The translations under genes and the position numbers were made by a program. Positions 1 through 64,000 of a DNA stretch of 64,000 nt are shown here, in pieces. Origin of the DNA: a virus; the IMG/VR virus record IMGVR_UViG_3300014911_000002, positions 25,380-89,379 of that record; one strand, given 5' to 3'. Positions within the stretch are counted from its first letter, which is position 1. The number at the start of each line of letters is the position of its first letter. Below the pieces are notes generated by a model. It ran no database searches and was not told the DNA's origin. It saw only the letters and a program-made list of their open reading frames with translations.

Positions 1-263
1 CGTTCAATTATCTTCTTATCTGCAAACGGTTCGTTCATTAAATATGGACAGAACTTGCCATCAAATTCGGGATCGTATTCTGCTATATCGTTGAGTATTT
101 TCTCGTATAAATCATCTTGCATATATCCTGGATGTTTGTAATGCCAGGATGAACGGTACGGGCACATTATGCATCGAGCATTGCAAACGGAAGTTGTCAT
201 AATTTGAACAAGATTGAGCCGTCTATGTGGTAACCATGGAATGAATCCATCATTATAAGGCAT
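1..263 (-). CDS. Radical SAM domain protein (3' end beyond window)
   Basis: The N-terminal 87 residues of a minus-strand gene whose C-terminus lies off the left edge. It starts with ATG at 263 and carries a CNARCIMC motif near residue 31, the CxxxCxxC ligand set of radical SAM enzymes that binds a 4Fe-4S cluster and cleaves S-adenosylmethionine. The following HYKHPGY and a second Cys-Pro-Tyr stretch resemble the SPASM/Twitch group that matures peptides or modifies cofactors, but the substrate cannot be read from this fragment. It overlaps the end of the preceding glycosyltransferase gene by 11 bp, so the two are probably co-transcribed. Family call is firm; function is open. Confidence 0.8.
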   Translation of the reverse strand, partial: MPYNDGFIPWLPHRRLNLVQIMTTSVCNARCIMCPYRSSWHYKHPGYMQDDLYEKILNDIAEYDPEFDGKFCPYLMNEPFADKKIIE

Positions 264-1020
264 AAAGATCACCTATAAATTTCAGACATCGTTCCAAGTT
301 TTCCTTATAGCCAGCAAGACCTCTTTTATCCGTGCCCACATGAAGAACATATGGAACGACATTAGGCTGCTCTGGTCTCCAGCCAAACCAGTGATGTTCT
401 TCTGTCATTGGTTTGAATTTATATCCAGCAAGGGCAATAGAGACTGCAAATTCATTATGATGCATGTCATCTACTGTATTCGGACTCTTCAATTTCTTTT
501 GGTGGAACAATGTATAAGCTGCTAAAAAATCATCTTTTATCTTCTTTTGGATGCCATGCCTGATTATCAAGAAACCATCGTTTATTGGTATAGCATCTTG
601 TGGCTTATTGAAGCGTTTTAAAGCATCCTTCCAAGCTTTGTTGTCCCAAGTTGGCTTAATCTTACCCTTATATCTAAAACACGGTTCTTCTCTTGCAGAG
701 TAATCAAAATCACCAAGAAGCTCTCTTATATCTCGTAATACCAGAGTATCACAATCAAGGAAAATCAAATCATCTGCATCAATGTCACATATCTCTATTT
801 TGTATTTAAAGTTCGGTAGCTCTAAGTTTCTATAAAACTCATCTCCAGGTCTTATTTCAGCATATCTCTTTAAGCTCCAGATCTTTGAGGTCTTTCTTGG
901 CTTTGGATTTACAATAAGAACAACCTCGTCACGATCAACAAATCTATGAAGTGTCTTCAGTGAATTTTTTGCTTGAAAATAAAAGTCAAATGAATCTGGA
1001 AGAGTATATACAACTTTCAT
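253..1020 (-). CDS. Glycosyltransferase, GT8-like / nucleotide-diphospho-sugar transferase
   Basis: 255 residues, soluble, no signal peptide. The stretch DLIFLDCDTLVLRD near residue 85 contains a DxD motif in the hydrophobic context typical of GT-A fold enzymes, where it holds the metal and nucleotide sugar; INDGFLII near 145 is the usual downstream acceptor-side motif of GT8-like proteins (N-D/G-F/V). The gene overlaps the methyltransferase gene upstream and the radical SAM gene downstream by a few bases, so it sits in a four-gene operon with a GT2 enzyme. Likely use is sugar transfer to virion protein, DNA or the host surface. Substrate unknown. Confidence 0.7.
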   Translation of the reverse strand: MKVVYTLPDSFDFYFQAKNSLKTLHRFVDRDEVVLIVNPKPRKTSKIWSLKRYAEIRPGDEFYRNLELPNFKYKIEICDIDADDLIFLDCDTLVLRDIRELLGDFDYSAREEPCFRYKGKIKPTWDNKAWKDALKRFNKPQDAIPINDGFLIIRHGIQKKIKDDFLAAYTLFHQKKLKSPNTVDDMHHNEFAVSIALAGYKFKPMTEEHHWFGWRPEQPNVVPYVLHVGTDKRGLAGYKENLERCLKFIGDLYAL

Positions 1021-2429
1021 TTAAACTCAAGCCCAAATTTATCAAGTCTTTGGGTATAACCTACTCTACGTCTGGCCATCTTTACATACTCTGGATTTAA
1101 TTCTATGCCTATATAATGTCTTCCAAGTTTTTTCGCTACAAGACAAGTTGTTCCTGAGCCTGCGAATGGGTCTAATACTATTCCGCTGTCCCAACCTGCA
1201 CCGCATCCGCAATCTGTCCAGCCTACAGTAATATGCTCTCTTGCTATCATCCTTACACATTTGCATTCCGCCCCTTGATATCTCTCCTTATTTTGTGCCA
1301 TTTTTCCTTTATTACTCCCTCCTTTTGCGGTAATTCTTCCTAACTTAATTATCCTCTCTCTTGCCTTCCCACATTTCTTACAAATCCACTGAGGGCAGGC
1401 TGCTTTTATCATTGGTTCTACAAGCCTTTGAGGGAAAGTGGCAAAGTGGGCATCAGGAAATGATTCTGTTGGTATGCTCCAGACATCACCAGGATTCTTT
1501 CCTAACTTTCTGCCTTCAGCCAATTCTTTATACCATTTATCTTGTCTCGAAGCCGTTATACCGCTGAAATATAAGCCGCTGTCGTCCTTTCTTCTTTCTG
1601 GATTATTGAACGCCTTCGCTCTTTTGAATGTAGAAGGGGCAAATGGCACTCTCACAGCGTCCAAATCAAACCAGTATTTATCAGATTTTGTGAGCATGAA
1701 AACTGGCTCATAGGAATTAGTGAATCTATCTTTTGCACTTGAAGGCATATGATTCGGTTTGAACCATATAATAATATTACGAAGTATCCAACCTTGTTCA
1801 TCCACCATATGTAAGATGAGTCGGTAATTTTGCATGCACAGTGACTTTCTTGGAATACCTTGATTCTCAATCAGATCATTACTCCTCAAACCAGCACTTC
1901 CAATCCGCTCTTCATAACCTGGGGCAATATTTTCGTATATTTTCCCGCTGCCGCTCTTCGTCGCATAGTTATCACCATGATTCCAAAACATTACTCCGGT
2001 TGGTTTCAGGACCCTCTTAAGTTCAGCAGTGATTTGGAGGAGATGTTCTATGTACATATCAAGCGTTGGTTCAAGACCGAGTTGCCCGTGCCATGCTCCA
2101 CATTTTTTACAAAAGGACGACCTAGTGACCCTATTATGATAGCCAACGAATTCTCTAAAATTCTCTTTGCCCTTGATATTGAATTTTTCTTTGGCAAAAT
2201 CAGTTTTTCCGCCGGACGCATTGGGTCTTTCCGTTTCAACAATTTCCCATTCGTGTTCACAATCTGGGTTTCCACCCCACACCTTGCAAGTTGCCTCTCC
2301 ATAATCCCGCAAACCCCAATACGGCGGACTCGTAATAATGCAGTCTACTGAATCTGATGGCATCTGCTTGAGAACCTCGAGAGTGTCACCGCAGATGATT
2401 TTATCAATAAATTGTTCTATCTCTCTCAT
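1017..2429 (-). CDS. DNA methyltransferase (beta class, N4-cytosine/N6-adenine type)
   Basis: About 470 residues from the ATG at 2429, which directly follows the stop of the upstream gene; an in-frame TTG at 2465 is an alternative start. The catalytic motif IV (TSPPYW, about residues 33-38) comes before the SAM-binding motif I (LDPFAGSGTTCLVA, near the C-terminus), which is the beta-class order. SPPY is most common in N4-cytosine enzymes, though N6-adenine enzymes also have it. Two cysteine clusters (CKKCGAWHG and CKKCGKARE with a later CKC) suggest inserted zinc ribbons. No partner restriction endonuclease is visible, so protection of viral DNA from host restriction is the likely role. Confidence 0.88.
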   Translation of the reverse strand: MREIEQFIDKIICGDTLEVLKQMPSDSVDCIITSPPYWGLRDYGEATCKVWGGNPDCEHEWEIVETERPNASGGKTDFAKEKFNIKGKENFREFVGYHNRVTRSSFCKKCGAWHGQLGLEPTLDMYIEHLLQITAELKRVLKPTGVMFWNHGDNYATKSGSGKIYENIAPGYEERIGSAGLRSNDLIENQGIPRKSLCMQNYRLILHMVDEQGWILRNIIIWFKPNHMPSSAKDRFTNSYEPVFMLTKSDKYWFDLDAVRVPFAPSTFKRAKAFNNPERRKDDSGLYFSGITASRQDKWYKELAEGRKLGKNPGDVWSIPTESFPDAHFATFPQRLVEPMIKAACPQWICKKCGKARERIIKLGRITAKGGSNKGKMAQNKERYQGAECKCVRMIAREHITVGWTDCGCGAGWDSGIVLDPFAGSGTTCLVAKKLGRHYIGIELNPEYVKMARRRVGYTQRLDKFGLEFK

Positions 2430-2430
2430 T

Positions 2431-3234
2431 TTATCTCGGCTTATCCTGATATTTATCCCATCCAACTATAGGCCATATTTTCCACTTATTCCAGAAATAC
2501 TCTATGGCTTTACGACCGTCAAATTCATATGAGAGAGAACCATAAGGGAAAGGTCTTGGGTCGTGAATCACATATTGGCGTGTATACATATAGCATTTAA
2601 TTTCTTTAAGCTTACATTGAAGAAAGAAATCCAGCCTATCTCCCTTCCATGAAAAGTTATTGTCCCACCTTACCTTTTCGTATACATCCATAGGCAAGAC
2701 CATAGAATGCAAACACTCATCTGTCTCTACAAAATCCATCTTGAATGTCTTTGCAAACTCAAATGGGATTGGATATTTCTTCACACAAGGTCTTCCGTTT
2801 TGAATGCCAAATATATATTTCATCGAAGCATGCCTAAATGATTTATAGTAGTTGTCATACCAAGCTACAGATGTAATTGTAAGTTCTCCTTGTCTTCTTC
2901 GTTCTTTCACAAACTTAAGAAGAGTTTCAATAATACCTGCTTCTTTGAAATAAATATCATCATCTAGATGCATTAAGAATTCTGTATCGCAAGCATCTGC
3001 TATTAGATTATTCGATTCACAACATCCTATTTTTCTATCGGCTATGTCTAGATAGATATCTGCTTTCTTCTCAGCCCATGACATATCCACTTCATTCGTA
3101 AAGGCTTTGGTGTTGTCGAGAATTATAAGCTTATATGGAATCTTTACAAATCTCTCAAGAGATGCCAAACACCGTTTTAGGACTCTTGGACGCCCGCATG
3201 TTGCTATACCAATAGAAAGTTCTGGAGATGCCAT
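2431..3234 (-). CDS. Glycosyltransferase family 2
   Basis: GT-A fold enzyme of about 267 residues. The start SIGIATCGRPRVLKRCLASL is a standard GT2 opening, and MHLDDDIYF near residue 92 is the metal-binding DxD. The C-terminal half (WKGDRLDFFLQCK) matches the region holding the catalytic base in GT2 enzymes. I chose the ATG at 3234 because GAGAGGT lies just upstream; the longer form begins with TTG at 3246. It is the first gene of the glycosyltransferase/methyltransferase/radical SAM operon and is preceded by a dispersed repeat. Donor and acceptor are unknown. Confidence 0.82.
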   Translation of the reverse strand: MASPELSIGIATCGRPRVLKRCLASLERFVKIPYKLIILDNTKAFTNEVDMSWAEKKADIYLDIADRKIGCCESNNLIADACDTEFLMHLDDDIYFKEAGIIETLLKFVKERRRQGELTITSVAWYDNYYKSFRHASMKYIFGIQNGRPCVKKYPIPFEFAKTFKMDFVETDECLHSMVLPMDVYEKVRWDNNFSWKGDRLDFFLQCKLKEIKCYMYTRQYVIHDPRPFPYGSLSYEFDGRKAIEYFWNKWKIWPIVGWDKYQDKPR

Positions 3235-3248
3235 ATTACCTCTCAACC

Positions 3249-3380
3249 ACCCTCAAATTTTGCGTTTAAACGTGTCTAGAATGGTCGTAGAGACGAGTTT
3301 TCGTCGAACGAATAGTAACATACTTGTGCGAGAAAAACTCGTCTCCTCGTCGATTTTAGACGCGTTTAACGCGATATTTT
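3249..3380. repeat. Dispersed palindromic repeat, copy 1
   Basis: About 130 bp built as nested imperfect inverted repeats: outer arms GCGTTTAAACGTGTCTA and TTAGACGCGTTTAACGC, inner arms around AGAGACGAGTTTT and AAAACTCGTCTC, and a core CGAATAGTAACATACTTGTG at 3309-3328. The same design occurs near 13.6, 35.9 and 40.8 kb; this copy is inverted relative to those. It fills the gap between the GT2 gene and nrdG. A long hairpin or a MITE-like mobile sequence would both fit. Confidence 0.8.
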
Positions 3381-3383
3381 ATT

Positions 3384-4070
3384 TCACCTGATAATGCATC
3401 TCTGAACGTAATATTCTGCACGTTTTTTAATCATTTGTAACTCATCGTCTGTGAATTCTCTAATGTTCTTTGCACGTTTCGGATTCAATGCTTTCGTAAA
3501 TTTAAACCGCTGGAGAGCATATAATCTTGCTCCCTCGATATATTTCGCTATCTCCTCGATATCATCCATATCAAGAATTCCTCTGCCGATGGTCGTTCTA
3601 AATTCATAATCTAGATTGCTGTTCATCAACAGCCTTATGCTTTCCTTTATATCATTTATATTTACATCAGCACAAGCGATGTCTCGGTATTTCCCAAATG
3701 GACCTTTTATATCCATAGCTATGTAATCGACTAAATCCTGTTCGATAAGTTCCTCCAGCATTCTAGGATTAGAACCATTTGTATCAAGTTTGATTAGAAA
3801 ACCCATCTCCTTGATTTTCTTCAGGAAAGAAGGGAGATCTTCTTGCAATGTTGGCTCGCCACCTGTTATTACAACACCACTGATTTTCCTACGACGTCTG
3901 CCCAAGAAATCTAATATCTCTTTCTCGGAATAGACACCATCTTTTTGAGCTATAAGTTCTGGATTATGACAATAAAAACAACGGAAATTACATCCCTGAG
4001 TGAATATAACCGCTGCAATCTTCCCTGGATAGTCAATCAGGGAGGTCTTAAGAAGGCCGCCTATTCTCAT
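3384..4070 (-). CDS. nrdG: Anaerobic ribonucleotide reductase activating protein, radical SAM
   Basis: 228 residues. GCNFRCFYCHNPEL near residue 27 is the CxxxCxxC radical SAM motif in the form seen in NrdG and other glycyl-radical activases; the GGEPTLQ motif near 72 contacts SAM. The protein should generate the glycyl radical on NrdD, whose gene lies directly upstream and overlaps by 4 bp (ATGA). The opening GGLLKTSLIDYPGKIAAVIF is characteristic of the NrdG/anaerobic-activase family in archaea. Together the pair gives the virus an oxygen-sensitive source of dNTPs and points to a strictly anaerobic host. Confidence 0.92.
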   Translation of the reverse strand: MRIGGLLKTSLIDYPGKIAAVIFTQGCNFRCFYCHNPELIAQKDGVYSEKEILDFLGRRRRKISGVVITGGEPTLQEDLPSFLKKIKEMGFLIKLDTNGSNPRMLEELIEQDLVDYIAMDIKGPFGKYRDIACADVNINDIKESIRLLMNSNLDYEFRTTIGRGILDMDDIEEIAKYIEGARLYALQRFKFTKALNPKRAKNIREFTDDELQMIKKRAEYYVQRCIIR

Positions 4071-6163
4071 GTTGATATCTTAAACGTCTTTCTCAGCTTA
4101 AATTCAGAACGCTTTCCTTTGTTCCATTGATCAACGGGTCTAAGGTATCCAACGATTCTTGAATAGACCTCACAATGGCTTCCACATTTTGGACACTGTT
4201 CATGCTCGCCAGAAATATAGCCATGATTTGGACAGACACTAAATGTCGGAGTGATCGTGAAATAAGGAAGCCTGTAGTTATAACAAATAGTCTTCACTAA
4301 ATCCTTTACAACAGAATGATCAGGTATCTGCTCGCCTATGAAGAGATGAAGAACAGTTCCACCAGTGTATTTAGTCTGAAGTTCATCTTGCAAATCTAAT
4401 GCCTCGAATATATCATCGGTATAATTTACCGGAAGCTGAGTAGAATTAGTATAGAATGGCTCCGCTCCTTTCTGATATTCTTCCTCGTTTGCACAAATTA
4501 TGTCATCGTAGCGTTTTTTATCTAACAATGCAAGCCTATAAGATGTTCCCTCTGCTGGAGTAGCCTCAAGATTATAATTATTGCCAGTCTCTTTTTGATA
4601 TTCCACTAACCGGTCACGCATATAATCTAGAACTTTAAGAGCAAATGAGCGTCCTTCCTCTGTTGCTATATTGCCTATTCCAAGATTCAAACAAGCTTCG
4701 TTCATTCCAATTAAACCGATAGTCGCAAAATGATTCTTCCAGTATTCATCAAATCTGCTTTTTATATTCCTGAGATAGAATTTAGCATATGGATATAAAT
4801 TCTTATCTGTTAGACGCTCAAGAACTTTACGCTTGATTTCGAGGCTTTCCTTCGCCAAATCCATCATCTTTCCCAATTTCTCAAAGAATTCATCTTCATT
4901 CTTAGATAAATATCCTAGACGCGGCATATTTATGGTAACTACTCCGATGCTTCCAGTTAGTGGGTTCGCACCGAATAATCCGCCACCCTTTCGTCTTAGA
5001 TGCCTAGTATCTAATCTCAATCTACAGCACATACTTCGTGCGTCTTCTGGCTTCATATCCGAGTTTATAAAGTTGGCAAAATAAGGAATGCCGTATTTTG
5101 CAGTTGCTTTCCAAAGTGGTTCCAACACCTCATTATCCCAATCGAAATCTCTTGTTATATTATAGGTTGGTATTGGAAAAGTAAATACTCTTCCTTTTGC
5201 ATCGCCTTCTAACATCACTTCCATGAATGCCCGATTGAGCATATCCATCTCGTCTTGAAAATCACTATAGACGTCTTTCTGAGGCTCACCGCCAATTATT
5301 ACCGGAAAATCAGATAAATAAGATGGAGGCTGAAGATCGAGAGTCAGATTTGTGAAAGGAGATTGAAACCCTACTCGCGTTGGTATGTTAATATTGAACA
5401 GGAATTCCTGCATAGCTTGCTTTACGTCATTATAATTTAGCCCATCATATCTGATGAACGGCGCAAGAAGAGTATCAAAATTAGAGAATGCTTGAGCACC
5501 AGCAGCCTCGCCCTGGAGGGTATAGAAGAAATTCACAACTTGGCCTATGGCGCTCCGAAAGTGTTTCGCGGGTTTGCTCTCTATTTTACCTTTTGCGCCT
5601 TTAAAGCCTACCTGCAGTAAATCAAGCAAATCCCAACCAACACAATAAACAGATAGCATTCCCAAATCATGAATGTGGAAATCTCCGGATACGTGAGCAT
5701 GCCTAATTTCTGATGGATAAATTTTATTCAGCCAATAAGTCTTACTCACCTCTGATGATATATAATTGTGTAAGCCCTGCAAAGAATATGTCATATTAGC
5801 ATTTTCTTGAACTTTCCAATCCCTGCCTTCAATGTATTCATCCATAATGTTTATGTTCATCTTTTCTGCGATTTCTCGCATCTGTCTGTGCTGATCTCTA
5901 TAAAGTATGAAAGTTTTTGCAGTCTCTTTATATCTTGATGAGAGCAAAACTTCCTCTATTATTTCTTGAATCTCTTCAACAGTTGGGACTTTATGTTGAA
6001 TGGTTTCCTCGGCCAATGACAAAACCTTTAGCATTAGGCGCCTTGCTATAGATTCCTTTTGGATTTCTCCGCAGCTTTGGCCAGCCTTTAGTATCGCCTC
6101 AGTTATCTTTTCGGGTTTAAATCGCACTATCCTACCATCGCGCTTTCTTATACTCTTGAACAT
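4067..6163 (-). CDS. nrdD: Anaerobic (class III) ribonucleoside-triphosphate reductase
   Basis: About 698 residues from the ATG at 6163, chosen because AGGTGAT lies 4 bp upstream; an in-frame GTG at 6172 is the longer option. The N-terminal ~90 residues (KRDGRIVRFKPEKITEAILKA) form an ATP-cone allosteric domain. The C-terminal zinc site (CPNHGY, CPKCGSHC) is followed by RIVGYLRP, where the glycine near residue 672 would carry the stable radical. The central region TRHLRRKGGGLFGANPLTGSIG is conserved in the family. It reduces NTPs to dNTPs for genome replication and depends on NrdG, encoded next. Full length, no damage seen. Confidence 0.95.
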   Translation of the reverse strand: MFKSIRKRDGRIVRFKPEKITEAILKAGQSCGEIQKESIARRLMLKVLSLAEETIQHKVPTVEEIQEIIEEVLLSSRYKETAKTFILYRDQHRQMREIAEKMNINIMDEYIEGRDWKVQENANMTYSLQGLHNYISSEVSKTYWLNKIYPSEIRHAHVSGDFHIHDLGMLSVYCVGWDLLDLLQVGFKGAKGKIESKPAKHFRSAIGQVVNFFYTLQGEAAGAQAFSNFDTLLAPFIRYDGLNYNDVKQAMQEFLFNINIPTRVGFQSPFTNLTLDLQPPSYLSDFPVIIGGEPQKDVYSDFQDEMDMLNRAFMEVMLEGDAKGRVFTFPIPTYNITRDFDWDNEVLEPLWKATAKYGIPYFANFINSDMKPEDARSMCCRLRLDTRHLRRKGGGLFGANPLTGSIGVVTINMPRLGYLSKNEDEFFEKLGKMMDLAKESLEIKRKVLERLTDKNLYPYAKFYLRNIKSRFDEYWKNHFATIGLIGMNEACLNLGIGNIATEEGRSFALKVLDYMRDRLVEYQKETGNNYNLEATPAEGTSYRLALLDKKRYDDIICANEEEYQKGAEPFYTNSTQLPVNYTDDIFEALDLQDELQTKYTGGTVLHLFIGEQIPDHSVVKDLVKTICYNYRLPYFTITPTFSVCPNHGYISGEHEQCPKCGSHCEVYSRIVGYLRPVDQWNKGKRSEFKLRKTFKIST

Positions 6164-6172
6164 GGATATCAC

Positions 6173-6448
6173 CTAAGAACCTTGAATCCACGTACCACTT
6201 TCGTCATCCTTAACTAATGTAATGGAGAATGACGCACTTGGTTTTTCTTCAAGCAATTGTTCCAACCTTGCAATATCATTTGCTTCTATAGCGCTAAGGA
6301 TCTTCTCAAAGATATCCTTTTTGCGCGAATCGTAATTAATAGTTGGGTCTGGAGATTCCAATACACTTACAAACCTGATGAATGCGTGAGGGCACATATC
6401 GAACAGCATTGTACCTACCGCTGCTAATTTTACCTTTTCGTCGACCAA
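6173..6448 (-). CDS. Hypothetical protein, 91 aa
   Basis: A small acidic protein with a predicted helical centre (KKDIFEKILSAIEANDIARLEQLLEEK) and a C-terminal beta-like stretch. It starts with TTG behind GAGGTGAT, which overlaps the stop of the 51-residue gene upstream, and ends one codon before the nrdD region, so it may be translated with it. I do not recognise a family. A role beside the reductase is only suggested by position. Confidence 0.6.
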   Translation of the reverse strand: MVDEKVKLAAVGTMLFDMCPHAFIRFVSVLESPDPTINYDSRKKDIFEKILSAIEANDIARLEQLLEEKPSASFSITLVKDDESGTWIQGS

Positions 6449-6457
6449 TTCATCACC

Positions 6458-6613
6458 TCAAAAATCTTTTTTCAATCTCAGCAATGTATCTAATGCTAAG
6501 TCACGCATATATCTTATGTTCTCCTTTTTATCACTAGACTCGATTTCAACTGCATAGTTGGGAAGTACAATTCTAAAGCTACGCTTCACTTCTTTTGTTT
6601 CCTTCTTTGGCAT
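6458..6613 (-). CDS. Small protein, 51 aa, unknown
   Basis: A short ORF with ATG at 6613 and GGAGGTG 7-13 bp upstream. It reads MPKKETKEVKRSFRIVLP at its start and has a basic N-terminus with a charged helical C-terminal half (MRDLALDTLLRLKKDF). The opening could be one strand of a ribbon-helix-helix-like or DNA-binding fold, but that is a guess. It overlaps the 60-residue gene upstream by 35 bp, and its stop overlaps the ribosome site of the next gene. Confidence 0.55.
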   Translation of the reverse strand: MPKKETKEVKRSFRIVLPNYAVEIESSDKKENIRYMRDLALDTLLRLKKDF

Positions 6614-6761
6614 TCCTAAACACCTCCAACCACATATCTACATCTCCAACTCTATCTGTTATTTTGGCATCAGATCCTGCAATCAGCTTTATGAACTCGA
6701 TGCGTTCTTTATCGTTCTTAAACCTTACTACCGCCTTATCATATCTTATGGATATTTTCAT
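6579..6761 (-). CDS. Small protein, 60 aa, unknown
   Basis: ATG at 6761 with GGAGGTG at good spacing. The beta-rich start MKISIRYDKAVVRFKNDKER and charged body give no family I recognise. The 35 bp overlap with the next gene is long, but both have strong ribosome sites, so both are probably translated. It belongs to the run of small accessory genes upstream of nrdD. Confidence 0.6.
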   Translation of the reverse strand: MKISIRYDKAVVRFKNDKERIEFIKLIAGSDAKITDRVGDVDMWLEVFRNAKEGNKRSEA

Positions 6762-6771
6762 AATGCACCTC

Positions 6772-6930
6772 CTAATCAGATTTCAAGGAAAAAACTGAAA
6801 TATCGTCTATATTGTACTCAAGCTCATTTCCATCAGCTGTTCTTATCTTTAGTATGTTGTTACAAAAATAAAAGTATAGGACATCAAGTGTTTCATTCTC
6901 TCCAGATTTTAGAACGAGGACGCATTTCAT
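6772..6930 (-). CDS. Small protein, 52 aa, unknown
   Basis: ATG at 6930 overlaps the stop of the HAD-like gene in an ATGA arrangement, which implies coupled translation. The sequence (KCVLVLKSGENETLDVLYFY, then ILKIRTADGNELEYNIDDI) alternates beta strands with turns and resembles a small beta-barrel, SH3- or LSm-like in texture only. No motif identifies a function. Confidence 0.55.
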   Translation of the reverse strand: MKCVLVLKSGENETLDVLYFYFCNNILKIRTADGNELEYNIDDISVFSLKSD

Positions 6931-7352
6931 TTCCATTCTTCATAGGAAGGGTGACTTCTCACATATATTATCTTTGCATGAGTACGTTTTCGAAGTTCCT
7001 TTACAATGGTTGGGTTATCTTCAAAGAAGACATCAATGTTTTTGCTGTTTATTACGCTGGCTTTCTTTATTGCTGCAAGCTCTGGGGATAGTTCTGTTCG
7101 CTTATTGCCTATGAAAATGATATCACACTCGATGTTGTGGAATTCAAGCCAAGCTTTAGTTACATCCGAGAAGATCGTTGGTCTGGCTGTTATTATAATA
7201 ATTTTATCATCTGGTGATGCAAAATCCTTTGGATTTAATTGAAGAGGCGCTTCAAGGAAAAACAAGCGCTTTATCGATTCGGGAATAATTAGATTAGATG
7301 CCCAAGCTAGATATCCGCATACTACGCCATCCAAATCAAATCCAATATTCAT
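6927..7352 (-). CDS. HAD-superfamily hydrolase (5'-nucleotidase/phosphatase-like)
   Basis: About 141 residues. Motif I is FDLDGVV at the N-terminus (the first Asp is the nucleophile in the family), motif II is IITAR near residue 55, and the acidic motif IV is FFEDNP near 109. The cap is very small, as in phage-encoded deoxynucleotidases and polynucleotide-kinase-type phosphatase domains. The ATG at 7352 has GAGGTG 6 bp upstream and overlaps the preceding stop (ATGA); the longer GTG start at 7361 is less likely. It could trim nucleotide pools or DNA ends. The substrate is not visible. Confidence 0.75.
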   Translation of the reverse strand: MNIGFDLDGVVCGYLAWASNLIIPESIKRLFFLEAPLQLNPKDFASPDDKIIIITARPTIFSDVTKAWLEFHNIECDIIFIGNKRTELSPELAAIKKASVINSKNIDVFFEDNPTIVKELRKRTHAKIIYVRSHPSYEEWK

Positions 7353-8110
7353 GGTTTGCACCTCATAAATAAATGTATGGGCTTCTTATTATAAACTAGA
7401 AGATTTGCTACTAATCTGCTATCACGACTACTAGTTGTATATGATAAGAGGGTTTGACGTGACCCAATCTTCTTCTTTCGTACAGTTTTTATTTTCCACA
7501 TTATATTTAATATATCATCAAAATCTAAATCCCCATAGCTGCTCAAATGATTGAGCAATGATAATGCGTCATTTCTATAATATGCCCAAATGGAGTTGTC
7601 GAATATTATTTCCATTGCTACAAAACCTCTTTCACTCGATGCGATATAACCCATTTCATAATCATGTGGTGATTTAAAGCCGAAATATCTTGATTCTACC
7701 TCATCTATAAATTTTAATATTTGTAGTACACCGTCCAGTTCTCTGAACATCACTGAAACATCATCTAAGAAATGCATGGTCTTTTGCTTCCTTCTGTGAA
7801 TGCCAATTGTGTGAGACGCCATGGGTTCTAGAATGAAAGAATGGAGAGGCGAGCGGTGTTCTTTATCTCGAGATATTTCTGAAAGCATTCGGAAGAATAT
7901 CGGCTGTCTTTCAAAAGAGAATATCTCGATGAAATTATCTGACTCCGTATCAGCTATGGCATAGTCGAGGTCTTTGTTATCGTGAATTAAATTTGTCCGA
8001 AACTGTCCGATTATCGGATAAATGACAATATCATTAATAACCCCAATTGGATGACCAAAGCGTATTTCATCACTCTCAAGAAGTGCTGCAATATACTTCA
8101 TATTAGTCAT
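7349..8110 (-). CDS. Hypothetical protein, about 253 aa
   Basis: Soluble mixed alpha/beta protein without a motif I recognise. Several ATG codons could start it (8110 or 8101); neither has a clear ribosome site, and 8110 overlaps the upstream stop. It ends with an ATGA overlap onto the HAD-like gene, so the pair is co-translated. Its make-up (many Ile, Phe and Ser, few Cys) resembles the unrecognised proteins at 25-27 kb, but I cannot show homology by eye. Confidence 0.6.
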   Translation of the reverse strand: MTNMKYIAALLESDEIRFGHPIGVINDIVIYPIIGQFRTNLIHDNKDLDYAIADTESDNFIEIFSFERQPIFFRMLSEISRDKEHRSPLHSFILEPMASHTIGIHRRKQKTMHFLDDVSVMFRELDGVLQILKFIDEVESRYFGFKSPHDYEMGYIASSERGFVAMEIIFDNSIWAYYRNDALSLLNHLSSYGDLDFDDILNIMWKIKTVRKKKIGSRQTLLSYTTSSRDSRLVANLLVYNKKPIHLFMRCKP

Positions 8111-8594
8111 AGAATAAAGCAAGTGTACGCAACATTATTTCCTGCTTCAATAACTCATCCCATAAAAGCCCTTCACTTGCGGCTATACGTCTAAGACGTT
8201 CCAACGTTTTTTCATCCCTTATCGGAATATCTACATCCTTGAATATCATATCTATATAGTCTTCTCGAAATGTTAATAAGTCAGAGAGCGCATAAATATT
8301 ATATGCAATTTCTCTTGCAATTTCTGATGCTGTTGATATCCGCTTTAGTGTTGATTCACTTCTATTTACACGTCTATTTTCAAAGGAATCAATAATTCGC
8401 TCTTCGATTAATGTGGACGCAATATCTTCAATATCTTTATTATCACCGACTAGATACACTATAATAGATTTTTCTTTAGGTACCCATCCTAGATAAGACG
8501 CATCCGATATTTTCTCAAACGCATCCATAATATAACTGCATGTGATTATACTCGGTTTATAACCAAGATGGAGTACAACCTCATTAACTCGCAT
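8103..8594 (-). CDS. Hypothetical protein, 163 aa
   Basis: ATG at 8594 is preceded by GGGAGGTAA. The N-terminal half looks beta-rich, and the C-terminal half is strongly helical and charged (STLKRISTASEIAREIAYNI, then DEKTLERLRRIAASEGLLWD). The latter helices could form a small helical bundle or winged helix. No catalytic motif is visible. It lies between a small cysteine protein and the 253-residue gene in one operon. Confidence 0.6.
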   Translation of the reverse strand: MRVNEVVLHLGYKPSIITCSYIMDAFEKISDASYLGWVPKEKSIIVYLVGDNKDIEDIASTLIEERIIDSFENRRVNRSESTLKRISTASEIAREIAYNIYALSDLLTFREDYIDMIFKDVDIPIRDEKTLERLRRIAASEGLLWDELLKQEIMLRTLALFYD

Positions 8595-8751
8595 TTACCT
8601 CCCTCCGTTTCACTTGTATGACATAACATCCCGGGCACATCCGATGAATTTCACGAATACAATGATCGACATCATCATTTTTTGACCAAAAGAGCACTCG
8701 ATGTCGTTTCCCCATCCAACCGATTATACATTCATAGCAGATATCACTCAT
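8584..8751 (-). CDS. Small zinc-finger-like protein, 55 aa
   Basis: A short ORF whose ATG at 8751 overlaps the end of the sulfatase-like gene by 8 bp, with GAGAAAGGT as ribosome site inside that gene. It has CYEC near residue 5 and CPGC near 41, with an added His-Cys in between, so it could bind one zinc ion. Such proteins often mediate protein or nucleic acid contacts. It is one of at least nine tiny Cys-pair proteins in this half of the window. Confidence 0.55.
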   Translation of the reverse strand: MSDICYECIIGWMGKRHRVLFWSKNDDVDHCIREIHRMCPGCYVIQVKRREVNAS

Positions 8752-9613
8752 TACCTTTCTCCATCATCTCTAACTTCTTGTTTTTATATTCCATATATCG
8801 TTCATCCTCAAGCTCAAACTGTTTATGGAGTTCGATACAGAGCTTTTTGATCTTTGTATGGTCAATGTCACTTAGGTCAACATCTGGCCTATTGACCCAT
8901 ATCGGCACTTTTCTTAGTTCCTCAAGCTCAGAGCCTCCATAATGGCCGACTCTGCCTCCTTCTCCATCTTGCAGATTCTCTCCATGATCTGCAAATACCA
9001 CAACCGTCTCTATATTATTTGTTATGTTCTTGAATGCCATCAATCTTGTTTTAAAATCGTCAACTCCTATTTTATACCAATCAAGGAGTTTTCGCCTTGG
9101 CATCCTAGCCATAAGTCTATCGCAGTTAACCACGCATGGAAGTTCCTTTGGTCCGTAACAATCTATGCCCCATGGACCATGTGTTAACCATGAATGATAG
9201 AATATCAAATCCCACCACTCATTTGTTGCCATAGACCATTTTCGTCCAACGTATTCAAGAACATCGTCATCATTATTTGTAACGGCATTCCATTTAATCG
9301 GTGGCAAAAATGTAAACTTATCTCTTCTTGAAGGCGGAAGCCATTTGGGTCCATTTCCAATCAATCTCGAAATGGTAACCCAAGAGTCAAAATGATCAAA
9401 AATGGTATCTTTACAAGCCTCTGGTCTGACTGTGTCTAAAAAACCTCTAACGCCGGTTTCTTCTGGAGGTTTTCCTGTTGCCACAGTTGCTAGAACTGGT
9501 GCAGTAAAGGTTTCAATAGCTCTAAATGAACCCCATGATTCTTCTGGGAAGACGCCTTTTAGATATTTTGTCGCAAAATCATATCGCAAGCTATCAGCAA
9601 GTATTAATATCAT
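8744..9613 (-). CDS. Sulfatase / alkaline-phosphatase superfamily hydrolase
   Basis: 289 residues. The opening ILADSLRYDF carries the first metal-binding Asp and a following Arg; TAPVLATVATG near residue 38 holds the Thr/Ser nucleophile region; VVVFADHGENL near 207 and GHYGGSELEELRKVPIWV near 225 are the standard C-terminal metal-ligand motifs (DHG and GH). Without the C/S-x-P-x-R sulfatase signature it is more likely a phosphodiesterase or phosphatase of the alkaline phosphatase fold than a formylglycine sulfatase. It may act on surface polymers or nucleotides. The neighbours are unrecognised, and its stop overlaps the zinc-finger-like gene. Confidence 0.75.
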   Translation of the reverse strand: MILILADSLRYDFATKYLKGVFPEESWGSFRAIETFTAPVLATVATGKPPEETGVRGFLDTVRPEACKDTIFDHFDSWVTISRLIGNGPKWLPPSRRDKFTFLPPIKWNAVTNNDDDVLEYVGRKWSMATNEWWDLIFYHSWLTHGPWGIDCYGPKELPCVVNCDRLMARMPRRKLLDWYKIGVDDFKTRLMAFKNITNNIETVVVFADHGENLQDGEGGRVGHYGGSELEELRKVPIWVNRPDVDLSDIDHTKIKKLCIELHKQFELEDERYMEYKNKKLEMMEKGNE

Positions 9614-10065
9614 TTTCTCTCACCTTTTATATGAACTGGAATATAACATCTTGAAGTTTTCGTTGTGTCTACAGGTATAAACTCTTTGATGTATGTTCTT
9701 CGAATTAATATTGTATCTTCGCTTTCATCTAGAGGTTCTTCAAATCCCACGGCGTATCCTTTCTTCTCAACATCCTCAAATGTCTTCATAAACTTATCAA
9801 CCACCTCTTTATCTTGAAGCTTCCTGTTAGATTTGAATCCAAATTTAAGAATGTCTAGCTTGACTCTATCTTCTTGAGGCGCAGAATATCTTTCTTCTCT
9901 TAATATTTCACCATCTTCTGTAATAACTTCCATCTTTGTGACAACAGCTGGTATTCTGATTGTGTAGATGTATTCGGTAACATTCATCATATAATCGTAA
10001 TATTCTTCTTCTTTGAAATGATTTTTTATGTAACCTGACAAATCTTTTTTCGAAAATTTCTTCAT
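9610..10065 (-). CDS. Hypothetical protein, 151 aa
   Basis: ATG at 10065 with GGAGGAA upstream. The N-terminus is helical and basic/acidic (MKKFSKKDLSGYIKNHFKEE); the rest is beta-rich with a central VVTKMEVITEDGEILREERY hairpin. It ends in an ATGA overlap with the sulfatase-like gene, so the two products may work together. No family recognised. Confidence 0.6.
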   Translation of the reverse strand: MKKFSKKDLSGYIKNHFKEEEYYDYMMNVTEYIYTIRIPAVVTKMEVITEDGEILREERYSAPQEDRVKLDILKFGFKSNRKLQDKEVVDKFMKTFEDVEKKGYAVGFEEPLDESEDTILIRRTYIKEFIPVDTTKTSRCYIPVHIKGERK

Positions 10066-10129
10066 AATCAGCTATTCCTCCACTTTTGGCATTTTCTGTT
10101 TATGTTTGTCAAATCGGCCAATATTATAA

Positions 10130-10285
10130 CTAATCACTCTTCAGGTTGTTAAACAGCTTCTTTGCGCATATATCGCAAGTATAACCTATATCGCATTTAC
10201 ATCTTGGAATCTTGCCTCTCCTTAAGGCTAGATGAACTTCGGTAAGCCAATACAACTGCTCATAATCAGTGTCATAATCATCCAT
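10130..10285 (-). CDS. Small zinc-binding protein, 51 aa
   Basis: Short ORF reading MDDYDTDYEQLYWLTEVHLA at its start, with a CKCDIGYTCDICAKK cluster near residue 29: a CxC plus CxxC arrangement that could hold zinc. No strong ribosome site (GTGATATT upstream). It opens the array of tiny Cys-containing genes between 10.1 and 10.9 kb. Confidence 0.5.
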   Translation of the reverse strand: MDDYDTDYEQLYWLTEVHLALRRGKIPRCKCDIGYTCDICAKKLFNNLKSD

Positions 10286-10297
10286 AATATCACATGT

Positions 10298-10423
10298 TTA
10301 TATTATTGTATAAGGAACTCTTAAGACTTGTACATCGCCTGTCGATGGATTACCAATCTCATATCCAAGAAAATAGTCTTTTCCATCTGTTGTTGATATT
10401 TTTGCATAATATACCACAGTCAC
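10298..10423 (-). CDS. Small protein, 41 aa, unknown
   Basis: Best read from a GTG at 10423, which overlaps the upstream stop and has GAGGG nearby. A longer in-frame reading from TTG at 10513 runs through the neighbouring zinc gene and is probably not used. The product is beta-rich (VTVVYYAKISTTDGKDYFLG) without cysteines. Start and existence are both uncertain. Confidence 0.4.
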   Translation of the reverse strand: MTVVYYAKISTTDGKDYFLGYEIGNPSTGDVQVLRVPYTII

Positions 10424-10425
10424 AT

Positions 10426-10593
10426 CTATCCCTCTTTTATCCCTTCTTGTCTGTCTATAATCCGAGCCCCAGTTTCTCTTTCCATCCTGTCTCGATAGAT
10501 ATCGATGAAGCAATCAGAACATAAGACAAGGTCACCATCCCAGATGATAAACCTACTTTTCACTTCCTCGCCGCAAAAATCGCAATTAACCAT
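10426..10593 (-). CDS. Small zinc-finger-like protein, 55 aa
   Basis: Starts MVNCDFCGEEVKSRF and has CSDC near residue 29, giving two CxxC pairs about 22 residues apart, the layout of a rubredoxin-type or treble-clef zinc knuckle. The C-terminal part is a charged helix. The ATG at 10593 overlaps the end of the next upstream zinc ribbon gene by 8 bp, so the set is translated in series. Confidence 0.55.
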   Translation of the reverse strand: MVNCDFCGEEVKSRFIIWDGDLVLCSDCFIDIYRDRMERETGARIIDRQEGIKEG

Positions 10594-10750
10594 ATCTCAA
10601 AGAGTCTGGCAACCAAACTTCTCCACCATACTTCACTATCAGCTTTCCACAATAGGGACAGATAGGATCTCCTTTCATACTCTCGATTATAAACCTGCCG
10701 TTACAGTGTGGGCAGATGATCTCTTCGAGAATCTTAGACTTTCCTTTCAT
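10586..10750 (-). CDS. Zinc ribbon protein, 54 aa
   Basis: From ATG 10750, with AGAGGAGA as ribosome site. ICPHCNGRF and ICPYCGKL give two CPxC knuckles about 20 residues apart, the classic zinc ribbon. Longer in-frame starts lack a ribosome site. Zinc ribbons of this size often bind nucleic acid or larger proteins of transcription and replication. It overlaps both neighbours by a few bases. Confidence 0.65.
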   Translation of the reverse strand: MKGKSKILEEIICPHCNGRFIIESMKGDPICPYCGKLIVKYGGEVWLPDSLRYG

Positions 10751-10865
10751 TTTCAGTCTCCTCTGGGTCCGGACCAATTATAAAAGTTCCGCAACCACAG
10801 TAAGGGCATTTTAACATGTCTTCTGAAACTCGATTTCCACATTTGATGCAATACCATGAACTCAT
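10734..10865 (-). CDS. Zinc ribbon protein, 43 aa
   Basis: ATG at 10865 overlaps the previous stop (ATGA). WYCIKCGNRV and KCPYCGCG form two Cys pairs in zinc-ribbon spacing, with an extra Cys after the second pair. The C-terminal tail is acidic (GPDPEETENERK). Part of the small zinc-protein series; specific role unknown. Confidence 0.6.
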   Translation of the reverse strand: MSSWYCIKCGNRVSEDMLKCPYCGCGTFIIGPDPEETENERKV

Positions 10866-11149
10866 TCCTCTCCCTCCAAGCTATGTTTAACTATTTTCTT
10901 GTAGTGAGCTTCAAATAATAATTCTAAATATCTTGGATCTCTGGATTTGTCGGTCATTTTGCATTGTCTTGCCCAATCTCCCACCACTTGAGTCACAAAC
11001 TCTTCCTTACCTTCAGGACTGGTATAGCCTAAATAAGACGTGAAAGTGAGTAAGTCATCTTCGGTTGATTTTTTCCCGTAAGCCACTAACCTTTTGCCAT
11101 CCCATATTTCTATCCTATCGTCAAATTCTATAATTCGTAGTTCTCTCAT
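10862..11149 (-). CDS. Hypothetical protein, 95 aa
   Basis: A small mixed alpha/beta protein: a beta hairpin at the start (MRELRIIEFDDRIEIWDGK) and helices toward the end (RYLELLFEAHYKKIVKHSLE). No recognised family. It heads the zinc-ribbon series and is joined to it by an ATGA overlap. Confidence 0.55.
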   Translation of the reverse strand: MRELRIIEFDDRIEIWDGKRLVAYGKKSTEDDLLTFTSYLGYTSPEGKEEFVTQVVGDWARQCKMTDKSRDPRYLELLFEAHYKKIVKHSLEGEE

Positions 11150-11170
11150 TCTAACCCTTCAATATTTAAT

Positions 11171-11323
11171 CTAATCTTCTATAGACGCTCTTATTTCCCA
11201 TATTAAATCATTTAGACTATCCCAGAAATCTTCCTTAGTGTCTTCAACACTCATCCTATCCCATACTTCTCCATTCCATGTTATTATGCCTTCATCGTAA
11301 TCAATTTCTATTATGTGCTTCAT
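11171..11323 (-). CDS. Small acidic protein, 50 aa
   Basis: ATG at 11323 behind GAGGTGA. A beta hairpin (KHIIEIDYDEGIITWNGE) is followed by an acidic, Trp-containing helix (DTKEDFWDSLNDLIWEIRAS). Its start resembles the 95-residue protein encoded next (both open with an Ile/Glu-rich strand, a Trp and an Asn/Asp-Gly turn), so the two may be distant relatives. Small acidic viral proteins are sometimes host-protein inhibitors, but there is no direct sign here. Confidence 0.5.
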   Translation of the reverse strand: MKHIIEIDYDEGIITWNGEVWDRMSVEDTKEDFWDSLNDLIWEIRASIED

Positions 11324-11340
11324 TATTTCACCTCTGCTAA

Positions 11341-11547
11341 TCATATTAGCTTCTTTGCTTTCTTTACCATCTTTTCTGCATCCCTTAATAAATCTTTTAT
11401 GATTTTTTCTTGATTCTCAGGCTCAATCTGCGGACCACCCACAAAGACATTGCCGGCTGTCCGCTCTTCCAATGCTTTCAATCTCTTTTCTATATTAGTT
11501 AGACGGCTTTCGATTCGTCTAATGCGATCTTCTAAATCGGCGTTCAT
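11341..11547 (-). CDS. Coiled-coil protein, 68 aa
   Basis: Residues 4-30 (LEDRIRRIESRLTNIEKRLK) show a regular heptad of Leu/Ile, a strong coiled coil. A Gly/Pro linker follows, then a basic amphipathic helix. Its start overlaps the end of the two-helix membrane protein gene by 4 bp, so the pair may form a membrane-anchored oligomer. Confidence 0.6.
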   Translation of the reverse strand: MNADLEDRIRRIESRLTNIEKRLKALEERTAGNVFVGGPQIEPENQEKIIKDLLRDAEKMVKKAKKLI

Positions 11548-11810
11548 TTTTTATCATCTTCTTTTCCGTGCAAATCTGACATTGCCACAGCTATATCAGC
11601 GAGCATATGGGCAGCAGAATCATATACTGAATCCCTAATGCTTTTTATATCCTTCTCGATTGACCTTTCTATGATGGTTATACCTATTACACCCAAGGCT
11701 ATTCCGCCAACAACGACGCCTAAATCATTTCCATAGAACCCTTTATAGAAAATACTTCCTGATAATGTTAGCAAAAGATATCCAATTGGACGAGCAAGGA
11801 GACTAATCAT
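11544..11810 (-). CDS. Membrane protein with two helices, 88 aa
   Basis: Two hydrophobic segments: about residues 5-24 (LARPIGYLLLTLSGSIFY) and 29-47 (LGVVVGGIALGVIGITII), the second rich in Gly. A cytosolic charged tail follows. The size and topology would suit a holin or small ion-permeable oligomer, but it is far from the late genes, so this is only a possibility. AGGTGAT gives a good ribosome site. Paired with the coiled-coil gene downstream. Confidence 0.6.
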   Translation of the reverse strand: MISLLARPIGYLLLTLSGSIFYKGFYGNDLGVVVGGIALGVIGITIIERSIEKDIKSIRDSVYDSAAHMLADIAVAMSDLHGKEDDKK

Positions 11811-11818
11811 CTAATCAC

Positions 11819-11983
11819 CTATGTTGGAAACATATCTATTTCGATACGGCTAAAACGTGATGTATTTAGTTCATCCAAAAGATACTCCAATGCTTCTTTT
11901 GTATTGTTAACTTCAAACTTATGCGTCTCAACTTTGTGCAAACCATCAAAAATTTTTACAACCGCATAATATCGTTTTTTCAT
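11819..11983 (-). CDS. Small protein, 54 aa, unknown
   Basis: Starts MKKRYYAVVKIFDGLHKVET and continues with a helix and a strand (beta-beta-alpha-beta texture), like a small ferredoxin-like or ribbon fold. Its stop overlaps the ribosome site of the membrane protein gene. No motif identifies a function. Confidence 0.5.
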   Translation of the reverse strand: MKKRYYAVVKIFDGLHKVETHKFEVNNTKEALEYLLDELNTSRFSRIEIDMFPT

Positions 11984-11992
11984 GCCCTTCAG

Positions 11993-12607
11993 TTATACCT
12001 CCAAATCTATTTCCTTGAAGGTCTTAACACAACATGAACAGGTATCACATATTTCTATACATTTATCAACATGATGATGGCCAAAGAAGTGATATTTCGG
12101 CTTTAATTTATATACAAGAGAGGTTATGAGAGGCGAACCTCTATCTCGCGCATCTCTCTCCTTTATTATGAAGGGTGATGGTGCTTCGTGAGTTAGCAGT
12201 ATATCCAATTTTGGCATCTTTAGAGCTTTTGTATATTCATCTAGTGTGAAGTGGCTTCTTCGCTTCCCTTTTAGCTCCTGCTTAGATTTTTGGAAGGATA
12301 TTGGGGAAAAATTTCCGCCAAAACCACCAATCCTCAGGCCGTGAATTTTAATATAAGTGCCATTTGGGATAAAAATAAGATTTTTCGCGATCTCTGAAGG
12401 CTCTCTTATTCCATGGATTTCATCAAGAGCCTCGTGATTACCCATTACGAAAAACATACGTTTAGGCAAATCTGGATAATAGTCTTTATCACCAGCTAAA
12501 TCTCCGACCTGAAGATATAAATCAGCGGAAATTCTCGTAAGATAATTTTTAAGCGTTGAGTAATCACCATGAATGTCTCCAATAACTACAATCTTCATGG
12601 TTCGCAT
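11993..12607 (-). CDS. Calcineurin-like metallophosphoesterase
   Basis: 204 residues with the full set of family motifs: GDIHGD near residue 10, GDLAGD near 37, GNHE near 56, and a late GHHH preceded by LTHEAP. These hold the two-metal active site. The short length fits the YfcE/PP-type group that cleaves phosphomonoesters or diesters, including cyclic nucleotides. It follows the CysD-like gene with no gap, so it may hydrolyse the adenylated or phosphorylated product of that enzyme (for example PAP), but this is inference from position. Confidence 0.8.
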   Translation of the reverse strand: MRTMKIVVIGDIHGDYSTLKNYLTRISADLYLQVGDLAGDKDYYPDLPKRMFFVMGNHEALDEIHGIREPSEIAKNLIFIPNGTYIKIHGLRIGGFGGNFSPISFQKSKQELKGKRRSHFTLDEYTKALKMPKLDILLTHEAPSPFIIKERDARDRGSPLITSLVYKLKPKYHFFGHHHVDKCIEICDTCSCCVKTFKEIDLEV

Positions 12608-13456
12608 TTACATATATCCTAATGCTCTTAGCCTACGCATAATCTTTTCTTTGTCTTGCGCTCTTCCAGCTCTTTCTCCAACGCCCTTATAAGATTTTAT
12701 TTCTTCTATGATTTTATCAATAGTGTCAGCATCCGATTCTATTGGTGATGTACAAGGTGCACATCCGATGCTTCTGTATCGATAACCATTTACTGCAAAA
12801 TATAATGGATTTACAGGTATGTTTTCCTGTTTAATATACTGCCAGACATCCAATTCTGTCCAGTGGAGCATCGGATGAATTCTGTAGTGATCAACCTCTT
12901 CATCACTCCAGTCAGCAATATAGAGCGACCATCCAGCAAATTCAGCATCTTGTAGATATTCAAATGGGGAGTCGCCCTTTTCACTTGGCTTTTTGGGTCT
13001 TATAATTTCCCAATTTCCCCTCTTCCTCGGTGAAAAGTATCTTTCGATGCCCCTTTCAGGAAGTTCGTCTCGCCTTATGGCTAAAACTAAAGCATCGATA
13101 CCATATTCTGCAATTGCTTTCTTCAGTGCATTTGTCTTCCTTTCCATACAACATTTAAACCTATCTGCATATGGTGAAGTCATCTTGAATGCCTTTGAAT
13201 TTTTAACTGTTATAACTTCTAAATCCCACTTATCTATCAATTTCTGTTTGAATTCATAGATTTCTGGCAGCTTTAGTCCAGTATCTATATGCATCACGGG
13301 AAACTGAACCTTCAAACCTTCTGGATTCGCTTTCCTTGAAAGATGAAGAAGAGTGGTAGAATCCTTCCCGAATGAACAGAGTATGAATGGATTTTTAAAC
13401 TGGCTTTTTACTTCTCGAAGTATGAATATGCTCTGCTTCTCCAATTCTTCTAGCAT
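12608..13456 (-). CDS. PP-loop ATPase: CysD / PAPS-reductase family protein
   Basis: 282 residues. SFGKDSTTLLHLSRKA near residue 29 is the PP-motif that binds ATP; PVMHIDTGLKLPEIYEF, HWTELDVWQYIKQENIPVNP and the C-terminal GERAGRAQD follow the order seen in sulfate adenylyltransferase subunit 2 (CysD). The IGCAPCTSPIESDADT stretch has two Cys where CysD usually has a single one, more like reductase-type members. No CysN GTPase gene is near. It may activate or transfer sulfur, for modification of a nucleoside, DNA or a surface sugar. The DUF2061 gene nearby supports a sulfate link. Confidence 0.78.
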   Translation of the reverse strand: MLEELEKQSIFILREVKSQFKNPFILCSFGKDSTTLLHLSRKANPEGLKVQFPVMHIDTGLKLPEIYEFKQKLIDKWDLEVITVKNSKAFKMTSPYADRFKCCMERKTNALKKAIAEYGIDALVLAIRRDELPERGIERYFSPRKRGNWEIIRPKKPSEKGDSPFEYLQDAEFAGWSLYIADWSDEEVDHYRIHPMLHWTELDVWQYIKQENIPVNPLYFAVNGYRYRSIGCAPCTSPIESDADTIDKIIEEIKSYKGVGERAGRAQDKEKIMRRLRALGYM

Positions 13457-13583
13457 TCATATCACCTTTTTCTAAAAGACTGGATATGTTCTGAGATGCC
13501 ACATTAGGAAATCCATATTTTCAATATCAAATAGCATACACTGTCTTGATTTCTCTTCTTCCTGACGAGATATAGGCCTGAGA

Positions 13584-13700
13584 GGCCCAGAAATCGATGT
13601 AGAGACGAGTTTTTTCCACGCAAGTATCTCACTATTCGTCGTCTCAAAACTCGTCTCTACGGCCGCGTTAGACGCCTTTACGGGCTTAATTTGAGGTGGG
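13584..13700. repeat. Dispersed palindromic repeat, copy 2
   Basis: Same family as copy 1 but inverted. Arms TAGAGACGAGTTTT and AAAACTCGTCTCTA flank a core (rc CGAATAGTGAGATACTTGCG), and the element ends TAGACGCCTTTACGGGC then TTTGAGG. It lies between a zinc ribbon gene and the CysD-like gene. The 90-residue minus-strand ORF that spans it (13472-13744) is probably a by-product of the repeat. Confidence 0.8.
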
Positions 13701-13718
13701 TTGGGACTATTTTTGGGA

Positions 13719-13874
13719 TTATTCATCGCTACATGAATCGTCATTCCTTACAGAAAGGACAATATAGTCCTTAGACCTACAGAAAGGACATCTAAACTTC
13801 TGTGGGGAAAAATCAGATTCAGGGAGTGTGTATCGTTCCCCACAATTTTTACATTCTATTTCATAATATTTCAT
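13719..13874 (-). CDS. Zinc ribbon protein, 51 aa
   Basis: Reads MKYYEIECKNCGERYTLPES at its start, then RCPFCRSKDYIVL: two CxxC pairs about 21 residues apart. The ATG at 13874 overlaps the stop of the DUF2061 gene by one base (TAATG). The acidic tail ends just before repeat copy 2. Probably a small nucleic-acid- or protein-binding module. Confidence 0.6.
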   Translation of the reverse strand: MKYYEIECKNCGERYTLPESDFSPQKFRCPFCRSKDYIVLSVRNDDSCSDE

Positions 13875-14077
13875 TATATCTTTCCCCATTCTATCTTGTT
13901 CCAGATTCGTTCATGGAAATAATACACGATTGTCTTTATAATATGAATTAATGCAGAAGTCCTAACCGAGAATGAACCATCTCGAGTTACACCCCAGATT
14001 ATACTAAAGGTTATAAGGAACCCTAATATTCGCCAGCTTATAGACTTTGCAAGAGAGCGTATCTTCATATCAGTCAT
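13874..14077 (-). CDS. DUF2061 family membrane protein
   Basis: About 67 residues from ATG 14077 (another ATG at 14068 is possible). KIRSLAKSISWRILGFLITF, then a second hydrophobic helix, then IIKTIVYYFHERIWNKIEWG, match the DUF2061 pattern: two membrane helices with the signature YYxHERIWN-x-xxWG. From memory, DUF2061 occurs beside or fused to sulfate-assimilation genes such as cysC and cysD in other prokaryotes, which fits the CysD-like gene a few hundred bases away. Its biochemical role is unknown. Confidence 0.8.
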   Translation of the reverse strand: MTDMKIRSLAKSISWRILGFLITFSIIWGVTRDGSFSVRTSALIHIIKTIVYYFHERIWNKIEWGKI

Positions 14078-14318
14078 ATTTCGACCATTCTCGCTTAAGG
14101 ACTTCAAAAACTTCACGAGATATTAACACCTTTAATTGCTTCTCTTGGTTTTCCCAACCAAGGAAGTATTTTCCGTTTCGCCTCTCAACAAAAAATCCTT
14201 CTTCGGTAATCTTTGAAACTGGACAACGCCATATTCGTTCTACGAATTCAGAACTTCTTTTACGACTGCTTTCCACTTGTGCTGAAGCTTTCTTAACGCG
14301 ACGTTTTTTACGGCCCAT
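14070..14318 (-). CDS. Basic protein, 82 aa, unknown
   Basis: The N-terminus is very basic (MGRKKRRVKKASAQVESSRK), then a beta-rich middle (EGFFVERRNGKYFLGWENQE). It overlaps the GT4 gene by 79 bp; a GTG at 14276 would shorten the overlap. The basic tail suggests nucleic-acid binding. No family recognised. Confidence 0.5.
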   Translation of the reverse strand: MGRKKRRVKKASAQVESSRKRSSEFVERIWRCPVSKITEEGFFVERRNGKYFLGWENQEKQLKVLISREVFEVLKREWSKYD

Positions 14319-15514
14319 TCTCTTGCATTCCTCCCATGTTCTTCCATAATGTCTCTATTCTGATAATAGAACTCTAGTGCTTCAACTAGTTTATCAATAT
14401 CAATGAGTGCTCTTTGAACTGCTGCAACATTGAATCGTTCCCAAAAGAGGGTAACATACGGTACGAGTATGCCTCGTGGACTTGGTTCTCCATCCATTAT
14501 AAGTTCTTGAGATGTTGTATAGTCAGTAATCACCGTTGGCTTCCCGCAGGCTGCGGCTTCAATAGTTGTAAGCCCGAAGCCTTCACCTGCAGTCGGATTT
14601 ACTGAAATATCCCACATATTATAAATCTGTGGAATTTGCTTTCTTGGCATGCCAACCTGGAACGGCTGAATTATTTTATCTCCGATGCCGTAAAGATTTA
14701 CAAGATAGCCTATCGGATAACCAAATACATCATTCCAATCCATTTGAAGATGAAGAAGCACATCGTCTTTATCCTTCGCAAATTTAGCAAAGGCCTCGAT
14801 TAATCTTGCAGGCTGCTTTCTCGGTTGGTTTCTATTTAAATCGCCAACTACAAATTTATCCTGAAGGGATTCAGGCTTTTCCGCAGGTTTGAATATTGCA
14901 GAATCTACACCGTGCCAAATGTAGTCGACATCCATATTGAAGTATTGCTTGAAGACATATTGCCCATATTTTGACATTGCAATAACTTTATCAGCTGTCA
15001 TATATATTTGTTTCCAGAAAGGCATTGGTGGTTCGCCATCTTGTGGTGCGTATTGAATCCATTTCACATCTCTTGGGTATTTTTCTCTGAATTTTAAAAG
15101 CTCGCCTTCCAAATGCATCTGTATGGTTGCATCATCGAGGATTTTCTTCGCTGGAAGGTCTGCAACCTTTAGAGTGATTGAATTTGGGCATAAAACTGAA
15201 GGAACATGCTCTACCATCTGGATATCATTTACGGTTATCAAAATGTCTGGTTTAAGGTTATCCAGTAAAACGGGTAAAGAGCGCCTGCCAAAATCGTAGA
15301 GCTCTCTTTCACGTGGATAATTTCTATGCTGAATCACTTCTCTCGGGTCACCTTCAATGTCAAGAATGATTTTTCTGTCCATTACTTCCTGTAGTCCCAG
15401 GATATGTACGTCGTATTCATCCGCGAGAGACCATGCAACACCCTGAGCATTAACACCAAATCCAGTTGGACCTTGAAGGTTATCTGAAACTATAAGAACT
15501 TTTTCTCCAGCCAT
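14240..15514 (-). CDS. Glycosyltransferase family 4 (GT-B fold)
   Basis: 424 residues. The N-terminal Rossmann part has GPTGFGVNAQGVAWSLADEY, the Gly-rich loop for acceptor binding, and the C-terminal part has NPTAGEGFGLTTIEAAACGKPTV, the E-x7-E nucleotide-sugar motif of GT4. It starts two bases after the next upstream GT-B-like gene ends, so the two are one unit. A virus with four or more glycosyltransferases probably decorates its virion or its DNA, or alters the host envelope; which of these cannot be read here. Confidence 0.85.
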   Translation of the reverse strand: MAGEKVLIVSDNLQGPTGFGVNAQGVAWSLADEYDVHILGLQEVMDRKIILDIEGDPREVIQHRNYPRERELYDFGRRSLPVLLDNLKPDILITVNDIQMVEHVPSVLCPNSITLKVADLPAKKILDDATIQMHLEGELLKFREKYPRDVKWIQYAPQDGEPPMPFWKQIYMTADKVIAMSKYGQYVFKQYFNMDVDYIWHGVDSAIFKPAEKPESLQDKFVVGDLNRNQPRKQPARLIEAFAKFAKDKDDVLLHLQMDWNDVFGYPIGYLVNLYGIGDKIIQPFQVGMPRKQIPQIYNMWDISVNPTAGEGFGLTTIEAAACGKPTVITDYTTSQELIMDGEPSPRGILVPYVTLFWERFNVAAVQRALIDIDKLVEALEFYYQNRDIMEEHGRNAREWAVKNVALRKLQHKWKAVVKEVLNS

Positions 15515-15516
15515 AG

Positions 15517-16485
15517 TTACACCATAGCCAATTCTTCAAAATATTCTAAATAATTCTTCACTTGATTTTCCCATGACAGCCAGGTCGGGTCTGGAACATC
15601 ATCTAAATCTTCATGTCGTAGTGCATGTACGACATCATCGGTAAATTTATCGGGGTCTGGTCTACCCTTTAAGACACCCTCTTGTGAACCGATGAAATCA
15701 TAGTGTGGAACATCTTTCACGATGAGTTTTGTATATGAACCGTACATATCTGCGGCTATTCCAGATTGAGAGCCATAGGAATTCCCGCCAGCATTCCAAG
15801 CAAAGAGTAAATCACACGCTTGCATTTTTTCATTCAGTATCTTTTCTGGCACAAATTCAGTATCTATTCTAAAATTCTCCTCTTTACCGAGACGTTTGAC
15901 AACCGAGCGGATTTCTGCTTCCCTTCCTAAATCTCCGGCTTTCCAATATGAGGTGATCAAATAAAGAAACTCATCATCATTTAATTTTGGAAGGAGTTTC
16001 TCAACTATCAATGGCAAACGTTTTCCCGTACCGGTGATGAATCCGGCCGTCCCAACTATTTTCTTATCTACTGGAAGACCATATTTTTCTCGAAGTTTCA
16101 TCTTATCTTGTTTTGGAAAGACCAAAGCTGGGTGTGGTATAACTCTATAATTCCAAGGTTCCTCACGTAGACCTTTTATCTGAGATTCTGAATGTAATAC
16201 AACACCTTCCAAAATAGGGAAGAACTGTTGAAGACCGTTTATGTGATGTGCCGTTACAACAATTACTGGATTTACGTATTGGTTTATGAAACGATTTAAC
16301 AACTGAGGTGGTACTATTCCCGGTTCGTATTGTACCGAAATCACATCGACATCTTCGCGCAGATTTTCTGCAAACATGAGAGTTTTAACATTTGGAAGTT
16401 TGCTCAGATAATGCGATAGCCGTTTAGCATAAGTATAAATCCCACATCTCTGGCCGATAGATGAACACTGAATTGCTATTTTCAT
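15517..16485 (-). CDS. Glycosyltransferase, GT-B fold (GT4-like)
   Basis: 322 residues. The opening IGQRCGIYTYAKRLSHYLSK resembles the acceptor loop of GT4 enzymes, VIVVTAHHINGL follows, and VGTAGFITGTGKRLPLIVEK starts the donor domain. The C-terminal E-x7-E site is weak, as the region reads AWNAGGNSYGSQSGIAADMY, so donor use may differ or the protein may be inactive. Encoded directly upstream of the full GT4 gene. Confidence 0.7.
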   Translation of the reverse strand: MKIAIQCSSIGQRCGIYTYAKRLSHYLSKLPNVKTLMFAENLREDVDVISVQYEPGIVPPQLLNRFINQYVNPVIVVTAHHINGLQQFFPILEGVVLHSESQIKGLREEPWNYRVIPHPALVFPKQDKMKLREKYGLPVDKKIVGTAGFITGTGKRLPLIVEKLLPKLNDDEFLYLITSYWKAGDLGREAEIRSVVKRLGKEENFRIDTEFVPEKILNEKMQACDLLFAWNAGGNSYGSQSGIAADMYGSYTKLIVKDVPHYDFIGSQEGVLKGRPDPDKFTDDVVHALRHEDLDDVPDPTWLSWENQVKNYLEYFEELAMV

Positions 16486-16805
16486 ATCGCATCCTCAATT
16501 TTTACTACATCCCATCTTCTTCGTAATTTTTCCACGGTTTGTTTAAATTGTTCGTATATATCATTCGTTAATTCGCGCTTGAATATATCGATTATTTCCT
16601 TTCTTTCTGACTTCTTAAGTTTATCACGCGGAATTATCGTGAAATGTTTTCGATAATTCCATTTCTTTCTGCTCTTGTCTTTGAGGAAAGGTATGTGGCG
16701 TTTCCGCTTTAAATAAAATCTAACAGATGCCCAACCTGTTACAAATATCGCATCATCATATTCATGAACGCGAATTTCGATATGAGGCTTAAAGCCTTTC
16801 TTCAT
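16482..16805 (-). CDS. Hypothetical protein, 107 aa
   Basis: Start taken at ATG 16805, which has GGAGG upstream; the longer reading from 16847 runs into the neighbouring zinc gene. The N-terminal half is beta-rich (KPHIEIRVHEYDDAIFVTGW) and the rest basic and helical. It overlaps the GT-B gene start by 4 bp, so a link with glycosylation is possible. No family recognised. Confidence 0.6.
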   Translation of the reverse strand: MKKGFKPHIEIRVHEYDDAIFVTGWASVRFYLKRKRHIPFLKDKSRKKWNYRKHFTIIPRDKLKKSERKEIIDIFKRELTNDIYEQFKQTVEKLRRRWDVVKIEDAI

Positions 16806-16977
16806 CACAAATCCTCCTATAGCATCGAAAGCATATAGGTACGCCAATATGTTTCACATAATTTCGCTCGCTTCTTGATTTTATTGAATTCATTAGCCGT
16901 TGAATCGGAAAGTATCTTGAAGTTGTCCACACGTAAAAGATGGTTTCAGTACCGCAGAGAAAGCATTGTTTGCCCAT
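16789..16977 (-). CDS. Zinc-finger-like protein, 62 aa
   Basis: Cys pairs CFLC near residue 5 and CFRC near 49, followed by an extra Cys, separated by a basic stretch with Arg/Tyr/Ser. The long spacer suggests a treble-clef or two-strand zinc site. ATG at 16977 overlaps the previous stop by one base. Confidence 0.55.
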   Translation of the reverse strand: MGKQCFLCGTETIFYVWTTSRYFPIQRLMNSIKSRSERNYVKHIGVPICFRCYRRICDEERL

Positions 16978-17498
16978 TACTTCTTCTCCTTTTGTTTTGC
17001 TTCGTTCTCCCGAAATACAATAAATACATATGGAACCCCCATTCTTTCGAATTCTTTTATGGCGGACAAAATTCTATGTTCGTATGTTTTTTCGTGCGGC
17101 ATCTTCCAGCGGATCTTATTATGTTCTTTCCATCTCATTGTAACTAGTTTATTCGGGAGAACGTATATCTTCGGCATATATTCTTCGCAAATGATTTTTG
17201 CAAAGGCTTCTCGTTCTCTTTCGTGAACTAAGCAAATATAAGGTACCTCCGGTAAGATCTCTTGAAGCTTTACAGACCTATCTGGGAAGCACACTTTTCC
17301 ATTTGGAAGATGCGTCATTAGCTTCTTTGACCCATCAGGTTGGTCAACCCAACCAAATACTAAGATTCTGAGGTCTGTAAATCGTTCATCTTGCATTTCT
17401 TCTATCTGTTTCATAAATTCCTCATCATCTTTCCCAAAATCACCCCGTCTTTCAATTGCCTCATCAATCGTTATTTTCTTCCCAACTTCAGTCTTCAT
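16977..17498 (-). CDS. Hypothetical protein, 173 aa
   Basis: Acidic helical N-terminus (about residues 10-40), then a mixed alpha/beta body including LRILVFGWVDQPDGSKKLMT and VPYICLVHEREREAFAKIIC. The late HEKTYEHRILSAIKEFERMG could be a helical surface. AAAGGTGGTGAG is a strong ribosome site. I do not recognise it. Confidence 0.6.
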   Translation of the reverse strand: MKTEVGKKITIDEAIERRGDFGKDDEEFMKQIEEMQDERFTDLRILVFGWVDQPDGSKKLMTHLPNGKVCFPDRSVKLQEILPEVPYICLVHEREREAFAKIICEEYMPKIYVLPNKLVTMRWKEHNKIRWKMPHEKTYEHRILSAIKEFERMGVPYVFIVFRENEAKQKEKK

Positions 17499-17513
17499 AC
17501 TTTCTCACCACCT

Positions 17514-17690
17514 TTATGCATACGACACATCATCTTCTTTTGCTTTCAATTTATTTGCGTAATCTTCAATTATCTCCCAACCAAATTTTACAACAAGATA
17601 ATGAGTTGCTATCATTATGAGATGTATCCATGTTAAAGTTCCTATTAGCGCGACTCCTCCCAAAAATATAAGAAAACCTATTAAATCCAT
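17514..17690 (-). CDS. Small membrane protein, 58 aa
   Basis: Hydrophobic N-terminal two thirds: MDLIGFLIFLGGVALIGTLT and IHLIMIATHYLVVKF form one long or two short membrane helices, followed by a charged tail. No Cys. It could be a holin-type or entry-exclusion-type peptide, but there is no direct evidence. Its stop lies just before the ribosome site of the 173-residue gene. Confidence 0.5.
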   Translation of the reverse strand: MDLIGFLIFLGGVALIGTLTWIHLIMIATHYLVVKFGWEIIEDYANKLKAKEDDVSYA

Positions 17691-17694
17691 GATA

Positions 17695-17856
17695 TCAGCT
17701 CACCAAATCTTCTATCAAATACATGCTTGCAATATCAAGATATGCGTCGCATGTGATTTCATCATCTGGGTTCGGAATGTTTTTGTTGTAATTAATTCCA
17801 AGAGGTTCGGTACAAGTCGTTCCATTATAGAATGCACAATTTCTACATTTCACCAT
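17695..17856 (-). CDS. Small cysteine protein, 53 aa
   Basis: Reads MVKCRNCAFYNGTTCTEPLG at its start with a later TCDAY: four Cys as C-x2-C-x7-C-x20-C, likely a zinc or Fe-S site. The ATG at 17856 overlaps the end of the primase gene by 14 bp, so it is translated right after the primase. Confidence 0.55.
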   Translation of the reverse strand: MVKCRNCAFYNGTTCTEPLGINYNKNIPNPDDEITCDAYLDIASMYLIEDLVS

Positions 17857-18847
17857 GTCTCAAACACCTTATACTCTTTATTTCGTCAAAATCAACATAA
17901 TACGGACATTCCTTACCTAGACAGTAGCCTAATGCCTGTAAAGAGGCACAAGACAAAGGTTTGTAACTCCCCCTCTTACAGATATGGGTTATCTGCATTG
18001 CAGTTATTCTATCGTTCCAATCAACCCATTTATGGGCATAACGCCGTTTTAATGTCATAAATATTTCCTGTGGTGAAACTCCATTAGCATAAAGCCATGC
18101 AACATATGAGTATCTTATGATATGATGTGGTTCTGGCTCATGCTCTAAATGATACTCGACACATGGATAATCGTGATGCTCGATTGGGCGTTCCCTTTCC
18201 TTCCCATTAATATCAAGTTCTATTGGAGCTGTATAGAATGGTGCAATTTCATCCAAATCTAGGAGTTTTCCTTTTCTATACCTAATCAATGTTGATAAAC
18301 CTCCATTATAGACCAATTGATATTGCCCATTTTTAGATTTATATTTACCAAGATGATAGGTGCCTGGAATTCTTATAAGCCGTCTTGGGTCCCGAATTCG
18401 TTCATCGATCGTTTTTAAATTTAATAATAATTTCAGCCATGATACAAATGCTGAGACCTGAGAAGACTGATAAGGTTTCGGTTTTAAGCCGACAAGAATG
18501 TGAAAGCCTCGCCCTCCAGTATAAGAAAGAATCATATCAGCGTCTATGGCAGCAAGGAAATTGAAGGCCACCACTGCATCATTCAAAGATTCAGATATTT
18601 CACCATCAAAATCTATTGGGATAAATAATCTATATGGAATTCCATCGAAGTATGTAGAAATTGATAACCCGCAATTTGCAACGCCATTGAATTTCTCAAT
18701 AAGATCTATGACTTCTGATTTTGACCAGACTCGTTTTTGTCCAGCAATTCCGTATCCCCAGTATCCGAAGTATCTGTAACCTCCGAGAAATTCTCCGATG
18801 AATCGCTCAAGGCCATCTTTGGTTTGAACCTTCGTTTCAATTCCCAA
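17843..18847 (-). CDS. Archaeo-eukaryotic primase: PriS-like catalytic domain fused to PriL-CTD-like Fe-S domain
   Basis: 334 residues (TTG start; a shorter start is possible). The catalytic part has FIPIDFDGE (Asp79, Asp81, metal ligands), SYTGGRGFHILVG (His116) and RLIRIPGTYH, the ordered AEP motifs. From about residue 225 the pattern changes to that of the archaeal/eukaryotic large primase subunit: PCVEYHL (Cys229), a helical HHIIRYSYVAWLYANGVSPQ block, and SYKPLSCASL/GYC/KECPYY (Cys300, 309, 314), four Cys able to hold a 4Fe-4S cluster. One polypeptide would thus combine both subunits and make primers for viral replication. The start overlaps the upstream gene by 142 bp. Confidence 0.85.
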   Translation of the reverse strand: MGIETKVQTKDGLERFIGEFLGGYRYFGYWGYGIAGQKRVWSKSEVIDLIEKFNGVANCGLSISTYFDGIPYRLFIPIDFDGEISESLNDAVVAFNFLAAIDADMILSYTGGRGFHILVGLKPKPYQSSQVSAFVSWLKLLLNLKTIDERIRDPRRLIRIPGTYHLGKYKSKNGQYQLVYNGGLSTLIRYRKGKLLDLDEIAPFYTAPIELDINGKERERPIEHHDYPCVEYHLEHEPEPHHIIRYSYVAWLYANGVSPQEIFMTLKRRYAHKWVDWNDRITAMQITHICKRGSYKPLSCASLQALGYCLGKECPYYVDFDEIKSIRCLRHGEM

Positions 18848-19167
18848 ATTTCAACCTCCATACCTTTGCGTACATAATCGACGGCTTTCTTTACAGCCTC
18901 TAATTCGGATTTGACATAAACCGACGATTGGACTTTTAATTCTGGGTTGAACACCTCGCATAGGAAGCATTCATTGTTGAAGCTTTCTTCGGTGAAGCCA
19001 TTATTTGGCTTTTTAATGGCAAAAATGCATTTGCACTCGGGGACATAATATATGGTTGCGTCTTTGGGAACTCGTTTCAAAAGAGATAATAAATCCTGAT
19101 CATCATCGACTAGCTCTTTATTGTATATCGCCACAAACTTCCATTTTAATTTATTCCGTTCTTTCAT
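18706..19167 (-). CDS. Hypothetical protein, 153 aa, with disordered acidic tail
   Basis: N-terminal part alpha/beta with CKC and CFLC motifs (near residues 45-70), possibly one zinc site. The C-terminal ~35 residues (SDSSENFSEVTDTSDTGDTE) are Ser/Thr/Asp-rich and disordered, and are encoded in the region that overlaps the primase start in another frame. Single-stranded-DNA-binding and primase-partner proteins often end in such tails, but the core has no clear OB-fold pattern. It starts 4 bp inside the phosphoesterase gene end. Confidence 0.55.
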   Translation of the reverse strand: MKERNKLKWKFVAIYNKELVDDDQDLLSLLKRVPKDATIYYVPECKCIFAIKKPNNGFTEESFNNECFLCEVFNPELKVQSSVYVKSELEAVKKAVDYVRKGMEVEIWELKRRFKPKMALSDSSENFSEVTDTSDTGDTELLDKNESGQNQKS

Positions 19168-20135
19168 TTTCCCACGTGCATATCGAATTTATGGGAGTAT
19201 AATTTTATCTTTGGAGCTCCCATCTTTTCGGGTTTATATCGCCCTCTTTCTGCATATCCACCATATTCTAGGAAGAACCCAGTACCAACAAGAAGCTGTT
19301 TGATATTTTCTACTTCACCAGTTACGAAATTTGGACGCCTTTTTATTTGATCTTCGCCTATTATCGAATGGATATGCCCGCATAATATTATATCAACATC
19401 ATGAATCGCACCTAAATCCTCCAAAAGCTTTATCTTTGATGATTTTTTAACAGCAGCGCTATGTGGATGAATTGCATATATCGTATAGAACTGCTTACCA
19501 ACTTTTACTCCAATGTATCCCGCTTCACCCATATATGGGACATTCAGAGATAGGGCTAGAGTTTTTATTATATCAAAACCTTTATCTCTGTAAACCCAAA
19601 GCTCATGATTTCCGCTCAGTATTGCTATGATTTTTCCCGCATCAGCAAGTGGTCTCATCTTTTTATAAATCCATTCATATTGTTCTTGAGGCGTAATCTT
19701 AAGTGTAAACGTTGAACGTTCATTTGCGGATTCAATTAAATCTCCCATCAAAATAGTGTATACGCCATCATTTTCGAGAATGTATTTTATATAACCATCT
19801 AAGAGCTCTTCACTTCTTTCTGTGAACTCTGGGTTGCCATAATGAATATCGCCAAGTGGAACTAATACAACTCTCCCTTTCGCATCTGGTTTCAAATCAA
19901 CAACCACAAGATTTTTAGTTTCACGTTTAGGAACTGCAATGAGTTTTAAATATTTTCCGTTTTTGTCTATATCACCTGTTTCGTTAACTCGTCTGATTAT
20001 ATAGCCGAGCTTATTCAATTCGGAAATTCGTCCTCGTAAACCATCATAGGACATTTCTTTTGTGAACTCAGATATGGAATGGCTGTTGCCATCCATCAGG
20101 ATATCTATAATCTTCTTGTGTGTCGGTTTTAACAT
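19164..20135 (-). CDS. Metallophosphoesterase with N-terminal winged-helix domain (Mre11/SbcD-like fold)
   Basis: 323 residues. About 1-60 (KIIDILMDGNSHSISEFTKE ... GLRGRISELNKLGYIIRR) is a winged helix. The enzyme part carries GDIHYGNP, MGDLIESAN, SGNHELW and, late, CGHIHS, the two-metal phosphoesterase motifs; the AIHPHS segment gives a further His. A DNA-binding HTH joined to a nuclease-type phosphoesterase, placed between primase and XPF-like genes, suggests a DNA repair or recombination nuclease. Whether it is an exonuclease like Mre11 cannot be decided by eye. Confidence 0.8.
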   Translation of the reverse strand: MLKPTHKKIIDILMDGNSHSISEFTKEMSYDGLRGRISELNKLGYIIRRVNETGDIDKNGKYLKLIAVPKRETKNLVVVDLKPDAKGRVVLVPLGDIHYGNPEFTERSEELLDGYIKYILENDGVYTILMGDLIESANERSTFTLKITPQEQYEWIYKKMRPLADAGKIIAILSGNHELWVYRDKGFDIIKTLALSLNVPYMGEAGYIGVKVGKQFYTIYAIHPHSAAVKKSSKIKLLEDLGAIHDVDIILCGHIHSIIGEDQIKRRPNFVTGEVENIKQLLVGTGFFLEYGGYAERGRYKPEKMGAPKIKLYSHKFDMHVGK

Positions 20136-20139
20136 TTTA

Positions 20140-20397
20140 TCAACTCATCCATTTCTTTGCCCATATCCAGCCTTTTCCATCACAAAATTCACATATTATT
20201 TTCTTCTTTTCATCTGTTTTCATCCAACCCATTCCAAAGCATTCTGGACAGATGATTTTGACCATCGAATCATCGAGCTCATTCAATTTATCTATGGTGT
20301 TTTTAATTTCATGTTCGAGCTTCTTCAAATCGGATAACATTTCATTATGCTTCTCTTTTAGCGAATTTAATTTTGCTTCCAACTCTTCTTTATTCAT
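20140..20397 (-). CDS. Coiled-coil protein with DnaJ-type zinc motif, 85 aa
   Basis: Residues 1-45 form a coiled coil (EELEAKLNSLKEKHNEMLSD). The rest holds two CxxCxGxG-type repeats, CPECFGMGW and CEFCDGKGW, the zinc motif of DnaJ central domains, as a single-zinc hairpin. Proteins of this build often bind unfolded chains or DNA. The ATG overlaps the end of the XPF-like gene by 8 bp. Confidence 0.65.
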   Translation of the reverse strand: MNKEELEAKLNSLKEKHNEMLSDLKKLEHEIKNTIDKLNELDDSMVKIICPECFGMGWMKTDEKKKIICEFCDGKGWIWAKKWMS

Positions 20398-21019
20398 TAA
20401 ATATCCTCCAAATATTTTTCGCTAGCTTTTTACCAAAACCCTTAACTCGCATGATATCTTCAACACTAGCATTTGCAATAGATTTTAGCGTCCCAAACTC
20501 ATCTAAAAGCATCTTTGCTCGTTTTATAGACATCCCTTCTATACAGGCAAGCATATTTTCTTTTCGTTCTTCTAATGTTACGGCCTTCCTCTGTACGAGC
20601 GTTGGTTTTGAAGAGGTTGCTTCAGCCGTTGATTTATTGTGAAGAAGGACAAGTACCTCAACAAATTCGTCTACACCTGATACAGTTATGACTGGAATAC
20701 CAAATTTATATGCTATTGTGGCAAGAGCACCAAAATATGATTTGTGAGCATATTTAGAATCACTAAAATAAAGAGTCTTCCATTTGTTTGGTTCTTCTAT
20801 TATTAAGATGGGGTGCTCATACTGACTTAAATTAGATAGCTGATACCATATTCTTCCGTTTTGTATTGACTGAACGAAATCGCTTGACTTCCGTTCGACT
20901 GCAATTCCATCGGGAAGAAGATAGTCGCCAACAGGCAATTGCCTACGCTGAACTTCTATTCCTCTAAGCATTAATAAATCTATTATTTCTTGTGGCTCTC
21001 TGGTGTCTGCAATTATCAT
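20390..21019 (-). CDS. XPF/ERCC4-family structure-specific nuclease
   Basis: About 209 residues from the ATG at 21019, which forms an ATGA overlap with the small membrane gene upstream. IIADTREPQEI, LPVGDYLLPDG and VERKSSDF reproduce the ERCC4 nuclease pattern D...GDY...ERKxxxD. The C-terminal ~60 residues (IEGMSIKRAKMLLDEFGTLK ... VKGFGKKLAKNIW) are tandem helix-hairpin-helix DNA-binding motifs. The helicase part of archaeal Hef is absent, as in crenarchaeal XPF. It should cut flaps, forks or 3' tails during viral replication or recombination. Confidence 0.9.
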   Translation of the reverse strand: MIIADTREPQEIIDLLMLRGIEVQRRQLPVGDYLLPDGIAVERKSSDFVQSIQNGRIWYQLSNLSQYEHPILIIEEPNKWKTLYFSDSKYAHKSYFGALATIAYKFGIPVITVSGVDEFVEVLVLLHNKSTAEATSSKPTLVQRKAVTLEERKENMLACIEGMSIKRAKMLLDEFGTLKSIANASVEDIMRVKGFGKKLAKNIWRIFNE

Positions 21020-21135
21020 AAGGCTTGAAATATAAATGCGAAAAATAAAAGCATACAAAGAAATACCGAACTTATTACATACGACGAAACTATGCAGAGA
21101 CCGATAATTCCGAGAAGGAATAAAATTTTATTCAT
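21016..21135 (-). CDS. Small membrane peptide, 39 aa
   Basis: Almost wholly hydrophobic (MNKILFLLGIIGLCIVSSYV, then a second run ending in FIFQAL). It overlaps the RadA-like stop by 8 bp and the XPF start by 3 bp (ATGA), so it is placed to be translated in series. One or two membrane helices are likely. It may instead act mainly as a translational bridge. Confidence 0.5.
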   Translation of the reverse strand: MNKILFLLGIIGLCIVSSYVISSVFLCMLLFFAFIFQAL

Positions 21136-22165
21136 CGACAAACCCCAAATCCAAAGCCAATCTAACTGGATATTTTGCCCAATCTGTTTTCACATCTGGT
21201 CTTCGTACAAGCTGAACTCGCCTTGCTTCATCACCGAATTTTTCTTTGGCTTTTTTATCTGGCGGAAGAATTTGCAAAATATATTTCGAATGATAGATTA
21301 TGGCATCTCCACCGTATGGTCTCCCCAAGTCCCGCATGTTTGTTGGGTCTATCGACACATGATGAGTTATTACTGTGCATAGATTATATACCTTTGAGAG
21401 CTTTAGAAGTCTCCCATAAATTCTGTTGACTATTGAAGACCTTGCTGGTAGATTGAAGGTTTCATGTCCTATGCTTTCTTTCAAAGGAGTGGTCAAAGAA
21501 TCTATTGCGAGGAAAGTTGCATTTTCCAATTGTTTCCTAATGGGCATATCCTTCATTGGAAAGAATCTTACGGAATATTTCCCAGCCTTTTCAGAAAGTT
21601 CAAGTTGAACGTTATATCCGAAGAGTTTACACAATGCTTCAAGGGATTCCATAACTGGGTCATCCATCGTAGATATAAATATAAAGTGCTTTTTTATATC
21701 TTCATCCGAAACCTCATAGCGTTTTGCCAATTTATATGCTATTGACATAATATCTTTTCGCCTATTGCCTTCGGTATCGATGTATATAGAGTCCATGCCA
21801 GTCTTTTTGATATTTGCAACTGCAAGCATAACTGATAACCAAGTCTTACCAACCGATGGTAGCCCAGTGATTGCCGTTGGTATGCCGTAAGGGAAGCCAC
21901 CACCCATAAGCTCATCTATGGTAAGGCAACCTGTACGCAAATTTTCTAACTTATCACGCATATTTTTCAACCTCTCAAAATCAATATTGTTGAGAGCAAA
22001 CATAATGTGCTTACATGCAGACTTTTTAAATGTAAAGTATGGACATGAACACCAAGCATCTGCATATTCTCCATCAATGGAAACAACATACTCACGTCCA
22101 GAATCTGATTTTATAAGCAGGACTGCTATACCATTCAGACCATAAACTTTTTCCAGAATTTTCAT
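21128..22165 (-). CDS. SWIM zinc-finger/RadA-like recombinase ATPase fusion
   Basis: About 345 residues from ATG 22165 (GTG at 22183 is the longer choice). Residues 38-53 contain C-x-C-x9-C-x-H (Cys39, Cys41, Cys51, His53), the SWIM zinc motif. From ~80 the protein is a RecA/RadA-type ATPase: CLTIDELMGGGFPYGIPTAI, Walker A GLPSVGKT (101-108), a Walker B-like FLAIDSLTTPL, and THHVSIDPTNMRDLGRPYGG near the C-terminus, as in RadA/RadB. It lacks the N-terminal HhH domain of RadA; the SWIM domain takes its place. Probable strand exchange or recombination mediator. Confidence 0.85.
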   Translation of the reverse strand: MKILEKVYGLNGIAVLLIKSDSGREYVVSIDGEYADAWCSCPYFTFKKSACKHIMFALNNIDFERLKNMRDKLENLRTGCLTIDELMGGGFPYGIPTAITGLPSVGKTWLSVMLAVANIKKTGMDSIYIDTEGNRRKDIMSIAYKLAKRYEVSDEDIKKHFIFISTMDDPVMESLEALCKLFGYNVQLELSEKAGKYSVRFFPMKDMPIRKQLENATFLAIDSLTTPLKESIGHETFNLPARSSIVNRIYGRLLKLSKVYNLCTVITHHVSIDPTNMRDLGRPYGGDAIIYHSKYILQILPPDKKAKEKFGDEARRVQLVRRPDVKTDWAKYPVRLALDLGFVDE

Positions 22166-22204
22166 AATATCGAATATTATCACCTATTGGTATCTATTTC
22201 GAGA

Positions 22205-22435
22205 TTACCTAAGATATCGATATCTATATCTATGAAGGACATTTAGTGTCTTGTCTTCTTCTGCATCGCCTAGAACTTCGATTACTGAGATGTTATCTGT
22301 TAGATACCAACTTCCATTAATCTTTACATATTTCTTACTTGGCGAAATTTCTTCGATTACACCTTCTTGTATCGTAGAATATGGAAACTCTCTATAGAGA
22401 AATCGTTTACCAACCAACTCATCAGTTATCTCCAT
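22205..22435 (-). CDS. Small beta-barrel-like protein, 76 aa
   Basis: ATG at 22435 with GGGGAGGTAA. The pattern LVGKRFLYREFPYSTIQEGV, then IEEISPSKKYVKINGSWY is typical of SH3/KOW-like barrels, and it resembles the 70-residue protein at 31371 in layout (GVVEEI...). The basic C-terminus (HRYRYRYLR) may touch nucleic acid. No family named. Confidence 0.55.
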   Translation of the reverse strand: MEITDELVGKRFLYREFPYSTIQEGVIEEISPSKKYVKINGSWYLTDNISVIEVLGDAEEDKTLNVLHRYRYRYLR

Positions 22436-22603
22436 TTACCTCCCCTTCCAAATCACCTTTCCGCCTAAACTTTCAATAACGCTTATACAATCATGCAGCA
22501 GTGAAGATGCTATCTTCTTTGATGCTTGCTTATCTTTTACACCCATCTTCTTCCTTAACATTTCGCTTGCTTTCTCCAATACTTTATCAGGTATCTCATT
22601 CAT
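22436..22603 (-). CDS. Small helical protein, 55 aa
   Basis: Reads MNEIPDKVLEKASEMLRKKM at its start, all helix-forming and basic, ending in ...CISVIESLGGKVIWKGR. GGTGAGAAT is a fair ribosome site. The gene ends in the ribosome site of the SH3-like gene, so both are in one operon. It resembles small helical DNA- or protein-binding subunits without a specific match. Confidence 0.5.
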   Translation of the reverse strand: MNEIPDKVLEKASEMLRKKMGVKDKQASKKIASSLLHDCISVIESLGGKVIWKGR

Positions 22604-22616
22604 ATTCTCACCGATT

Positions 22617-23516
22617 TCAGAGTATTGAAGAGATGGTGTTCAGAAAATCTTTTCCTAATTTTGTAGTTTTACCGCCCATATATCCAGCATGACCATCTAT
22701 TTCCATGAACGGGAAGATATTCAGTAGTTCTTTATAATAGTCAGCAAGGTCGCCTCTTATTGAGAGTTTTCCGTTCTTTTGGTTTACTGCAAGTATTGTT
22801 TTACCAGATGCGGAATTAAGAACACTAGCAATGTATCCAGTTAATCTAGCATCTGAAGTAAATAGAACAACAGTTATGTTTTCGAATTCGAGAACATCTG
22901 CATTTTTTAAAGCATTCTCAAATTCAAAATGCAAATCTTCTTTCGCTTTTACAGCTTCATTCGACATATAAATATCAAATGGCGTTTTCGATTCTGTTAT
23001 TAGTTTTAGAGCCTCATCATATTTATGAAGTCTCAGCAGAGCATTGATATATGATGAAAGAACTTTATACATCGGGATAGTATTTACCGACCATTTACCA
23101 TAAGACTGATATATCTTTGTATTGACACGTTTTAAAAGAGAAGGAAAGTCTCTGAATATCTCTGGTGGTATTAATTCTGGCTGTCCATCACCAACTAACC
23201 CAATGACAAGCTTCCAGCGTTCATTTTTCGGTATTTCGTCCAAAAACTGTCTATAAGCTATAAGAGATGCTGGCACATTATCCCAAATTAGCATATATTT
23301 TCTATTTGTTGGATGGTTTGGATGATGGTCTATCACCAATCCCTCAATAGACGGATTTAATGGTTTCATATCTGTCATTATGTCATCTTTTTGCCACTCT
23401 GGTGCATCGCCAAATTCTTCTGTTATCTTGATTCTTACGGCATCCTTTACATGAAAGGATGTGAAGTATGCTGAAGTTACTCCATCTGCATCGTGATGAC
23501 ACCAAATTGTCTTCAT
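22617..23516 (-). CDS. DHH-family phosphoesterase (RecJ/GAN-like)
   Basis: 299 residues. CHHDADGVTSA near residue 6 is DHH motif I (HxDxDG), VIDHHP near 61 is the DHH motif, and near the C-terminus GDLADYYKELL...DGHAGYMGGK is the DHHA1 GGHxxAxG-type motif. This matches archaeal GAN/RecJ-like nucleases, which in the host associate with the replicative helicase, or nanoRNase-type enzymes. Its place between the recombinase and unknown DNA-linked genes favours a replication or repair nuclease. All key acidic and His residues appear present. Confidence 0.85.
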   Translation of the reverse strand: MKTIWCHHDADGVTSAYFTSFHVKDAVRIKITEEFGDAPEWQKDDIMTDMKPLNPSIEGLVIDHHPNHPTNRKYMLIWDNVPASLIAYRQFLDEIPKNERWKLVIGLVGDGQPELIPPEIFRDFPSLLKRVNTKIYQSYGKWSVNTIPMYKVLSSYINALLRLHKYDEALKLITESKTPFDIYMSNEAVKAKEDLHFEFENALKNADVLEFENITVVLFTSDARLTGYIASVLNSASGKTILAVNQKNGKLSIRGDLADYYKELLNIFPFMEIDGHAGYMGGKTTKLGKDFLNTISSIL

Positions 23517-24109
23517 AGTATAAATACCTTACCGCCTTCTATTTTAATTATTCCTTTCTTTTCCAACTCTGGAAGTATGGCGTCAACCAAATCAGCTCTT
23601 ATCGATGCCCTTATAGATATGACTTTCTTCAGGTCATTCGGATTTATTCCATCATTAACCAGTTCTGGCGTAAGTTCTTTGAATTTCTTTAGAGCATCTA
23701 TCACTTTATCCAAATCTATTTGAGGAGCAGATTCTCCGCTTGCTCCACCTAGATATTTTATATTGTATCGGAAGTTATCAAGGAATTCTATTTCCCATTT
23801 AGTGCCAGATATAGAATTTGGAGTTAAATTGTGTTGTTTTAGTGTTTTGAGGAATTCTCTCAAGAATGGATTTCTTCTTGAACCGAAAGAATATACCTTC
23901 GGTTCGCCATCAACTTTTGCTTTGGCTTCATATTTATCCCAGTCATTATTCCAGACATTCCCTAGAAAATCTACATCGCCTTTCTCAACCTTATAGATAT
24001 TTGTTTCAAATTCTACTGTCTTTTTTCCGTCTGCTGGTGTTTGAATAAAATATTTTGTCTGGCTCTTTAATATTTCATTCACATCTTCTGGAGTTATTTC
24101 TCTACCCAT
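23513..24109 (-). CDS. Hypothetical protein, 198 aa, possible DNA-binding
   Basis: Two parts: a beta-rich N-terminal ~125 residues (YFIQTPADGKKTVEFETNIY ... KYEAKAKVDGEPKVYSFGSR) that could be an OB-like barrel, and a C-terminal winged-helix-like part (RADLVDAILPELEKKGIIKI followed by EGGKVFIL). That architecture, OB plus winged helix, is the one used by RPA32-type proteins, so a single-strand-binding role is worth testing. ATGA overlap with the DHH gene. Confidence 0.55.
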   Translation of the reverse strand: MGREITPEDVNEILKSQTKYFIQTPADGKKTVEFETNIYKVEKGDVDFLGNVWNNDWDKYEAKAKVDGEPKVYSFGSRRNPFLREFLKTLKQHNLTPNSISGTKWEIEFLDNFRYNIKYLGGASGESAPQIDLDKVIDALKKFKELTPELVNDGINPNDLKKVISIRASIRADLVDAILPELEKKGIIKIEGGKVFIL

Positions 24110-24579
24110 ATCTTATCACCCCTCTTTTTAGGCATATCCTTCCAATGATATTCCTCACAGAAGGACTTTATATCTTTAAATAGAGTTTCCACACGCTTTT
24201 TATCACAATAGAAAGCGTCAATCACACCACTAAAATCTACTTTTCTATTATCATGGTCTAATACCTCCATAACCACAGCAACGGCTAGTTCTTCGTTAGA
24301 ATAATGTGAATGCTTATCTTTCCACTCACCTATATCGTAAAGTTTGTCAATAATTGCTAGAGCCTCACGCCTATAATATATGTGTTTTGAGTATCCCAGC
24401 TTTGACAAAACATCCTTTGCAAGCAACTTTACATCTGTAGAGTGAGACCATTCATCTATATCCTCATCACGCTTAACAGACAATCGTTTCTTAAGTTCAC
24501 GCCTTAATTCTTTAAGAAACAACTTATACCGTCTTATGAGGAATCTTATCTCTTCTTCAGTTAAATCTTCGAATGTCAT
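24094..24579 (-). CDS. Hypothetical protein, 161 aa
   Basis: Mostly helical and charged (EEEIRFLIRRYKLFLKELRR at the N-terminus; LSKLGYSKHIYYRREALAII in the middle). One late Cys pair (FYCDKKR, SFCEE) is too spread for a zinc site. It overlaps genes on both sides by a few bases. No family recognised. Confidence 0.55.
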   Translation of the reverse strand: MTFEDLTEEEIRFLIRRYKLFLKELRRELKKRLSVKRDEDIDEWSHSTDVKLLAKDVLSKLGYSKHIYYRREALAIIDKLYDIGEWKDKHSHYSNEELAVAVVMEVLDHDNRKVDFSGVIDAFYCDKKRVETLFKDIKSFCEEYHWKDMPKKRGDKIWVEK

Positions 24580-24935
24580 TTTGGCATCTCTTCAATCTCC
24601 TTATAGGAAACATCAGAATCACTTACAAGAATGGCAAAGCGTTTTTTTCGACCTAGTGGATATTCGATAATTATGTCATCGTAAGAAGGTGTGAAATAGA
24701 TGTCGGGCTCTATTAGATTTCCATGATGAAGTCTATGAAAATATTCTTCCTTTATCATGTTATATCGTTGTTTCATCTTTTGTATCTCAAGTTCGGATAC
24801 ATCTTTCTCCTTCTTTATCTCTTCCAAATCCTTCCTGTATTTCTGTATTAAGAATGCCAGAGATGATATACTCATATCAGCCAAGAGTGTATCAAACGAG
24901 TATTGACTTTTCCTTCCTTTAGTCACACACATCAC
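24576..24935 (-). CDS. Coiled-coil-containing protein, 119 aa
   Basis: Residues about 28-68 are a coiled coil (FLIQKYRKDLEEIKKEKDVS then ELEIQKMKQRYNMIKEEYFH), followed by a beta-rich tail. A TATA-like box lies about 55 bp upstream of its ATG, so this gene probably starts the transcript that includes the DNA-processing genes to its left. Function unknown. Confidence 0.55.
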   Translation of the reverse strand: MMCVTKGRKSQYSFDTLLADMSISSLAFLIQKYRKDLEEIKKEKDVSELEIQKMKQRYNMIKEEYFHRLHHGNLIEPDIYFTPSYDDIIIEYPLGRKKRFAILVSDSDVSYKEIEEMPK

Positions 24936-24985
24936 CGCCTACCAAGACAACCGATTAGGTCGCCTTTGCCCAGTCTCTTCCTCCA

Positions 24986-25001
24986 TTTAGTATATATAAA
25001 G
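24986..25001 (-). promoter_or_regulatory. Archaeal promoter (TATA box) for the replication-gene operon
   Basis: On the minus strand CCTTTATATATACTAA: an archaeal TATA element centred near 24994, in a 103-bp gap. Expected transcription start is about 24968, giving a leader near 30 nt before the ATG at 24935. An optional 15-residue leader ORF (MEEETGQRRPNRLSW) lies between. The motif also reads as a TATA box on the plus strand, but no plus gene follows. Confidence 0.5.
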
Positions 25002-25038
25002 GAAAGAAAACTATAAATAGTTTTTGGTTTGGTTTCGA

Positions 25039-25509
25039 CTACAAAACATTTCCTAAAAACAATATTGAATATCCATAATTTGAAATATATAAATCTGAAA
25101 CCACAAATGGTTGGGTTACGATTAGAAAAGGCTTCTTTTGAAGCCAAAACCCATCTTCTTCTCGCAATCTTGCGCTCCATAATATAGTCTCTAAAACTAT
25201 TCCATCAGGAGTCATTACAAAGTAGCTTCCCAACCTATCCATCACTATATCTATGTTCAGTTTGTTCAATATAATCTGAAATATAGTAATAAGCGATTCT
25301 TTAATCTCCTCAAAATCTGAATAAATGATAAGTGTATCATCCTTATCTATCGTTCCCACATCGATTTTCGGTTCGAGATAGATAGTCGCATATACATCGT
25401 TATAGCCTCGCCCAATAATTAATCGTGACTCTAATATCAAACCACTCTCTTCCTTTGAAAGTTTTATATATTCGGGACAGCCAAATACTGAATAAATTGC
25501 TCTTTTCAT
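25039..25509 (-). CDS. Hypothetical protein, 156 aa
   Basis: ATG 25509 is preferred over the one at 25533, which sits inside the upstream gene. Beta-rich, with hydrophobic strands (DTLIIYSDFEEIKESLITIF; PFLIVTQPFVVSDLYISNYG). No recognised motif. It is the last gene of the block ahead of the promoter at 25.0 kb. Confidence 0.55.
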   Translation of the reverse strand: MKRAIYSVFGCPEYIKLSKEESGLILESRLIIGRGYNDVYATIYLEPKIDVGTIDKDDTLIIYSDFEEIKESLITIFQIILNKLNIDIVMDRLGSYFVMTPDGIVLETILWSARLREEDGFWLQKKPFLIVTQPFVVSDLYISNYGYSILFLGNVL

Positions 25510-25513
25510 GATA

Positions 25514-25969
25514 TCAACCCAAAAAGATAACATTTATATTTTCTGCTTTGTTGCCTCTTTGCTGTGCTATAAATTTAATTGGCATAGAATAATTACCGAA
25601 GTTTGAAAAAGCTACTCCAAGCACAAGTGGTAATGCAAGAACACCATTCTCTTGCGATGAGCTTAAAATATGAACATGTTCTCGTTTGAAAAGCTTTATA
25701 TCCCTAACTATAACATCAAACCTTAAGGCACATTTAATCCCAACAATCCGCATCAATTTTTTAATATCTATATCCCGCACCCAAACTATCTCAAGGGGCT
25801 TATCACCCTCCAACGAACGCTTTGCAAACTCTCTATCGTATAAATAAATCCATTCGCCTTTAGGTTGAGATATGAAAAGAATGTTATTCGAAAGACCCAA
25901 CCGTGTCCTGATTTCTTTCCCAGCACAATAAACAGTTATATCCTTTTTCCAATATACATCCTCTGTCAT
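25514..25969 (-). CDS. Hypothetical protein, 151 aa
   Basis: Beta-rich soluble protein (KKDITVYCAGKEIRTRLGLS at the N-terminus; ALPLVLGVAFSNFGNYSMPI near the C-terminus). ATG overlaps the preceding stop. It resembles its neighbours in size and texture and could be a structural or adaptor subunit, but no motif supports that. Confidence 0.55.
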   Translation of the reverse strand: MTEDVYWKKDITVYCAGKEIRTRLGLSNNILFISQPKGEWIYLYDREFAKRSLEGDKPLEIVWVRDIDIKKLMRIVGIKCALRFDVIVRDIKLFKREHVHILSSSQENGVLALPLVLGVAFSNFGNYSMPIKFIAQQRGNKAENINVIFLG

Positions 25970-26574
25970 ACTATCTCCCTAAAATATTTTGAAGAATTCT
26001 CTTTTATTGGAAACGGGACGAATGATTTCCGAAGTGGCAGACCGTAAGAGTATTCTATTTGATATAATCCGATACCTTCAAGAGCTAATCCATTTAAATT
26101 CGAGGAATGTTCATCTATGACATCTATGACAGCAAAGAAACGAAATATATAAGTCAATAAGAGATTTGTTACTATTCTCCGAAGACCATCCCTTTCTTCT
26201 ACAAGGGAGATGCTACTCGATTCTTTTGAATAAATTTCCCCATCTGGTATAACGAAATGAACTGGGATATTTATTGAAGCTTTTGGTTGCAAATAAAAAT
26301 TAAAGAGTTTTAAAGAATCAGCTAAAACATCTTTCCTAGTTGGAGGTTTTATATTAGATAGGAAGGTTGAAGGAACAGACACGTAAGGTTCACCTAAACT
26401 ATCTTGGAATCCTAAATCAATTCGTGATAAATGAACCAAGCCTCCATTCTTCTTTCGTTCTATTACATCAAGGCGTCGTTCAAGGAAACCCGTAATGTCT
26501 CTTTTGTTTAAATTATATTTGAACTCTTTATCAAGAAGGATAATACGTTTGCTCCTAAATTGTCTCCAGAACAT
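25966..26574 (-). CDS. Hypothetical protein, 202 aa
   Basis: Starts MFWRQFRSKRIILLDKEFKY; middle IPVHFVIPDGEIYSKESSSI; then a helical section (RRIVTNLLLTYIFRFFAVID) which could be a buried helix. The phrase VIPDG/EGKYYYDI is shared in style with the 73-residue protein encoded next to it (FVIPEGKYYYDIG), hinting that these are related modules. Confidence 0.55.
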   Translation of the reverse strand: MFWRQFRSKRIILLDKEFKYNLNKRDITGFLERRLDVIERKKNGGLVHLSRIDLGFQDSLGEPYVSVPSTFLSNIKPPTRKDVLADSLKLFNFYLQPKASINIPVHFVIPDGEIYSKESSSISLVEERDGLRRIVTNLLLTYIFRFFAVIDVIDEHSSNLNGLALEGIGLYQIEYSYGLPLRKSFVPFPIKENSSKYFREIV

Positions 26575-26575
26575 A

Positions 26576-26794
26576 CTATCCCCGAATCAACGATTCTATA
26601 TATTCTTTTTTATGTTTAAGCTTTCCATAATCGATGATAAGAACATTTTCCTTTCCATATTTCTCAATAAAATCTTCAAGGAAACGAGGATGACCGTCAA
26701 TTTCTTTTGATAAAATATTATTTCCTTCTCGCAATCCAATATCATAATAGTATTTACCCTCTGGAATCACAAAAATCTTCAATCTCATCATCAT
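26576..26794 (-). CDS. Small protein, 73 aa, unknown
   Basis: ATG 26794 follows GAGGTGGGAT; two further ATG codons follow directly. LKIFVIPEGKYYYDIGLREG begins it, and a charged helix ends it (KYGKENVLIIDYGKLKHKKE). Same operon as the 202-residue protein. Confidence 0.5.
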   Translation of the reverse strand: MMMRLKIFVIPEGKYYYDIGLREGNNILSKEIDGHPRFLEDFIEKYGKENVLIIDYGKLKHKKEYIESLIRG

Positions 26795-26805
26795 GTCATC
26801 CCACC

Positions 26806-27246
26806 TCAAGGTTCTGGAATTCCTATCATCCGTTTAACCTCTTCAATTTCTGTCTCATCCAAAAATAACTCTAAAATTTCTTGCAATATGCTATTTTCGT
26901 GTGTCTCTTCTTTTTCCGCTTTAATGCCTTCAAGTAGGCGTTTAACCTTCGCTGGGGTCAAATATTTTTCTCCGAACTTCTTTATGTGCTTTGGGGCAAA
27001 TAGTTTAGACGAAAAATTGGGGCATCTTCTTCCATCGCAATAATAAACTATTAGCTTTTTCCCATTCTTCAAATCAAAGACATCATATAGTTTTGGGCAA
27101 TTATGGATGCTCTTTGCTGTGCAAAACGGATTCATTCGTATCGGGAGAGAACAGTGTCTTGCTGAACAACCGAGTAAGCTTCCAACGCAATAATCTTTAA
27201 ATGAACAATCATCTTTATCTATAATAACCCCAAACTTATATCCCAT
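26806..27246 (-). CDS. Cysteine-rich protein, 146 aa (metal or Fe-S binding)
   Basis: Begun at ATG 27246 (GGGAGATGAT upstream). The first ~80 residues hold ten Cys: CSFKDYC, GCSARHC, a later FCTAK and NCPKL, then YYCDGRRCPNF. Spacings such as C-x5-C, C-x4-C and C-x4-C suggest two metal or cluster sites. The C-terminal half is helical and charged. I do not recognise the family; an Fe-S-dependent enzyme or a zinc-stabilised adaptor would both fit. Confidence 0.6.
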   Translation of the reverse strand: MGYKFGVIIDKDDCSFKDYCVGSLLGCSARHCSLPIRMNPFCTAKSIHNCPKLYDVFDLKNGKKLIVYYCDGRRCPNFSSKLFAPKHIKKFGEKYLTPAKVKRLLEGIKAEKEETHENSILQEILELFLDETEIEEVKRMIGIPEP

Positions 27247-27250
27247 TTCA

Positions 27251-27865
27251 TCATCTCCCTTCAGAATTGGCAACCCTGAATTCTTCCAATAGAGGCACGG
27301 AAATGGCATCTAATGTCAGATTGTCATCTGTGAAGACATCTTCTGGTTTGCATTTATAAATTTTCTCGAAGGTTTTTCTTAAGAAGGATTCCAGCTTTTT
27401 AATATCTTTTACAGAAGCCAGAGCATCTATAATATAATAGCCATCATCAAGATTCCAATCTCTTAAAAATCTAATCACTAATGAAGACTCTGGATTTGCC
27501 CTAACATCCATTTTCTTATTAAGTCTTACTCGTCTCAGTAATTGAATATCCCGAGTTATAAAGGAATCTGCGATTGAAATATCAATTTGATTCTCTAAAA
27601 GGTAAATGAAGCCTAAAACATCAAGAATTCTTCCAGTTACATAAACATAAAGCATGTTATTCTCAAACGACGTTTTAACCTTTAGATTGGTGAGAATCTC
27701 ATAGTATCGTGTCAGTTTCAGCACTTGTTCATTATGACCTATAAATATTGTCATAACGGTGATTTCCTTCTGCAAATCAAAATTCAGATGATTCAAACGT
27801 TCTAATGTATGTTCGAGTGGGGTATTATCCAACCACACCTTTCTTTTATTTTGCAGAAATAACAT
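27251..27865 (-). CDS. Hypothetical protein, 204 aa
   Basis: ATG 27865 has GGTGATT 5 bp upstream. An alpha/beta protein with repeated hydrophobic strands (MLYVYVTGRILDVLGFIYLL; NPESSLVIRFLRDWNLDDGY). It follows the amidotransferase gene closely and so may belong to the amide-modification set, though no motif shows it. Confidence 0.55.
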   Translation of the reverse strand: MLFLQNKRKVWLDNTPLEHTLERLNHLNFDLQKEITVMTIFIGHNEQVLKLTRYYEILTNLKVKTSFENNMLYVYVTGRILDVLGFIYLLENQIDISIADSFITRDIQLLRRVRLNKKMDVRANPESSLVIRFLRDWNLDDGYYIIDALASVKDIKKLESFLRKTFEKIYKCKPEDVFTDDNLTLDAISVPLLEEFRVANSEGR

Positions 27866-27870
27866 TTCAA

Positions 27871-28857
27871 TCACCAATATGACGTTATTTTAGAGTTAGA
27901 CGTAATCCTCTTCTTTCTAGGGTCTTTAAGACCGTGAATTATTGCACATTCGAAACACTTCTTCTTTGAATCGTCATCATCCCAAAGAGCAAATTTTTCT
28001 TTGCCACAAATACTACAGCGAGAATAATCATCGTATTCATCGGAAGAAAAGATTTTGTAAATTTCATACACTTCATTTGTATAATTTTCGCAGGGAATTG
28101 CTTCAGAAACCTTATGGATGCCTTCAGATACTAATCCAATGAACTTTGGCTTGAGTTTATCTATAACCGTCTTATTAAGTTCTGAAACGAGGAATTTACC
28201 GAGCTTCGATTCTATATACCAAAGCCGTCTCGATTCCGTTCTGAATATTCTAATTTGAGAACCGCATACTTCTAATATAACACCAAAATCTAGAGTCAGG
28301 AAGCGTTTTAATGAATCCTTTTTCTTTTCAAGTAACATAAGTGCATTTGCAAGAACTTCTGTATCCGTTTCAGACTTAAACTTTACACCAAAGTATTCAG
28401 ACATAAACAGCCGAAGCGGAGCTATATCTTCTACTGTGCCATTATGAAAATAGAGTCGTTTGTTTAGTATTATTGGATGAATGTTTCTTATATCCACGCT
28501 TCCAACGGATGCTCCTCTATGATGAAGAATTGCAAAATGATATTTCCTCTCCATTATTGGCTTTACAAATCGTTTGAATGTTTCGTTCTTCTCCTTATAA
28601 AGGCGTTCATCAAAACCTAAATAAGAGACCGCACCAACTTTTATTCTTGAAATAGCTCGCTCTTTGAGAAGCTCTTTCTTTGCTAATTCTTCGAGTTTAA
28701 ATGGAAGACGCCGAATTAGAGTTCTATTCATCTTTTCATCGAAATACACGAATCCTACTCCATCATCTCCCCTATGCTTATTAGATAATGCAATTTCAAA
28801 TAAAGTCTCTCCCTGCACTCCAGCATTTGATTCCAATACCGCAACTATTCCGCACAT
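27871..28857 (-). CDS. Class II glutamine amidotransferase (second copy)
   Basis: About 328 residues. Start fixed at ATG 28857 because class II enzymes need Cys directly after Met (MCGIVAVLES), the nucleophile once Met is removed. HHRGASVGSVDIRNIHP and LYFHNGTVEDI supply the glutamine-binding Arg and Asn-Gly; TDTEVLA follows, as in the family. Near the C-terminus CSICGKEKFALWDDDDSKKK with CFEC makes a zinc ribbon not found in standard glutamine amidotransferases. It frees ammonia from glutamine, probably for an amidoligase encoded alongside. One base separates it from the stop of the amidoligase gene. Confidence 0.85.
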   Translation of the reverse strand: MCGIVAVLESNAGVQGETLFEIALSNKHRGDDGVGFVYFDEKMNRTLIRRLPFKLEELAKKELLKERAISRIKVGAVSYLGFDERLYKEKNETFKRFVKPIMERKYHFAILHHRGASVGSVDIRNIHPIILNKRLYFHNGTVEDIAPLRLFMSEYFGVKFKSETDTEVLANALMLLEKKKDSLKRFLTLDFGVILEVCGSQIRIFRTESRRLWYIESKLGKFLVSELNKTVIDKLKPKFIGLVSEGIHKVSEAIPCENYTNEVYEIYKIFSSDEYDDYSRCSICGKEKFALWDDDDSKKKCFECAIIHGLKDPRKKRITSNSKITSYW

Positions 28858-28858
28858 T

Positions 28859-29833
28859 TTAATCCCATCCACCTTTTAATGCTAATGCAAGAAATCCATT
28901 TATGTTTGAAGATAAGCCCAATCTTTCTCTATATTCAAATTGAGTTTCTTTCGGGAAGTTGATACCGAAATATTCTGCAATCATTTCGCAAATATCCGAA
29001 TTTAATCTCGCATTGAGAATTTTGTTAACACCATATCGCTGGTGCTCAACCAATAATCTTGTGAGATTTACAGCATCATAAGCCTTCTTCTTATCTGTTT
29101 CTATCAATCTTACAAATGGGTTATCATCCTTAATGTGAGATGCCACATTATAGGTTGCCTCAACTATGAATCTGAAGTGAGAAAACAAAGATGGTGTATC
29201 AAATATCCTTATTTCTATAGTCGCTGGTCTTTTTAATCGTTCTCGTGTATCTTCTGCCTGTGGTCTTCTATAAGCTATGTCGGCATATTTATTTCCGCCT
29301 CTTATAAAATTCTGAAATTCCAGATAAGGCTTGCCTATATGGCGAGAATCCAGTAACCTTTTTGACCCATGAATCAAGTCTATTTCAAAATTCTTTGTAT
29401 GGTCTGCTATTGATAATGCAAATGGGTAAATGCCCATAGCTCTTCTCCAATATTCTTGTTCCGTTGCTTTTGGATATGAAACATGAATATGCAATCCGCA
29501 GAACACTTGCCCATCTCTCAATATAGAAGTGGCAGGAATTACAGCTATGCCTTGCTTAATGAAAACAGACCTAGCCTGTTTATAAAGTTGCTTTACTTCT
29601 TCTATCGCATCTTCAGGATTATCAAACGGTCTGCTCCTTATCTCAAGTTGATATGGATAATAGTCTTTCCAGACTTGTCTCGGGAGATATTCTTCAAGGA
29701 TTGCCATTACCTTCTCGTTGCTATCCACAAGGTGTTTAGATTGCAAATCAAAAAGAGTTAATTCAAGCTCCACCCCGATAGTTGTTTTTCTCCCTTTCCG
29801 CTCAAACCAATCTGAAAAATTTATTTCACGCAT
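28859..29833 (-). CDS. Amidoligase (glutamine-synthetase/GCS-fold COOH-NH2 ligase)
   Basis: About 324 residues from ATG 29833. TIGVELELTLFD (residues 18-29) gives the metal-binding Glu pair near the N-terminus, YQLEIRSRPF (61-70) another Glu, GLHIHVS (113-119) the His motif, and TIEIRIFDTPSLFSHFRFIV the late Arg-containing strand. This order is that of glutamate-cysteine-ligase-like amidoligases, which join a carboxylate to an amine using ATP. It overlaps the amidotransferase gene upstream and abuts the one downstream, so ammonia could be its amine substrate or a peptide could be tailored. Confidence 0.8.
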   Translation of the reverse strand: MREINFSDWFERKGRKTTIGVELELTLFDLQSKHLVDSNEKVMAILEEYLPRQVWKDYYPYQLEIRSRPFDNPEDAIEEVKQLYKQARSVFIKQGIAVIPATSILRDGQVFCGLHIHVSYPKATEQEYWRRAMGIYPFALSIADHTKNFEIDLIHGSKRLLDSRHIGKPYLEFQNFIRGGNKYADIAYRRPQAEDTRERLKRPATIEIRIFDTPSLFSHFRFIVEATYNVASHIKDDNPFVRLIETDKKKAYDAVNLTRLLVEHQRYGVNKILNARLNSDICEMIAEYFGINFPKETQFEYRERLGLSSNINGFLALALKGGWD

Positions 29834-31214
29834 TTTCAACCCTCAATTTTAATGCAGTCATTATCTGTATTAATTTATAGAGAGCATCCGAAGAATCTGA
29901 TAACTCTATTTCAATACTCCAATCTTTTCGTAAGCTTAATCCATATTTCTCAAATAAGCGTTTTATAAATGGTTTTTGCCCAAAGATTAATCTAACATAC
30001 TCTGAAGAACCACCTCTTCCACTTCTTATGAAATATATGGCTGTGCCTTCGAGGAAACGAGTAAAGTTTTCGATATTCTCCTTTAGCACATCTCTTGAAT
30101 CTCTCCTAAATACATAACGAAGGGATGGAAGAATACTCTTTAATTCAGACATTCTGATTTCCAGAAGAACCTCTGCGGTATTTGGTTCGAAATATACGCA
30201 TTCTTGTGCAAGCTGTTCATGTTCTGCAATACGATTATAAAGTATTGGTGAAGAAATTATCAACTCAATTATTCCATCTTCCCAAATCATAGCCTCAATG
30301 ATATCATCTGGGCGATACTTTTTCCAATCATCCAATATACTTTTCAATTGCTCTAAATCTTCATCTTTAGTGTCTATTCCATCTAGAGTATCTGAACTAC
30401 TGTAAGAACTATATGAATTTGGAAGACCTCTATAAGTGGTTACATTTACACTATAGCTTGTTTCAAATTCGCCTACTTCTTTTATGCCTTCCTCATCTAT
30501 CATATAGATTGTGTTTTCCTTAATGTCTGGAATATCGGAATATCTCAATTTTTTATCATACACGTTATCAATATGCCTCTGTTCCGAAGCAAATAATAAA
30601 CATCTGTTTCGTTTATCTATATAATAGCATATTGGATTGCTATGGCGGAAGAGATAAACTGTTTCAGATTTCTTATGATATAGCCAGCAGGCATAAGAGC
30701 CCGATAACAGCTTTGTTGTTTCCTGAATAGCTTTCACAACATCTTTATATTTATCATAGAAATGCTGAATCAGATGAATAATAACTGCGGAATCACATTC
30801 TGATTCATAATCTAGCTTAAACATTTCTTTGAGTTCCTTATCATTTGATATTGTGCCATTATGTGCCAGAATGAAATCCTTTGTCATAAATGGATGGTTA
30901 TTCTCATTATTATCTGTTGAGCCAGATGTTGGTGCACGAGTATGACCAAGAAAGATGGAGACACCATCAAGAGAAATTTCGCCTTGTAAATCTTTGAAAA
31001 ACGAAGTTACCGAGCCTTTTATTTTAAACAAATGCCCCTTTATATCCTTTCGTTTTTCGGTTACATAATAATTATATTCTGGATTGAGAACATAGAATCC
31101 GAATGCACTTCTTCCACGAGATTCAATCTCTTCAAGCAGTTTTATCGCCCTAATCTTCATACATTTTGGAAATTCGGTTTTGTCTAATCGTATTACTCCA
31201 CAAATTCCACACAT
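29826..31214 (-). CDS. Class II glutamine amidotransferase (first copy)
   Basis: 462 residues. Starts MCGICGVIRL with the nucleophilic Cys2; FLGHTRAPTSGSTDNNENNH carries the glutamine-binding Arg; FILAHNGTISND the Asn-Gly oxyanion pair; ESECDSAVIIHL completes the pattern. The C-terminal ~200 residues are not the synthetase or isomerase domain of known asparagine synthetases or GlmS; they are unrecognised, with several helices and a Ser/Tyr-rich linker (LPNSYSSYSSSDTLD). Presumably delivers ammonia to an amidoligase partner encoded next to it. Confidence 0.88.
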   Translation of the reverse strand: MCGICGVIRLDKTEFPKCMKIRAIKLLEEIESRGRSAFGFYVLNPEYNYYVTEKRKDIKGHLFKIKGSVTSFFKDLQGEISLDGVSIFLGHTRAPTSGSTDNNENNHPFMTKDFILAHNGTISNDKELKEMFKLDYESECDSAVIIHLIQHFYDKYKDVVKAIQETTKLLSGSYACWLYHKKSETVYLFRHSNPICYYIDKRNRCLLFASEQRHIDNVYDKKLRYSDIPDIKENTIYMIDEEGIKEVGEFETSYSVNVTTYRGLPNSYSSYSSSDTLDGIDTKDEDLEQLKSILDDWKKYRPDDIIEAMIWEDGIIELIISSPILYNRIAEHEQLAQECVYFEPNTAEVLLEIRMSELKSILPSLRYVFRRDSRDVLKENIENFTRFLEGTAIYFIRSGRGGSSEYVRLIFGQKPFIKRLFEKYGLSLRKDWSIEIELSDSSDALYKLIQIMTALKLRVENA

Positions 31215-31216
31215 GT

Positions 31217-31366
31217 TTACACCTTCCTTTCATATTGAATGCCTTTATACTTTCCATATCTCCTAGAAGACTTTATAACTCTCCAAGCTTCTCGCAAAGA
31301 ATCAACTCCTAAAACATAAACACTTGATTCTTTACCGCTTTCATTTGTAAATCTGAATTTATACAT
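31217..31366 (-). CDS. Small basic protein, 49 aa
   Basis: ATG at 31366 with GGTGAGAGG upstream. MYKFRFTNESGKESSVYVLG, then a helix and a basic tail. It has the beta-alpha texture of several other tiny proteins here (for example the one at 11819). Sits directly before the amidotransferase gene. Confidence 0.5.
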   Translation of the reverse strand: MYKFRFTNESGKESSVYVLGVDSLREAWRVIKSSRRYGKYKGIQYERKV

Positions 31367-31370
31367 CCTC

Positions 31371-31583
31371 TCACCGATATAATTTTGGTTTTGGAACTTT
31401 TTCTAGTAAATTTTCAAGAACCGTAAGCACAAAATAAGGATAATTTTCTTTGGCATTCGTAAATGGTTGCATAGGAACTCTTACTTTAGCCTTTCTTGCA
31501 CCACCGTCTGAATAAATCTCCTCTACAACGCCATGAATCTCTTTCCTATGTTTGAGGGAAACTATATCACCGACTTCAACCAT
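31371..31583 (-). CDS. SH3-like small protein, 70 aa
   Basis: VGDIVSLKHRKEIHGVVEEI then ARKAKVRVPM follows the strand-turn-strand pattern of hypervariable SH3/KOW-like barrels. Basic, and possibly a nucleic acid or peptide-binding accessory. It resembles the 76-residue protein at 22205 in pattern. Confidence 0.55.
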   Translation of the reverse strand: MVEVGDIVSLKHRKEIHGVVEEIYSDGGARKAKVRVPMQPFTNAKENYPYFVLTVLENLLEKVPKPKLYR

Positions 31584-31587
31584 TATA

Positions 31588-31887
31588 TCACTCCAGAATT
31601 TGCTTTCTAATAAACTGTTTTAGTTCATCAAGAGCGTCTTTCTTTAACCTCTTCATTTCGCCAAAAAACATTCTATGGATGACCATTTCCATTAAAATAT
31701 CCTTTCGCTGGGATATAGCTACAGCCTCTGGAATACTGGGAGAAAACCAACATCGCATTAAAAATATCGGGTCATTATGAGAGACCATAATCCGACCATT
31801 GTCTTTCTCTAAAATCATCTTATCGCCTTTCTTAACCACTTTTGCTTGCTTGAATTCTCCCTCGTTAGTTATATAGTATAAATCCAT
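31588..31887 (-). CDS. Hypothetical protein, 99 aa
   Basis: N-terminal beta barrel-like half (LYYITNEGEFKQAKVVKKGD KMILEKDNGRIMVS read in two pieces) and a helical C-terminal half (KRLKKDALDELKQFIRKQIL). It overlaps the amidoligase gene by 19 bp, so it is probably co-translated with it. No family recognised. Confidence 0.55.
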   Translation of the reverse strand: MDLYYITNEGEFKQAKVVKKGDKMILEKDNGRIMVSHNDPIFLMRCWFSPSIPEAVAISQRKDILMEMVIHRMFFGEMKRLKKDALDELKQFIRKQILE

Positions 31888-32966
31888 TTGTCTTCGCCTC
31901 CGTCCAACATATATTGAATCTCTTTATCATCATATTTAATCATCAACTGGCTAAACTGATGAATGCCATTCCCAAGTATGCGGGTCTTGTAATAATTAGT
32001 TATATGTGCTGGGTTAAAGAAATATCTATAGCCTCCCCTTTCATAAATGCGTTTGATAATATAAAAGATGCTCTTCCTACAAAGAGGGAAATAGTTCTTG
32101 AGTCTCTTCGGTATATGTTTAATTAGAATTCTCCTATAAATAGAAAGATAATCAAAAGCAGATTTTCTATCGCAATTGTTTATTATCTTTACAATCTCCT
32201 CATCTGTTGGTTCAGAAAGAATTTCATCTCCTATCTTTGATAATGCAAGTTTAACAGCATTTCTAACTGAAGCCGTCATAACAGACACTAAAGGGGGAGC
32301 AATAATCCAGAAAGATGATGGTGTTCTATATTCGATGCCATGATTATTCAATCTATAGCATCCAGCTTGCCCATAATATTTTCTCCGTTGTCGTTCATCT
32401 TCGTATGGAGACAAGACGACTGATAATAGACCACCAAGTCTATCCATAAGCTTAATGGAATTCCTTAAAAACTCTAGTTTATTATCTTTCAGAATCTCGA
32501 GGAACACTATCCTATCTTTCAGACCTACATGAATATGCCCGCCTGCATATCGATAGAAATGTTTCCTTCCGTCTGGATAGGAGCGTTCCTCCGATGAATA
32601 TAATATAGCATCTGGAGAACATCCGAACCGTAAACATTCTTCATCGACATCTATGAGGTGTTCTGGCTTTATTCTTATTGTGGCTACTGGAAATATTTTG
32701 AAATCTTTAATTCCTAATTTTCGCCCCTTATGTTCAATTTTAGAAGATGCTTCCCGAATTATACCGCCCAAATCTGCCGTGAAAAGCTCCCTGCATGTAT
32801 TCGGCGGTAAATTTATTTCCGCTTGAAAACCATCGAAAAAGATTTGATGCGATACGTTTCGCCTCTTTTTACCGAAAAACTTATCCGCACTTATAGGTTC
32901 ATCATTTGCCAATATGAAAAATTCTGGGTCTGCTCCCAAAAGCGGATTTGGTAATATTCCGTTCAT
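31869..32966 (-). CDS. Amidoligase-like protein, phage type
   Basis: 365 residues. LLGADPEFFI (9-18) is the metal-binding Asp/Glu motif, FFDGFQAEINLPPN (43-56) the second acidic strand, and YAGGHIHVGL (140-149) the His motif; HGIEYRTPSSFWI further on provides the substrate/ATP Arg. This is the arrangement of phage-encoded COOH-NH2 ligases with a glutamine-synthetase-like fold. It is clearly different in sequence from the other amidoligase at 28859, so the virus has two. GGTGAT precedes its ATG. Confidence 0.78.
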   Translation of the reverse strand: MNGILPNPLLGADPEFFILANDEPISADKFFGKKRRNVSHQIFFDGFQAEINLPPNTCRELFTADLGGIIREASSKIEHKGRKLGIKDFKIFPVATIRIKPEHLIDVDEECLRFGCSPDAILYSSEERSYPDGRKHFYRYAGGHIHVGLKDRIVFLEILKDNKLEFLRNSIKLMDRLGGLLSVVLSPYEDERQRRKYYGQAGCYRLNNHGIEYRTPSSFWIIAPPLVSVMTASVRNAVKLALSKIGDEILSEPTDEEIVKIINNCDRKSAFDYLSIYRRILIKHIPKRLKNYFPLCRKSIFYIIKRIYERGGYRYFFNPAHITNYYKTRILGNGIHQFSQLMIKYDDKEIQYMLDGGEDKWIYTI

Positions 32967-32979
32967 AACATCACCAATT

Positions 32980-33022
32980 AAAAGAGAAAAAGAGGAAGGA
33001 GAGTTAGTTCTCCCCTTCCTCT
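32980..33022 (-). terminator. Intrinsic-terminator-like hairpin
   Basis: On the minus strand GAGGAAGG pairs with CCTTCCTC, with further inner pairs GAG/CTC around an AACTAA loop, followed by TTTTTCTCTTTT. It overlaps the stop of the HTH gene and lies before the amidoligase gene. A T-rich tract after a stable stem fits archaeal termination or partial attenuation between the two. Confidence 0.55.
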
Positions 33023-33327
33023 TCTAGAGTCTCAGTTTCTATTACTTCATATCCCTGTTCTGTTAAATATTCTATAGCAGAAGATAAAGAGATTCCCTTC
33101 TTCTTCTTTATCTTGAGATTAACTATCTCATCTTCTGGTGCTTTCTCCTTCAAGATATAATAAGTCTTTTTCTTTCCTTCGACCTTTTCAAACATATCGC
33201 TGTTCTCAAGAATATACCTAACTATATCCACATCCTCTTCTAATGCTTCTGCTATTCCTTCGGCACTTCTCTTTTTATATTCCTTGTTGTTGAATTCCTC
33301 TATTATTTTATCTATCAGTTTTCCCAT
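33004..33327 (-). CDS. Winged-helix-like DNA-binding protein, 107 aa
   Basis: ATG 33327 has GGTGGGAA upstream and is preferred to the longer TTG-type start. SAEGIAEALEEDVDIVRYIL and MFEKVEGKKKTYYILKEK read as the recognition helix and wing of a winged helix. A Lys-rich linker and acidic tail follow. Probably a local transcription regulator; it precedes the terminator and amidoligase genes in the operon. Confidence 0.6.
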   Translation of the reverse strand: MGKLIDKIIEEFNNKEYKKRSAEGIAEALEEDVDIVRYILENSDMFEKVEGKKKTYYILKEKAPEDEIVNLKIKKKKGISLSSAIEYLTEQGYEVIETETLEEEGEN

Positions 33328-33352
33328 ATTCCCACCCAAACCATCCTTTTAT

Positions 33353-34177
33353 TCAAGGATGGAGCGTCAAAGCTGGAAAAATAACATCTCTCCATCTAGG
33401 CAAACGTTTAATTGGTTCGCCCATCGGAAGAGAAGCATAAGCATCCCAATATTCATTAATGAAATCCAAACAGCGGGCAAAGACTTTAAGCCTATAATCC
33501 GAATCCATAGCTGGGGCTTTATTGGCTTCTAAAACATAATACCTGTTATTCCATTTCATTATATCAATCGCTGTAAAATCTAATCCCAAAGCATCTGCGG
33601 TTTCTAATGCAAGAAGCACTAATCTTCTATCCCAAGCAGAAAATCGCACATTCTTAAACACTGCACCATGCCTATGATTCCATCTTATCATATCTTCTCC
33701 TCTTTCTTTTTCTGCCACACCAATCACATAACGAAGTAGCACAAAGACTCGATATTCTTTATCTTTTGGAATGAATACGGAATAATAATCACATTTTGAG
33801 TTATACCGCAATAAATCTCGTATGGTGCGTATAACATAGAAGTGTTTCCCTCCAAAATGATTTTTTGGTCTCCCTATAAGTGTTTTTCCCAATTTCAGCA
33901 GAGCTTTTGCTTCCTTTAGCGAATAAACTGTTATGGGAATTGAAATCCTTCTTTGTTGCAAAATCCTTCTTGCAGTCGCCTTATCTATCGAAATGGCTCT
34001 ATTTGAATTAATGTAGGCATCTGCATTCGATGAAACATATACGCCATACCTAAATAGAATTCCATCTAATTTTTTCGGCACATCTCTAGCTTCATAAATT
34101 TTTACATCTGTATTCATTAAATCGAAGAGTCTTGACAAATGCTTACTCCATTTCTGCCTCCTTGCAATAGTAATCAT
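33353..34177 (-). CDS. ATP-grasp ligase (RimK/carboxylate-amine ligase type)
   Basis: 274 residues. The central part (KATARRILQQRRISIPITVY then GKTLIGRPKNHFGGKHFYVI) is the ATP-grasp lid with Lys and Gly-rich loop; KDKEYRVFVL is the RxxV-type strand; DFTAIDIMKWNNRYYVLEAN near residue 200 supplies the metal-binding Asp/Glu/Asn. Such enzymes ligate amino acids or amines to carboxylates through an acyl-phosphate. With two amidoligases and two glutamine amidotransferases within 6 kb, it should be part of one pathway that modifies a peptide, protein or small molecule. Confidence 0.85.
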   Translation of the reverse strand: MITIARRQKWSKHLSRLFDLMNTDVKIYEARDVPKKLDGILFRYGVYVSSNADAYINSNRAISIDKATARRILQQRRISIPITVYSLKEAKALLKLGKTLIGRPKNHFGGKHFYVIRTIRDLLRYNSKCDYYSVFIPKDKEYRVFVLLRYVIGVAEKERGEDMIRWNHRHGAVFKNVRFSAWDRRLVLLALETADALGLDFTAIDIMKWNNRYYVLEANKAPAMDSDYRLKVFARCLDFINEYWDAYASLPMGEPIKRLPRWRDVIFPALTLHP

Positions 34178-34983
34178 TCTTCAACCTCTTTATATTCGGG
34201 AATAAATTTACGAACATAATCGTAATTATCTCGCATGAATGCGACGATTCCTCTAAACAGAATGTGTTGCCAATCATCCTGTTTCAAAATCTTAAAGAGG
34301 TTACCTTTTTCAGCGGTGTTATAAACAAAATCAAAGACCTTTAGATAATGCAAGTCCTTATCTGGTTGAGAGTTATATACTCTATCAGAGAGAAAATCCA
34401 TAAATTCGGGGTCGATACTTTCCTTCAGTCTCCGCATAATATGTGTGAATATAAAGCGTAATGTTTCGATATCCTTCTCGGTGAATGCATCTCTTACATC
34501 ATTCCCATCAATAAACTTAAACACTTCCCTAAATGCTTTTCTATTATCTGGATGGCATGAGATTATAAGAGCCAATCGCAGTAAGCCAGCAACTATTGAT
34601 ATTACAGCTGAATGTCTAGCCAAAACTCTCCATGGAATTTTAATTTTAGCACCGTAATCGAATATGGAGAAATCAATATCAGTTTCTCCAATAGCAGAAG
34701 CTATATAAGCTATTGGTAAAGATATAATTGCGATTTCAAAATCGTTTTTATTCTTCAAACGGTCTGGTAAACTAATAGACCAAGAACACTGCCTCGTAAT
34801 TATTAAATGACCGTAACCATTAAGTCTATTCTGTTTCAATCTTCTTCTTATAAATCGTATAGCACTTTGTTGTATTAGAACCTCTCTGCATCCAAAAGTT
34901 GCCACAAACTCCTCAAGGTTTTTAGGCACGGTTCTGTCTGATTCTATGGTAAAGCCAATTCCATCCCATCTCTTTAATCTCAT
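34174..34983 (-). CDS. Hypothetical protein, 269 aa
   Basis: Alpha-rich with a hydrophobic middle (RHSAVISIVAGLLRLALIIS) that could be a buried helix or membrane contact. The start RLKRWDGIGFTIESDRTVPK is beta-like. It is joined to the ATP-grasp gene by an ATGA overlap, so a partner role in the amide pathway is likely. No recognised family; phage amidoligase operons often carry such unassigned helical proteins. Confidence 0.55.
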   Translation of the reverse strand: MRLKRWDGIGFTIESDRTVPKNLEEFVATFGCREVLIQQSAIRFIRRRLKQNRLNGYGHLIITRQCSWSISLPDRLKNKNDFEIAIISLPIAYIASAIGETDIDFSIFDYGAKIKIPWRVLARHSAVISIVAGLLRLALIISCHPDNRKAFREVFKFIDGNDVRDAFTEKDIETLRFIFTHIMRRLKESIDPEFMDFLSDRVYNSQPDKDLHYLKVFDFVYNTAEKGNLFKILKQDDWQHILFRGIVAFMRDNYDYVRKFIPEYKEVEE

Positions 34984-35004
34984 ATTTGCACCTCTTTCTT
35001 ATGA

Positions 35005-35484
35005 TTAAATCAATACAAAATATGCAGAACCTCCAGAGATATGGATATCTAGTTGTGGTTCTATAAAATGGATTTTATAGTCTTCTCCAATATAAAAATT
35101 AACTGCATGGCTTCTTCCGTCTAATGTTTTTACAAATGCTACTCCCAAAGCTATATGATAATGCCGAGTAACATTTCTCCAGAAGTCAAATGCAAAATCA
35201 TCGCAATCATATACCTCTTTAACATATTTATGTTCATTTGTCTTGTCGTATTCCATCAAAGCATTTATATCGTCTTTATTCACCAGATAATACCAATTAT
35301 CTATTATGACTATCATCGCCTGCGGAAAACCGTCTTCAAGAACATCCATTAGTTCCGTGAGGTATATTCGTTCCTTTAAATCTAATTTGGGTTTTTCTTC
35401 CAATTTCAGTGAAACTATACCTCTCCACCCGATTATCAATACCAAACCAAACAGAAACACCAAAACTTTTTTCCTTTTATTCAT
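35005..35484 (-). CDS. Membrane-anchored transglutaminase/cysteine-protease-like protein
   Basis: About 159 residues from ATG 35484 (GGAGATAT upstream). Residues 4-20 form one membrane helix (KKVLVFLFGLVLIIGW), so the rest is probably outside the cell. YDCDDFAFDFW near 92, GRSHAVNFYI near 122 and HFIEPQLDI near 135 give a Cys...His...Glu/Asp order like transglutaminase-like or NlpC-type cysteine enzymes. It might cross-link or cleave a peptide, possibly the product of the adjacent amidoligase pathway. The activity is not proven. Confidence 0.6.
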   Translation of the reverse strand: MNKRKKVLVFLFGLVLIIGWRGIVSLKLEEKPKLDLKERIYLTELMDVLEDGFPQAMIVIIDNWYYLVNKDDINALMEYDKTNEHKYVKEVYDCDDFAFDFWRNVTRHYHIALGVAFVKTLDGRSHAVNFYIGEDYKIHFIEPQLDIHISGGSAYFVLI

Positions 35485-35502
35485 GGTCATATCTCCTTCT
35501 TA

Positions 35503-35583
35503 TTAATCAGAAGCAAAATCTTCAAGGTAGTCTTCTTCTTTTATCTCTTTCCAATCATATACATAATTTACTTTTGGGAGCAT
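35503..35583 (-). CDS. Acidic micropeptide, 26 aa
   Basis: Starts MLPKVNYVYDWKEIKEEDYL. GGTGGTGAA precedes the ATG at good spacing, and the stop lies 14 bp before the ribosome site of the transglutaminase-like gene. Short, so may equally be a leader peptide controlling that gene. Confidence 0.4.
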   Translation of the reverse strand: MLPKVNYVYDWKEIKEEDYLEDFASD

Positions 35584-35605
35584 ATTTCACCACCAATATC
35601 TCTAC

Positions 35606-35755
35606 TTAATGTGGTCTAGTTAGAACCATCAAACCAATACCAACAAGCATTTCAGAAATATTATTGGTAAACACACCTATCAGCCAAACTATAGCTCCGA
35701 ATGTGCATAATGCATAATCCATAATTTTTTCTAATGAATTGTCGTCTGAATTCAT
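35606..35755 (-). CDS. Small membrane protein, 49 aa
   Basis: Two hydrophobic segments (MDYALCTFGAIVWLIGVFTN and MLVGIGLMVL) after an acidic start MNSDDNSLEK. The ATG overlaps the preceding stop (ATGA), which supports real coding. Topology unknown. Confidence 0.5.
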   Translation of the reverse strand: MNSDDNSLEKIMDYALCTFGAIVWLIGVFTNNISEMLVGIGLMVLTRPH

Positions 35756-35877
35756 ACTTCCACAATCACCTTTTTCCTATCTCCATCTATATACCCATTC
35801 TTTTCTTCAAGAATCTGGCACATCTCTTTCAAGCTTAAGATTCCCCAATCGATTTCTAAAATCAAGATTCCACCCAA
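35752..35877 (-). pseudogene. Possibly 5'-truncated ORF, 41 aa
   Basis: An ORF with no ATG that begins right after repeat copy 3 (in-frame TTG at 35877, AAGG upstream) and ends in an ATGA overlap with the membrane gene. It reads LGGILILEIDWGILSLKEMC then ends GDRKKVIVEV. Either a short gene with a TTG start or the 3' part of a gene cut by the repeat insertion. Confidence 0.35.
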
Positions 35878-35880
35878 TAC

Positions 35881-36008
35881 ATGCCTTTAAAACGCACAGA
35901 AATCAATTCTGGGACGAGTTTTTTCTTCACAAGTATATTACCATTCGGAAGCGAAAAAAATCGATTCTGGGGCGTTTTAGACACGTTTAAAGCGAAATTT
36001 TGAGGGTA
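35881..36008. repeat. Dispersed palindromic repeat, copy 3
   Basis: Arms GGGACGAGTTTTTT and AAAAAAATCGATTCTGG, outer GCCTTTAAAACGC and TTTTAGACACGTTTAAAGC, ending in AAATTTTGAGGGTA as copy 4 ends in AAATTTCGAGGGTA. The core reads (rc) CGAATGGTAATATACTTGTG. Same orientation as copies 2 and 4. Confidence 0.8.
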
Positions 36009-36067
36009 GTTGAACCTGCTTTTCTCTCCATCTCGATTTCTATTGCTATCCAGATGTATTTATTCCC

Positions 36068-36298
36068 CTATTTCCCCCTAATCACATAGATAAGCTCTTT
36101 CCCATCCTTGCATATCGCAATCAAATGAATATTTAAGTTAGAAATTGCCAACGCTATAACATTCTCTTCTTGAATTTTCCTTCTAAATTCCTCATCATCT
36201 TCACATTCAATTATCCGTTTTGGCTTTTTAAACCTGTAATAAGACTTCCAATCATTTGTTTTTGCCAAAATCTTCCCAATTCTTACCATTATCATCAC
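36068..36298 (-). CDS. Hypothetical protein, 76 aa
   Basis: A basic beta-alpha-beta protein: VRIGKILAKTNDWKSYYRFK, then a charged helix and NVIALAISNLNIHLIAICKD. Several ATG codons near the N-terminus leave the start open. No family recognised. Confidence 0.5.
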   Translation of the reverse strand: MMIMVRIGKILAKTNDWKSYYRFKKPKRIIECEDDEEFRRKIQEENVIALAISNLNIHLIAICKDGKELIYVIRGK

Positions 36299-36324
36299 TA
36301 CTTTTGACTATTTCCCTTTCTCCA

Positions 36325-36636
36325 TCAATCGCCAAAAAATCTCATTTCGCTTAACAGGTAATTATGAAGGCGTTTTAACGAAACTTCGGTATGAATTTTC
36401 TTATGGTCTTTTCTTTCAAGAGGAATAAGATTACCAACGTTATTATTAAATGGATTCAAATCCCTATGGTGAACTTCGTAATTCTCTGGAAGTTTTGAAA
36501 AGAGGCGTTCATAAACGAATCTTGCAAGGCTTTTAGTGATATAATGAGAGAAGCGGGTTTTTCTTACATAAATTCTACCATTACTTGGCTTGATTAAAAG
36601 TTCAACCTCACCGAGAGAAATGAATTCATCATCCAT
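36325..36636 (-). CDS. HNH endonuclease
   Basis: 103 residues. EVHHRDLNPFNNNVGNLIPL followed by ERKDHKKIH is a canonical HNH motif (His-His, Asn, His) as in phage homing-type and NUMOD/HNH enzymes; the region before it (YITKSLARFVYERLFSKLPE) fits the AP2/NUMOD-like lead. It cuts double-stranded DNA. It sits alone among small genes of the AATT-rich island, so it is likely a free-standing homing endonuclease rather than a packaging cofactor. Confidence 0.82.
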   Translation of the reverse strand: MDDEFISLGEVELLIKPSNGRIYVRKTRFSHYITKSLARFVYERLFSKLPENYEVHHRDLNPFNNNVGNLIPLERKDHKKIHTEVSLKRLHNYLLSEMRFFGD

Positions 36637-36651
36637 CTTTCCCCTCTTTTC

Positions 36652-36996
36652 CTATGGAATTACGAATGTAGAAGCCAAGAGGCGTATAAATCCTATTGAA
36701 AATAAAAGCCAAGCCCAGATTTTGTCTTCCCTATACGCAATCATACTAAAGATGAGATAAAGGAATGAACCGATGATATAGACAATTGGAAATTTAATCA
36801 ATAGGAAATAGGAAAGTGGAATTAAGGTCATGACCGTCAGGGTGAATAATATCACATGGAATAATTTGATTTTTTCTTTACCATGAATAATGCGAGATAA
36901 TTCCAAACCAGAGAAGGAAACCTGAAGAATCATCACGGTAATATCGCAAATAAGCATCCCAAATCCATAAACTAGATATGTGGCTAAATCCAGCAT
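36652..36996 (-). CDS. Integral membrane protein, 114 aa, about four helices
   Basis: Hydrophobic stretches near residues 5-25, 45-63, 68-84 and 92-110 (LVYGFGMLICDITVMILQVS; FHVILFTLTVMTLIPLSYFL; PIVYIIGSFLYLIFSMIAYR). No catalytic motif. Could be a superinfection or lysis-related membrane protein; nothing in the sequence decides. Confidence 0.6.
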   Translation of the reverse strand: MLDLATYLVYGFGMLICDITVMILQVSFSGLELSRIIHGKEKIKLFHVILFTLTVMTLIPLSYFLLIKFPIVYIIGSFLYLIFSMIAYREDKIWAWLLFSIGFIRLLASTFVIP

Positions 36997-37015
36997 TTTT
37001 TCACCATTTAACTAA

Positions 37016-37147
37016 TTAAGTTGCCTCATCATAGACTAATTCTTCACCACATTCTGGGCAAACTCTATCTTTTAATTGATTTGGAAAGTATTCTTTGCCA
37101 CACCGCCTACAATACCAAATTCCAATTATGGGCTCGCCTTCTATCAT
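37016..37147 (-). CDS. Zinc ribbon protein, 43 aa
   Basis: WYCRRCGKEYFPN and VCPECGEELVY give two CxxC knuckles 17 residues apart, a typical zinc ribbon. ATG at 37147. Same class as the small ribbons near 10.7 and 13.8 kb. Confidence 0.6.
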   Translation of the reverse strand: MIEGEPIIGIWYCRRCGKEYFPNQLKDRVCPECGEELVYDEAT

Positions 37148-37174
37148 CTCATCATGTATTCAGAGAAGTTAATT

Positions 37175-37384
37175 CTATTCTTTCTTTAATTGCCGTTTTG
37201 CTTCTTTTAGGAATTTAATTACTTCTTTTAGCTTTGTCTTATCCGAGAAATAACAAGCAGGGCAGAACAGACAAACCTTTGTGATTTTTGGGATTCTGGA
37301 TTCCAGACTCGGATTCATCTCACAGATTTTAGGGCTAATTTCCTTCTTTAACAGACAAAATTCTTCTTCTATTGTATCTACCAT
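37175..37384 (-). CDS. Small cysteine protein, 69 aa
   Basis: Cys at FCLLKK, KICEMN and CLFCPACYF, i.e. five in all, enough for a metal site; the tail is a basic helix (LKEVIKFLKEAKRQLKKE). Upstream lies the ATTCGTAATTGG motif found at other starts in this region. No family recognised. Confidence 0.5.
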   Translation of the reverse strand: MVDTIEEEFCLLKKEISPKICEMNPSLESRIPKITKVCLFCPACYFSDKTKLKEVIKFLKEAKRQLKKE

Positions 37385-37461
37385 CTTATCACAAAATCCA
37401 ATTACGAATTTTATGCCCGTTTTAACTTTTTCCTAAATTAAAAAAAATAAGAGCGGTGGGA

Positions 37462-37767
37462 TTATAGCTTAAATAATTGCTTTGCTATCTGCTCTGTCAA
37501 ACCAATTGCAGATTTTACTATTCTTCCTCTCTCGGGGTGCTCGATAATTTTTCTTAATGTGTAAACTGTTCTCCTGCCATTCGGTGATATTGATTTCGAT
37601 TTCACCAATTCTATAATTGTGTTGTCGCCTGTCTTAAATTCCTTCAGCACCTTTTCATCGAAATATATTGTCTTCCTACCGACGCTTATTGGCAATTTCC
37701 CCATCTCTGTTACCACGAACATTCTTCCGCCCTCTATTACTATTTCTCCCAATTTTCCATTTCCCAT
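37462..37767 (-). CDS. Hypothetical protein, 101 aa
   Basis: ATG 37767 with GGAGG upstream. Beta-rich (LGEIVIEGGRMFVVTEMGKL; NTIIELVKSKSISPNGRRTV) with an EHPERGRIVKSAIGLTEQIA helix. Its leader contains the tRNA-T-arm-like hairpin at 37811-37842, which could influence its translation. Family unknown. Confidence 0.55.
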   Translation of the reverse strand: MGNGKLGEIVIEGGRMFVVTEMGKLPISVGRKTIYFDEKVLKEFKTGDNTIIELVKSKSISPNGRRTVYTLRKIIEHPERGRIVKSAIGLTEQIAKQLFKL

Positions 37768-37810
37768 ACATACACCTCCTTCTGCCCCACTCTTCAGGTG
37801 GAGCAGATAA

Positions 37811-37842
37811 GGAATGGTGGGATTCGAACCCAATTCCATTCC
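37811..37842 (-). ncRNA. tRNA acceptor/T-arm-like hairpin
   Basis: Minus-strand reading: GGAATGG, a 3-nt bulge, TGGG, loop TTCGAAT, CCCA, CCATTCC. This gives 7 bp stacked on 4 bp with a TTCRANY T-loop, as in a tRNA minihelix without D and anticodon arms. It lies 45 nt before the start of the 101-residue gene. It could be a translational element, a tRNA-derived attachment-site relic, or chance. Confidence 0.4.
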
Positions 37843-37863
37843 CTGATTGAATTTTAATCCTAA

Positions 37864-37897
37864 AAAAATAAAAAATGGGAGAGGAGAAACCTCTCCC
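37864..37897 (-). terminator. Intrinsic-terminator-like hairpin
   Basis: Minus strand: GGGAGAGG, loop TTTCT, CCTCTCCC, then ATTTTTTATTTTTTT. Eight perfect base pairs and a long T tract. It would end transcripts coming from the structured region or from the gene at 38324. No such T tract follows on the plus strand. Confidence 0.7.
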
Positions 37898-37968
37898 TAA
37901 AGCTATCGGGTTCATTTGAATTACTAATTACGATTGCCTTTTGAATTTATGTATATTGTTTACTGATA

Positions 37969-38153
37969 CTATTCCCTACCACCAATTAGGCAATAGGGAA
38001 TAGAGAGGATTTCGTGTTCTATGCTGGGCAACCCCAAACCCAGCAGGGGAATTAGAAATCCTCTAAAAGATTCCCCATCGTATTTTATCTCAATCCCAAA
38101 TCAAAAAATTGACTTGGGATTTCATCGAAGGGATTTAATTCAATAATTTAAAT
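37969..38153. ncRNA. Structured RNA candidate with hairpins and a possible pseudoknot
   Basis: In a 480-bp gap without genes. Stems seen: CTATTCCCTA (37969) with TAGGGAATAG (37994); AGAGGATTTC (38004) with GAAATCCTCT (38055), both 10 bp and perfect; inside the second, TGCTGGG (38022) with CCCAGCA (38039), whose loop CCCC (38032) can pair with GGGG (38046) to give an H-type pseudoknot; then AATCCCAA with TTGGGATT further on. The strand is undetermined, but the minus-strand terminator at 37.9 kb suggests minus. The remaining part of the gap (38161-38320) holds no pattern I can name. Confidence 0.55.
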
Positions 38154-38323
38154 CGTGAGGAAAGGCAATAAATTTTTGTTTTGCCCCTCCTCAACCAAAA
38201 CGCAACCACAACCGAAACCTTTAAAAACCTTTTGGTGGGTTTTCTCCTGTTGGACACCCAAAAATGTCGGGCAAAAAGCCGAATTTAAAATTAAAAATCA
38301 AAAAATAGAGGGGAAAGGAGGAA

Positions 38324-39091
38324 TTAATATCCTTCAAGTTTCACTTGATTATTTAGGAATTCATAGAATTTCTTTCTGTCGATTTCTGTTTTATCCATTA
38401 CTTTGAATGGAAGCTTCACCATAGAACCATCGGGAAGCCTAATTCTAAATCTCTCCACGAGAGGAATATCCATATTTAAGGCATATCTTCCAGAGGTCAA
38501 TTCCTTTATTAATTCCTCGAGGTATTCAATTGGGTATTTCGGAAATCCAAAGTAATCAAGTAATTTAGGATTGCCAGCTTCTTCTTCCGCTTTTATCCAT
38601 CGCAACATAGCCACAATTGTTCTTCCTTTAATTAGGAGCATTCCGTTTTTCCTTCTCCAGAATTCTTTACCCTTCTGATAGGTAATTCCTTGAGCATTTA
38701 AGAATTCTTTAACCACTCTGGAAGCGAACCAGCGATTAATCATAGATTTACCTTTGTATTTAATTGGAACAATTACATGCCTCTCTACACCGCCACCTGT
38801 TCTAATTTCATTTACATGGGTATATTCTTCAATTGCACCGAAATGCCTTTTCTCCCGTCTGTCGTTATCCACATAGGAAATATTTGTAATTCCGCCAACC
38901 TTTTCAATTGGGGTTTTTTGAGTATAGGCAATTTTAATTGTTCTAATATGCTGTGCCGAATTTAATGAATTTATTATGTCGCACACCTCTTCCTTTCCTG
39001 AAATTACACAAAATCCTGTCTTCAAGCACTCGAAATTACATGGGGATTGAAATTCCTCTGGCTTCCATACTTTAATTCTCTCTAAATACAT
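38324..39091 (-). CDS. Hypothetical protein, 255 aa
   Basis: ATG at 39091 with a double GGAGG. Mixed alpha/beta; SPCNFECLKTGFCVISGKEE has three Cys near the N-terminus, and IVPIKYKGKSMINRWFASRV with a following FLNAQGITYQKGKEFWRRKN suggests a DNA- or RNA-binding helical part. Many AATT tetramers in its DNA mark it as part of the AATT-rich island. I do not recognise it. Confidence 0.55.
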   Translation of the reverse strand: MYLERIKVWKPEEFQSPCNFECLKTGFCVISGKEEVCDIINSLNSAQHIRTIKIAYTQKTPIEKVGGITNISYVDNDRREKRHFGAIEEYTHVNEIRTGGGVERHVIVPIKYKGKSMINRWFASRVVKEFLNAQGITYQKGKEFWRRKNGMLLIKGRTIVAMLRWIKAEEEAGNPKLLDYFGFPKYPIEYLEELIKELTSGRYALNMDIPLVERFRIRLPDGSMVKLPFKVMDKTEIDRKKFYEFLNNQVKLEGY

Positions 39092-39108
39092 CCTCCTTCC
39101 ACCTCCAA

Positions 39109-39219
39109 TTAGGAAATTATGCTTCCTCTTGAGGTTTTCATAGATTCATACCAAATTCTGTGATAGACACCTGCCTCATCCAATTCGTCTTTAATTTCCT
39201 CCTTCTTCCTCCTTCCCAT
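39109..39219 (-). CDS. Small basic/acidic peptide, 36 aa
   Basis: Starts MGRRKKEEIKDELDEAGVYH. AGGTGAGAG precedes the ATG, and the stop abuts the ribosome site of the 255-residue gene, so a short coupled gene is credible. One amphipathic helix is likely. Confidence 0.45.
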   Translation of the reverse strand: MGRRKKEEIKDELDEAGVYHRIWYESMKTSRGSIIS

Positions 39220-39227
39220 GCTCTCAC

Positions 39228-39695
39228 CTATAGGATTAATAAATTTTCTTCCATTACTAATTTCCCATCTCTTTTAATTGGCATGCTAATTATGCAGGGT
39301 TGGGCTTGGCATGTTGCTAATCTATGATTGCTCCTAATTGCCAGATATATGCCTTTCAATTGTTTTAATTCGTTTTCGAGGCATCCAGCTACAAAGAATT
39401 TCGTTAAATCCCATCGCCTCTTTTCCAATTCGGGTTTTAATTCCTCGATAATCTCATCTGCGATTCTTTCAATTTCCTCTGGAGTCAATTCTTTTGATTT
39501 CGGTTTCCGTTTCATGCGGGTTTTAATTATATAGATTGCCTTTATACCTCTTTCGAACAATTCTTCAATTAGGTTTGGTGTGTCTGTGCCAATTTTCCTA
39601 TAGATTTTCATTAGAATTGGGTGTCGTTGGAGTATTTTGCCATATTCGGAATTCCACTTGCCTTCATCCAATTCAAATATTTTCTTTCCGCTCAT
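39228..39695 (-). CDS. Hypothetical protein, 155 aa
   Basis: Start taken at ATG 39695 rather than 39716: a TATA box centred near 39723 would start transcription close to 39697, giving a leaderless mRNA beginning at this codon. Helical and basic (RKPKSKELTPEEIERIADEI, EELKPELEKRRWDLTKFFVA), with a beta-like end. Perhaps a DNA-binding regulator; no family recognised. Confidence 0.55.
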   Translation of the reverse strand: MSGKKIFELDEGKWNSEYGKILQRHPILMKIYRKIGTDTPNLIEELFERGIKAIYIIKTRMKRKPKSKELTPEEIERIADEIIEELKPELEKRRWDLTKFFVAGCLENELKQLKGIYLAIRSNHRLATCQAQPCIISMPIKRDGKLVMEENLLIL

Positions 39696-39716
39696 GGTAG
39701 GATATGTGTTGCTCAT

Positions 39717-39735
39717 GCTTTATATACTTTTCGCC
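39717..39735 (-). promoter_or_regulatory. Archaeal promoter, BRE/TATA
   Basis: Minus strand GGCGAAAAGTATATAAAGC. The same GCGAAAAGTATATAAA block is found at 40666-40682, so two genes share one promoter design. Expected start of transcription is just ahead of the ATG at 39695 (leaderless). The remainder of the gap up to 40033 holds one AATTACGAAT motif (39802) and a purine-rich tract (about 39893-39968) on the plus strand. Confidence 0.6.
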
Positions 39736-40033
39736 ATGTCGAATTAGAATAAAACGAATTCCTATGTGAACAAAACGTTATATCGTTATAGAACCCAAGC
39801 CAATTACGAATCTAAATCGCCCATTTAAACATATATAGAATTCTAGAATTCAAAGAAATCAAGGATTATGGAATAGATTTAAGGTTTATAGAGAAGGTAG
39901 GAAAGGAGAGGAAGAATTAAAAAGATTAAAAAAGAAGGGAGAGAGGTTTAGAGAAGGGAATTAAAGGAATTGTTGGGTTCTTGGTTTTGGAATTTGATTA
40001 AGTCATTCATATATTCAATCCCGTTACCCTGAA

Positions 40034-40102
40034 TTATTTTTTATTCTTTTCCTGCTCTAACCACTTTTTAAATTCTTTCCATTCCTTTTCATCCATTATC
40101 AT
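40034..40102 (-). CDS. Micropeptide, 22 aa
   Basis: Reads MIMDEKEWKEFKKWLEQEKN and then Lys-Lys. A strong GAGGTGAG lies upstream. A single charged amphipathic helix. Could also be a chance ORF. Confidence 0.35.
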   Translation of the reverse strand: MIMDEKEWKEFKKWLEQEKNKK

Positions 40103-40114
40103 TTCTCTCTCACC

Positions 40115-40333
40115 TCACAATTCAAAGAAATTTGTATCCTCAAGGTGCATGAATAAGAATATATTTGGCTCTCCATTCCTGAAATTTACTAATCCAGCCA
40201 TGAATGTTGTTTCGAGATGCCTAATTCTATAACAGAGGAATTTGTAGGCATCGGGAATTTTCTTTGATTTCTCGAATTCGTATAATTTCCACCCACCTGC
40301 TGATTTCAAATATTCTCGCAATTTTTCTATCAT
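40115..40333 (-). CDS. Hypothetical protein, 72 aa
   Basis: ATG directly follows the stop of the 99-residue gene (TAA then ATG). Helix at the start (EKLREYLKSAGGWKLYEFEK), strands later (GLVNFRNGEPNIFLFMHLED). No family recognised. Confidence 0.5.
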   Translation of the reverse strand: MIEKLREYLKSAGGWKLYEFEKSKKIPDAYKFLCYRIRHLETTFMAGLVNFRNGEPNIFLFMHLEDTNFFEL

Positions 40334-40633
40334 TTATTCCACCTTCCTGCACAATTCCTGAATTTCGACTTCCTCAATATAATTGGTTTCCTCATCGAGA
40401 TACAGAATTCCTAGAAATTCCTTTCCGTCTTTTGCAATTTCCACGATTGCTCTATTTAATTTCGGGTCAATTCCTATTATTATCATTCCATCGGCTGTCT
40501 CAAAGAATTCTCTTATAATTTCTTCCTGCTCGGCTTCCACAATTTCCTTTATTCTGGCATAGGTAATTTCTAATTGGTTTATTCTCTGCTCTGTCGTTTG
40601 CCTCGCACCTTCCGACTTAATTTCCAATTCCAT
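40334..40633 (-). CDS. Hypothetical protein, 99 aa
   Basis: N-terminal coiled-coil-like helix (RQTTEQRINQLEITYARIKE) and a beta-rich C-terminal half (TADGMIIIGIDPKLNRAIVE, with FLGILYLDEETNYIEEVEI). Starts a two-gene unit behind a clear promoter, and a GGTGATAGGG ribosome site. Unknown function. Confidence 0.55.
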   Translation of the reverse strand: MELEIKSEGARQTTEQRINQLEITYARIKEIVEAEQEEIIREFFETADGMIIIGIDPKLNRAIVEIAKDGKEFLGILYLDEETNYIEEVEIQELCRKVE

Positions 40634-40663
40634 TCCCTATCACCAAGATGGCATAAGCATAGA

Positions 40664-40682
40664 GGTTTATATACTTTTCGCC
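40664..40682 (-). promoter_or_regulatory. Archaeal promoter, BRE/TATA
   Basis: Minus strand GGCGAAAAGTATATAAACC, matching the promoter at 39.7 kb over 17 bases. The TATA centre near 40670 is 37 bp before the ATG at 40633, so the leader is about 11 nt and still covers the ribosome site. Confidence 0.6.
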
Positions 40683-40740
40683 TCTCACAATTCCAATTAG
40701 GCAATTCTCGGGATGCACCAATTGAAAATCCAGAAATGCC

Positions 40741-40866
40741 CGTATTAGGCTCATACGTGGACGTAGAGACGAGTTTGATTCTCACTAATACTCTACCATT
40801 CGGAATTAAAAAAAATCGCTCTACGGCGACGATAGACGCCTTTAAATTGAAATTTCGAGGGTATCC
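40741..40866. repeat. Dispersed palindromic repeat, copy 4
   Basis: Arms GTAGAGACGAGTTTGATT and TCGCTCTACGGCGA, core (rc) CGAATGGTAGAGTATTAGTG, right end TAGACGCCTTTAAATTG then AAATTTCGAGGGTAT. Located upstream of the 99-residue gene and promoter. The minus ORF at 40579-40878 crosses it and is probably not a gene. Confidence 0.8.
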
Positions 40867-41000
40867 CAACCCCCCCAATTACGAATTTGCCAAGCCGATT
40901 TGAATACGCCATAGAATTCTGAATTCCAAATATGAATCTGAATTCGCCATTTTGCGTATATAATTAATTGAGAATTGGAATTGGGCGAGGAAGTGAATTC

Positions 41001-41096
41001 ATGAGAATTAGAGAAAGGGTTACCTTCGGTAAACCGAGAGTTACCTATTCATCGAGAAAATTCTATAAAAGGAGAGCGATAAAAATCGCCAAATAA
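41001..41096 (+). CDS. Very basic small protein, 31 aa, on the plus strand
   Basis: The only likely plus-strand gene in the left part. MRIRERVTFGKPRVTYSSRK at its start, then FYKRRAIKIAK: 12 Arg/Lys and one acid residue. GAGGAAG lies 7 bp before the ATG, and TATA box GTATATAA lies 30-40 bp upstream (about 40962). Its codons 4-10 contain a 20-nt sequence that recurs, inverted, in the operator at 41.9 kb. Could bind nucleic acid, or the ORF may be incidental to a regulatory site. Confidence 0.45.
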   Translation: MRIRERVTFGKPRVTYSSRKFYKRRAIKIAK

Positions 41097-41103
41097 AAAA
41101 AAA

Positions 41104-41205
41104 TTACAAATCTCTTAAGATAAGCTCTAATTCCTTCTTAATCTCATCTCGTGTCATGCTATCGAGAAAGGTTATTAGTTTGAAGATTCTCATCCTTGTA
41201 TCCAT
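41104..41205 (-). CDS. Small helical peptide, 33 aa
   Basis: MDTRMRIFKLITFLDSMTRD start, helix through the end (EIKKELELILRDL). GGGTGATAA ribosome site. It faces the basic plus-strand gene tail to tail and follows the terminator hairpin at 41.24 kb. Confidence 0.45.
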   Translation of the reverse strand: MDTRMRIFKLITFLDSMTRDEIKKELELILRDL

Positions 41206-41214
41206 ATTATCACC

Positions 41215-41254
41215 CAAATAAAATAAAAAGAGGAAGATATCACTCTTCCTCTTT
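41215..41254 (-). terminator. Intrinsic-terminator-like hairpin
   Basis: Minus strand AAAGAGGAAGA, six-base loop, TCTTCCTCTTT, then TTATTTTATTT: 11 bp perfect stem at 41227-41254 with a T-rich tail. It overlaps the stop of the 134-residue gene. Confidence 0.65.
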
Positions 41255-41644
41255 AACCAATTCTTTTAGTATTGAAAGAAGTTCTTTTTTGGTCATGTTC
41301 TCTAACTTTCTTTTTCCTTTGAATTGGTTTATAATCGTTGCTTCTTTTTGTATTCCATACTTCTTTAGTATCTCCCAATTTTCCTTAAGCACTTTGCCCA
41401 ATTTCTCCTTTTCTATCTCCTTGTATATCTTTCCAAGTATTTTAGCTTGGTTTTTATCAAAGGGTTTAACAAGTGTCTTACTTGGGGGTATCCTAAAAAT
41501 CCACCCACCGTTTAGGGGGTAGATTTTCAGATACCCTCTAAATCTTTCTATTTTTGATATATTTCCAGATAGCTCTATGGTTGCTATCGGTGTGTCGGTG
41601 TCGTTGCTAGCTCCTACCTTTTGGGTTTGGGTTGTCTTACTCAT
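41240..41644 (-). CDS. Hypothetical protein, 134 aa, possible regulator
   Basis: First leftward gene at the strand switch, with a leaderless promoter. A Thr/Ala-rich start (SKTTQTQKVGASNDTDTPIA) is followed by a beta-rich section (KIERFRGYLKIYPLNGGWIF) and then basic helices (KNQAKILGKIYKEIEKEKLG; MTKKELLSILKELVKEEE). Operator-like repeats lie directly upstream, so it may regulate itself and the late promoter. No DNA-binding motif is certain. Confidence 0.6.
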   Translation of the reverse strand: MSKTTQTQKVGASNDTDTPIATIELSGNISKIERFRGYLKIYPLNGGWIFRIPPSKTLVKPFDKNQAKILGKIYKEIEKEKLGKVLKENWEILKKYGIQKEATIINQFKGKRKLENMTKKELLSILKELVKEEE

Positions 41645-41664
41645 GATTGAGAGAATATATTGTG

Positions 41665-41676
41665 GGTTTATAAAGC
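41665..41676 (-). promoter_or_regulatory. Leaderless archaeal promoter
   Basis: TTTATAAA (palindromic) at 41667-41674, centred 26 bp upstream of the ATG at 41644. With the usual 25-27 bp between TATA centre and start, transcription begins at the start codon itself. Confidence 0.6.
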
Positions 41677-41686
41677 TTTTGCAACC

Positions 41687-41780
41687 TTCTGGCTTAACTC
41701 GGTAAAAGTTCTGGCTTAACTATATGAATCATCTCACTTGACAGCTTAAAAAGTTAAGGCATCGGCTTAAAAAATTAAGC
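41687..41780. promoter_or_regulatory. Operator-like repeats in phase
   Basis: TTCTGGCTTAACT occurs twice, at 41687 and 41709, exactly 22 bp apart. GCTTAAAAAGTTAAGG (41744) and the perfect palindrome GCTTAAAAAATTAAGC (41765) follow, 21 bp apart. These spacings put the sites on one face of the helix. They lie just upstream of the leaderless promoter, so a dimeric or multimeric repressor or activator is likely to bind here. Confidence 0.6.
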
Positions 41781-41910
41781 TTCGATAATCGAGATGTCTG
41801 TAAACGTCTAATATTGAAAAATAAACTTTCAAAATTGAATAGTTAAGATCTCGGCTTTCCATAAAATTCAAAATTATAATTCTCCCAAGATAAATTTGTT
41901 CCATGCAGTC

Positions 41911-41958
41911 TATATGGAGTAACCGACGGTAAACCGAAGGTAACCCTTTCTCCATATA
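41911..41958. promoter_or_regulatory. Dyad element with GTAACC repeats
   Basis: TATATGGAG (41911) and CTCCATATA (41950) form perfect 9-bp inverted ends. Between them are GTAACC, GGTAAACC and GGTAACC at about 10-bp intervals (41919, 41929, 41939). A 20-base portion recurs at 41011-41030. Possible operator, or a replication-initiator site. Confidence 0.5.
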
Positions 41959-42100
41959 ATTAGCATAAATTGAGATTAAATTCAATTATCAAATTTTCGT
42001 GCTTAGTCCCTCCACAGCGCGATAACGGAATTCAAATTCGCTCCTCCCTACCTCCTCATACCTCCTTCTGTAACGAAATCGCCCTCTTCCCTGCCTAAAG

Positions 42101-42133
42101 GTATATAAAGGAGAAGTCGTATAAGTATATAAA
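42101..42133 (+). promoter_or_regulatory. Tandem TATA boxes for rightward transcription
   Basis: TATATAAA occurs at 42102-42109 and again at 42126-42133, 24 bp apart. Starts of transcription would be near 42131 and 42155, ahead of the structured leader and the late gene block. Confidence 0.55.
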
Positions 42134-42184
42134 CTTTTTCCTATCTATAAGGAGAAAATCATCCTTTTCCCTGAAATCACGAAA

Positions 42185-42196
42185 CGTATATATAAT
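42185..42196 (+). promoter_or_regulatory. TATA box closest to the structured leader
   Basis: GAAACG followed by TATATATAA (42187-42195). The predicted start (about 42217) lies only a few bases before the first hairpin at 42225, so the RNA from this promoter would begin with the structured element. Confidence 0.6.
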
Positions 42197-42224
42197 TAAT
42201 GGAGAAAGACGTTTAAGAAAGGAG

Positions 42225-42337
42225 CGCCGGAAGAGCCGGCGGGTAGAGGGTGGGTATGAGACCACCTTTTCTGATCGGGTAAGTCCACATCGGTTATTTG
42301 TGTACCGGATGGTGCACTACATGCTGAACCGATGTGG
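42225..42337 (+). ncRNA. G+C-rich structured leader RNA
   Basis: Three stems in series: CGCCGG/CCGGCG with loop AAGAG (42225-42241); GGTGG/CCACC (42249-42266); CCACATCGGTT/AACCGATGTGG, 11 bp perfect (42285-42337), enclosing GTGTACC-GGAT-GGTGCAC (42300-42317, one U-G pair). G+C is far above the surroundings, as for stable RNAs. It lies 22 bp before the first late gene, as a 5' leader or an independent small RNA. A packaging-related RNA is conceivable but not shown. Confidence 0.6.
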
Positions 42338-42359
42338 GTCCGATAATTGGTGAGTAAAG

Positions 42360-42923
42360 ATGGCTAACGTAAACAAAATAGTCAAATACGGTTTAGAAGA
42401 GGAAGTTCTTGCCCTGCGAAATAGAAATCCTCCGCTGTCCTATCGTGAGATAGTTGACTATATCAAAGTGACTCATCCTGACATACCTGAGCTTCAAAAC
42501 CTTTCAGTGATGTCAATTAAACGTTTCTTGGAATCTAAAGAGCGTGAGAAAGTAGAAGATGCTATAGATAAAGGCGAAGATGTCACCTCTAAACTTTACA
42601 AGGAGTTTCGTGCAAAGATGCAGGATCTTGTATTGCAAATTGAACATCTGCAAAAATTAACAGAACCATTGATAGAAGAAGCTCTCGAAAATAAAGATAT
42701 TCATACGCTATTGAGGCTTCTTAAGGAACAAAGAGAAAACATTGAACAGATACGAAAAAATATGGTTGCAATTATGAACTATCAGGAAAACAGGTTTAGA
42801 CCGATAATGCAAGTTCAGGAAATGAGAGTAGTAAATATTCGAAATATCCTACTTGACTTTTCAAAACATTTATGTCCTCATTGTAGAAAGAAAGTTGCAA
42901 AACTTGTGGAGGAGGTCGAATGA
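42360..42923 (+). CDS. Small terminase subunit-like protein
   Basis: 187 residues, first gene of the late block. N-terminal ~60 residues read as an HTH (LSYREIVDYIKVTHPDIPEL then LSVMSIKRFLESKE), followed by long helices suited to an oligomeric ring and a late LCPHCRKK zinc knuckle (CxxC). Terminase small subunits have this build (DNA-binding HTH plus oligomerisation helices) and stand upstream of the large subunit, here 0.5 kb away. GGTGA at 42349 sets the start. Sequence identity to known families is not visible, so the call is by architecture and place. Confidence 0.6.
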   Translation: MANVNKIVKYGLEEEVLALRNRNPPLSYREIVDYIKVTHPDIPELQNLSVMSIKRFLESKEREKVEDAIDKGEDVTSKLYKEFRAKMQDLVLQIEHLQKLTEPLIEEALENKDIHTLLRLLKEQRENIEQIRKNMVAIMNYQENRFRPIMQVQEMRVVNIRNILLDFSKHLCPHCRKKVAKLVEEVE

Positions 42924-43177
42924 AGAACAAAAAACTTGTTCAGGTTCCGGTACCCGCATATAAACTTTCGAAATCTGTGGAGAAGTGGTTATATGGATTC
43001 TTTACAACAATTATCGTCGCAGCATTATCATACTTCGTTGCAAATCACTCTGTGCTAAGCAAAGAATATCCGCAATATGCGTTTTTCATAGCAGCAGCTG
43101 TAGGTTTTGCAAGATTTGTTTTGAACTACCTGAAACACAAAGAGGATATTGATTTCATCGAAATAGAATCAGAGTGA
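42920..43177 (+). CDS. Two-helix membrane protein (holin-like), 85 aa
   Basis: Hydrophobic segments about residues 24-43 (LYGFFTTIIVAALSYFVANH) and 53-70 (YAFFIAAAVGFARFVLNYLK), basic N-terminus, acidic tail. Size and topology match class II holins. ATGA overlap with the terminase-like gene. Archaeal hosts lack murein, so a lysis role would need another mechanism. Confidence 0.6.
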   Translation: MKNKKLVQVPVPAYKLSKSVEKWLYGFFTTIIVAALSYFVANHSVLSKEYPQYAFFIAAAVGFARFVLNYLKHKEDIDFIEIESE

Positions 43178-43229
43178 ATCCGATAATATTAGTATGTCCG
43201 ATGTTCAAAGAGATTAAAAGAGGTGACAT

Positions 43230-43403
43230 ATGGTAGACGGAGAAAAATTCTTCAAGACGATCGCAATACCGGTAATAGGCGGTATACTAGGAGCTTTCCT
43301 GGGAACCATAATAGGTGACCTCACCTTTGTGCCGCTGACGGCTGCAGAGTGGGGCCCAGTCGGCTTTTTGGTAGGCCTGCTTGCCCCATTCTTGGGTAAG
43401 TAG
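43230..43403 (+). CDS. Glycine-rich two-helix membrane protein, 57 aa
   Basis: AGGTGACAT precedes the ATG. TIAIPVIGGILGAFLGTIIG and WGPVGFLVGLLAPFLGK are hydrophobic with GxxxG-type spacing. Its codons are richer in G+C than the neighbours (GGC, CTG, GCC), like the capsid-type genes, which suggests high expression. A second holin/pore subunit or a virion membrane-active peptide is possible. A short hairpin (GCCG...CGGC) and T-rich spacer follow it. Confidence 0.6.
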   Translation: MVDGEKFFKTIAIPVIGGILGAFLGTIIGDLTFVPLTAAEWGPVGFLVGLLAPFLGK

Positions 43404-43467
43404 TAATGCCGTCTCAGGCGGCTAACTTTCATGTTTTACTGTCCTCCTGTTAATTTTTTAGATTTAT

Positions 43468-44913
43468 ATGGATGAATATTTCAGGAAAGTCTTAAGATAT
43501 GCAAACGACCCAGTTGCGTTCGCTCGCGATATAATTGGCATTACTGTTAAAAAATTTCATGCTGAATGGTTACGGGCGTTTGAACGCCACAAATATCTCA
43601 TATTGCTTGCTCCAAGAGACCATGGGAAAACCGTTATAGTAGGAACATATATCATTTGGAGAATTGTTAGGGACCCAGATGTCAGGATTCTTATTTGTAC
43701 AGTAAATCAATCGAAAGCTAGTGACATGATGTTTTTCATTCAATATCATCTTGAACATAATGAGAAGCTCATTGAGTATTTCGGTGAACAAAAAGGCGAT
43801 GGGGAATGGTCGAAGACGGAATTGAGGGTCAAGCGGAGAGGAAAAACTGGAATGGCCTTTCAGACACCAACACTTCAGGTTCTTGGTGTTGGTTCATCTA
43901 TGATTTCAGCTCACTATGATTTAATTATCCTTGACGATGTTGTGGATGAAAACAATTCCAAGACTCGATATAGAAGGGAAGCATTGGAATCATGGTACAA
44001 TTCAACGCTTATGGAGATGCTCGTTCCAACTGGTCAGATAATAGTGATTGGAACTAGGTGGCATGAAGATGATCTCTATAATTATCTTGCCAAAAAACCC
44101 GGATATGTTGTAAAGGTTTACAAAGCCATCATTAAGGAACGTACTGAGGACCAAGAGCCTGTAGTTCTTTGGCCGGAACGATATCCTTATGATGATGAGC
44201 AAGCTAAGAAATTGGGTTTACCCGAAGGAATTAAAACCCTTAAATTCATTCGTGAACACATTGGTGAGACAAAATTTGCAATGCAGTATCAGAACGAAAT
44301 TCGCAAATTTGAGGGTTCAAAAATTAAGCCGGATTGGATTGATGCCGCAATAGAACGTTGGAGAAAATTGGATGTAATCCCTGGGAATCTTAAGCGATAT
44401 ATTGGGGTTGACTTCGCTTCACCTGGCAAAGAAACTGATTATTTTGTCATTTGTGTTATCGGAATCGATGAGTATTCCGATATTTATGTCCTCGATTGTT
44501 TGAGGACAAAAGCCTCTTTATTCAGACAATTCGAGCTCATCAAAGAAATGGATGCTCGATGGAACCCAGTAAAAATCGGACTAGAGGCGACAGCTCAACA
44601 GAAGATAATAACAGACCAGCTGCAAGAAATTTCAACTATGCCTATAGTTCCAATAAAATCATCACATGTGAATGACAGAGATACGCGCGTTGATCGCTTA
44701 TCGATATTGTTTGAAACAAATAGAATCTATCTCAATCCTGAATTAGGACATCTCATTGATGAGTTATATGCATATCCGAGATCTGCACACGATGATTGTA
44801 TTGATGCGTTGACATTTGCAATACAAGCGGCATCATCTGGGAAGCCTGTAGATTGGAAATGGGTGGTGAATACTACTAAAACATCTAAGCTTTGGAATGT
44901 CAAGCTCATGTAG
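43468..44913 (+). CDS. terL: Terminase large subunit
   Basis: 481 residues. ATPase part: ILLAPRDHGKT near residue 45 is the viral-type Walker A, LIILDDVVDE near 153 Walker B, and IVIGTRWHEDDL near 190 the coupling motif. Nuclease part (RNase H fold): YIGVDFASPG near 311, IGLEATAQQ near 373 and SAHDDCIDALTFAI near 445 supply the metal-binding acids. It drives DNA into the prohead and cuts the concatemer. Full length with no frameshift. Best anchor for placing the virus in a phylogeny. Confidence 0.95.
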   Translation: MDEYFRKVLRYANDPVAFARDIIGITVKKFHAEWLRAFERHKYLILLAPRDHGKTVIVGTYIIWRIVRDPDVRILICTVNQSKASDMMFFIQYHLEHNEKLIEYFGEQKGDGEWSKTELRVKRRGKTGMAFQTPTLQVLGVGSSMISAHYDLIILDDVVDENNSKTRYRREALESWYNSTLMEMLVPTGQIIVIGTRWHEDDLYNYLAKKPGYVVKVYKAIIKERTEDQEPVVLWPERYPYDDEQAKKLGLPEGIKTLKFIREHIGETKFAMQYQNEIRKFEGSKIKPDWIDAAIERWRKLDVIPGNLKRYIGVDFASPGKETDYFVICVIGIDEYSDIYVLDCLRTKASLFRQFELIKEMDARWNPVKIGLEATAQQKIITDQLQEISTMPIVPIKSSHVNDRDTRVDRLSILFETNRIYLNPELGHLIDELYAYPRSAHDDCIDALTFAIQAASSGKPVDWKWVVNTTKTSKLWNVKLM

Positions 44914-44944
44914 TCATGTTTCCCAAAGAAAAGGGGGGTGTTGA

Positions 44945-45193
44945 ATGGACCAAATATTTATAGGCGGAAAGCCACTAGCCAGCTATGTAACAGCTGGTCT
45001 GATATCGATAAGCAAAAACAAGTCTGTTAAGATTGTTGGAAGAGGAAGACATGTAAAGACAGCAATAGACGTTGCAGAGATCCTGAAAAGACATATGAAG
45101 AATCCAGAAACAAAAGTAGAGATAGGCTCTGAGCAATTTGACGAGAGGTACGTATCGACAATAGAAATCGAGTTGGTTGAAAAGGGCGAATAA
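44945..45193 (+). CDS. Alba-family chromatin protein
   Basis: 82 residues. IFIGGKPLASYVTAGLISIS, then KSVKIVGRGRHVKTAIDVAE and RYVSTIEIELVEK match archaeal Alba along the whole length, including the Gly-Arg-Gly-Arg loop and the first-strand Ile-Gly-x-Lys-Pro. The acetylated Lys of Sulfolobus Alba (in GKKP/VMNY) falls at the Lys of GGKP here. Alba binds double-stranded DNA and RNA. Its place between terminase and portal genes suggests expression late, perhaps to condense genome DNA. GGGGGG upstream is an unusual ribosome site. Confidence 0.9.
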   Translation: MDQIFIGGKPLASYVTAGLISISKNKSVKIVGRGRHVKTAIDVAEILKRHMKNPETKVEIGSEQFDERYVSTIEIELVEKGE

Positions 45194-45197
45194 ATAT

Positions 45198-46451
45198 ATG
45201 GCTCTATTCCGCAATCCTTTCTCCGGTAAAAGAATTTCTGTATTTGAGCGAGATGATGGTAGCCCCAAAACTCTAGTTTATACATCAGGGAGGAGAAGCC
45301 CTCTATTTTCCTCTCGCGGTAGGAGTCTTTCCACACTCAATAAATACTGGCAGTTTTATGAAGGAGAAAGTACAGTATTCGCTGCGGTTAACGCCATAGC
45401 GTGGAACACAATTATGGTTGGCTTTACCATTCACTCTTCCGATGATAAGGCAGCTGCGCTTATCAGAGACTATGCCAAAAGATTGAGACTTCAGGCTCAT
45501 CTCCTTGATGCCATGATATATGCACTAGTCTTCGGAGATGCTTTCATAGAGAAAATTTATAATCGAAAGGGCGATATATCAAGATTGAAAAATGTTGATC
45601 CCAGAACGATGCAGATAAATTTCAACGAATATGGAGACATAGAAAGCTATCAGCAAGTAATTTCTACAAAGAAGGGCCCATTGATAGAACCTTCTAAAAT
45701 AATTCATCTTCGTCTTTTCCCAAGACCATCATCTCCATATGGTATATCTCTTCTAGCCGCTTCTGTTGATACAATAGAAAGGAAGATTAGAACCGATGAA
45801 GCCCTTACGATGGCGATGATTAGACACGGAACGCCCAAATACGATATAACCGTAAAGACACCAGAAGGAGGTCAAGTACCACCGGAAAGTGTGCTTGAAC
45901 AGATATCAGAGAAGCTATCAAATCTGCACGAGGAAAATGAGGTTGTCCATCCAGATGTAATAGAGATAGATACGATAGACGAACGCGGTATCCCAGGTGT
46001 AGAAGAATATTATAACTATTTCCAGACTCAGTTGGTTATTGGTCTACTCTGTCCTGAAGAAGCATTAGGTCTTGGTCGGGGTTCGACAGAGGCAACTGCC
46101 AGAATTAAAGCGGTCATGTTTGAGAGAATGATTAAATCATTCCAAATGAGAATCTCCGAAATTATAGAGCAAGAGCTTTTTAATGAAATACTCGAGAAAA
46201 ATGGTTTCGAACCAAATACTGTTTCTATGAGATTTAGAAGTGTTACAGAGGAAGATGAAGCAACGAAGGCCAAATGGCTCGGCAATCTTCTTCGTGGTTA
46301 TTCCAGACGTGAGGCTATGCCGTTTACAATTAATGAAATAAGAGCCATGTTCGGCTTCCCCCCAATTGAGGAAGGCGATATGTTGATAAACCCACCTTTA
46401 ATAAAAAAGAGTGAAGATGACGACGAAGACGTTGCACCTTCCGCTGATTAA
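45198..46451 (+). CDS. Portal protein
   Basis: 417 residues from ATG 45198; the longer reading begins inside the Alba gene. QFYEGESTVFAAVNAIAWNT and the central IEPSKIIHLRLFPRPSSPYG followed by ISLLAASVDTIERKIRTDEA match phage portal proteins of the PBSX/HK97 groups: beta-rich wing, then helical stem. It forms the dodecameric ring at one vertex, through which terminase packs DNA. The C-terminus is acidic (KKSEDDDEDVAPSAD). Confidence 0.85.
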   Translation: MALFRNPFSGKRISVFERDDGSPKTLVYTSGRRSPLFSSRGRSLSTLNKYWQFYEGESTVFAAVNAIAWNTIMVGFTIHSSDDKAAALIRDYAKRLRLQAHLLDAMIYALVFGDAFIEKIYNRKGDISRLKNVDPRTMQINFNEYGDIESYQQVISTKKGPLIEPSKIIHLRLFPRPSSPYGISLLAASVDTIERKIRTDEALTMAMIRHGTPKYDITVKTPEGGQVPPESVLEQISEKLSNLHEENEVVHPDVIEIDTIDERGIPGVEEYYNYFQTQLVIGLLCPEEALGLGRGSTEATARIKAVMFERMIKSFQMRISEIIEQELFNEILEKNGFEPNTVSMRFRSVTEEDEATKAKWLGNLLRGYSRREAMPFTINEIRAMFGFPPIEEGDMLINPPLIKKSEDDDEDVAPSAD

Positions 46452-46941
46452 ATTTGAAACTGGTCCAAAATATCTTGCAAAATCTGCTGATTGGCGAATA
46501 TATAATGATGCCGTAATTCTTGCTCCAGGTGTATGGACAGATGCGGCATCGAATCTCAAGACGTATTTTCCTCCAGAGGAGTTGAAGAAGGCAGCAACTA
46601 GATGGAAGGTAAACTATCTCAATGTGAATCATGAAATAAGAAATCCCCTTCTTAGAATAGGGTATGTCAAAAATACTTATTGGGATGGCGAGCGAATAAG
46701 AGGCGACCTTTATATTCTACCGACAACCACTGCAGGCAGGGACATCATCTCGCTTATAGATGCCAATATGGTTAATTGGCTTTCGCCAGAGCTGATATCT
46801 GAAGATAAATGGGACTCAAAGAAAGGCATTCATGTGGCTACAGACATTGAATTTATTGGATGCGCAGTGGTTTTACATCCTGCTTGTCCGAAGGCAAAAA
46901 TAAGAGAGGAATTTGCAGATTATGTCGGATATTTCTATTGA
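46417..46941 (+). CDS. Prohead protease-like protein (XkdF/S78 type), 174 aa
   Basis: Start at ATG 46417, inside the portal 3' end. VNHEIRNPLLRIGYVKNTYW near residue 62 looks like the His-containing strand of herpes/HK97-type capsid proteases, TTAGRDIISLIDANMVNWLS near 100 the Ser-containing part, and TDIEFIGCAVVLHPACPKAK the late strand before the domain ends. A second such domain occurs in the 51310 protein, so the division of labour is unclear; one may be inactive. Confidence 0.65.
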   Translation: MTTKTLHLPLIKFETGPKYLAKSADWRIYNDAVILAPGVWTDAASNLKTYFPPEELKKAATRWKVNYLNVNHEIRNPLLRIGYVKNTYWDGERIRGDLYILPTTTAGRDIISLIDANMVNWLSPELISEDKWDSKKGIHVATDIEFIGCAVVLHPACPKAKIREEFADYVGYFY

Positions 46942-47230
46942 TGGCCCAATACGAGTAAAGGGATGCCCATATTGCGAACTTCTGAATGACGATTCCAACA
47001 TAGTTTACAAACCACGCAAAAACCTGGACGAATGCTCATTTGTTATAGTTAAGTGTCCACTTACCGGGAAAGATGTTGTAGTCGCTTCAGAACATGTAGA
47101 AACATTACCTCGTGGCATTTACAATCTTGCTATATATCATGCAAAGAAATATAAAAATACGAATGTAGGTATTAAAGTCGATCGAAAACGTGTGTCCGAT
47201 CATTGGCACGCTTACATTGAATTGATATAA
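46922..47230 (+). CDS. Hypothetical protein, 102 aa, HIT-like features
   Basis: CPYCEL near residue 15 gives a possible zinc knuckle. Later VVVASEHVETLPRGIYNLAI and DRKRVSDHWHAYIEL are reminiscent of HIT-fold proteins, but the final HxHxH is only H-W-H-A-Y, so the catalytic His is missing. Aprataxin, a HIT protein, repairs failed ligations, and the next gene is a ligase. The link is suggestive only. Confidence 0.45.
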   Translation: MSDISIDGPIRVKGCPYCELLNDDSNIVYKPRKNLDECSFVIVKCPLTGKDVVVASEHVETLPRGIYNLAIYHAKKYKNTNVGIKVDRKRVSDHWHAYIELI

Positions 47231-49938
47231 TGCCGTTGAAAATTAATGTTTTAGGTGGCTGGGCATCATATAATCTTCCGAAAAAGTATGGGAAGCATTT
47301 CTCCCTTCTCTTAGATACTGGGAAGCATAAAATATGGATAGATCCTGCGGTATCGCTCAAAGAGGATGTTGATGCAATTATAGTAACCCAATCTGATGAG
47401 GATCATTATATTAAGCTCGATTCATACTTAGAAAAACATCCTGATGTTCCTGTCTATTCAACTAGGGCTGTTATTAATAAGATTAACATTTCCCATCGGA
47501 AAAATCTGAAGGCTGTAAGAAAGCCACTTAAATTTGATGGGCTTGAAATTATCTTTATGGCCGTCCCGCATAAGGTTAATGTCCCTGCGGTCGCCTTGAA
47601 AATACGATATAGAGGTCATGTCATAGGCATAGTTCCAGAATTTAATTTTCTTGGCGAACAAGAAATCGAATATCTCAAGAATGCTGTATTGATTGCTGGA
47701 GTTGGCGAATATGAAAAAAGGAAGCCAAATGATACAAAAGCTACATTTAAAGAACTAATTGAATATGCTAACGGGGAGTTATCCCCTAAGAGGTTGTATT
47801 TAACAAATCTTAGAAAAGCCACATTCGACAAGCACAAGAGAGATATTTTAAAAGAATTGAAGAAATTTAACGGCGGAATTCTCCTTGATGGTGCCAGTTT
47901 GACCTTTAATGGGGATGAGGTTAAAACTGAAGGTCTATATCTCATTTCACCACATGCTACTCTAATCTACGAAGGCTTAAAAACAATGATTCTCAAGAGT
48001 AGGAAATTCGATATGGCTGGAAAGAAATTCATTCTTTGTGATGACACATATGCATACGGGACAATTGAGCTGAATGAGCCTGAAGAAATCAATGAAGCAC
48101 AATTCGAGGAATATGCTGATGAACATCTAGTCACGAAAGAAGAGATGAAGAAATGGGGTTGGAATTTCCCCTTGTATGCATATCGAATAAAGGCCTTTAT
48201 ACCGTACGAGGAGCCTATAGAGCTTTCACTTCCCAAAGGCATCCAAACCTTCGTTCGAGATGTGGAACAATATTTCGAGAAACTTCATTTACAAGAATTT
48301 AGAAGCACCGGAGTTGATTATGATATTAGGCATATAAATGAACGGTGGAGAGAAGCAATAGCGGATCTGAGGTATTTGGGCAATAGTGGATATCCTCGCC
48401 TCAAGCGTGGTGAGAAATGGGGTGATTGGACTCTTGAGGATGTTCTAAAATACTTTGCAAAACTTGTAGATGCATTGAGATCTGTGCACTTCCCAATCAT
48501 TCCGCCGTACAACGAGAAACTTTATCGTGAGTATACAGGAAAGGACCCCAAAAAAGCGAAAAAATCTTCATATTGGAAATGCTATCGTGAGGCTGAAAAA
48601 TACATGAAATCTAAACCACCAAAGGATATTGCAGAGGCGAAGGAGTGGGATAAGAAACGAAGGCAGAAGATTTCTTTGAGGAAGAAAGCAAGAAGTCTTA
48701 AAATTGGTTATTACTCAGAAGCAAAGCCATATTACAGAGGCTATTTCCAGGAGCTTGCTGATGAATTAAAAGCGATAGGCTGGGATGAAGAAAAACTTCT
48801 TGTCGATTGTAAATGGGATGGCCTGCGGATGACAATTGGCAAGGTTAATGGGAAAGGTTTTGCATACGTTGACCCCGAGGATGTCAAGGAAAAGAATCCG
48901 AATGTATCGAATCGGATACCTGCAATAATAAAGGAGATTGAAGAAAACTTTCCTGACGATACGGTTCTTGACGGTGAATTTCTTGCCATCCATCCCAATG
49001 GAAAAGAGATGCTTCACAGAACCGTAGCAAATTCTCTTTTAAACTCTAAGGCTTCTGGTGAAGAATTGGAGCGTTATGCAATCATTGTTGCCTTTGATGT
49101 TATATTCTACGATGGCCTCGATTTGCGTGATCAACCACTTCTTGAAAGACTTGAATATCTTTCTAGACTTAAGCCAACTAAGCACATTTGGATTGAACGA
49201 ATTTCCACCTCTCTTGACAAGAAGGCAGATGGATATATTTGCAACGGCAGCGATATCGATTGCATAATGAAGGCTGCAGATATCATAGCTAGTGGAAAGA
49301 ATGGGAGACCGAAATTCTGTGCTGAAGGGGTCATGCTAAAACGCTTGGACGGACCATACGAATATCCGCAGAATCATTACTGGATGAAAGTGAAATTCTA
49401 TCATGAGCTTGATTTGCGGGTTATTAACAAAAAATTAGTCAAAGGTTCCAAGGACGTTTATAATTATTATCTCGGGTATGATACACCAAGGGAGTATGCC
49501 GAAGCGTACCTTAGTATGACAACAAAAGACTGGTATGGTAAAGTTCATTGCTTCAAGAATGGCAAAGTTATAGCCGCTGGAAAGGATTGCAAGAAATTTT
49601 TAAACGATAATAATGTACTGTTTGTAACATTAATGGGCAAAACAGATAATCATAAGGAGGTATTGCCAATCAAGATTGGTGATATCATTCGAATTGCAGC
49701 AGAAGAGGTTTTGAAATTTGAGAACCCTAAATTTCCAGAATATCCAAGATACTCATTCTATATCGGTAGAGTATTAGAGCCCATACCAGAAAAAGACATC
49801 ACCGACTCTCTTGAGACCATTGATAAACTTTCTTCTTTTGAGCCACAAAGAATACCAATTGAAGAACTTCAACATATTACACAAGATATTGCCAAGATGG
49901 GTGATGTATATGTTAGGATTATCAGATTCCATCAATGA
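47230..49938 (+). CDS. MBL-fold domain fused to ATP-dependent DNA ligase
   Basis: 902 residues. 1-~230: metallo-beta-lactamase fold (LLLDTGKHKIWIDPAV, AIIVTQSDEDHY, VIGIVPEFNFLG), but the HxHxDH site reads Q54-S-D56-E-D58-H59, so metal binding is probably reduced. ~230-500: helical linker. ~510-880: ligase with all motifs: CKWDGLRM (Lys528, AMP-binding), VLDGEFLAIHP, VAFDVIFYDG, AEGVMLKRLDGPY and WMKVKFYHELDL, then an OB fold. It should seal nicks or ends. Placed between portal and capsid genes rather than with the replication genes. In bacteria, MBL exonuclease, ligase and phosphoesterase genes cluster for end repair. Confidence 0.88.
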   Translation: MPLKINVLGGWASYNLPKKYGKHFSLLLDTGKHKIWIDPAVSLKEDVDAIIVTQSDEDHYIKLDSYLEKHPDVPVYSTRAVINKINISHRKNLKAVRKPLKFDGLEIIFMAVPHKVNVPAVALKIRYRGHVIGIVPEFNFLGEQEIEYLKNAVLIAGVGEYEKRKPNDTKATFKELIEYANGELSPKRLYLTNLRKATFDKHKRDILKELKKFNGGILLDGASLTFNGDEVKTEGLYLISPHATLIYEGLKTMILKSRKFDMAGKKFILCDDTYAYGTIELNEPEEINEAQFEEYADEHLVTKEEMKKWGWNFPLYAYRIKAFIPYEEPIELSLPKGIQTFVRDVEQYFEKLHLQEFRSTGVDYDIRHINERWREAIADLRYLGNSGYPRLKRGEKWGDWTLEDVLKYFAKLVDALRSVHFPIIPPYNEKLYREYTGKDPKKAKKSSYWKCYREAEKYMKSKPPKDIAEAKEWDKKRRQKISLRKKARSLKIGYYSEAKPYYRGYFQELADELKAIGWDEEKLLVDCKWDGLRMTIGKVNGKGFAYVDPEDVKEKNPNVSNRIPAIIKEIEENFPDDTVLDGEFLAIHPNGKEMLHRTVANSLLNSKASGEELERYAIIVAFDVIFYDGLDLRDQPLLERLEYLSRLKPTKHIWIERISTSLDKKADGYICNGSDIDCIMKAADIIASGKNGRPKFCAEGVMLKRLDGPYEYPQNHYWMKVKFYHELDLRVINKKLVKGSKDVYNYYLGYDTPREYAEAYLSMTTKDWYGKVHCFKNGKVIAAGKDCKKFLNDNNVLFVTLMGKTDNHKEVLPIKIGDIIRIAAEEVLKFENPKFPEYPRYSFYIGRVLEPIPEKDITDSLETIDKLSSFEPQRIPIEELQHITQDIAKMGDVYVRIIRFHQ

Positions 49939-50942
49939 AGGTATTAATTGAATACCAGGACGGAACAGTTGATTTTGTGGATGATAACAAGCTCGAAAAG
50001 CTTACCCTCCTTGAATACACTGAACTTTATCACTCGAAAAGCTTACCACAAACTTGGCAACGGATATTGAAAGACAAGGCTGTGACAAAGAAAGATATTT
50101 GCGAATGGTTGAAATTGAAACATATTCCCGAGGACATTTTTGAGCAGCTCAGAATGAAGTTGCAGCCATTGCCAAAAATCTTCTACGTTGATTATGATGA
50201 AGGTATAGCTTGGGCTCAAATGCATATTAGAGGATTAAATCCAGATGACACGAAAAAATATCAGGAAGGCAAACTTTCATTTGCCAAACTTATCGAAAAC
50301 CATAGTATTCACATAGATTTGCGTATGAAGTTTAAAAAGGCTTTCGTCCAATGGGTTATAACTCAAGACCATATACCAGATTATTTCGATACTATAATAG
50401 GTAGAGTAGATAAAAAGACTGGTAATGCAAGTAAAGGTCTTGCGATAGTAAAGCCATCTGCTGAAGAGCCATCTCGGGAAGTTAAAAGTAAAGATAAGGA
50501 GCTAATAATAGGTCCTGAAGATGCAAAACTAATTGAAAAGTATGTTCTCTTTGATAAATCATACATTATTCCAGCAGGAGACGTTGGTGCGAGTCCTTAC
50601 AAGGACGCATATATGTGCGCAATATGGATTGGTAAAGTTAAGGCGGGAGTGCAAAGGCCAGACTTGCATGAATATTTCCTCTATCCAGGATCTGATATGC
50701 CAAAACGAAATCAAGAATTATTCAACGGTCGGTTTATAATCCGGTGCTTTAAGGCTGGTAGCGATAAACGCTGGTGGGTTTGGAAAGCATATAATGATCC
50801 TTATCCTATGGATTCCATACTTCACGCGGATTGTGGGTATTATTATCCTATCAAGGCGGAGAAGTTAGAGAAGTTTGGAAGGGAAGCATATAGGGAAATG
50901 TCTGTTAAGAAGTTTTCAAAGAAACTATCATGTGGAACATGA
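49935..50942 (+). CDS. LigD-type 3'-phosphoesterase (PE) domain protein
   Basis: 335 residues, overlapping the ligase by 4 bp. ENHSIHIDLRM (121-131) is the HxDxR core of the PE domain found in bacterial LigD and in stand-alone archaeal PE proteins. The C-terminal FNGRFIIRCFKAG followed by RWWVWKAYNDPYP corresponds to the PE closing motif (KGRFxLxR...WxLxK). The N-terminal ~80 residues are unassigned. PE enzymes clean 3' ends by removing ribonucleotides or phosphate before ligation. With the ligase, this makes a two-part NHEJ-like end-processing unit; no Ku gene is in the window. Confidence 0.7.
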   Translation: MKVLIEYQDGTVDFVDDNKLEKLTLLEYTELYHSKSLPQTWQRILKDKAVTKKDICEWLKLKHIPEDIFEQLRMKLQPLPKIFYVDYDEGIAWAQMHIRGLNPDDTKKYQEGKLSFAKLIENHSIHIDLRMKFKKAFVQWVITQDHIPDYFDTIIGRVDKKTGNASKGLAIVKPSAEEPSREVKSKDKELIIGPEDAKLIEKYVLFDKSYIIPAGDVGASPYKDAYMCAIWIGKVKAGVQRPDLHEYFLYPGSDMPKRNQELFNGRFIIRCFKAGSDKRWWVWKAYNDPYPMDSILHADCGYYYPIKAEKLEKFGREAYREMSVKKFSKKLSCGT

Positions 50943-51010
50943 ACGGAGTCGGGAAAGCAATAGAAGAGCTCAAAGTTTTGTATTTTAAGATTCTTAAAGA
51001 GTTGGAATAA
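50930..51010 (+). CDS. Small helical peptide, 26 aa
   Basis: MWNMNGVGKAIEELKVLYFK begins it. The ATG overlaps the PE-protein stop region, and no strong ribosome site is seen. One amphipathic helix; low certainty. Confidence 0.3.
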   Translation: MWNMNGVGKAIEELKVLYFKILKELE

Positions 51011-51016
51011 ATAGTT

Positions 51017-51307
51017 ATGACTCTCGAAGAGAATTTCCGAGAGTTTTATGGTAGAGTCATTGCTACTCTGGAATCAATCAACAAGAACGAGGATGAGCTT
51101 GCGGAGAGGATTAGAATTCTTGAAAAAAAGATCGATAAAAAGACCGATGAAATATGGTCGGCTGTAAATTCTATTAGAAATACTTCTATTAAGGATATTG
51201 CGACAGACATTTCTGCCCTTAAAATGAAGATTTCCATTCTTTATTGGCTGTTTGGAATTATGTTCACTTTCCTGTTGGGTATCTTGGGGAAAATATTGCT
51301 CGGCTGA
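51017..51307 (+). CDS. Coiled-coil protein with C-terminal membrane helix (XhlA-like layout), 96 aa
   Basis: Residues 1-65 are a coiled coil (EDELAERIRILEKKIDKKTD) and 72-92 a single hydrophobic helix (ILYWLFGIMFTFLLGILGKI). Bacterial XhlA-type lysis partners have this layout. In the context of the head genes it might tether capsid assembly to the membrane. No sequence identity is claimed. Confidence 0.55.
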   Translation: MTLEENFREFYGRVIATLESINKNEDELAERIRILEKKIDKKTDEIWSAVNSIRNTSIKDIATDISALKMKISILYWLFGIMFTFLLGILGKILLG

Positions 51308-51309
51308 TT

Positions 51310-53073
51310 ATGGATTTAGAGAAAATTAAAATGTTAACTAAGAAGGGAGAGCTTGAATACGCTCCGATTCCTCCCTCCGGAAGAGGTACGAACGATAAAA
51401 AACTAAAATTAAAAGACATTCTCCCGAAATTGAAACCATTTTCTGTGAGAAAGCCCGTTGCATATATAGTTGGTTCGCTTGCTGTCCATGGTGAGAGTGA
51501 TAATGATATAGATATAGTCGTTAGGGGCGAAGATTGGTCTGATGAGCAGAAAACCGCTTTTGACTTTAGAATCTTTCGAATGTTTGCCGATATACTTGGC
51601 GTTCCCTATGACGATGTTCCGAAATACGTTTCAATTCATTATTCGAATGAAGGCCCCTTTACATCCTATGTCCCAATATATGAAGAAACGTTTCTTCCAA
51701 TAGAAAATCCCCAGATTATTCATATGTCGAAGTCAAAATCATCTGAAGTTTCATTTAATATTAGAGGGAATTTTGACGTATTCTCCAATGGAAAACAAAA
51801 ATCAAGACGCATAATTGCTGGTTATGCTTCTGTCGCTGTAGTGGACAAAGATAATGAACTTATACCAGTAGATGTGCTTCGTGATGCCATCAAAACACTT
51901 CTCAATGACGAATTTTACGCAAATGTAATGCTAAAGCATAGGAATATCCAAATTGGACGTATCCTCAAGGAATATAACGGTTTGAAAACTCATGTTGATG
52001 ATAAGGGTTTATTTATTGTTGCTGAGATTCGTGACGATTTGAAAATTGCTGACAAAGTTTGGGAGGATATTCTTGCTGGAAAGCTAAATTCATTCTCCAT
52101 CGCTGGTGAAGCGCTATTAAGTCATCGAGAGTGTGATGATACTAAATGCTACACTGTTGTGGATAAGATAAATCTCTATGAAGTTTCGATATGCGAAGCT
52201 CCTGCAAACCCGCTTTCAGGCTTTATAGTTATATCCAAATCAGATGATGTATGTGGATGTTCGAAGGAATGCGATAAAATGGCTGAAGAGATTTTGGAAG
52301 ATAATGTATTAAAGAACGACGAGGAGACAGGGGAAGAGCCTACAGAAGAGACGACCGAGGAAGCGAAATCTGAAGATAACTCGGAATTTGAGGCATGGAA
52401 AGAAGCAATAGAGCGCAAGCTTGAAAGTCTCACAAAAATAGTCTCCGAGCTAGCAAACAAGCAAGACGAAGATAACGACGAAGATGATGAGGAAGAAAAA
52501 GCCGAGAAGTCAGAGGAGACTCCCGAAGAAACAGACACTAAAGACGAAGAGAAAGAAAAGGAAGAGAAAGCTGGTGGGCTAATTGCTGCAATCAAAGATA
52601 TGTTAGCTCAGATAATAGCAGATACAAAGAATAAAGAAATAAAAGAGAAATTAAATGCACTCATGTCATTGGTAGAGAATCTAAGAGGCAAAGGATATCC
52701 ATATCCCTATCCAATGCCGAGTAATTATCCCTATCCATCGAAATACCCTTATCCATCGAAATATCCATACCCAACAAAATATCCATATCCAGCGAAGAGT
52801 GAAGATTGGCATAAGATGGTAGTTGATGCAATTGATGATCTGTGGGAGAAATATTCTGCATTGAAATCAGAGAGCGATATGGCTAAGGAGATAGAAGAGT
52901 TGAAACTAGAGATAAAAGCCAAGGATGACCAGATTAAAGCATTTCAGAAAAGATTGGAAATACTTGAGAAGTCAGAAAAGCCTCCAGAGACTATAAATCC
53001 AGATGAGGAGATCTCAGACGAAGAGGAAGTTAGTGACATAGTTATTAGTCACGGTGTTATTTACAAGAAATAG
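51310..53073 (+). CDS. Nucleotidyltransferase-like / XkdF-type protease / scaffold fusion
   Basis: 587 residues from ATG 51310 (an in-frame TTG at 51244 would extend it into the coiled-coil gene). Residues 50-75: GSLAVHGESDNDIDIVV, the GS...DxD signature of pol-beta-type nucleotidyltransferases (Gly55, Ser56, Asp66, Asp68). About 155-310: IIAGYASVAVVDKDNELIPV ... FSIAGEALLSHRECDDTKCY ... YEVSICEAPANPLSGF, as in XkdF-type capsid maturation proteases. 320-460: acidic coiled coil, scaffold-like. 465-500: Tyr-Pro repeats. C-terminus: coiled coil. The scaffold is probably cut out by the protease during head maturation. Confidence 0.75.
   Translation: MDLEKIKMLTKKGELEYAPIPPSGRGTNDKKLKLKDILPKLKPFSVRKPVAYIVGSLAVHGESDNDIDIVVRGEDWSDEQKTAFDFRIFRMFADILGVPYDDVPKYVSIHYSNEGPFTSYVPIYEETFLPIENPQIIHMSKSKSSEVSFNIRGNFDVFSNGKQKSRRIIAGYASVAVVDKDNELIPVDVLRDAIKTLLNDEFYANVMLKHRNIQIGRILKEYNGLKTHVDDKGLFIVAEIRDDLKIADKVWEDILAGKLNSFSIAGEALLSHRECDDTKCYTVVDKINLYEVSICEAPANPLSGFIVISKSDDVCGCSKECDKMAEEILEDNVLKNDEETGEEPTEETTEEAKSEDNSEFEAWKEAIERKLESLTKIVSELANKQDEDNDEDDEEEKAEKSEETPEETDTKDEEKEKEEKAGGLIAAIKDMLAQIIADTKNKEIKEKLNALMSLVENLRGKGYPYPYPMPSNYPYPSKYPYPSKYPYPTKYPYPAKSEDWHKMVVDAIDDLWEKYSALKSESDMAKEIEELKLEIKAKDDQIKAFQKRLEILEKSEKPPETINPDEEISDEEEVSDIVISHGVIYKK
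52690..52797 (+). repeat. Coding tandem repeat, KYPYPS units
   Basis: About five imperfect 18-bp units inside the scaffold region, each coding for Tyr-Pro-Tyr-Pro plus Ser/Thr/Ala-Lys. The third-base changes between units (tacccttatcca, tatccatac) show the repeat is older than a simple slip. Proline-tyrosine spacers are extended and flexible. Confidence 0.7.
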
Positions 53074-53138
53074 TCAGTTTCCTCTATGTTCCCATAATAT
53101 GTTTTCGTGTTCAAAGTTAGAATAGGTGATAGCGGAAC

Positions 53139-53519
53139 ATGGCCTTTATAACAATAGAAGATGATATAGGGATTCAGCTTGGGACATTCGCATACAATTT
53201 CAAGGCATCTGGCAACATCTTGAAAGGGCAAGCCGTAAGGATGATAGCTGACGGTGCTGTTACTCCCGTATCCGCTTCTTCTCAAACAGCGATAGGTGTT
53301 GCTGATTATGATGCAAGCCACGGCACTATGGTTGCCATATATTGCGGAGGTAATATAGTAAGATGCGGCTTGTCCGGTTCGTCTGCACCAAGTGTTGGTG
53401 ACCAAGTTGGTGCATTCAAAGATGGTTATCTTTCGCACGAGACCGGAGGAAGGATCTGCGGAATAGTTGTAGAGGCACCATCTTCAAATCCAGGAGTAGG
53501 AAAGGTGCTTCTCATTTAA
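53139..53519 (+). CDS. Head decoration protein (DUF2190-like)
   Basis: 126 residues, beta-rich, with FNFKASGNILKGQAVRMIAD-like pattern (YNFKASGNILKGQAVRM) and DGAVTPVSASSQTAIGVADY, then GGNIVRCGLSGSSAPSVGDQ. These match the DUF2190 group of capsid-stabilising proteins, encoded just upstream of many major capsid genes, as here. Probably glued on the capsid surface at three-fold or pseudo-three-fold sites. Confidence 0.75.
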   Translation: MAFITIEDDIGIQLGTFAYNFKASGNILKGQAVRMIADGAVTPVSASSQTAIGVADYDASHGTMVAIYCGGNIVRCGLSGSSAPSVGDQVGAFKDGYLSHETGGRICGIVVEAPSSNPGVGKVLLI

Positions 53520-53572
53520 GTTCATTAAGTTACGTATGTCTGTTTAATGTTTTGAAATTCTAAGTGGTGTAG

Positions 53573-54550
53573 ATGAGTAAGCTTACAAGACTACTCCAGC
53601 TTGCATATGCAGGCAACAGCGAGAGAACCAAACTGCTGAATGATCCCCACGTGATTCACGATCTTGGAGGTAAAAACTCCAAGACCTATAAGACTCTCCT
53701 TCAGTCTAATGCAATAAACGAGACCACATTGCTGCAAGAAGAAGTCTGGAAGACAGTAGTTGAAGGTGCCGAGCCTTTCAAGTGCTTTAGAGATGTTTTG
53801 CCAATCATCAATACTGATTCTTATTCAGTGAGAGTTGTAACTGGTGAATCTGGCGCATATGCCCAGGATATAGCTGAAGGTGCTGAAATACCGATAGATA
53901 CATCATCCTTCTCAAAGACAGATATTACAATAAAGAAGATTGGAACCAGACCACTGATAACAAACGAACTCATAGAGGATGCATTATTCGATGTAGTCGA
54001 GTTGGAGCTTAAAAAGGCTGGTGCAAGACTGGAAAACAAGTTAAACAGAGACTGTTTGCAAGCCATATTATCAGGTATGGATGGCATAACCGATGTGGAC
54101 CCCGCAGGCACAAATCTGGCCGTATCCGATTTGGCCACAGCAAGAGCCTTAGTGGAGGCAGAGGGAAGAATGCCTGACACTTTGATAACTCATCCTATCG
54201 CCGAGGGTCAGCTATTAAAAGACTCCAATTTAGTCTATGTCGCATATGCCGGTCAGGGCAGAACCCTTGAAACAGGCGAGTTGCCAAGAATACTTGGTCT
54301 GAAGCCATACACACTTTCCGTAACAGTCGAAGATGGATTTACATATTATTGGGATGGCACGGACGCTGCAAACCACTATTATGCTTTGGTCCTCGACTCC
54401 AAGAACACTGCTTACATAGCGATGAGAAGAGACATAACAATCGAAAGGTATGACGACCCAATTCACGATCTACTTGGAATATCTTGTACAATGAGATATG
54501 GTGTTGCGGTAGTTGACGATAAGGCTGGAGTAAGAATTCTGGCAAAGTAA
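53573..54550 (+). CDS. Major capsid protein, HK97 fold
   Basis: 325 residues. After an N-terminal arm, ETTLLQEEVWKTVVEGAEPF and DSYSVRVVTGESGAYAQDIA lead into the E-loop region (EGAEIPIDTSSFSKTDITIK), then the spine helix (FDVVELELKKAGARLENKLN) and the P-domain and A-domain (ITHPIAEGQLLKD; ERYDDPIHDLLGISCTMRYG). The order and length fit HK97-type capsid proteins of archaeal siphoviruses. Codons are richer in G+C than in the accessory genes, as expected for heavy expression. GGTG lies just ahead of the ATG. Confidence 0.88.
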   Translation: MSKLTRLLQLAYAGNSERTKLLNDPHVIHDLGGKNSKTYKTLLQSNAINETTLLQEEVWKTVVEGAEPFKCFRDVLPIINTDSYSVRVVTGESGAYAQDIAEGAEIPIDTSSFSKTDITIKKIGTRPLITNELIEDALFDVVELELKKAGARLENKLNRDCLQAILSGMDGITDVDPAGTNLAVSDLATARALVEAEGRMPDTLITHPIAEGQLLKDSNLVYVAYAGQGRTLETGELPRILGLKPYTLSVTVEDGFTYYWDGTDAANHYYALVLDSKNTAYIAMRRDITIERYDDPIHDLLGISCTMRYGVAVVDDKAGVRILAK

Positions 54551-54626
54551 TAGGCTGAACATTTCCCAAAACAACCATATGTGCTATGTTTTTATGTATG
54601 TTTTATTTCGATAATCTATACATTCT

Positions 54627-54866
54627 ATGCTCTCTGGAAAAGGATCTCAAGCCTGGATGACCAAAACCTTTGAGGAACGTAGGCGAAAAGCACTCAAAAA
54701 CAGATATCCATTTTCAGATGAAGAGTTGATTGATCTCGAAATAGAATTTGGAGAGGGAGGAGGGCGCACGAATCCAAATACCTTTAAAATCCGTCAATTC
54801 CCATTTCCGACAAAAGGCAAACGTGATGTTATTGATATTCGAGATCTTCCTTGGATAGGGGATTAA
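54627..54866 (+). CDS. Small head-region protein, 79 aa
   Basis: Basic N-terminus (SQAWMTKTFEERRRKALKNR), acidic middle (FSDEELIDLEIEFGEGGGRT), then FKIRQFPFPTKGKRDVIDIR. It lies between major capsid and connector genes, where small head-completion or minor proteins are usual. No family recognised. Confidence 0.55.
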   Translation: MLSGKGSQAWMTKTFEERRRKALKNRYPFSDEELIDLEIEFGEGGGRTNPNTFKIRQFPFPTKGKRDVIDIRDLPWIGD

Positions 54867-54867
54867 T

Positions 54868-55290
54868 ATGGTTGATTATACCCCCAGATTCGTATCGGAA
54901 GCTGATGTAAGAGGATTCTTCACTCCTCCCATTCCATACGATAAAGTTTCTAAGGCTGAGATTCTTCTCAAGATTCAAGCCGTTGAAGAATTTATAATCA
55001 ACTCCTACTTTGGAGGGAAAATCCCACCTGCCGAAAAAGTTAGAGTTCCCGTATTATTGTTAGTTGCTTCAAGGCTAATTTACTCACCGCAATTAGCTAA
55101 AGATTATTATACGATCAACTCCGAAAAATTGGGTGATTACTCCTATAGACTTGCACTTCCGACTGCAAGGACACCCCGTGGTGGGCGAAATTCACCATAT
55201 GAACTCGCGAAGAGCTGGGAGCAAATGGCATTCGATATCTTGAATTCGATCACTCCAATTTGGAATATTAAACTTGCAAATGAGTTATAG
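54868..55290 (+). CDS. Head-tail connector (gp6/adaptor-like)
   Basis: 140 residues, alpha-helical (ILLKIQAVEEFIINSYFGGK; VPVLLLVASRLIYSPQLAKD; SPYELAKSWEQMAFDILNSI). This is the helical-bundle build of the adaptor that sits under the portal, and the gene has the usual place, right after the capsid gene and before the head-closure gene. Confidence 0.7.
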   Translation: MVDYTPRFVSEADVRGFFTPPIPYDKVSKAEILLKIQAVEEFIINSYFGGKIPPAEKVRVPVLLLVASRLIYSPQLAKDYYTINSEKLGDYSYRLALPTARTPRGGRNSPYELAKSWEQMAFDILNSITPIWNIKLANEL

Positions 55291-55513
55291 GCCATCTGAA
55301 TTATATCCACCAAATTGGAATGCTCTTAGATTCTATATCTTCAAGCGGGATGGATATAGATGTCAAATCTGTGGTCGGTACACGTCCAGGCCACATTGCC
55401 ATCATATTATTCCTGTAAGATGCGGAGGAAGTCACCATCCTTCAAATCTTATAACAGTTTGTGAAGAATGTCATGCTAGGATACATAAAATATGTCCTTC
55501 GAAACGCTATTAA
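55280..55513 (+). CDS. HNH endonuclease, 77 aa
   Basis: ATG 55280, inside the connector 3' end. FKRDGYRCQICGRYTSRPHC then HHIIPVRCGGSHHPSNLITV and CEECHARIH make a complete HNH with zinc-binding CxxC pairs. In HK97-type phages, an HNH protein assists terminase cutting, though its gene is usually at the cos end. It overlaps genes on both sides, so it moved in as a compact unit. Confidence 0.85.
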   Translation: MSYRPSELYPPNWNALRFYIFKRDGYRCQICGRYTSRPHCHHIIPVRCGGSHHPSNLITVCEECHARIHKICPSKRY

Positions 55514-55812
55514 ACGAGGAAGTTGTGATATTGGAGAGACATGATACGGTTAATGAGCTTGGTGAAAGAGTGTACGCTTGGACATCTGGTTCAAGCTTTA
55601 AATGTAGATTGGTTCCTCTCTCTGTTGAAGAACGTCTTGCTCTTCCTGGCGAATATCGTGATGCAAATTATAAGGCTTATTTCCTCTCTTCTGCATCCAT
55701 AACAGAGGCCGATAGGATAAAGTGGAATGATTCTCTCTTCAATGTTGTAGCTGTTTATACCGATTCGTCGCATCATCATAAGACGGTGATTCTTCGTGAG
55801 GCTGAGAGTTAA
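55492..55812 (+). CDS. Head closure / head-tail joining protein
   Basis: 106 residues. NEEVVILERHDTVNELGERV, VYAWTSGSSFKCRLVPLSVE, then a loop and DRIKWNDSLFNVVAVYTDSS match the SPP1 gp16/HK97 gp7-type stopper (short beta barrel). It closes the channel after packaging. Begins inside the HNH gene, ends inside the next. Confidence 0.75.
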   Translation: MSFETLLNEEVVILERHDTVNELGERVYAWTSGSSFKCRLVPLSVEERLALPGEYRDANYKAYFLSSASITEADRIKWNDSLFNVVAVYTDSSHHHKTVILREAES

Positions 55813-56338
55813 GTTTGTTGGGTTCAATACCGTTTATGCGCGTTCAAAACGCCTAGTTAGTGCTATTCGAACCGGGAGCACTTATGCTGCTATGGATGCT
55901 GCAAATATACTTGGTGAGAGAGCCATTTCAATTCTTCGTTCAAAGGCACGTGCTTATGGTGCGTCTACAGATCCTATAGAGCAGTCGAAACAAATAGATA
56001 TTGAGCCAAAAAAGACTAGGTCGGTTGCAACCCTTAGATTTACTTCGAAACACGCAGCGATAGTTGAATTTGGCGCACCTGGCTGGTTTATACTTTCCTA
56101 TGCGCCAGTGAAGATGTATTTTGGTGGGGCCATAGCCCATAGGCGTGGTGGTATATACCGAGGATGGCCAATAGGAAAAGAACAAGGAGCAATAGTTGCA
56201 TTTCGTTCGAAGGTTCCTCTTCAAGCAGGCTACCATTATCTTTCGAACGCGATAAATGATACTGTAACTCGCAGAAATATGCGAGACGCCATAAGAGGAA
56301 CTATGTGGAAATTTATCTCGCTTATGATGCCGGATTAA
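55796..56338 (+). CDS. HK97 gp10-like neck/tail protein
   Basis: 180 residues. YAAMDAANILGERAISILRS and ISPKK-like IEPKKTRSVATLRFTSKHAA followed by IVEFGAPGWFI are the gp10 pattern: a helix, then a beta sandwich in which the conserved E(F/Y)G turn sits. Long Gly-rich loop in the middle (KMYFGGAIAHRRGGIYRGWP). Joins head and tail. Confidence 0.72.
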   Translation: MRLRVKFVGFNTVYARSKRLVSAIRTGSTYAAMDAANILGERAISILRSKARAYGASTDPIEQSKQIDIEPKKTRSVATLRFTSKHAAIVEFGAPGWFILSYAPVKMYFGGAIAHRRGGIYRGWPIGKEQGAIVAFRSKVPLQAGYHYLSNAINDTVTRRNMRDAIRGTMWKFISLMMPD

Positions 56339-56339
56339 T

Positions 56340-56744
56340 ATGTCTCTCGAAGCTGATATTGAACTCAGGAATCTTCTTATATCTGATGATGAGCTCACTT
56401 CCAAGGTAAAACCCGAAAATATTATTGTTGGCTGGACCAAAGCGCCTACAGAATATCCTTGCATAGTTATTGTTCAGACGGGTGGAGAAGACATTGGTAT
56501 GCTTGGTTACGGTACAGCTGCTGAAGGGTCTAAACCATGGAGAGAGCGAATAACTTGGCAAATAAATATTTATTCAACAAATTCCCGAAAGGAAACTCTT
56601 GAGATTGCAGACAGAATCCGAGAAATTCTTTTTGCCTCAGATGGAGTTTATTGGAAGACTTCTGATGTTGATACTTATGAGGCTAATTTACATGCATACC
56701 GTAAGATAATTACATGGACACGTATTAGGCTCGATAATGATTAG
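56340..56744 (+). CDS. Tail terminator (gpU/DUF3168-like)
   Basis: 134 residues. YPCIVIVQTGGEDIGMLGYG, then TWQINIYSTNSRKETLEIAD and the late YRKIITWTRIRL match tail-completion proteins: alpha/beta, ring-forming, ending the tail tube. It sits just before the tube genes. Confidence 0.75.
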   Translation: MSLEADIELRNLLISDDELTSKVKPENIIVGWTKAPTEYPCIVIVQTGGEDIGMLGYGTAAEGSKPWRERITWQINIYSTNSRKETLEIADRIREILFASDGVYWKTSDVDTYEANLHAYRKIITWTRIRLDND

Positions 56745-56779
56745 TGTATGTAAATGTGGTGGAGTAGGTAGATAAAGAT

Positions 56780-57226
56780 ATGGCCGGAATAGTAAGCGGA
56801 AAAGATGCGAAGATCTTTATTGCAACAAACGCAGCGGATTTATCTGCAAAAGGCCAAGCAGTGTGGGGTATATCTGATTTTTCTTTAACATTTTCTAGGG
56901 ATACTGTTGAGCAAGAATTAGTTGGAATGCCCGGGAACTATTACAGAATAGGTTCCTTATCCATAGAGGGCTCCTATACAAACTGCAAATTTGCTGCTTC
57001 TGGTTCAGCAGATTCATTGAAGAGCATAATTGAATCAACTTATGTGCAAATCTCTGGTGCTGTTGCAGATGGTTCCCTTAGATGGTATTTCGTTTCTTGC
57101 CAGATAACCGGATATGACATTTCAATCGGAGATGCTGATACTATAACCGAAGCATCCATAGATTTCACGGTAATGGACCCATATAATGTAACCTACTCCA
57201 ATGGATATATAACGGATATAACGTAA
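56780..57226 (+). CDS. Tail tube protein 1
   Basis: 148 residues, beta-rich: ISDFSLTFSRDTVEQELVGM, RIGSLSIEGSYTNCKFAASG, then YFVSCQITGYDISIGDADTI. Tube subunits of long-tailed viruses show this strand order. No sheath gene follows, so the tail is non-contractile. The next gene is a paralogue. Confidence 0.78.
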   Translation: MAGIVSGKDAKIFIATNAADLSAKGQAVWGISDFSLTFSRDTVEQELVGMPGNYYRIGSLSIEGSYTNCKFAASGSADSLKSIIESTYVQISGAVADGSLRWYFVSCQITGYDISIGDADTITEASIDFTVMDPYNVTYSNGYITDIT

Positions 57227-57227
57227 T

Positions 57228-57668
57228 ATGCCTACACAAACTTATACCGGAGAAAGTGCTAAAATTCAGATTGGTGGCAAGACTCACTCTATGCTAGGTC
57301 TTGCAGATTTTACGTTGACTCTATCAAGAGATACTATTGAAGAATCCTTGCTTGGAGAAAGAGGAAATTTCTTCATGCAAGGGCCCCTCAGCGTAGAGGG
57401 CTCCCTTACAGCAGCTAAGCTCTCTGATTCAGCGGCTGGAGTTCTTCTTGAAGCTTTGATATCTGGAAGCGTAGTCTGGGTTTCAGGCAGTGTGGGTCCA
57501 AACTCACTTCATTTCTTCTTCCAGTCATGCCAGATATCAGGATTTGATATATCCATTGGAGATGCATCAACTATAACTGAGGGGTCCATTGACTTTAGTG
57601 TCTTGCATCCATACAAAGTTTCATCGGTTGCAAATATGGAATACGGCACAATGATCAGGGACTTCTGA
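57228..57668 (+). CDS. Tail tube protein 2 (tandem paralogue)
   Basis: 146 residues. The same core: LADFTLTLSRDTIEESLLGE, QGPLSVEGSLTAAKLSDSAA, FFQSCQISGFDISIGDASTI. Roughly half the aligned positions agree with tube protein 1. The pair arose by duplication, and each may form alternating rings or one may cap the tube. Confidence 0.78.
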   Translation: MPTQTYTGESAKIQIGGKTHSMLGLADFTLTLSRDTIEESLLGERGNFFMQGPLSVEGSLTAAKLSDSAAGVLLEALISGSVVWVSGSVGPNSLHFFFQSCQISGFDISIGDASTITEGSIDFSVLHPYKVSSVANMEYGTMIRDF

Positions 57669-57719
57669 TGTCTGTTGTGCTTATTTATACTGTCCAGAGC
57701 TCTCATATGAGGTGATATA

Positions 57720-58232
57720 TTGACTGATGAGCAGACTAAGGTTGAAAATGCTGGCAGTCAGAAGAAGCCAGCGGTAAAAAAAGATGATGAGAAAGTATTT
57801 TTCGAAAAATTGAAGAAAAGTGAGGAAAAAAAGCAATTGGAGCTTCTCCGTCAATTAGCAACAAGAGAAAAACTTGAACGAGATTATGATGAAGACATAA
57901 TCTATGTCACATTCCATACTTCGCCCGAAACAAAGCGTACTATAAAAGCGCGTAAACCAAACCCAGAAGAAATGATTGACATCTTGATGTTATCAGCTGA
58001 GGCCGCAAAATATGAGGGAAGAGTAGATGCAGAATCACTCAAAAAGATGGCAGAAATTTACAAAAAACTCCCAAAGTTAGCAGCAAGATTATCCGTTGAT
58101 AAGAAGCTGGATGAAGAATTCTGGTCGAAGAAAGTTTCATTTACAACGCTACAGAATTTCATCTTCGAACTAATCGCTGCAACCCAAAAATCAACCTTAA
58201 TATCCGAAGAAGAATTAGAATCCTTTCGTTAA
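57720..58232 (+). CDS. Tail assembly chaperone, first part (G-like)
   Basis: 170 residues. Disordered charged start (EDEQTKVENAGSQKKPAVKK-type, TKVENAGSQKKPAVKKDDEK), then a helical domain (PNPEEMIDILMLSAEAAKYE; SFTTLQNFIFELIAATQKST). The place after the tube genes and the following ORF in the +1 frame match G/GT chaperones, which guide the tape measure protein. It ends ...SFR at TAA 58230. Confidence 0.65.
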   Translation: MTDEQTKVENAGSQKKPAVKKDDEKVFFEKLKKSEEKKQLELLRQLATREKLERDYDEDIIYVTFHTSPETKRTIKARKPNPEEMIDILMLSAEAAKYEGRVDAESLKKMAEIYKKLPKLAARLSVDKKLDEEFWSKKVSFTTLQNFIFELIAATQKSTLISEEELESFR

Positions 58233-58248
58233 AAGCGATCTGGGTTTA

Positions 58249-58434
58249 TTGGAAGGAAAGCTTTGTGAGTTTTTTCGCGTTACGCCAAAACAACTAGGGA
58301 AGATGAGGCGCGAAGATCCCGTAGGCATGATGTTCGTTGAACGATATCTTCTCTATCTGGCGGAGTTACGAGAGAAGCAGGCTAAACAAATGTTAAAGGC
58401 TCAAAAGAAAAAGCCACATAGGCGGTATAGATGA
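58249..58434 (+). CDS. Tail assembly chaperone, second part (T-like), possibly made by frameshift
   Basis: Frame +1 to the previous gene, open from 58219. It reads CEFFRVTPKQLGKMRREDPV, then MMFVERYLLYLAELREKQAK and a basic tail. No ATG with ribosome site is available (TTG at 58249 only), so a +1 shift at TCC-TTT-CGT-TAA, with the stop codon in the A site, is a good explanation. It would give a GT fusion of about 240 residues. Confidence 0.6.
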   Translation: MEGKLCEFFRVTPKQLGKMRREDPVGMMFVERYLLYLAELREKQAKQMLKAQKKKPHRRYR

Positions 58435-58487
58435 GCTCTGGATGTACTAACATGTATTCTTTTATGTTCTTTTATAATGGATAGGTT

Positions 58488-59114
58488 ATGGCAGCAACAG
58501 TAGTTATAAAAGAAATTACAGGTCCGGAGGGTTCTCCAACTTATACTTTGAAGGATGAAAGCAATCCTTCTCGTTATTACACTGCAGACATTTCGGATTC
58601 CGATAGCACATCTTATCCTATTCCCATACCAACAGCCGGAACCAATAGAAGCTTTTGGAAGAGTCATTGTCTTGACATAACTTCAGGTCCAGACACATAC
58701 ATCAAGAATGTTAGGTACTATCAAACCTGGACAAATTCACCAAATGAAGATTGGTCGCTTGGCACCGATGGAGACATCATCGTAGGAGTTTCGTCATCCT
58801 CAGTCGATGATTGCAGAACTCTTTCTCAGGGTTGCCCGCAAAGCAGTTATGACCAAGCTACCGGGACTATAGGCCAAACTGGGGATCCCATAGAAACAAC
58901 ACATAGCTATTATTCGGCTACTGCGGGAAAGAAAATGAGCATCACTTATTTCTCGTCACAAACCTCTGCACTTATGGTTCAATCGGGGCAGGTTGTTGGT
59001 GCAGGAGAAACGGGAAAATCTTACATAGTAGTTACACAGGTAATTGTTGGTTCTGGTGCAACTCAGGGACTTAAGCCTGATAGAACTGCAACGTTTGTAT
59101 ATGATGAGGCATAA
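58488..59114 (+). CDS. Tail structural protein, 208 aa
   Basis: Beta-rich, Ser/Thr/Gly-rich (IIVGVSSSSVDDCRTLSQGC; YSATAGKKMSITYFSSQTSA) with four Cys. Lies where a tape measure gene would be expected, but is far too short and not helical. Immunoglobulin-like tail decoration or a second tube-associated protein is possible. Confidence 0.6.
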   Translation: MAATVVIKEITGPEGSPTYTLKDESNPSRYYTADISDSDSTSYPIPIPTAGTNRSFWKSHCLDITSGPDTYIKNVRYYQTWTNSPNEDWSLGTDGDIIVGVSSSSVDDCRTLSQGCPQSSYDQATGTIGQTGDPIETTHSYYSATAGKKMSITYFSSQTSALMVQSGQVVGAGETGKSYIVVTQVIVGSGATQGLKPDRTATFVYDEA

Positions 59115-59186
59115 ACTATGATGCCTCTTCTGTCTTTCACTATTGTATGTTTCTAATGATCGCAACCCAATACAATGGGTGGTGAT

Positions 59187-59849
59187 ATGGCATCCCAGCC
59201 TCACCCTATATGTTATTTCTGGATTGCCCACTATAATGATGGTACCTGTTTGCCTCAGTTTGATCCTTATGATTTCCATCCTAATAAAATTACTGATATA
59301 GATCAGAGTCGATTAGTAAAAATTGGTTGGTATCCACTCTCAATATCTTTAGCTAAGGCTCTTAATGATAAAGGCATACCTGCTATCTCAAATCCCTTAC
59401 TTCCAAAGATTGAGGTTGACATTACCAAGGATAAAAGGTATATACTTTTCACCAGAAATTTCATTGCCAATGAAGAATTTAGAATATGTGGAGCTTGTGG
59501 TAAGGAATTTAAAGCTACTGCCAACAGTAAGATATTTGCAGATACTAAATTCCCTTCTCCTATTTGTCCATATTGTGGTGCCCATGATTATTGGAAATGT
59601 AAAAACTGCGGAAAGACCTTTCAACGTTTTGAAGAAACTGAATCCACACCTCCAGAGAAGGGCGGTGCAGGTCATTGCCCGGAATGCGGCGGATATCTTG
59701 AGCGGGTTAGAGTAACAAGTAGACAATTTACGCGAGAAAAACGCTGGCGCTATTATGTAGTTGGATACCAGGAAACAATAAACGGGAGAAATTACAAGAC
59801 TCTGTTATATATTAACGAGAATGGTGATGTTGAGGTTAGATACGAGTGA
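59187..59849 (+). CDS. Tail-region protein with zinc ribbons, 220 aa
   Basis: GGTGGTGAT sets ATG 59187. The middle has FRICGACGKEFKATANSKIF, PICPYCGAHDYWKCKNCGKT and GHCPECGGYLERVRV: four CxxC pairs, or two zinc ribbons. N- and C-terminal parts are beta-rich. Zinc ribbons are unusual in tail proteins; a baseplate hub role is possible. Confidence 0.6.
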   Translation: MASQPHPICYFWIAHYNDGTCLPQFDPYDFHPNKITDIDQSRLVKIGWYPLSISLAKALNDKGIPAISNPLLPKIEVDITKDKRYILFTRNFIANEEFRICGACGKEFKATANSKIFADTKFPSPICPYCGAHDYWKCKNCGKTFQRFEETESTPPEKGGAGHCPECGGYLERVRVTSRQFTREKRWRYYVVGYQETINGRNYKTLLYINENGDVEVRYE

Positions 59850-59853
59850 CTGA

Positions 59854-61338
59854 ATGGTTTGGAATGAGACTAAACTTCCAGGAGATGTAATAACAGCAGA
59901 AGATTGGAATGCCCAAGCTAATGTTATAATCGAAACTTCAGGCTCATTTTGGGCTCATTCTGGAAATAAACTTAACCCGCATCAAGTTACATTAGAGCAG
60001 GCAAGAATAGAAAATAATACTCTCGAAGGACCAATTGATATGAGCGATAATAAAATAATCAATTTAGCTAGTCCTATCGCTATTGGAGATGCAACAAATA
60101 AAGAATATGTAGATAGAGCGGTTACATCATTAGGTGCTTCCTATTATATGACAGATGACATCGATTCTGACACCGGCTATAGGCTATGCTCTTTAGTTCC
60201 ACCATCAATAGCCGAGACCTATGTAGAGGTGACAGACATAACTGACGATCAAGAAATAGCGAGCTTTATTGCTAAACCAGGAGAGTCACCTTCAATCCTA
60301 CTAAAGGGCGTATATTCCTGGTTTATTTTTGCAGAGAAAACAGACGGAACTAAGGACATTAGGATATACTGGAAGATGTACGAACGCTCTGGTTCAACAG
60401 AAATTGAGATTGATACGTCTGCTGAAAGCGGGATAATTGAATCCAAGACCTCCTATATAGTGCCATTAGCTTTGAATACTGATTACCATCCTTGGAGTGG
60501 TTCTAGAATAGTTGGCAAGATTTTTGCAAGAGCTGAGGGTACGGGGTCGGCTCCTTCATTAAGGATATATTTTGGTGGCAATTCTGCATCAAGATGGGAA
60601 ATACCAGCGAATTCAGAAATCTTTAAATATATTTTTGTCCCATATTCTGGAGCCAAAAAGGATGTTTATTTAGGAAATCATTCCTTAACTGCTAGTGAAA
60701 TCTCAAGTGATCAGTTCACTCTGAATGGCTATTCCATTTCAGAGATATCAAATGACACATCCTTAGCTGATGCATCTCAAACTGCTATACCTACAGAATA
60801 TGCTGTCAAGTCTTATGGTGATGTAAATTACTATCCATCTTCACAGGGTAGCTCTTTAAGTGATTCTCTCACATCGCATGTGAATAATTCGTCAATTCAT
60901 TTCACAAAGGACAGTATAAATCTCGACGATCTAGGTGATGTAAGCACAACTTCCCTGGTATCTGGCAACCAGCTGATATATATGGGGACTACATCGAAAT
61001 GGAAGAACGCTTATCCTCCACTAACATTTTCTATTGCTAATGTCAAATTATCAGGTCAACAGAATCTAAATTTAGCCAGATTTACAACCCCTCCCGGAAA
61101 GTCGTGTTATGTATGGCAAGCATCTGCTTGTGGCTCTGGTGGTGCTGCAATCGCAGACCTGAAGATTCAAATACTATCAGGAAATACCGTGGTATATAGC
61201 ACCTCTTCGGCTACTGTTCAGCAAGGCAGTCCATTAGCAGTTACTCAAGGAAATATTGAAATTAGATTAGCATACTCGGGTTCGAATGCGACTGGAGAAG
61301 TGTATGGTACTGGTTTCATGTCATTGTCTATCCTTTAA
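59854..61338 (+). CDS. Tail fibre / baseplate adhesin, 494 aa
   Basis: Opens WNETKLPGDVITAEDWNAQA, then ENNTLEGPIDMSDNKIINLA followed by DATNKEYVDRAVTSLG, the repeat pattern of fibre shaft proteins (DM..NKI.NL..P....DA.NK.YVD). Low-complexity Ser/Asn/Thr sections follow, and a beta-rich tip. Binds the host surface. No chaperone domain visible. Confidence 0.75.
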   Translation: MVWNETKLPGDVITAEDWNAQANVIIETSGSFWAHSGNKLNPHQVTLEQARIENNTLEGPIDMSDNKIINLASPIAIGDATNKEYVDRAVTSLGASYYMTDDIDSDTGYRLCSLVPPSIAETYVEVTDITDDQEIASFIAKPGESPSILLKGVYSWFIFAEKTDGTKDIRIYWKMYERSGSTEIEIDTSAESGIIESKTSYIVPLALNTDYHPWSGSRIVGKIFARAEGTGSAPSLRIYFGGNSASRWEIPANSEIFKYIFVPYSGAKKDVYLGNHSLTASEISSDQFTLNGYSISEISNDTSLADASQTAIPTEYAVKSYGDVNYYPSSQGSSLSDSLTSHVNNSSIHFTKDSINLDDLGDVSTTSLVSGNQLIYMGTTSKWKNAYPPLTFSIANVKLSGQQNLNLARFTTPPGKSCYVWQASACGSGGAAIADLKIQILSGNTVVYSTSSATVQQGSPLAVTQGNIEIRLAYSGSNATGEVYGTGFMSLSIL

Positions 61339-61347
61339 TGATTAACT

Positions 61348-62670
61348 ATGCTTAAACTTAATTCCACAACATGGAAGCATACCGCTAAAGATGATAAGGA
61401 CGACCGATTAGAGGTAATAATCGGTGATGATAAGCAGCCAGATTTTAAGCCACAAATCAAAATTCAACGATGGGACAACGAAGTAAACGCTTCATTCAGG
61501 CTGGTTGATGATGAAACTGATACGCCCATTATAAAAGAAGAAGAAAGCAGGATAAAATACATCAAGCCTAAGAAAGAATTACATTTTTACAACATAGAGC
61601 CTAACGATGAGCTAAGAGAAGGCGGGTTTGAATTCGAAATAATCCTCAAGGAGAAACCTAAGAGCAATAAACTTGAATTTACAATTAATGCAAAAGGTTT
61701 GAAATTCTATTATCAACCGCCCTTGACAGAAATGCTAAAGGTTGGAGATTGGAATGGCAAAATAGTTAAAGTGACAGAAACCCACGCTTACACGAAAGAT
61801 GAAAAGACTGGAGAACTGATACCCTTCATCCATGGGCCTGAGTATGTTATCGGCTCATATGCGGTGTATCACGAGAATAAGGCAGGTGATTATTCTAGAG
61901 TTGGTGGGAAAAATTATCGGGTAGGTAAAGTATTTCACATTTATAGACCGAAAATTATAGATGCTAATGGAAACTGGATATGGGGCAAGTTGCACATAGA
62001 TACGGATAGAGGAATATTAACGATTACAATAGATCATGATTGGTTAAACGCTGCTTCCCTTCCCCTAACTGTCGATCCCACATTTGGATATGACACCGCA
62101 GGCGTATATGAAATCGACTTTGTAGAGGAGATAATGGGAACGAAATATAATTCGCCATCAGACATATCAGATGCCGATAGCATATCGGTGTATACAAAGC
62201 TTCTTTCTGGCCCTCCCGAAGATACATTCAAAGCAGCAATATATGAAGCTGATGGAGATACTGGGATATTAGTCTCTTATAGTTTAACATCTGAAGAGAG
62301 TGTAACGAATACATCACCGCATTGGCATCATTTTGCCGATTATAGCCCCAAACCTTCACTCTCTCCCTCGACGGATTATTTCCTGGTATTTCAGACTCTA
62401 ACATGGGGCTATTTGGCTTATTTTTTCGATGAAGTTACCGGAACATATCAGGTAGGAACTCCGAACCATCCTATTATTGGGGATTCTCCCATAACTTTCC
62501 ATGATGCTGGGGAAGGAAAATTTTCTGTTTATTGTACCTACACAGCAGCTGGCGGTGAAGAAGCTACGGCAGAACGTGCATTAGACTCTGACCAACACTA
62601 CGGAAATGAAGCTTATATTGATGTAGATAAATATGACAGTGATGTATATATTCCAACGATAAATGTCTAA
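61348..62670 (+). CDS. Tail-associated structural protein, 440 aa
   Basis: Starts with charged beta strands (DDRLEVIIGDDKQPDFKPQI), a middle GKLHIDTDRGILTITIDHDW then LNAASLPLTVDPTFGYDTAG, a motif seen in phage tail and cell-surface proteins ahead of Ig-like domains. The C-terminal half is a jelly-roll-like domain. Probably virion surface; adhesin partner of the fibre. Confidence 0.65.
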   Translation: MLKLNSTTWKHTAKDDKDDRLEVIIGDDKQPDFKPQIKIQRWDNEVNASFRLVDDETDTPIIKEEESRIKYIKPKKELHFYNIEPNDELREGGFEFEIILKEKPKSNKLEFTINAKGLKFYYQPPLTEMLKVGDWNGKIVKVTETHAYTKDEKTGELIPFIHGPEYVIGSYAVYHENKAGDYSRVGGKNYRVGKVFHIYRPKIIDANGNWIWGKLHIDTDRGILTITIDHDWLNAASLPLTVDPTFGYDTAGVYEIDFVEEIMGTKYNSPSDISDADSISVYTKLLSGPPEDTFKAAIYEADGDTGILVSYSLTSEESVTNTSPHWHHFADYSPKPSLSPSTDYFLVFQTLTWGYLAYFFDEVTGTYQVGTPNHPIIGDSPITFHDAGEGKFSVYCTYTAAGGEEATAERALDSDQHYGNEAYIDVDKYDSDVYIPTINV

Positions 62671-62686
62671 TTATAGTTATTAGGAA

Positions 62687-64000
62687 ATGGCTAGGGATTT
62701 CATCTGTACACTGCGGGCATCTGGAGGCGATTACACTAGCATCAATGCGTGGAGAGCTGCAATAGCATGTGATTTAACATCTTCGACCACAAAAGTGTTC
62801 ATAGTCTCAGACAGGGGCACTTACACACCAAGTGATGATGGAAAGACGGTCACATTTACTGGTGGTGGAACTGGGACACTTAAGCATATTAACGTTTACA
62901 ATCAAGCATTAATAGTAAATTGCTCTGGAACCATACAACCAGGAACCGTAACAATAGCTAATGGTCATACATTTACTATTTCTGATACTGGAGAGCAAAT
63001 AGGCGATGCTATTCTGAGTTGTTATAACGACTGGCCAGATGGTCTTGATGAGAGCTATATCGATATTAAAGATTTCATAACAAATAGCGAGCACCATGTA
63101 AAAATTTGGACTGACCCAAATGAATCCGGGACACAAGGTCCGAATAGACATAATGGAACAGCAGAGAGTGGATTTTATATTAAAAATTCAGGTAATTATT
63201 ATACATTTGTTTTCAGGATTTCAAATGTGATCCTTGAAGGAATTGAAATTCAACAGCCATCTAAACCAGCTTATGCTGTTCTATATAACACAGATAATTC
63301 TTTTGTCAATATTTTCAGGAAATTAATCATTCATAATGTTGGAGGAATCATATACAACGGGGGATCGTCAAGAGTTGAGAATTCAATATTTTATGATTTC
63401 GGAAGCTCTGGTTATTCAGCGGTGAGATTTGGTAAGGTATACAATTGCACTGTTTATGCAATAGATTGTGGAAGTTACTCTAATCAAATTTTGGTTCGTG
63501 ATGCAGAATGCTATAATGTCCTATTATATAGCAATAATTCTGGAACTGGCTATAATGATTTTTATAATTGCACGGGTGATTATAATATAGGTTCTGATAG
63601 CTCTGTTCCTGGGAGTCATTCTATTAAAAATGTAACGCTTGATCAAATTAAATTTGTCTCCACAACACCAGGGTCAGAAGATTTACATATCCAGGCTGAT
63701 TCAATTGCAAGGGATGCTGGTACAGACCTCTCGGCTTATTTCACCGATGATATCGACGGTGATACAAGGAGTGGGACCTGGGATATCGGAGCAGATGAGT
63801 ATGTTGCTGGCATAGAAGAAGAAACTATAAGCATAAATTATCAATTTGATACTGTAGCTAAGAGACTAAACTTATACGAGTCTTATTCTCTAGATTCGTT
63901 AATCAAGGCTTTAGGCTTAGAAAAAACCTATGCCTTTGATGAGATACAAAGCAGAGAATTGGTAAAGAATTATCTAATAGATGCATTACAAAAGAAGGTA
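62687..64000 (+). CDS. Right-handed beta-helix tail spike (3' end beyond window)
   Basis: 438 codons without a stop to the window end. The N-terminus reads ARDFICTLRASGGDYTSINA. Repeated short Asn/Gly/Ser strands (NCSGTIQPGTVTIANGHTFT; VNIFRKLIIHNVGGIIYNGG) form a parallel beta-helix, closed by DIDGDTRSGTWDIGADEY, the Asp-Ile-Gly-Ala-Asp/Glu signature of such helices. Spikes of this type bind or degrade polysaccharide. The last part (from ~64 residues before the edge) is helical. Confidence 0.75.
   Translation, partial: MARDFICTLRASGGDYTSINAWRAAIACDLTSSTTKVFIVSDRGTYTPSDDGKTVTFTGGGTGTLKHINVYNQALIVNCSGTIQPGTVTIANGHTFTISDTGEQIGDAILSCYNDWPDGLDESYIDIKDFITNSEHHVKIWTDPNESGTQGPNRHNGTAESGFYIKNSGNYYTFVFRISNVILEGIEIQQPSKPAYAVLYNTDNSFVNIFRKLIIHNVGGIIYNGGSSRVENSIFYDFGSSGYSAVRFGKVYNCTVYAIDCGSYSNQILVRDAECYNVLLYSNNSGTGYNDFYNCTGDYNIGSDSSVPGSHSIKNVTLDQIKFVSTTPGSEDLHIQADSIARDAGTDLSAYFTDDIDGDTRSGTWDIGADEYVAGIEEETISINYQFDTVAKRLNLYESYSLDSLIKALGLEKTYAFDEIQSRELVKNYLIDALQKKV

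Follow-up and report, generated by a model that had tools for sequence, protein, structure and literature searches.

Protection and closure of the genome on entry into the cell are known for tailed viruses from a few phages that use host ligase or recombination. Bacterial LigD and the split archaeal NHEJ set of Methanocella (Ku, Pol, PE and Lig) combine a ligase, a 3'-phosphoesterase (PE) and a nucleotide-transferring domain with Ku, and their polymerase is of the AEP type. Mycobacteriophages Omega and Corndog use a phage Ku together with the host LigD for successful infection (Pitcher et al. 2006, as cited in PMC7719229), and the title of that work, as cited there, names genome circularisation.

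Tailed viruses also deliver proteins with their DNA. The polyvalent proteins are large multidomain proteins of tailed viruses that are predicted to be injected with the genome (Iyer et al. 2017, PMC5512222). An assemblin-like peptidase is always C-terminal in these proteins, a Pol-beta nucleotidyltransferase is among their domains, few are found in archaea, and neither a DNA ligase nor NHEJ is named in that account (PMC5512222). The head-internal proteins Alt and the IPs of T4, gp47 and gp86 of phiKZ and SPN3US, and DarA and Hdf of P1 are targeted into the procapsid and cut there by the prohead protease; their ejection along with the DNA is either known or expected (PMC5694885, PMC12810830).

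The DNA analyzed here is a 64,000-nucleotide stretch (the window) that covers positions 25,380 to 89,379 of the 89,379-base virus record IMGVR_UViG_3300014911_000002. Its head operon contains an ATP-dependent DNA ligase (LIG), a LigD-type PE by fold and a minimal nucleotidyltransferase (NT) that shares one protein with a prohead protease. The three recur beside head genes in distant viruses.

Results

Organization of the head operon

The head operon lies on the + strand in the order terminase, portal, S78-like protease, 105-aa protein, P1, P2, 96-aa protein, P3, cement-like protein and capsid (Table 1). An earlier sequence-only reading of the window had placed a ligase, a PE protein and a nucleotidyltransferase-protease between portal and capsid in this order, which the open reading frame coordinates and the portal and capsid profile matches bear out. 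The overlapping starts that it described are present at P1, which overlaps the stop of the 105-aa gene by 1 base (47230), and at P2, which overlaps the P1 stop by 4 bases (ATGA, 49935). P3 differs in this respect. ATG 51310, which lies past the preceding stop, is a more likely start than the mechanically assigned TTG 51244, and P3 is therefore free of overlap with the 96-aa gene. The sequence-only reading had missed the metallo-beta-lactamase-fold (MBL), ASCH/PUA-like and X domains of the ligase gene and the 96-aa gene between PE and NT. The second S78-like protease gene (46411-46941), upstream of the block, was also beyond its account.

Table 1. Features of the head operon and of the domains within P1, P2 and P3 (window coordinates).
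Feature	Coordinates	Strand	Evidence
Terminase large subunit (context)	43468..44913	+	phrog_38 E 8.5e-95
Portal protein (5' border of block)	45177..46451	+	PF06074 E 6.5e-17; phrog_12 E 5.6e-24
Small S78-like prohead protease homologue	46411..46941	+	PF04586 E 0.0025; hhalign vs L009/L058/L059 C-termini 91.8%
105-aa protein, function unassigned, order conserved	46913..47230	+	Gene order in relatives
P1, 902-aa multidomain ligase protein	47230..49938	+	Order conserved in related contigs
MBL domain of P1	47230..47916	+	PF12706 E 9.7e-5; profile to 1zkp E 3e-11, RNase J E 6e-7
ASCH/PUA-like domain of P1	47920..48273	+	Profile to 1wk2/2dp9 (TTHA0113) E 4e-5
Helical domain X of P1	48259..48684	+	hhalign with PDG (pyrimidine-dimer-glycosylase-like) set
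ATP-dependent DNA ligase core and OB-like region of P1	48793..49845	+	PF01068 E 2.4e-17; KWDG
P2, 335-aa LigD-type 3'-phosphoesterase (PE) protein	49935..50942; domain ~50184-50939	+	Foldseek 3p43, 5dmp; invariant HxDxR, W
96-aa coiled-coil/membrane-segment protein, order conserved	51017..51307	+	Gene order in relatives
P3, NT-prohead protease-scaffold fusion	51310..53073	+	Conserved in related contigs
NT domain of P3, minimal Pol-beta-superfamily (GS...DIDI)	51334..51771	+	DxD invariant; pol beta/TdT profile matches; MNT fold
S78 prohead protease domain of P3	51805..52224	+	PF04586 E 2.8e-11; TIGR01543 E 7.6e-13
Charged coiled-coil scaffold-like tail of P3	52225..53073	+	Sequence; phrog_80 alignment reaches residue 476
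Decoration/cement-like protein (context)	53139..53519	+	PF09956 E 1.3e-4; phrog_673 E 4e-8
HK97-type major capsid protein (3' border)	53573..54550	+	TIGR01554 E 2e-18

P1 contains an ATP-dependent DNA ligase

The PF01068 match spans residues 520-722 of P1, and the KWDG motif and the other conserved ligase motif residues are retained in 26-28 of the 28 aligned ligase domains. This combination of PF01068 with KxDG and the downstream motifs is that of an ATP-dependent DNA ligase, and the sequence-only description of P1 as a DNA ligase is confirmed. P1 scored higher with models of DNA ligases in general and with the Archaeoglobus LIG than with LigD-type models; a specific likeness of this ligase to LigD is not shown by sequence comparison. 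P1 carries the single PF01068 ligase of the whole record and may therefore be the only ligase of the virus.

Three domains precede the ligase. The metal motif of the MBL domain is degenerate in the window lineage, where TQSDEDH replaces the canonical HxHxDH found in the relatives L035, L044 and L069, making nuclease activity of the window domain doubtful. An Artemis-like nuclease completing the NHEJ set was considered for this domain and dropped for the window, where two metal-binding positions are changed; relatives retain these positions. The second domain matches the TTHA0113 family, which we take to be ASCH/PUA. Profile searches with domain X gave no PDB match. Other members have a PF03013 pyrimidine-dimer-glycosylase-like (PDG) domain in its place, with a PF03013 match in L009 (E 2.3e-6). 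The hhalign probability between domain X and the PDG set was 97% with the bridging sequence L042 and dropped to 37-42% without it, so domain X is only possibly related to the PF03013-like domain.

P2 has the fold of LigD 3'-phosphoesterases

The single PE protein sequence of the window gave no identifying match in Pfam, PHROGs, NCBIfam or the PDB. A profile of 29 PE sequences gave three PDB matches at E<=1, all of them LigD PE proteins and all weak (E 0.03-0.9). The relative L009 matches Pfam LigD_N (E 8.5e-4). An AlphaFold2 model of P2 (pLDDT 78) was compared with 350,542 PDB chains by Foldseek. The top match was the archaeal LigD PE 3p43 (E 3e-4, prob 1.00, target TM 0.72) and the second was the PE of Methanocella NHEJ, 5dmp (prob 1.00). 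The modelled protein thus contains the PE beta-barrel of the LigD 3'-phosphoesterase superfamily, and the LigD-type PE call of the sequence-only reading passes structural comparison. Among predicted viral protein structures, the model had a significant match to one protein only.

The residues of LigD PE have been assigned roles, including those of the Mn-binding His, the His-x-Asp and the Arg (PMC8656161). All of these are conserved in the PE family. The first metal-binding His lies in an HxRG motif in a nine-sequence PE alignment, and HxDxR and a W are invariant in 29 PE sequences. Two phosphate-contacting residues of the Pseudomonas aeruginosa LigD PE, His84 and Tyr88, are essential in that enzyme (PMC8656161). 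By sequence alignment, most PE members have E/Q and W at these positions, and a different, nearly invariant HEY motif is present in the family. The model and the conserved residues support P2 as a LigD-type phosphoesterase by fold with a predicted phosphoesterase activity.

P3 joins a minimal nucleotidyltransferase to a prohead protease

The N-terminus of P3 has the GS/GG...DxD signature and fold of the Pol-beta nucleotidyltransferase superfamily, reduced to a minimal palm-like domain. All 31 NT sequences share an invariant DxD. In the PDB, the NT profile matched DNA polymerase beta best, at E 0.008, followed by TdT at E 0.15. By Foldseek the closest folds were those of MNT antitoxin nucleotidyltransferases, at a prob of 0.84, although with E 0.09. 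MNT antitoxins are protein-AMPylating enzymes. These comparisons support the NT of P3 as a minimal Pol-beta-superfamily nucleotidyltransferase, an assignment to superfamily that does not identify the substrate. The S78 domain that follows lies beside the scaffold and the major capsid gene, as expected of an HK97-type prohead protease (S78/XkdF). The fusion of a nucleotidyltransferase to a capsid protease and scaffold that the sequence-only reading had described is therefore present, with the NT in minimal form; nucleotide addition to DNA, the activity it had assigned, stays a candidate function, the best fold matches being MNT antitoxins.

Ku and host

Ku (PF02735) was not found in the record of the window or in ten related records, which are possibly incomplete, in line with the absence of Ku noted from the sequence. 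TBP and PolB were not found in the record of the window. The comparison of the three activities with those of LigD and the split archaeal NHEJ set, also made in the sequence-only reading, stands for the PE fold and the occurrence of the trio together, and it falls short for the ligase, which is not specifically LigD-like, and for nucleotide addition to DNA. Related contigs were present in two MAG bins, one assigned to Thermoplasmata and one to Planctomycetota. Part of the group probably infects archaea, since 5 of 390 genomes from the phylum of the first MAG carry the module, and the virus of the window is itself probably archaeal. Some related contigs come from hydrothermal sediment.

The LIG-PE-NT set recurs beside head genes

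IMG/VR was scanned with the PE domain alone, a search blind to gene context, and iterative profiles of the other domains were then applied to all loci. The scan returned 40 loci. After addition of the window and of previously identified relatives, the PE domains formed 24 clusters at 75% identity. LIG was present in 23 of the 24 clusters, NT in 23, a head gene in 22 and a profile-detected S78/XkdF protease in 15, as scored with survey profiles built iteratively from the same loci to which they were applied. Relatives of P1, P2 and P3 in IMG/VR retain the complete order from terminase to capsid, and a ligase core was not detectable in some members (L048-L051).

A second, independent sample consisted of the 390 genomes of one archaeal phylum, and the five genomes with PE matches had them at six places. 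Head genes or a protease/scaffold-like gene adjoin PE in the five contigs examined from this set (L069-L073), and the sixth place (G011 C7) is contig L012, already among the loci. One of these, the 51.8-kb L071, encodes NT-PE-XkdF together with terminase, portal, MuF and capsid. Among 50,697 phage records, plus plasmid collections, the module was found in ANMV-1 only. Related contigs lacking the genes at this place had been named in the sequence-only reading as grounds for abandoning its proposal; this check, made on the relatives, did not overturn it. The association of the three activities with head genes recurs in many distant viruses, in which the enzymes are repeatedly fused with one another and with prohead proteases.

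Fusions, accessory domains and inteins

As in polyvalent proteins, disparate enzymatic domains are joined in one polypeptide in P1 and P3 and in the fusion proteins of the relatives, which are 700-1900 aa long. LIG is fused to PE in L007 and L012, and L008 encodes MBL-LIG-PE plus NT-X-XkdF. NT-PE-XkdF occurs in the L049 group and in L071. In ANMV-1 the gene immediately after the portal encodes NT-LIG-PE as a single protein of 866 aa. The single protein of L037, L047 and L055 is PDG-NT-PE-LIG-XkdF, and that of L009 and L058 is PDG-radical SAM-NT-LIG-DUF6884-PE-protease. The L009/L058 proteins and the L059 protein end in a p176-like protease domain that is related to the window protease at 46411-46941.

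The accessory domains of members include PF03013, a D12 DNA methyltransferase, PNK3P and a 2H phosphoesterase, the last two added in L054. PF03013, the D12 DNA methyltransferase and PNK3P are DNA- or end-directed. Radical SAM, DUF6884 and methyltransferase domains are joined to some members, and the L039 ligase also matches RNA_ligase weakly.

Inteins are usually found at conserved sites of important proteins. Intein-like insertions are present at conserved enzyme motifs in four relatives, in LIG of L004 and L035, PE of L031 and L035, and NT of L036; the L035 PE intein sits between HIRGRSV and SVHIDFR. These positions argue for active enzymes.

Sequence divergence

The window and L002 share 80% identity in LIG, 85% in PE and 82% in NT, in contrast to 58% in terminase, 59% in capsid, 50% in portal and 48% in MBL. 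This contrast between the enzymes and the structural genes is seen in the window-L002 pair and not in closer pairs; it could reflect exchange of the module. The pN/pS of the enzymes was ~0.1-0.2 in closer pairs. Bounds on pN/pS are given rather than dN/dS because synonymous sites (dS) were saturated.

Discussion

There is about an even chance that the head incorporates or carries LIG, PE and NT as enzymes for repair of the viral DNA while it is packaged or enters the cell. All three are products of the head operon, and the NT forms one chain with the protease and scaffold of the procapsid; in some relatives the three enzymes and a terminal protease are a single polypeptide. The whole set would be built into the procapsid and then freed by protease trimming; the trimmed set would remain with the packaged genome and enter the cell alongside the DNA. 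There, PE would remove blocks from 3' ends and NT would fill in or attach nucleotides, leaving nick sealing or end joining to the ligase, with the outcome that damage is mended and/or incoming DNA is circularised without Ku. The gene block, the domain identities, the conserved trio with its fusions, the conserved motif residues and the lack of Ku in these records are observed; we infer encapsidation, protease trimming and delivery, as well as the actual substrate and timing. Packaging of NT, and of ligase and PE where they are fused to it, is suggested by analogy with the T4, phiKZ-type and P1 DarA proteins. The proposal of a Ku-independent, virion-carried end-joining machine, in which LIG, PE and NT are packaged via the prohead protease/scaffold in several tailed-virus lineages, at least some of them archaeal, as cargo that mends or circularises the entering genome, is possible and is put forward tentatively. 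Several observations run against a head-linked role. NT alone is fused to the protease in the window, where ligase and PE stand as genes of their own; the minimal NT has MNT antitoxins as its best fold matches, the MBL metal motif is degenerate, and the PE is without aligned His84/Tyr88.

Phage DNA ligases commonly have roles in replication and packaging. The set could, without being encapsidated, act in the cytoplasm as late-expressed repair of nicks and ends in replicated DNA just before or during packaging, with its place in the head operon a matter of timing and the NT-protease fusion a tether to the procapsid. Such a packaging-time role stays the main rival because ligase and PE are free-standing in the window, and P1 holding the only PF01068 ligase of the record also fits it. 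It is nevertheless rather unlikely. In L037, L047, L055, L009 and L058 the whole set is one polypeptide that ends in a prohead protease and would thus be carried into the procapsid, and a replication ligase has no need to adjoin portal and protease across many lineages. The fusions with radical SAM, DUF6884 and methyltransferase domains, the PNK3P and 2H phosphoesterase of L054 and the weak RNA_ligase match of L039 fit an injected polyvalent effector directed at the host, which, in place of repairing the ends of the virus itself, would mend DNA or RNA that host defence has cut or, in keeping with the likeness of its NT to MNT antitoxins, AMPylate host proteins. The polyvalent-protein concept (PMC5512222) accommodates this alternative. 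It is improbable, however, as the LIG, NT and PE core is constant while the accessory domains vary, a pattern that fits one shared reaction pathway, and the ligase comes from a DNA ligase family and the PE matches NHEJ enzymes. That the domains are structural relics retained in the head scaffold without catalysis is hardly credible. The degenerate MBL motif of the window lineage and the L048-L051 members without a detectable ligase core point in that direction, but the ligase lysine, the NT DxD and the PE HxDxR are near-invariant across distant members, inteins sit at those motifs, and pN/pS is low.

If the head-linked reading is true, virions are able to bring along repair enzymes of their own, with DNA end repair physically coupled to the head protease, and the presence of LigD-like enzymes without Ku in viral records would be accounted for. 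Ku-independent, virion-carried end joining would then be an undescribed class of genome-entry machinery. Injected multidomain proteins are already published as a general idea. Literature searches of partial coverage found no description of a LIG-PE-NT head module, which is apparently undescribed, although an earlier mention in RNA-repair surveys is possible.

The LIG-PE-NT proteins resemble polyvalent proteins in being multidomain and in having a C-terminal protease (XkdF here) and a Pol-beta NTase. They differ in the constant LIG-PE-NT core that adjoins or is fused to S78/XkdF prohead proteases. The head-internal proteins of T4, phiKZ and P1 are without this set, and their encapsidation is experimental, whereas we infer it here. 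The uncultivated ANMV-1 virus (KP703175) shares the trio, as NT-LIG-PE directly after the portal, where the protein is annotated merely as an ATP-dependent DNA ligase and has no protease fusion. In the cultured PAK_P1-like phages and Rhizobium phage RHph_Y1_11 (phrog_1530), a DNA methyltransferase is fused to XkdF, which likewise joins a DNA-acting enzyme to a prohead protease, although the enzyme is not one of end repair. The LIG-PE-NT set gives a rule for reading such prohead-protease fusions.

Like bacterial LigD and the Methanocella NHEJ proteins, the viral proteins bring together a ligase, a PE and a nucleotide-transferring domain that are split or fused in variable order. Unlike them, they are encoded by genes of a viral head operon, the ligase is not specifically LigD-like and the PE differs at the positions aligned with His84/Tyr88; in place of an AEP polymerase, the block has a Pol-beta-type NT, and Ku was not found in the records. 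Omega and Corndog are, by analogy, a functional precedent for viral use of NHEJ factors. Those phages supply Ku and borrow the host LigD, whereas here, where no Ku was detected, the virus itself supplies the LigD-like activities.

Variant architectures in related loci

A single protein in each of two related viral loci, L009 (2531-7690) and L058 (3230-7951), combines radical SAM, DUF6884, Pol-beta-superfamily nucleotidyltransferase (NT), ligase, LigD-type 3'-phosphoesterase (PE) and protease-like domains. The radical SAM and DUF6884 domains possibly perform DNA base chemistry. The window has an S78-like prohead protease gene adjoining the portal gene (46411-46941), its second protease besides the one fused to NT and scaffold, and in L009, L058 and a third locus, L059, the giant fusion protein terminates in a domain related to this S78-like protein.

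The ligase protein of L015 (6025-9987) has an additional C-terminal domain with weak similarity to ATP-grasp (GARS_A) and is followed by a PE gene. In L049 (6042-9968) and L055 (1320-5510), the first PE domain precedes a tandem second LigD_N-like stretch. The ligase core was not detected in L048-L051. A 1,166-aa cysteine-rich repeat protein is encoded directly 3' of the NT-ligase-PE gene in ANMV-1 virus (L010 5868-9368). Intein-like insertions occur at conserved motifs in the ligase, PE and NT of different viruses, and these loci are tabulated with genes from the opposite-strand half of the window.

Intein-like insertion loci and opposite-strand window genes
Feature	Location	Strand
Anaerobic ribonucleotide reductase	window 4067-6172	(-)
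SWIM zinc finger + Rad51/RecA-like ATPase, one protein	window 21128-22183	(-)
Glutamate-cysteine-ligase-like	window 28859-29839	(-)
Class II glutamine amidotransferase-like	window 29826-31214	(-)
Intein-like insertion	L004 5576-9361	
Intein-like insertion	L031 2829-7028	
Intein-like insertion	L035 1993-6690	
Intein-like insertion	L035 6837-9845	
Intein-like insertion	L036 262-4290	

Protease fusions in cultured phages

The XkdF prohead protease is fused to a DNA methyltransferase in the cultured PAK_P1-like Pseudomonas phages and Rhizobium phage RHph_Y1_11, and these fusions may offer a laboratory model for head-borne enzyme cargo.
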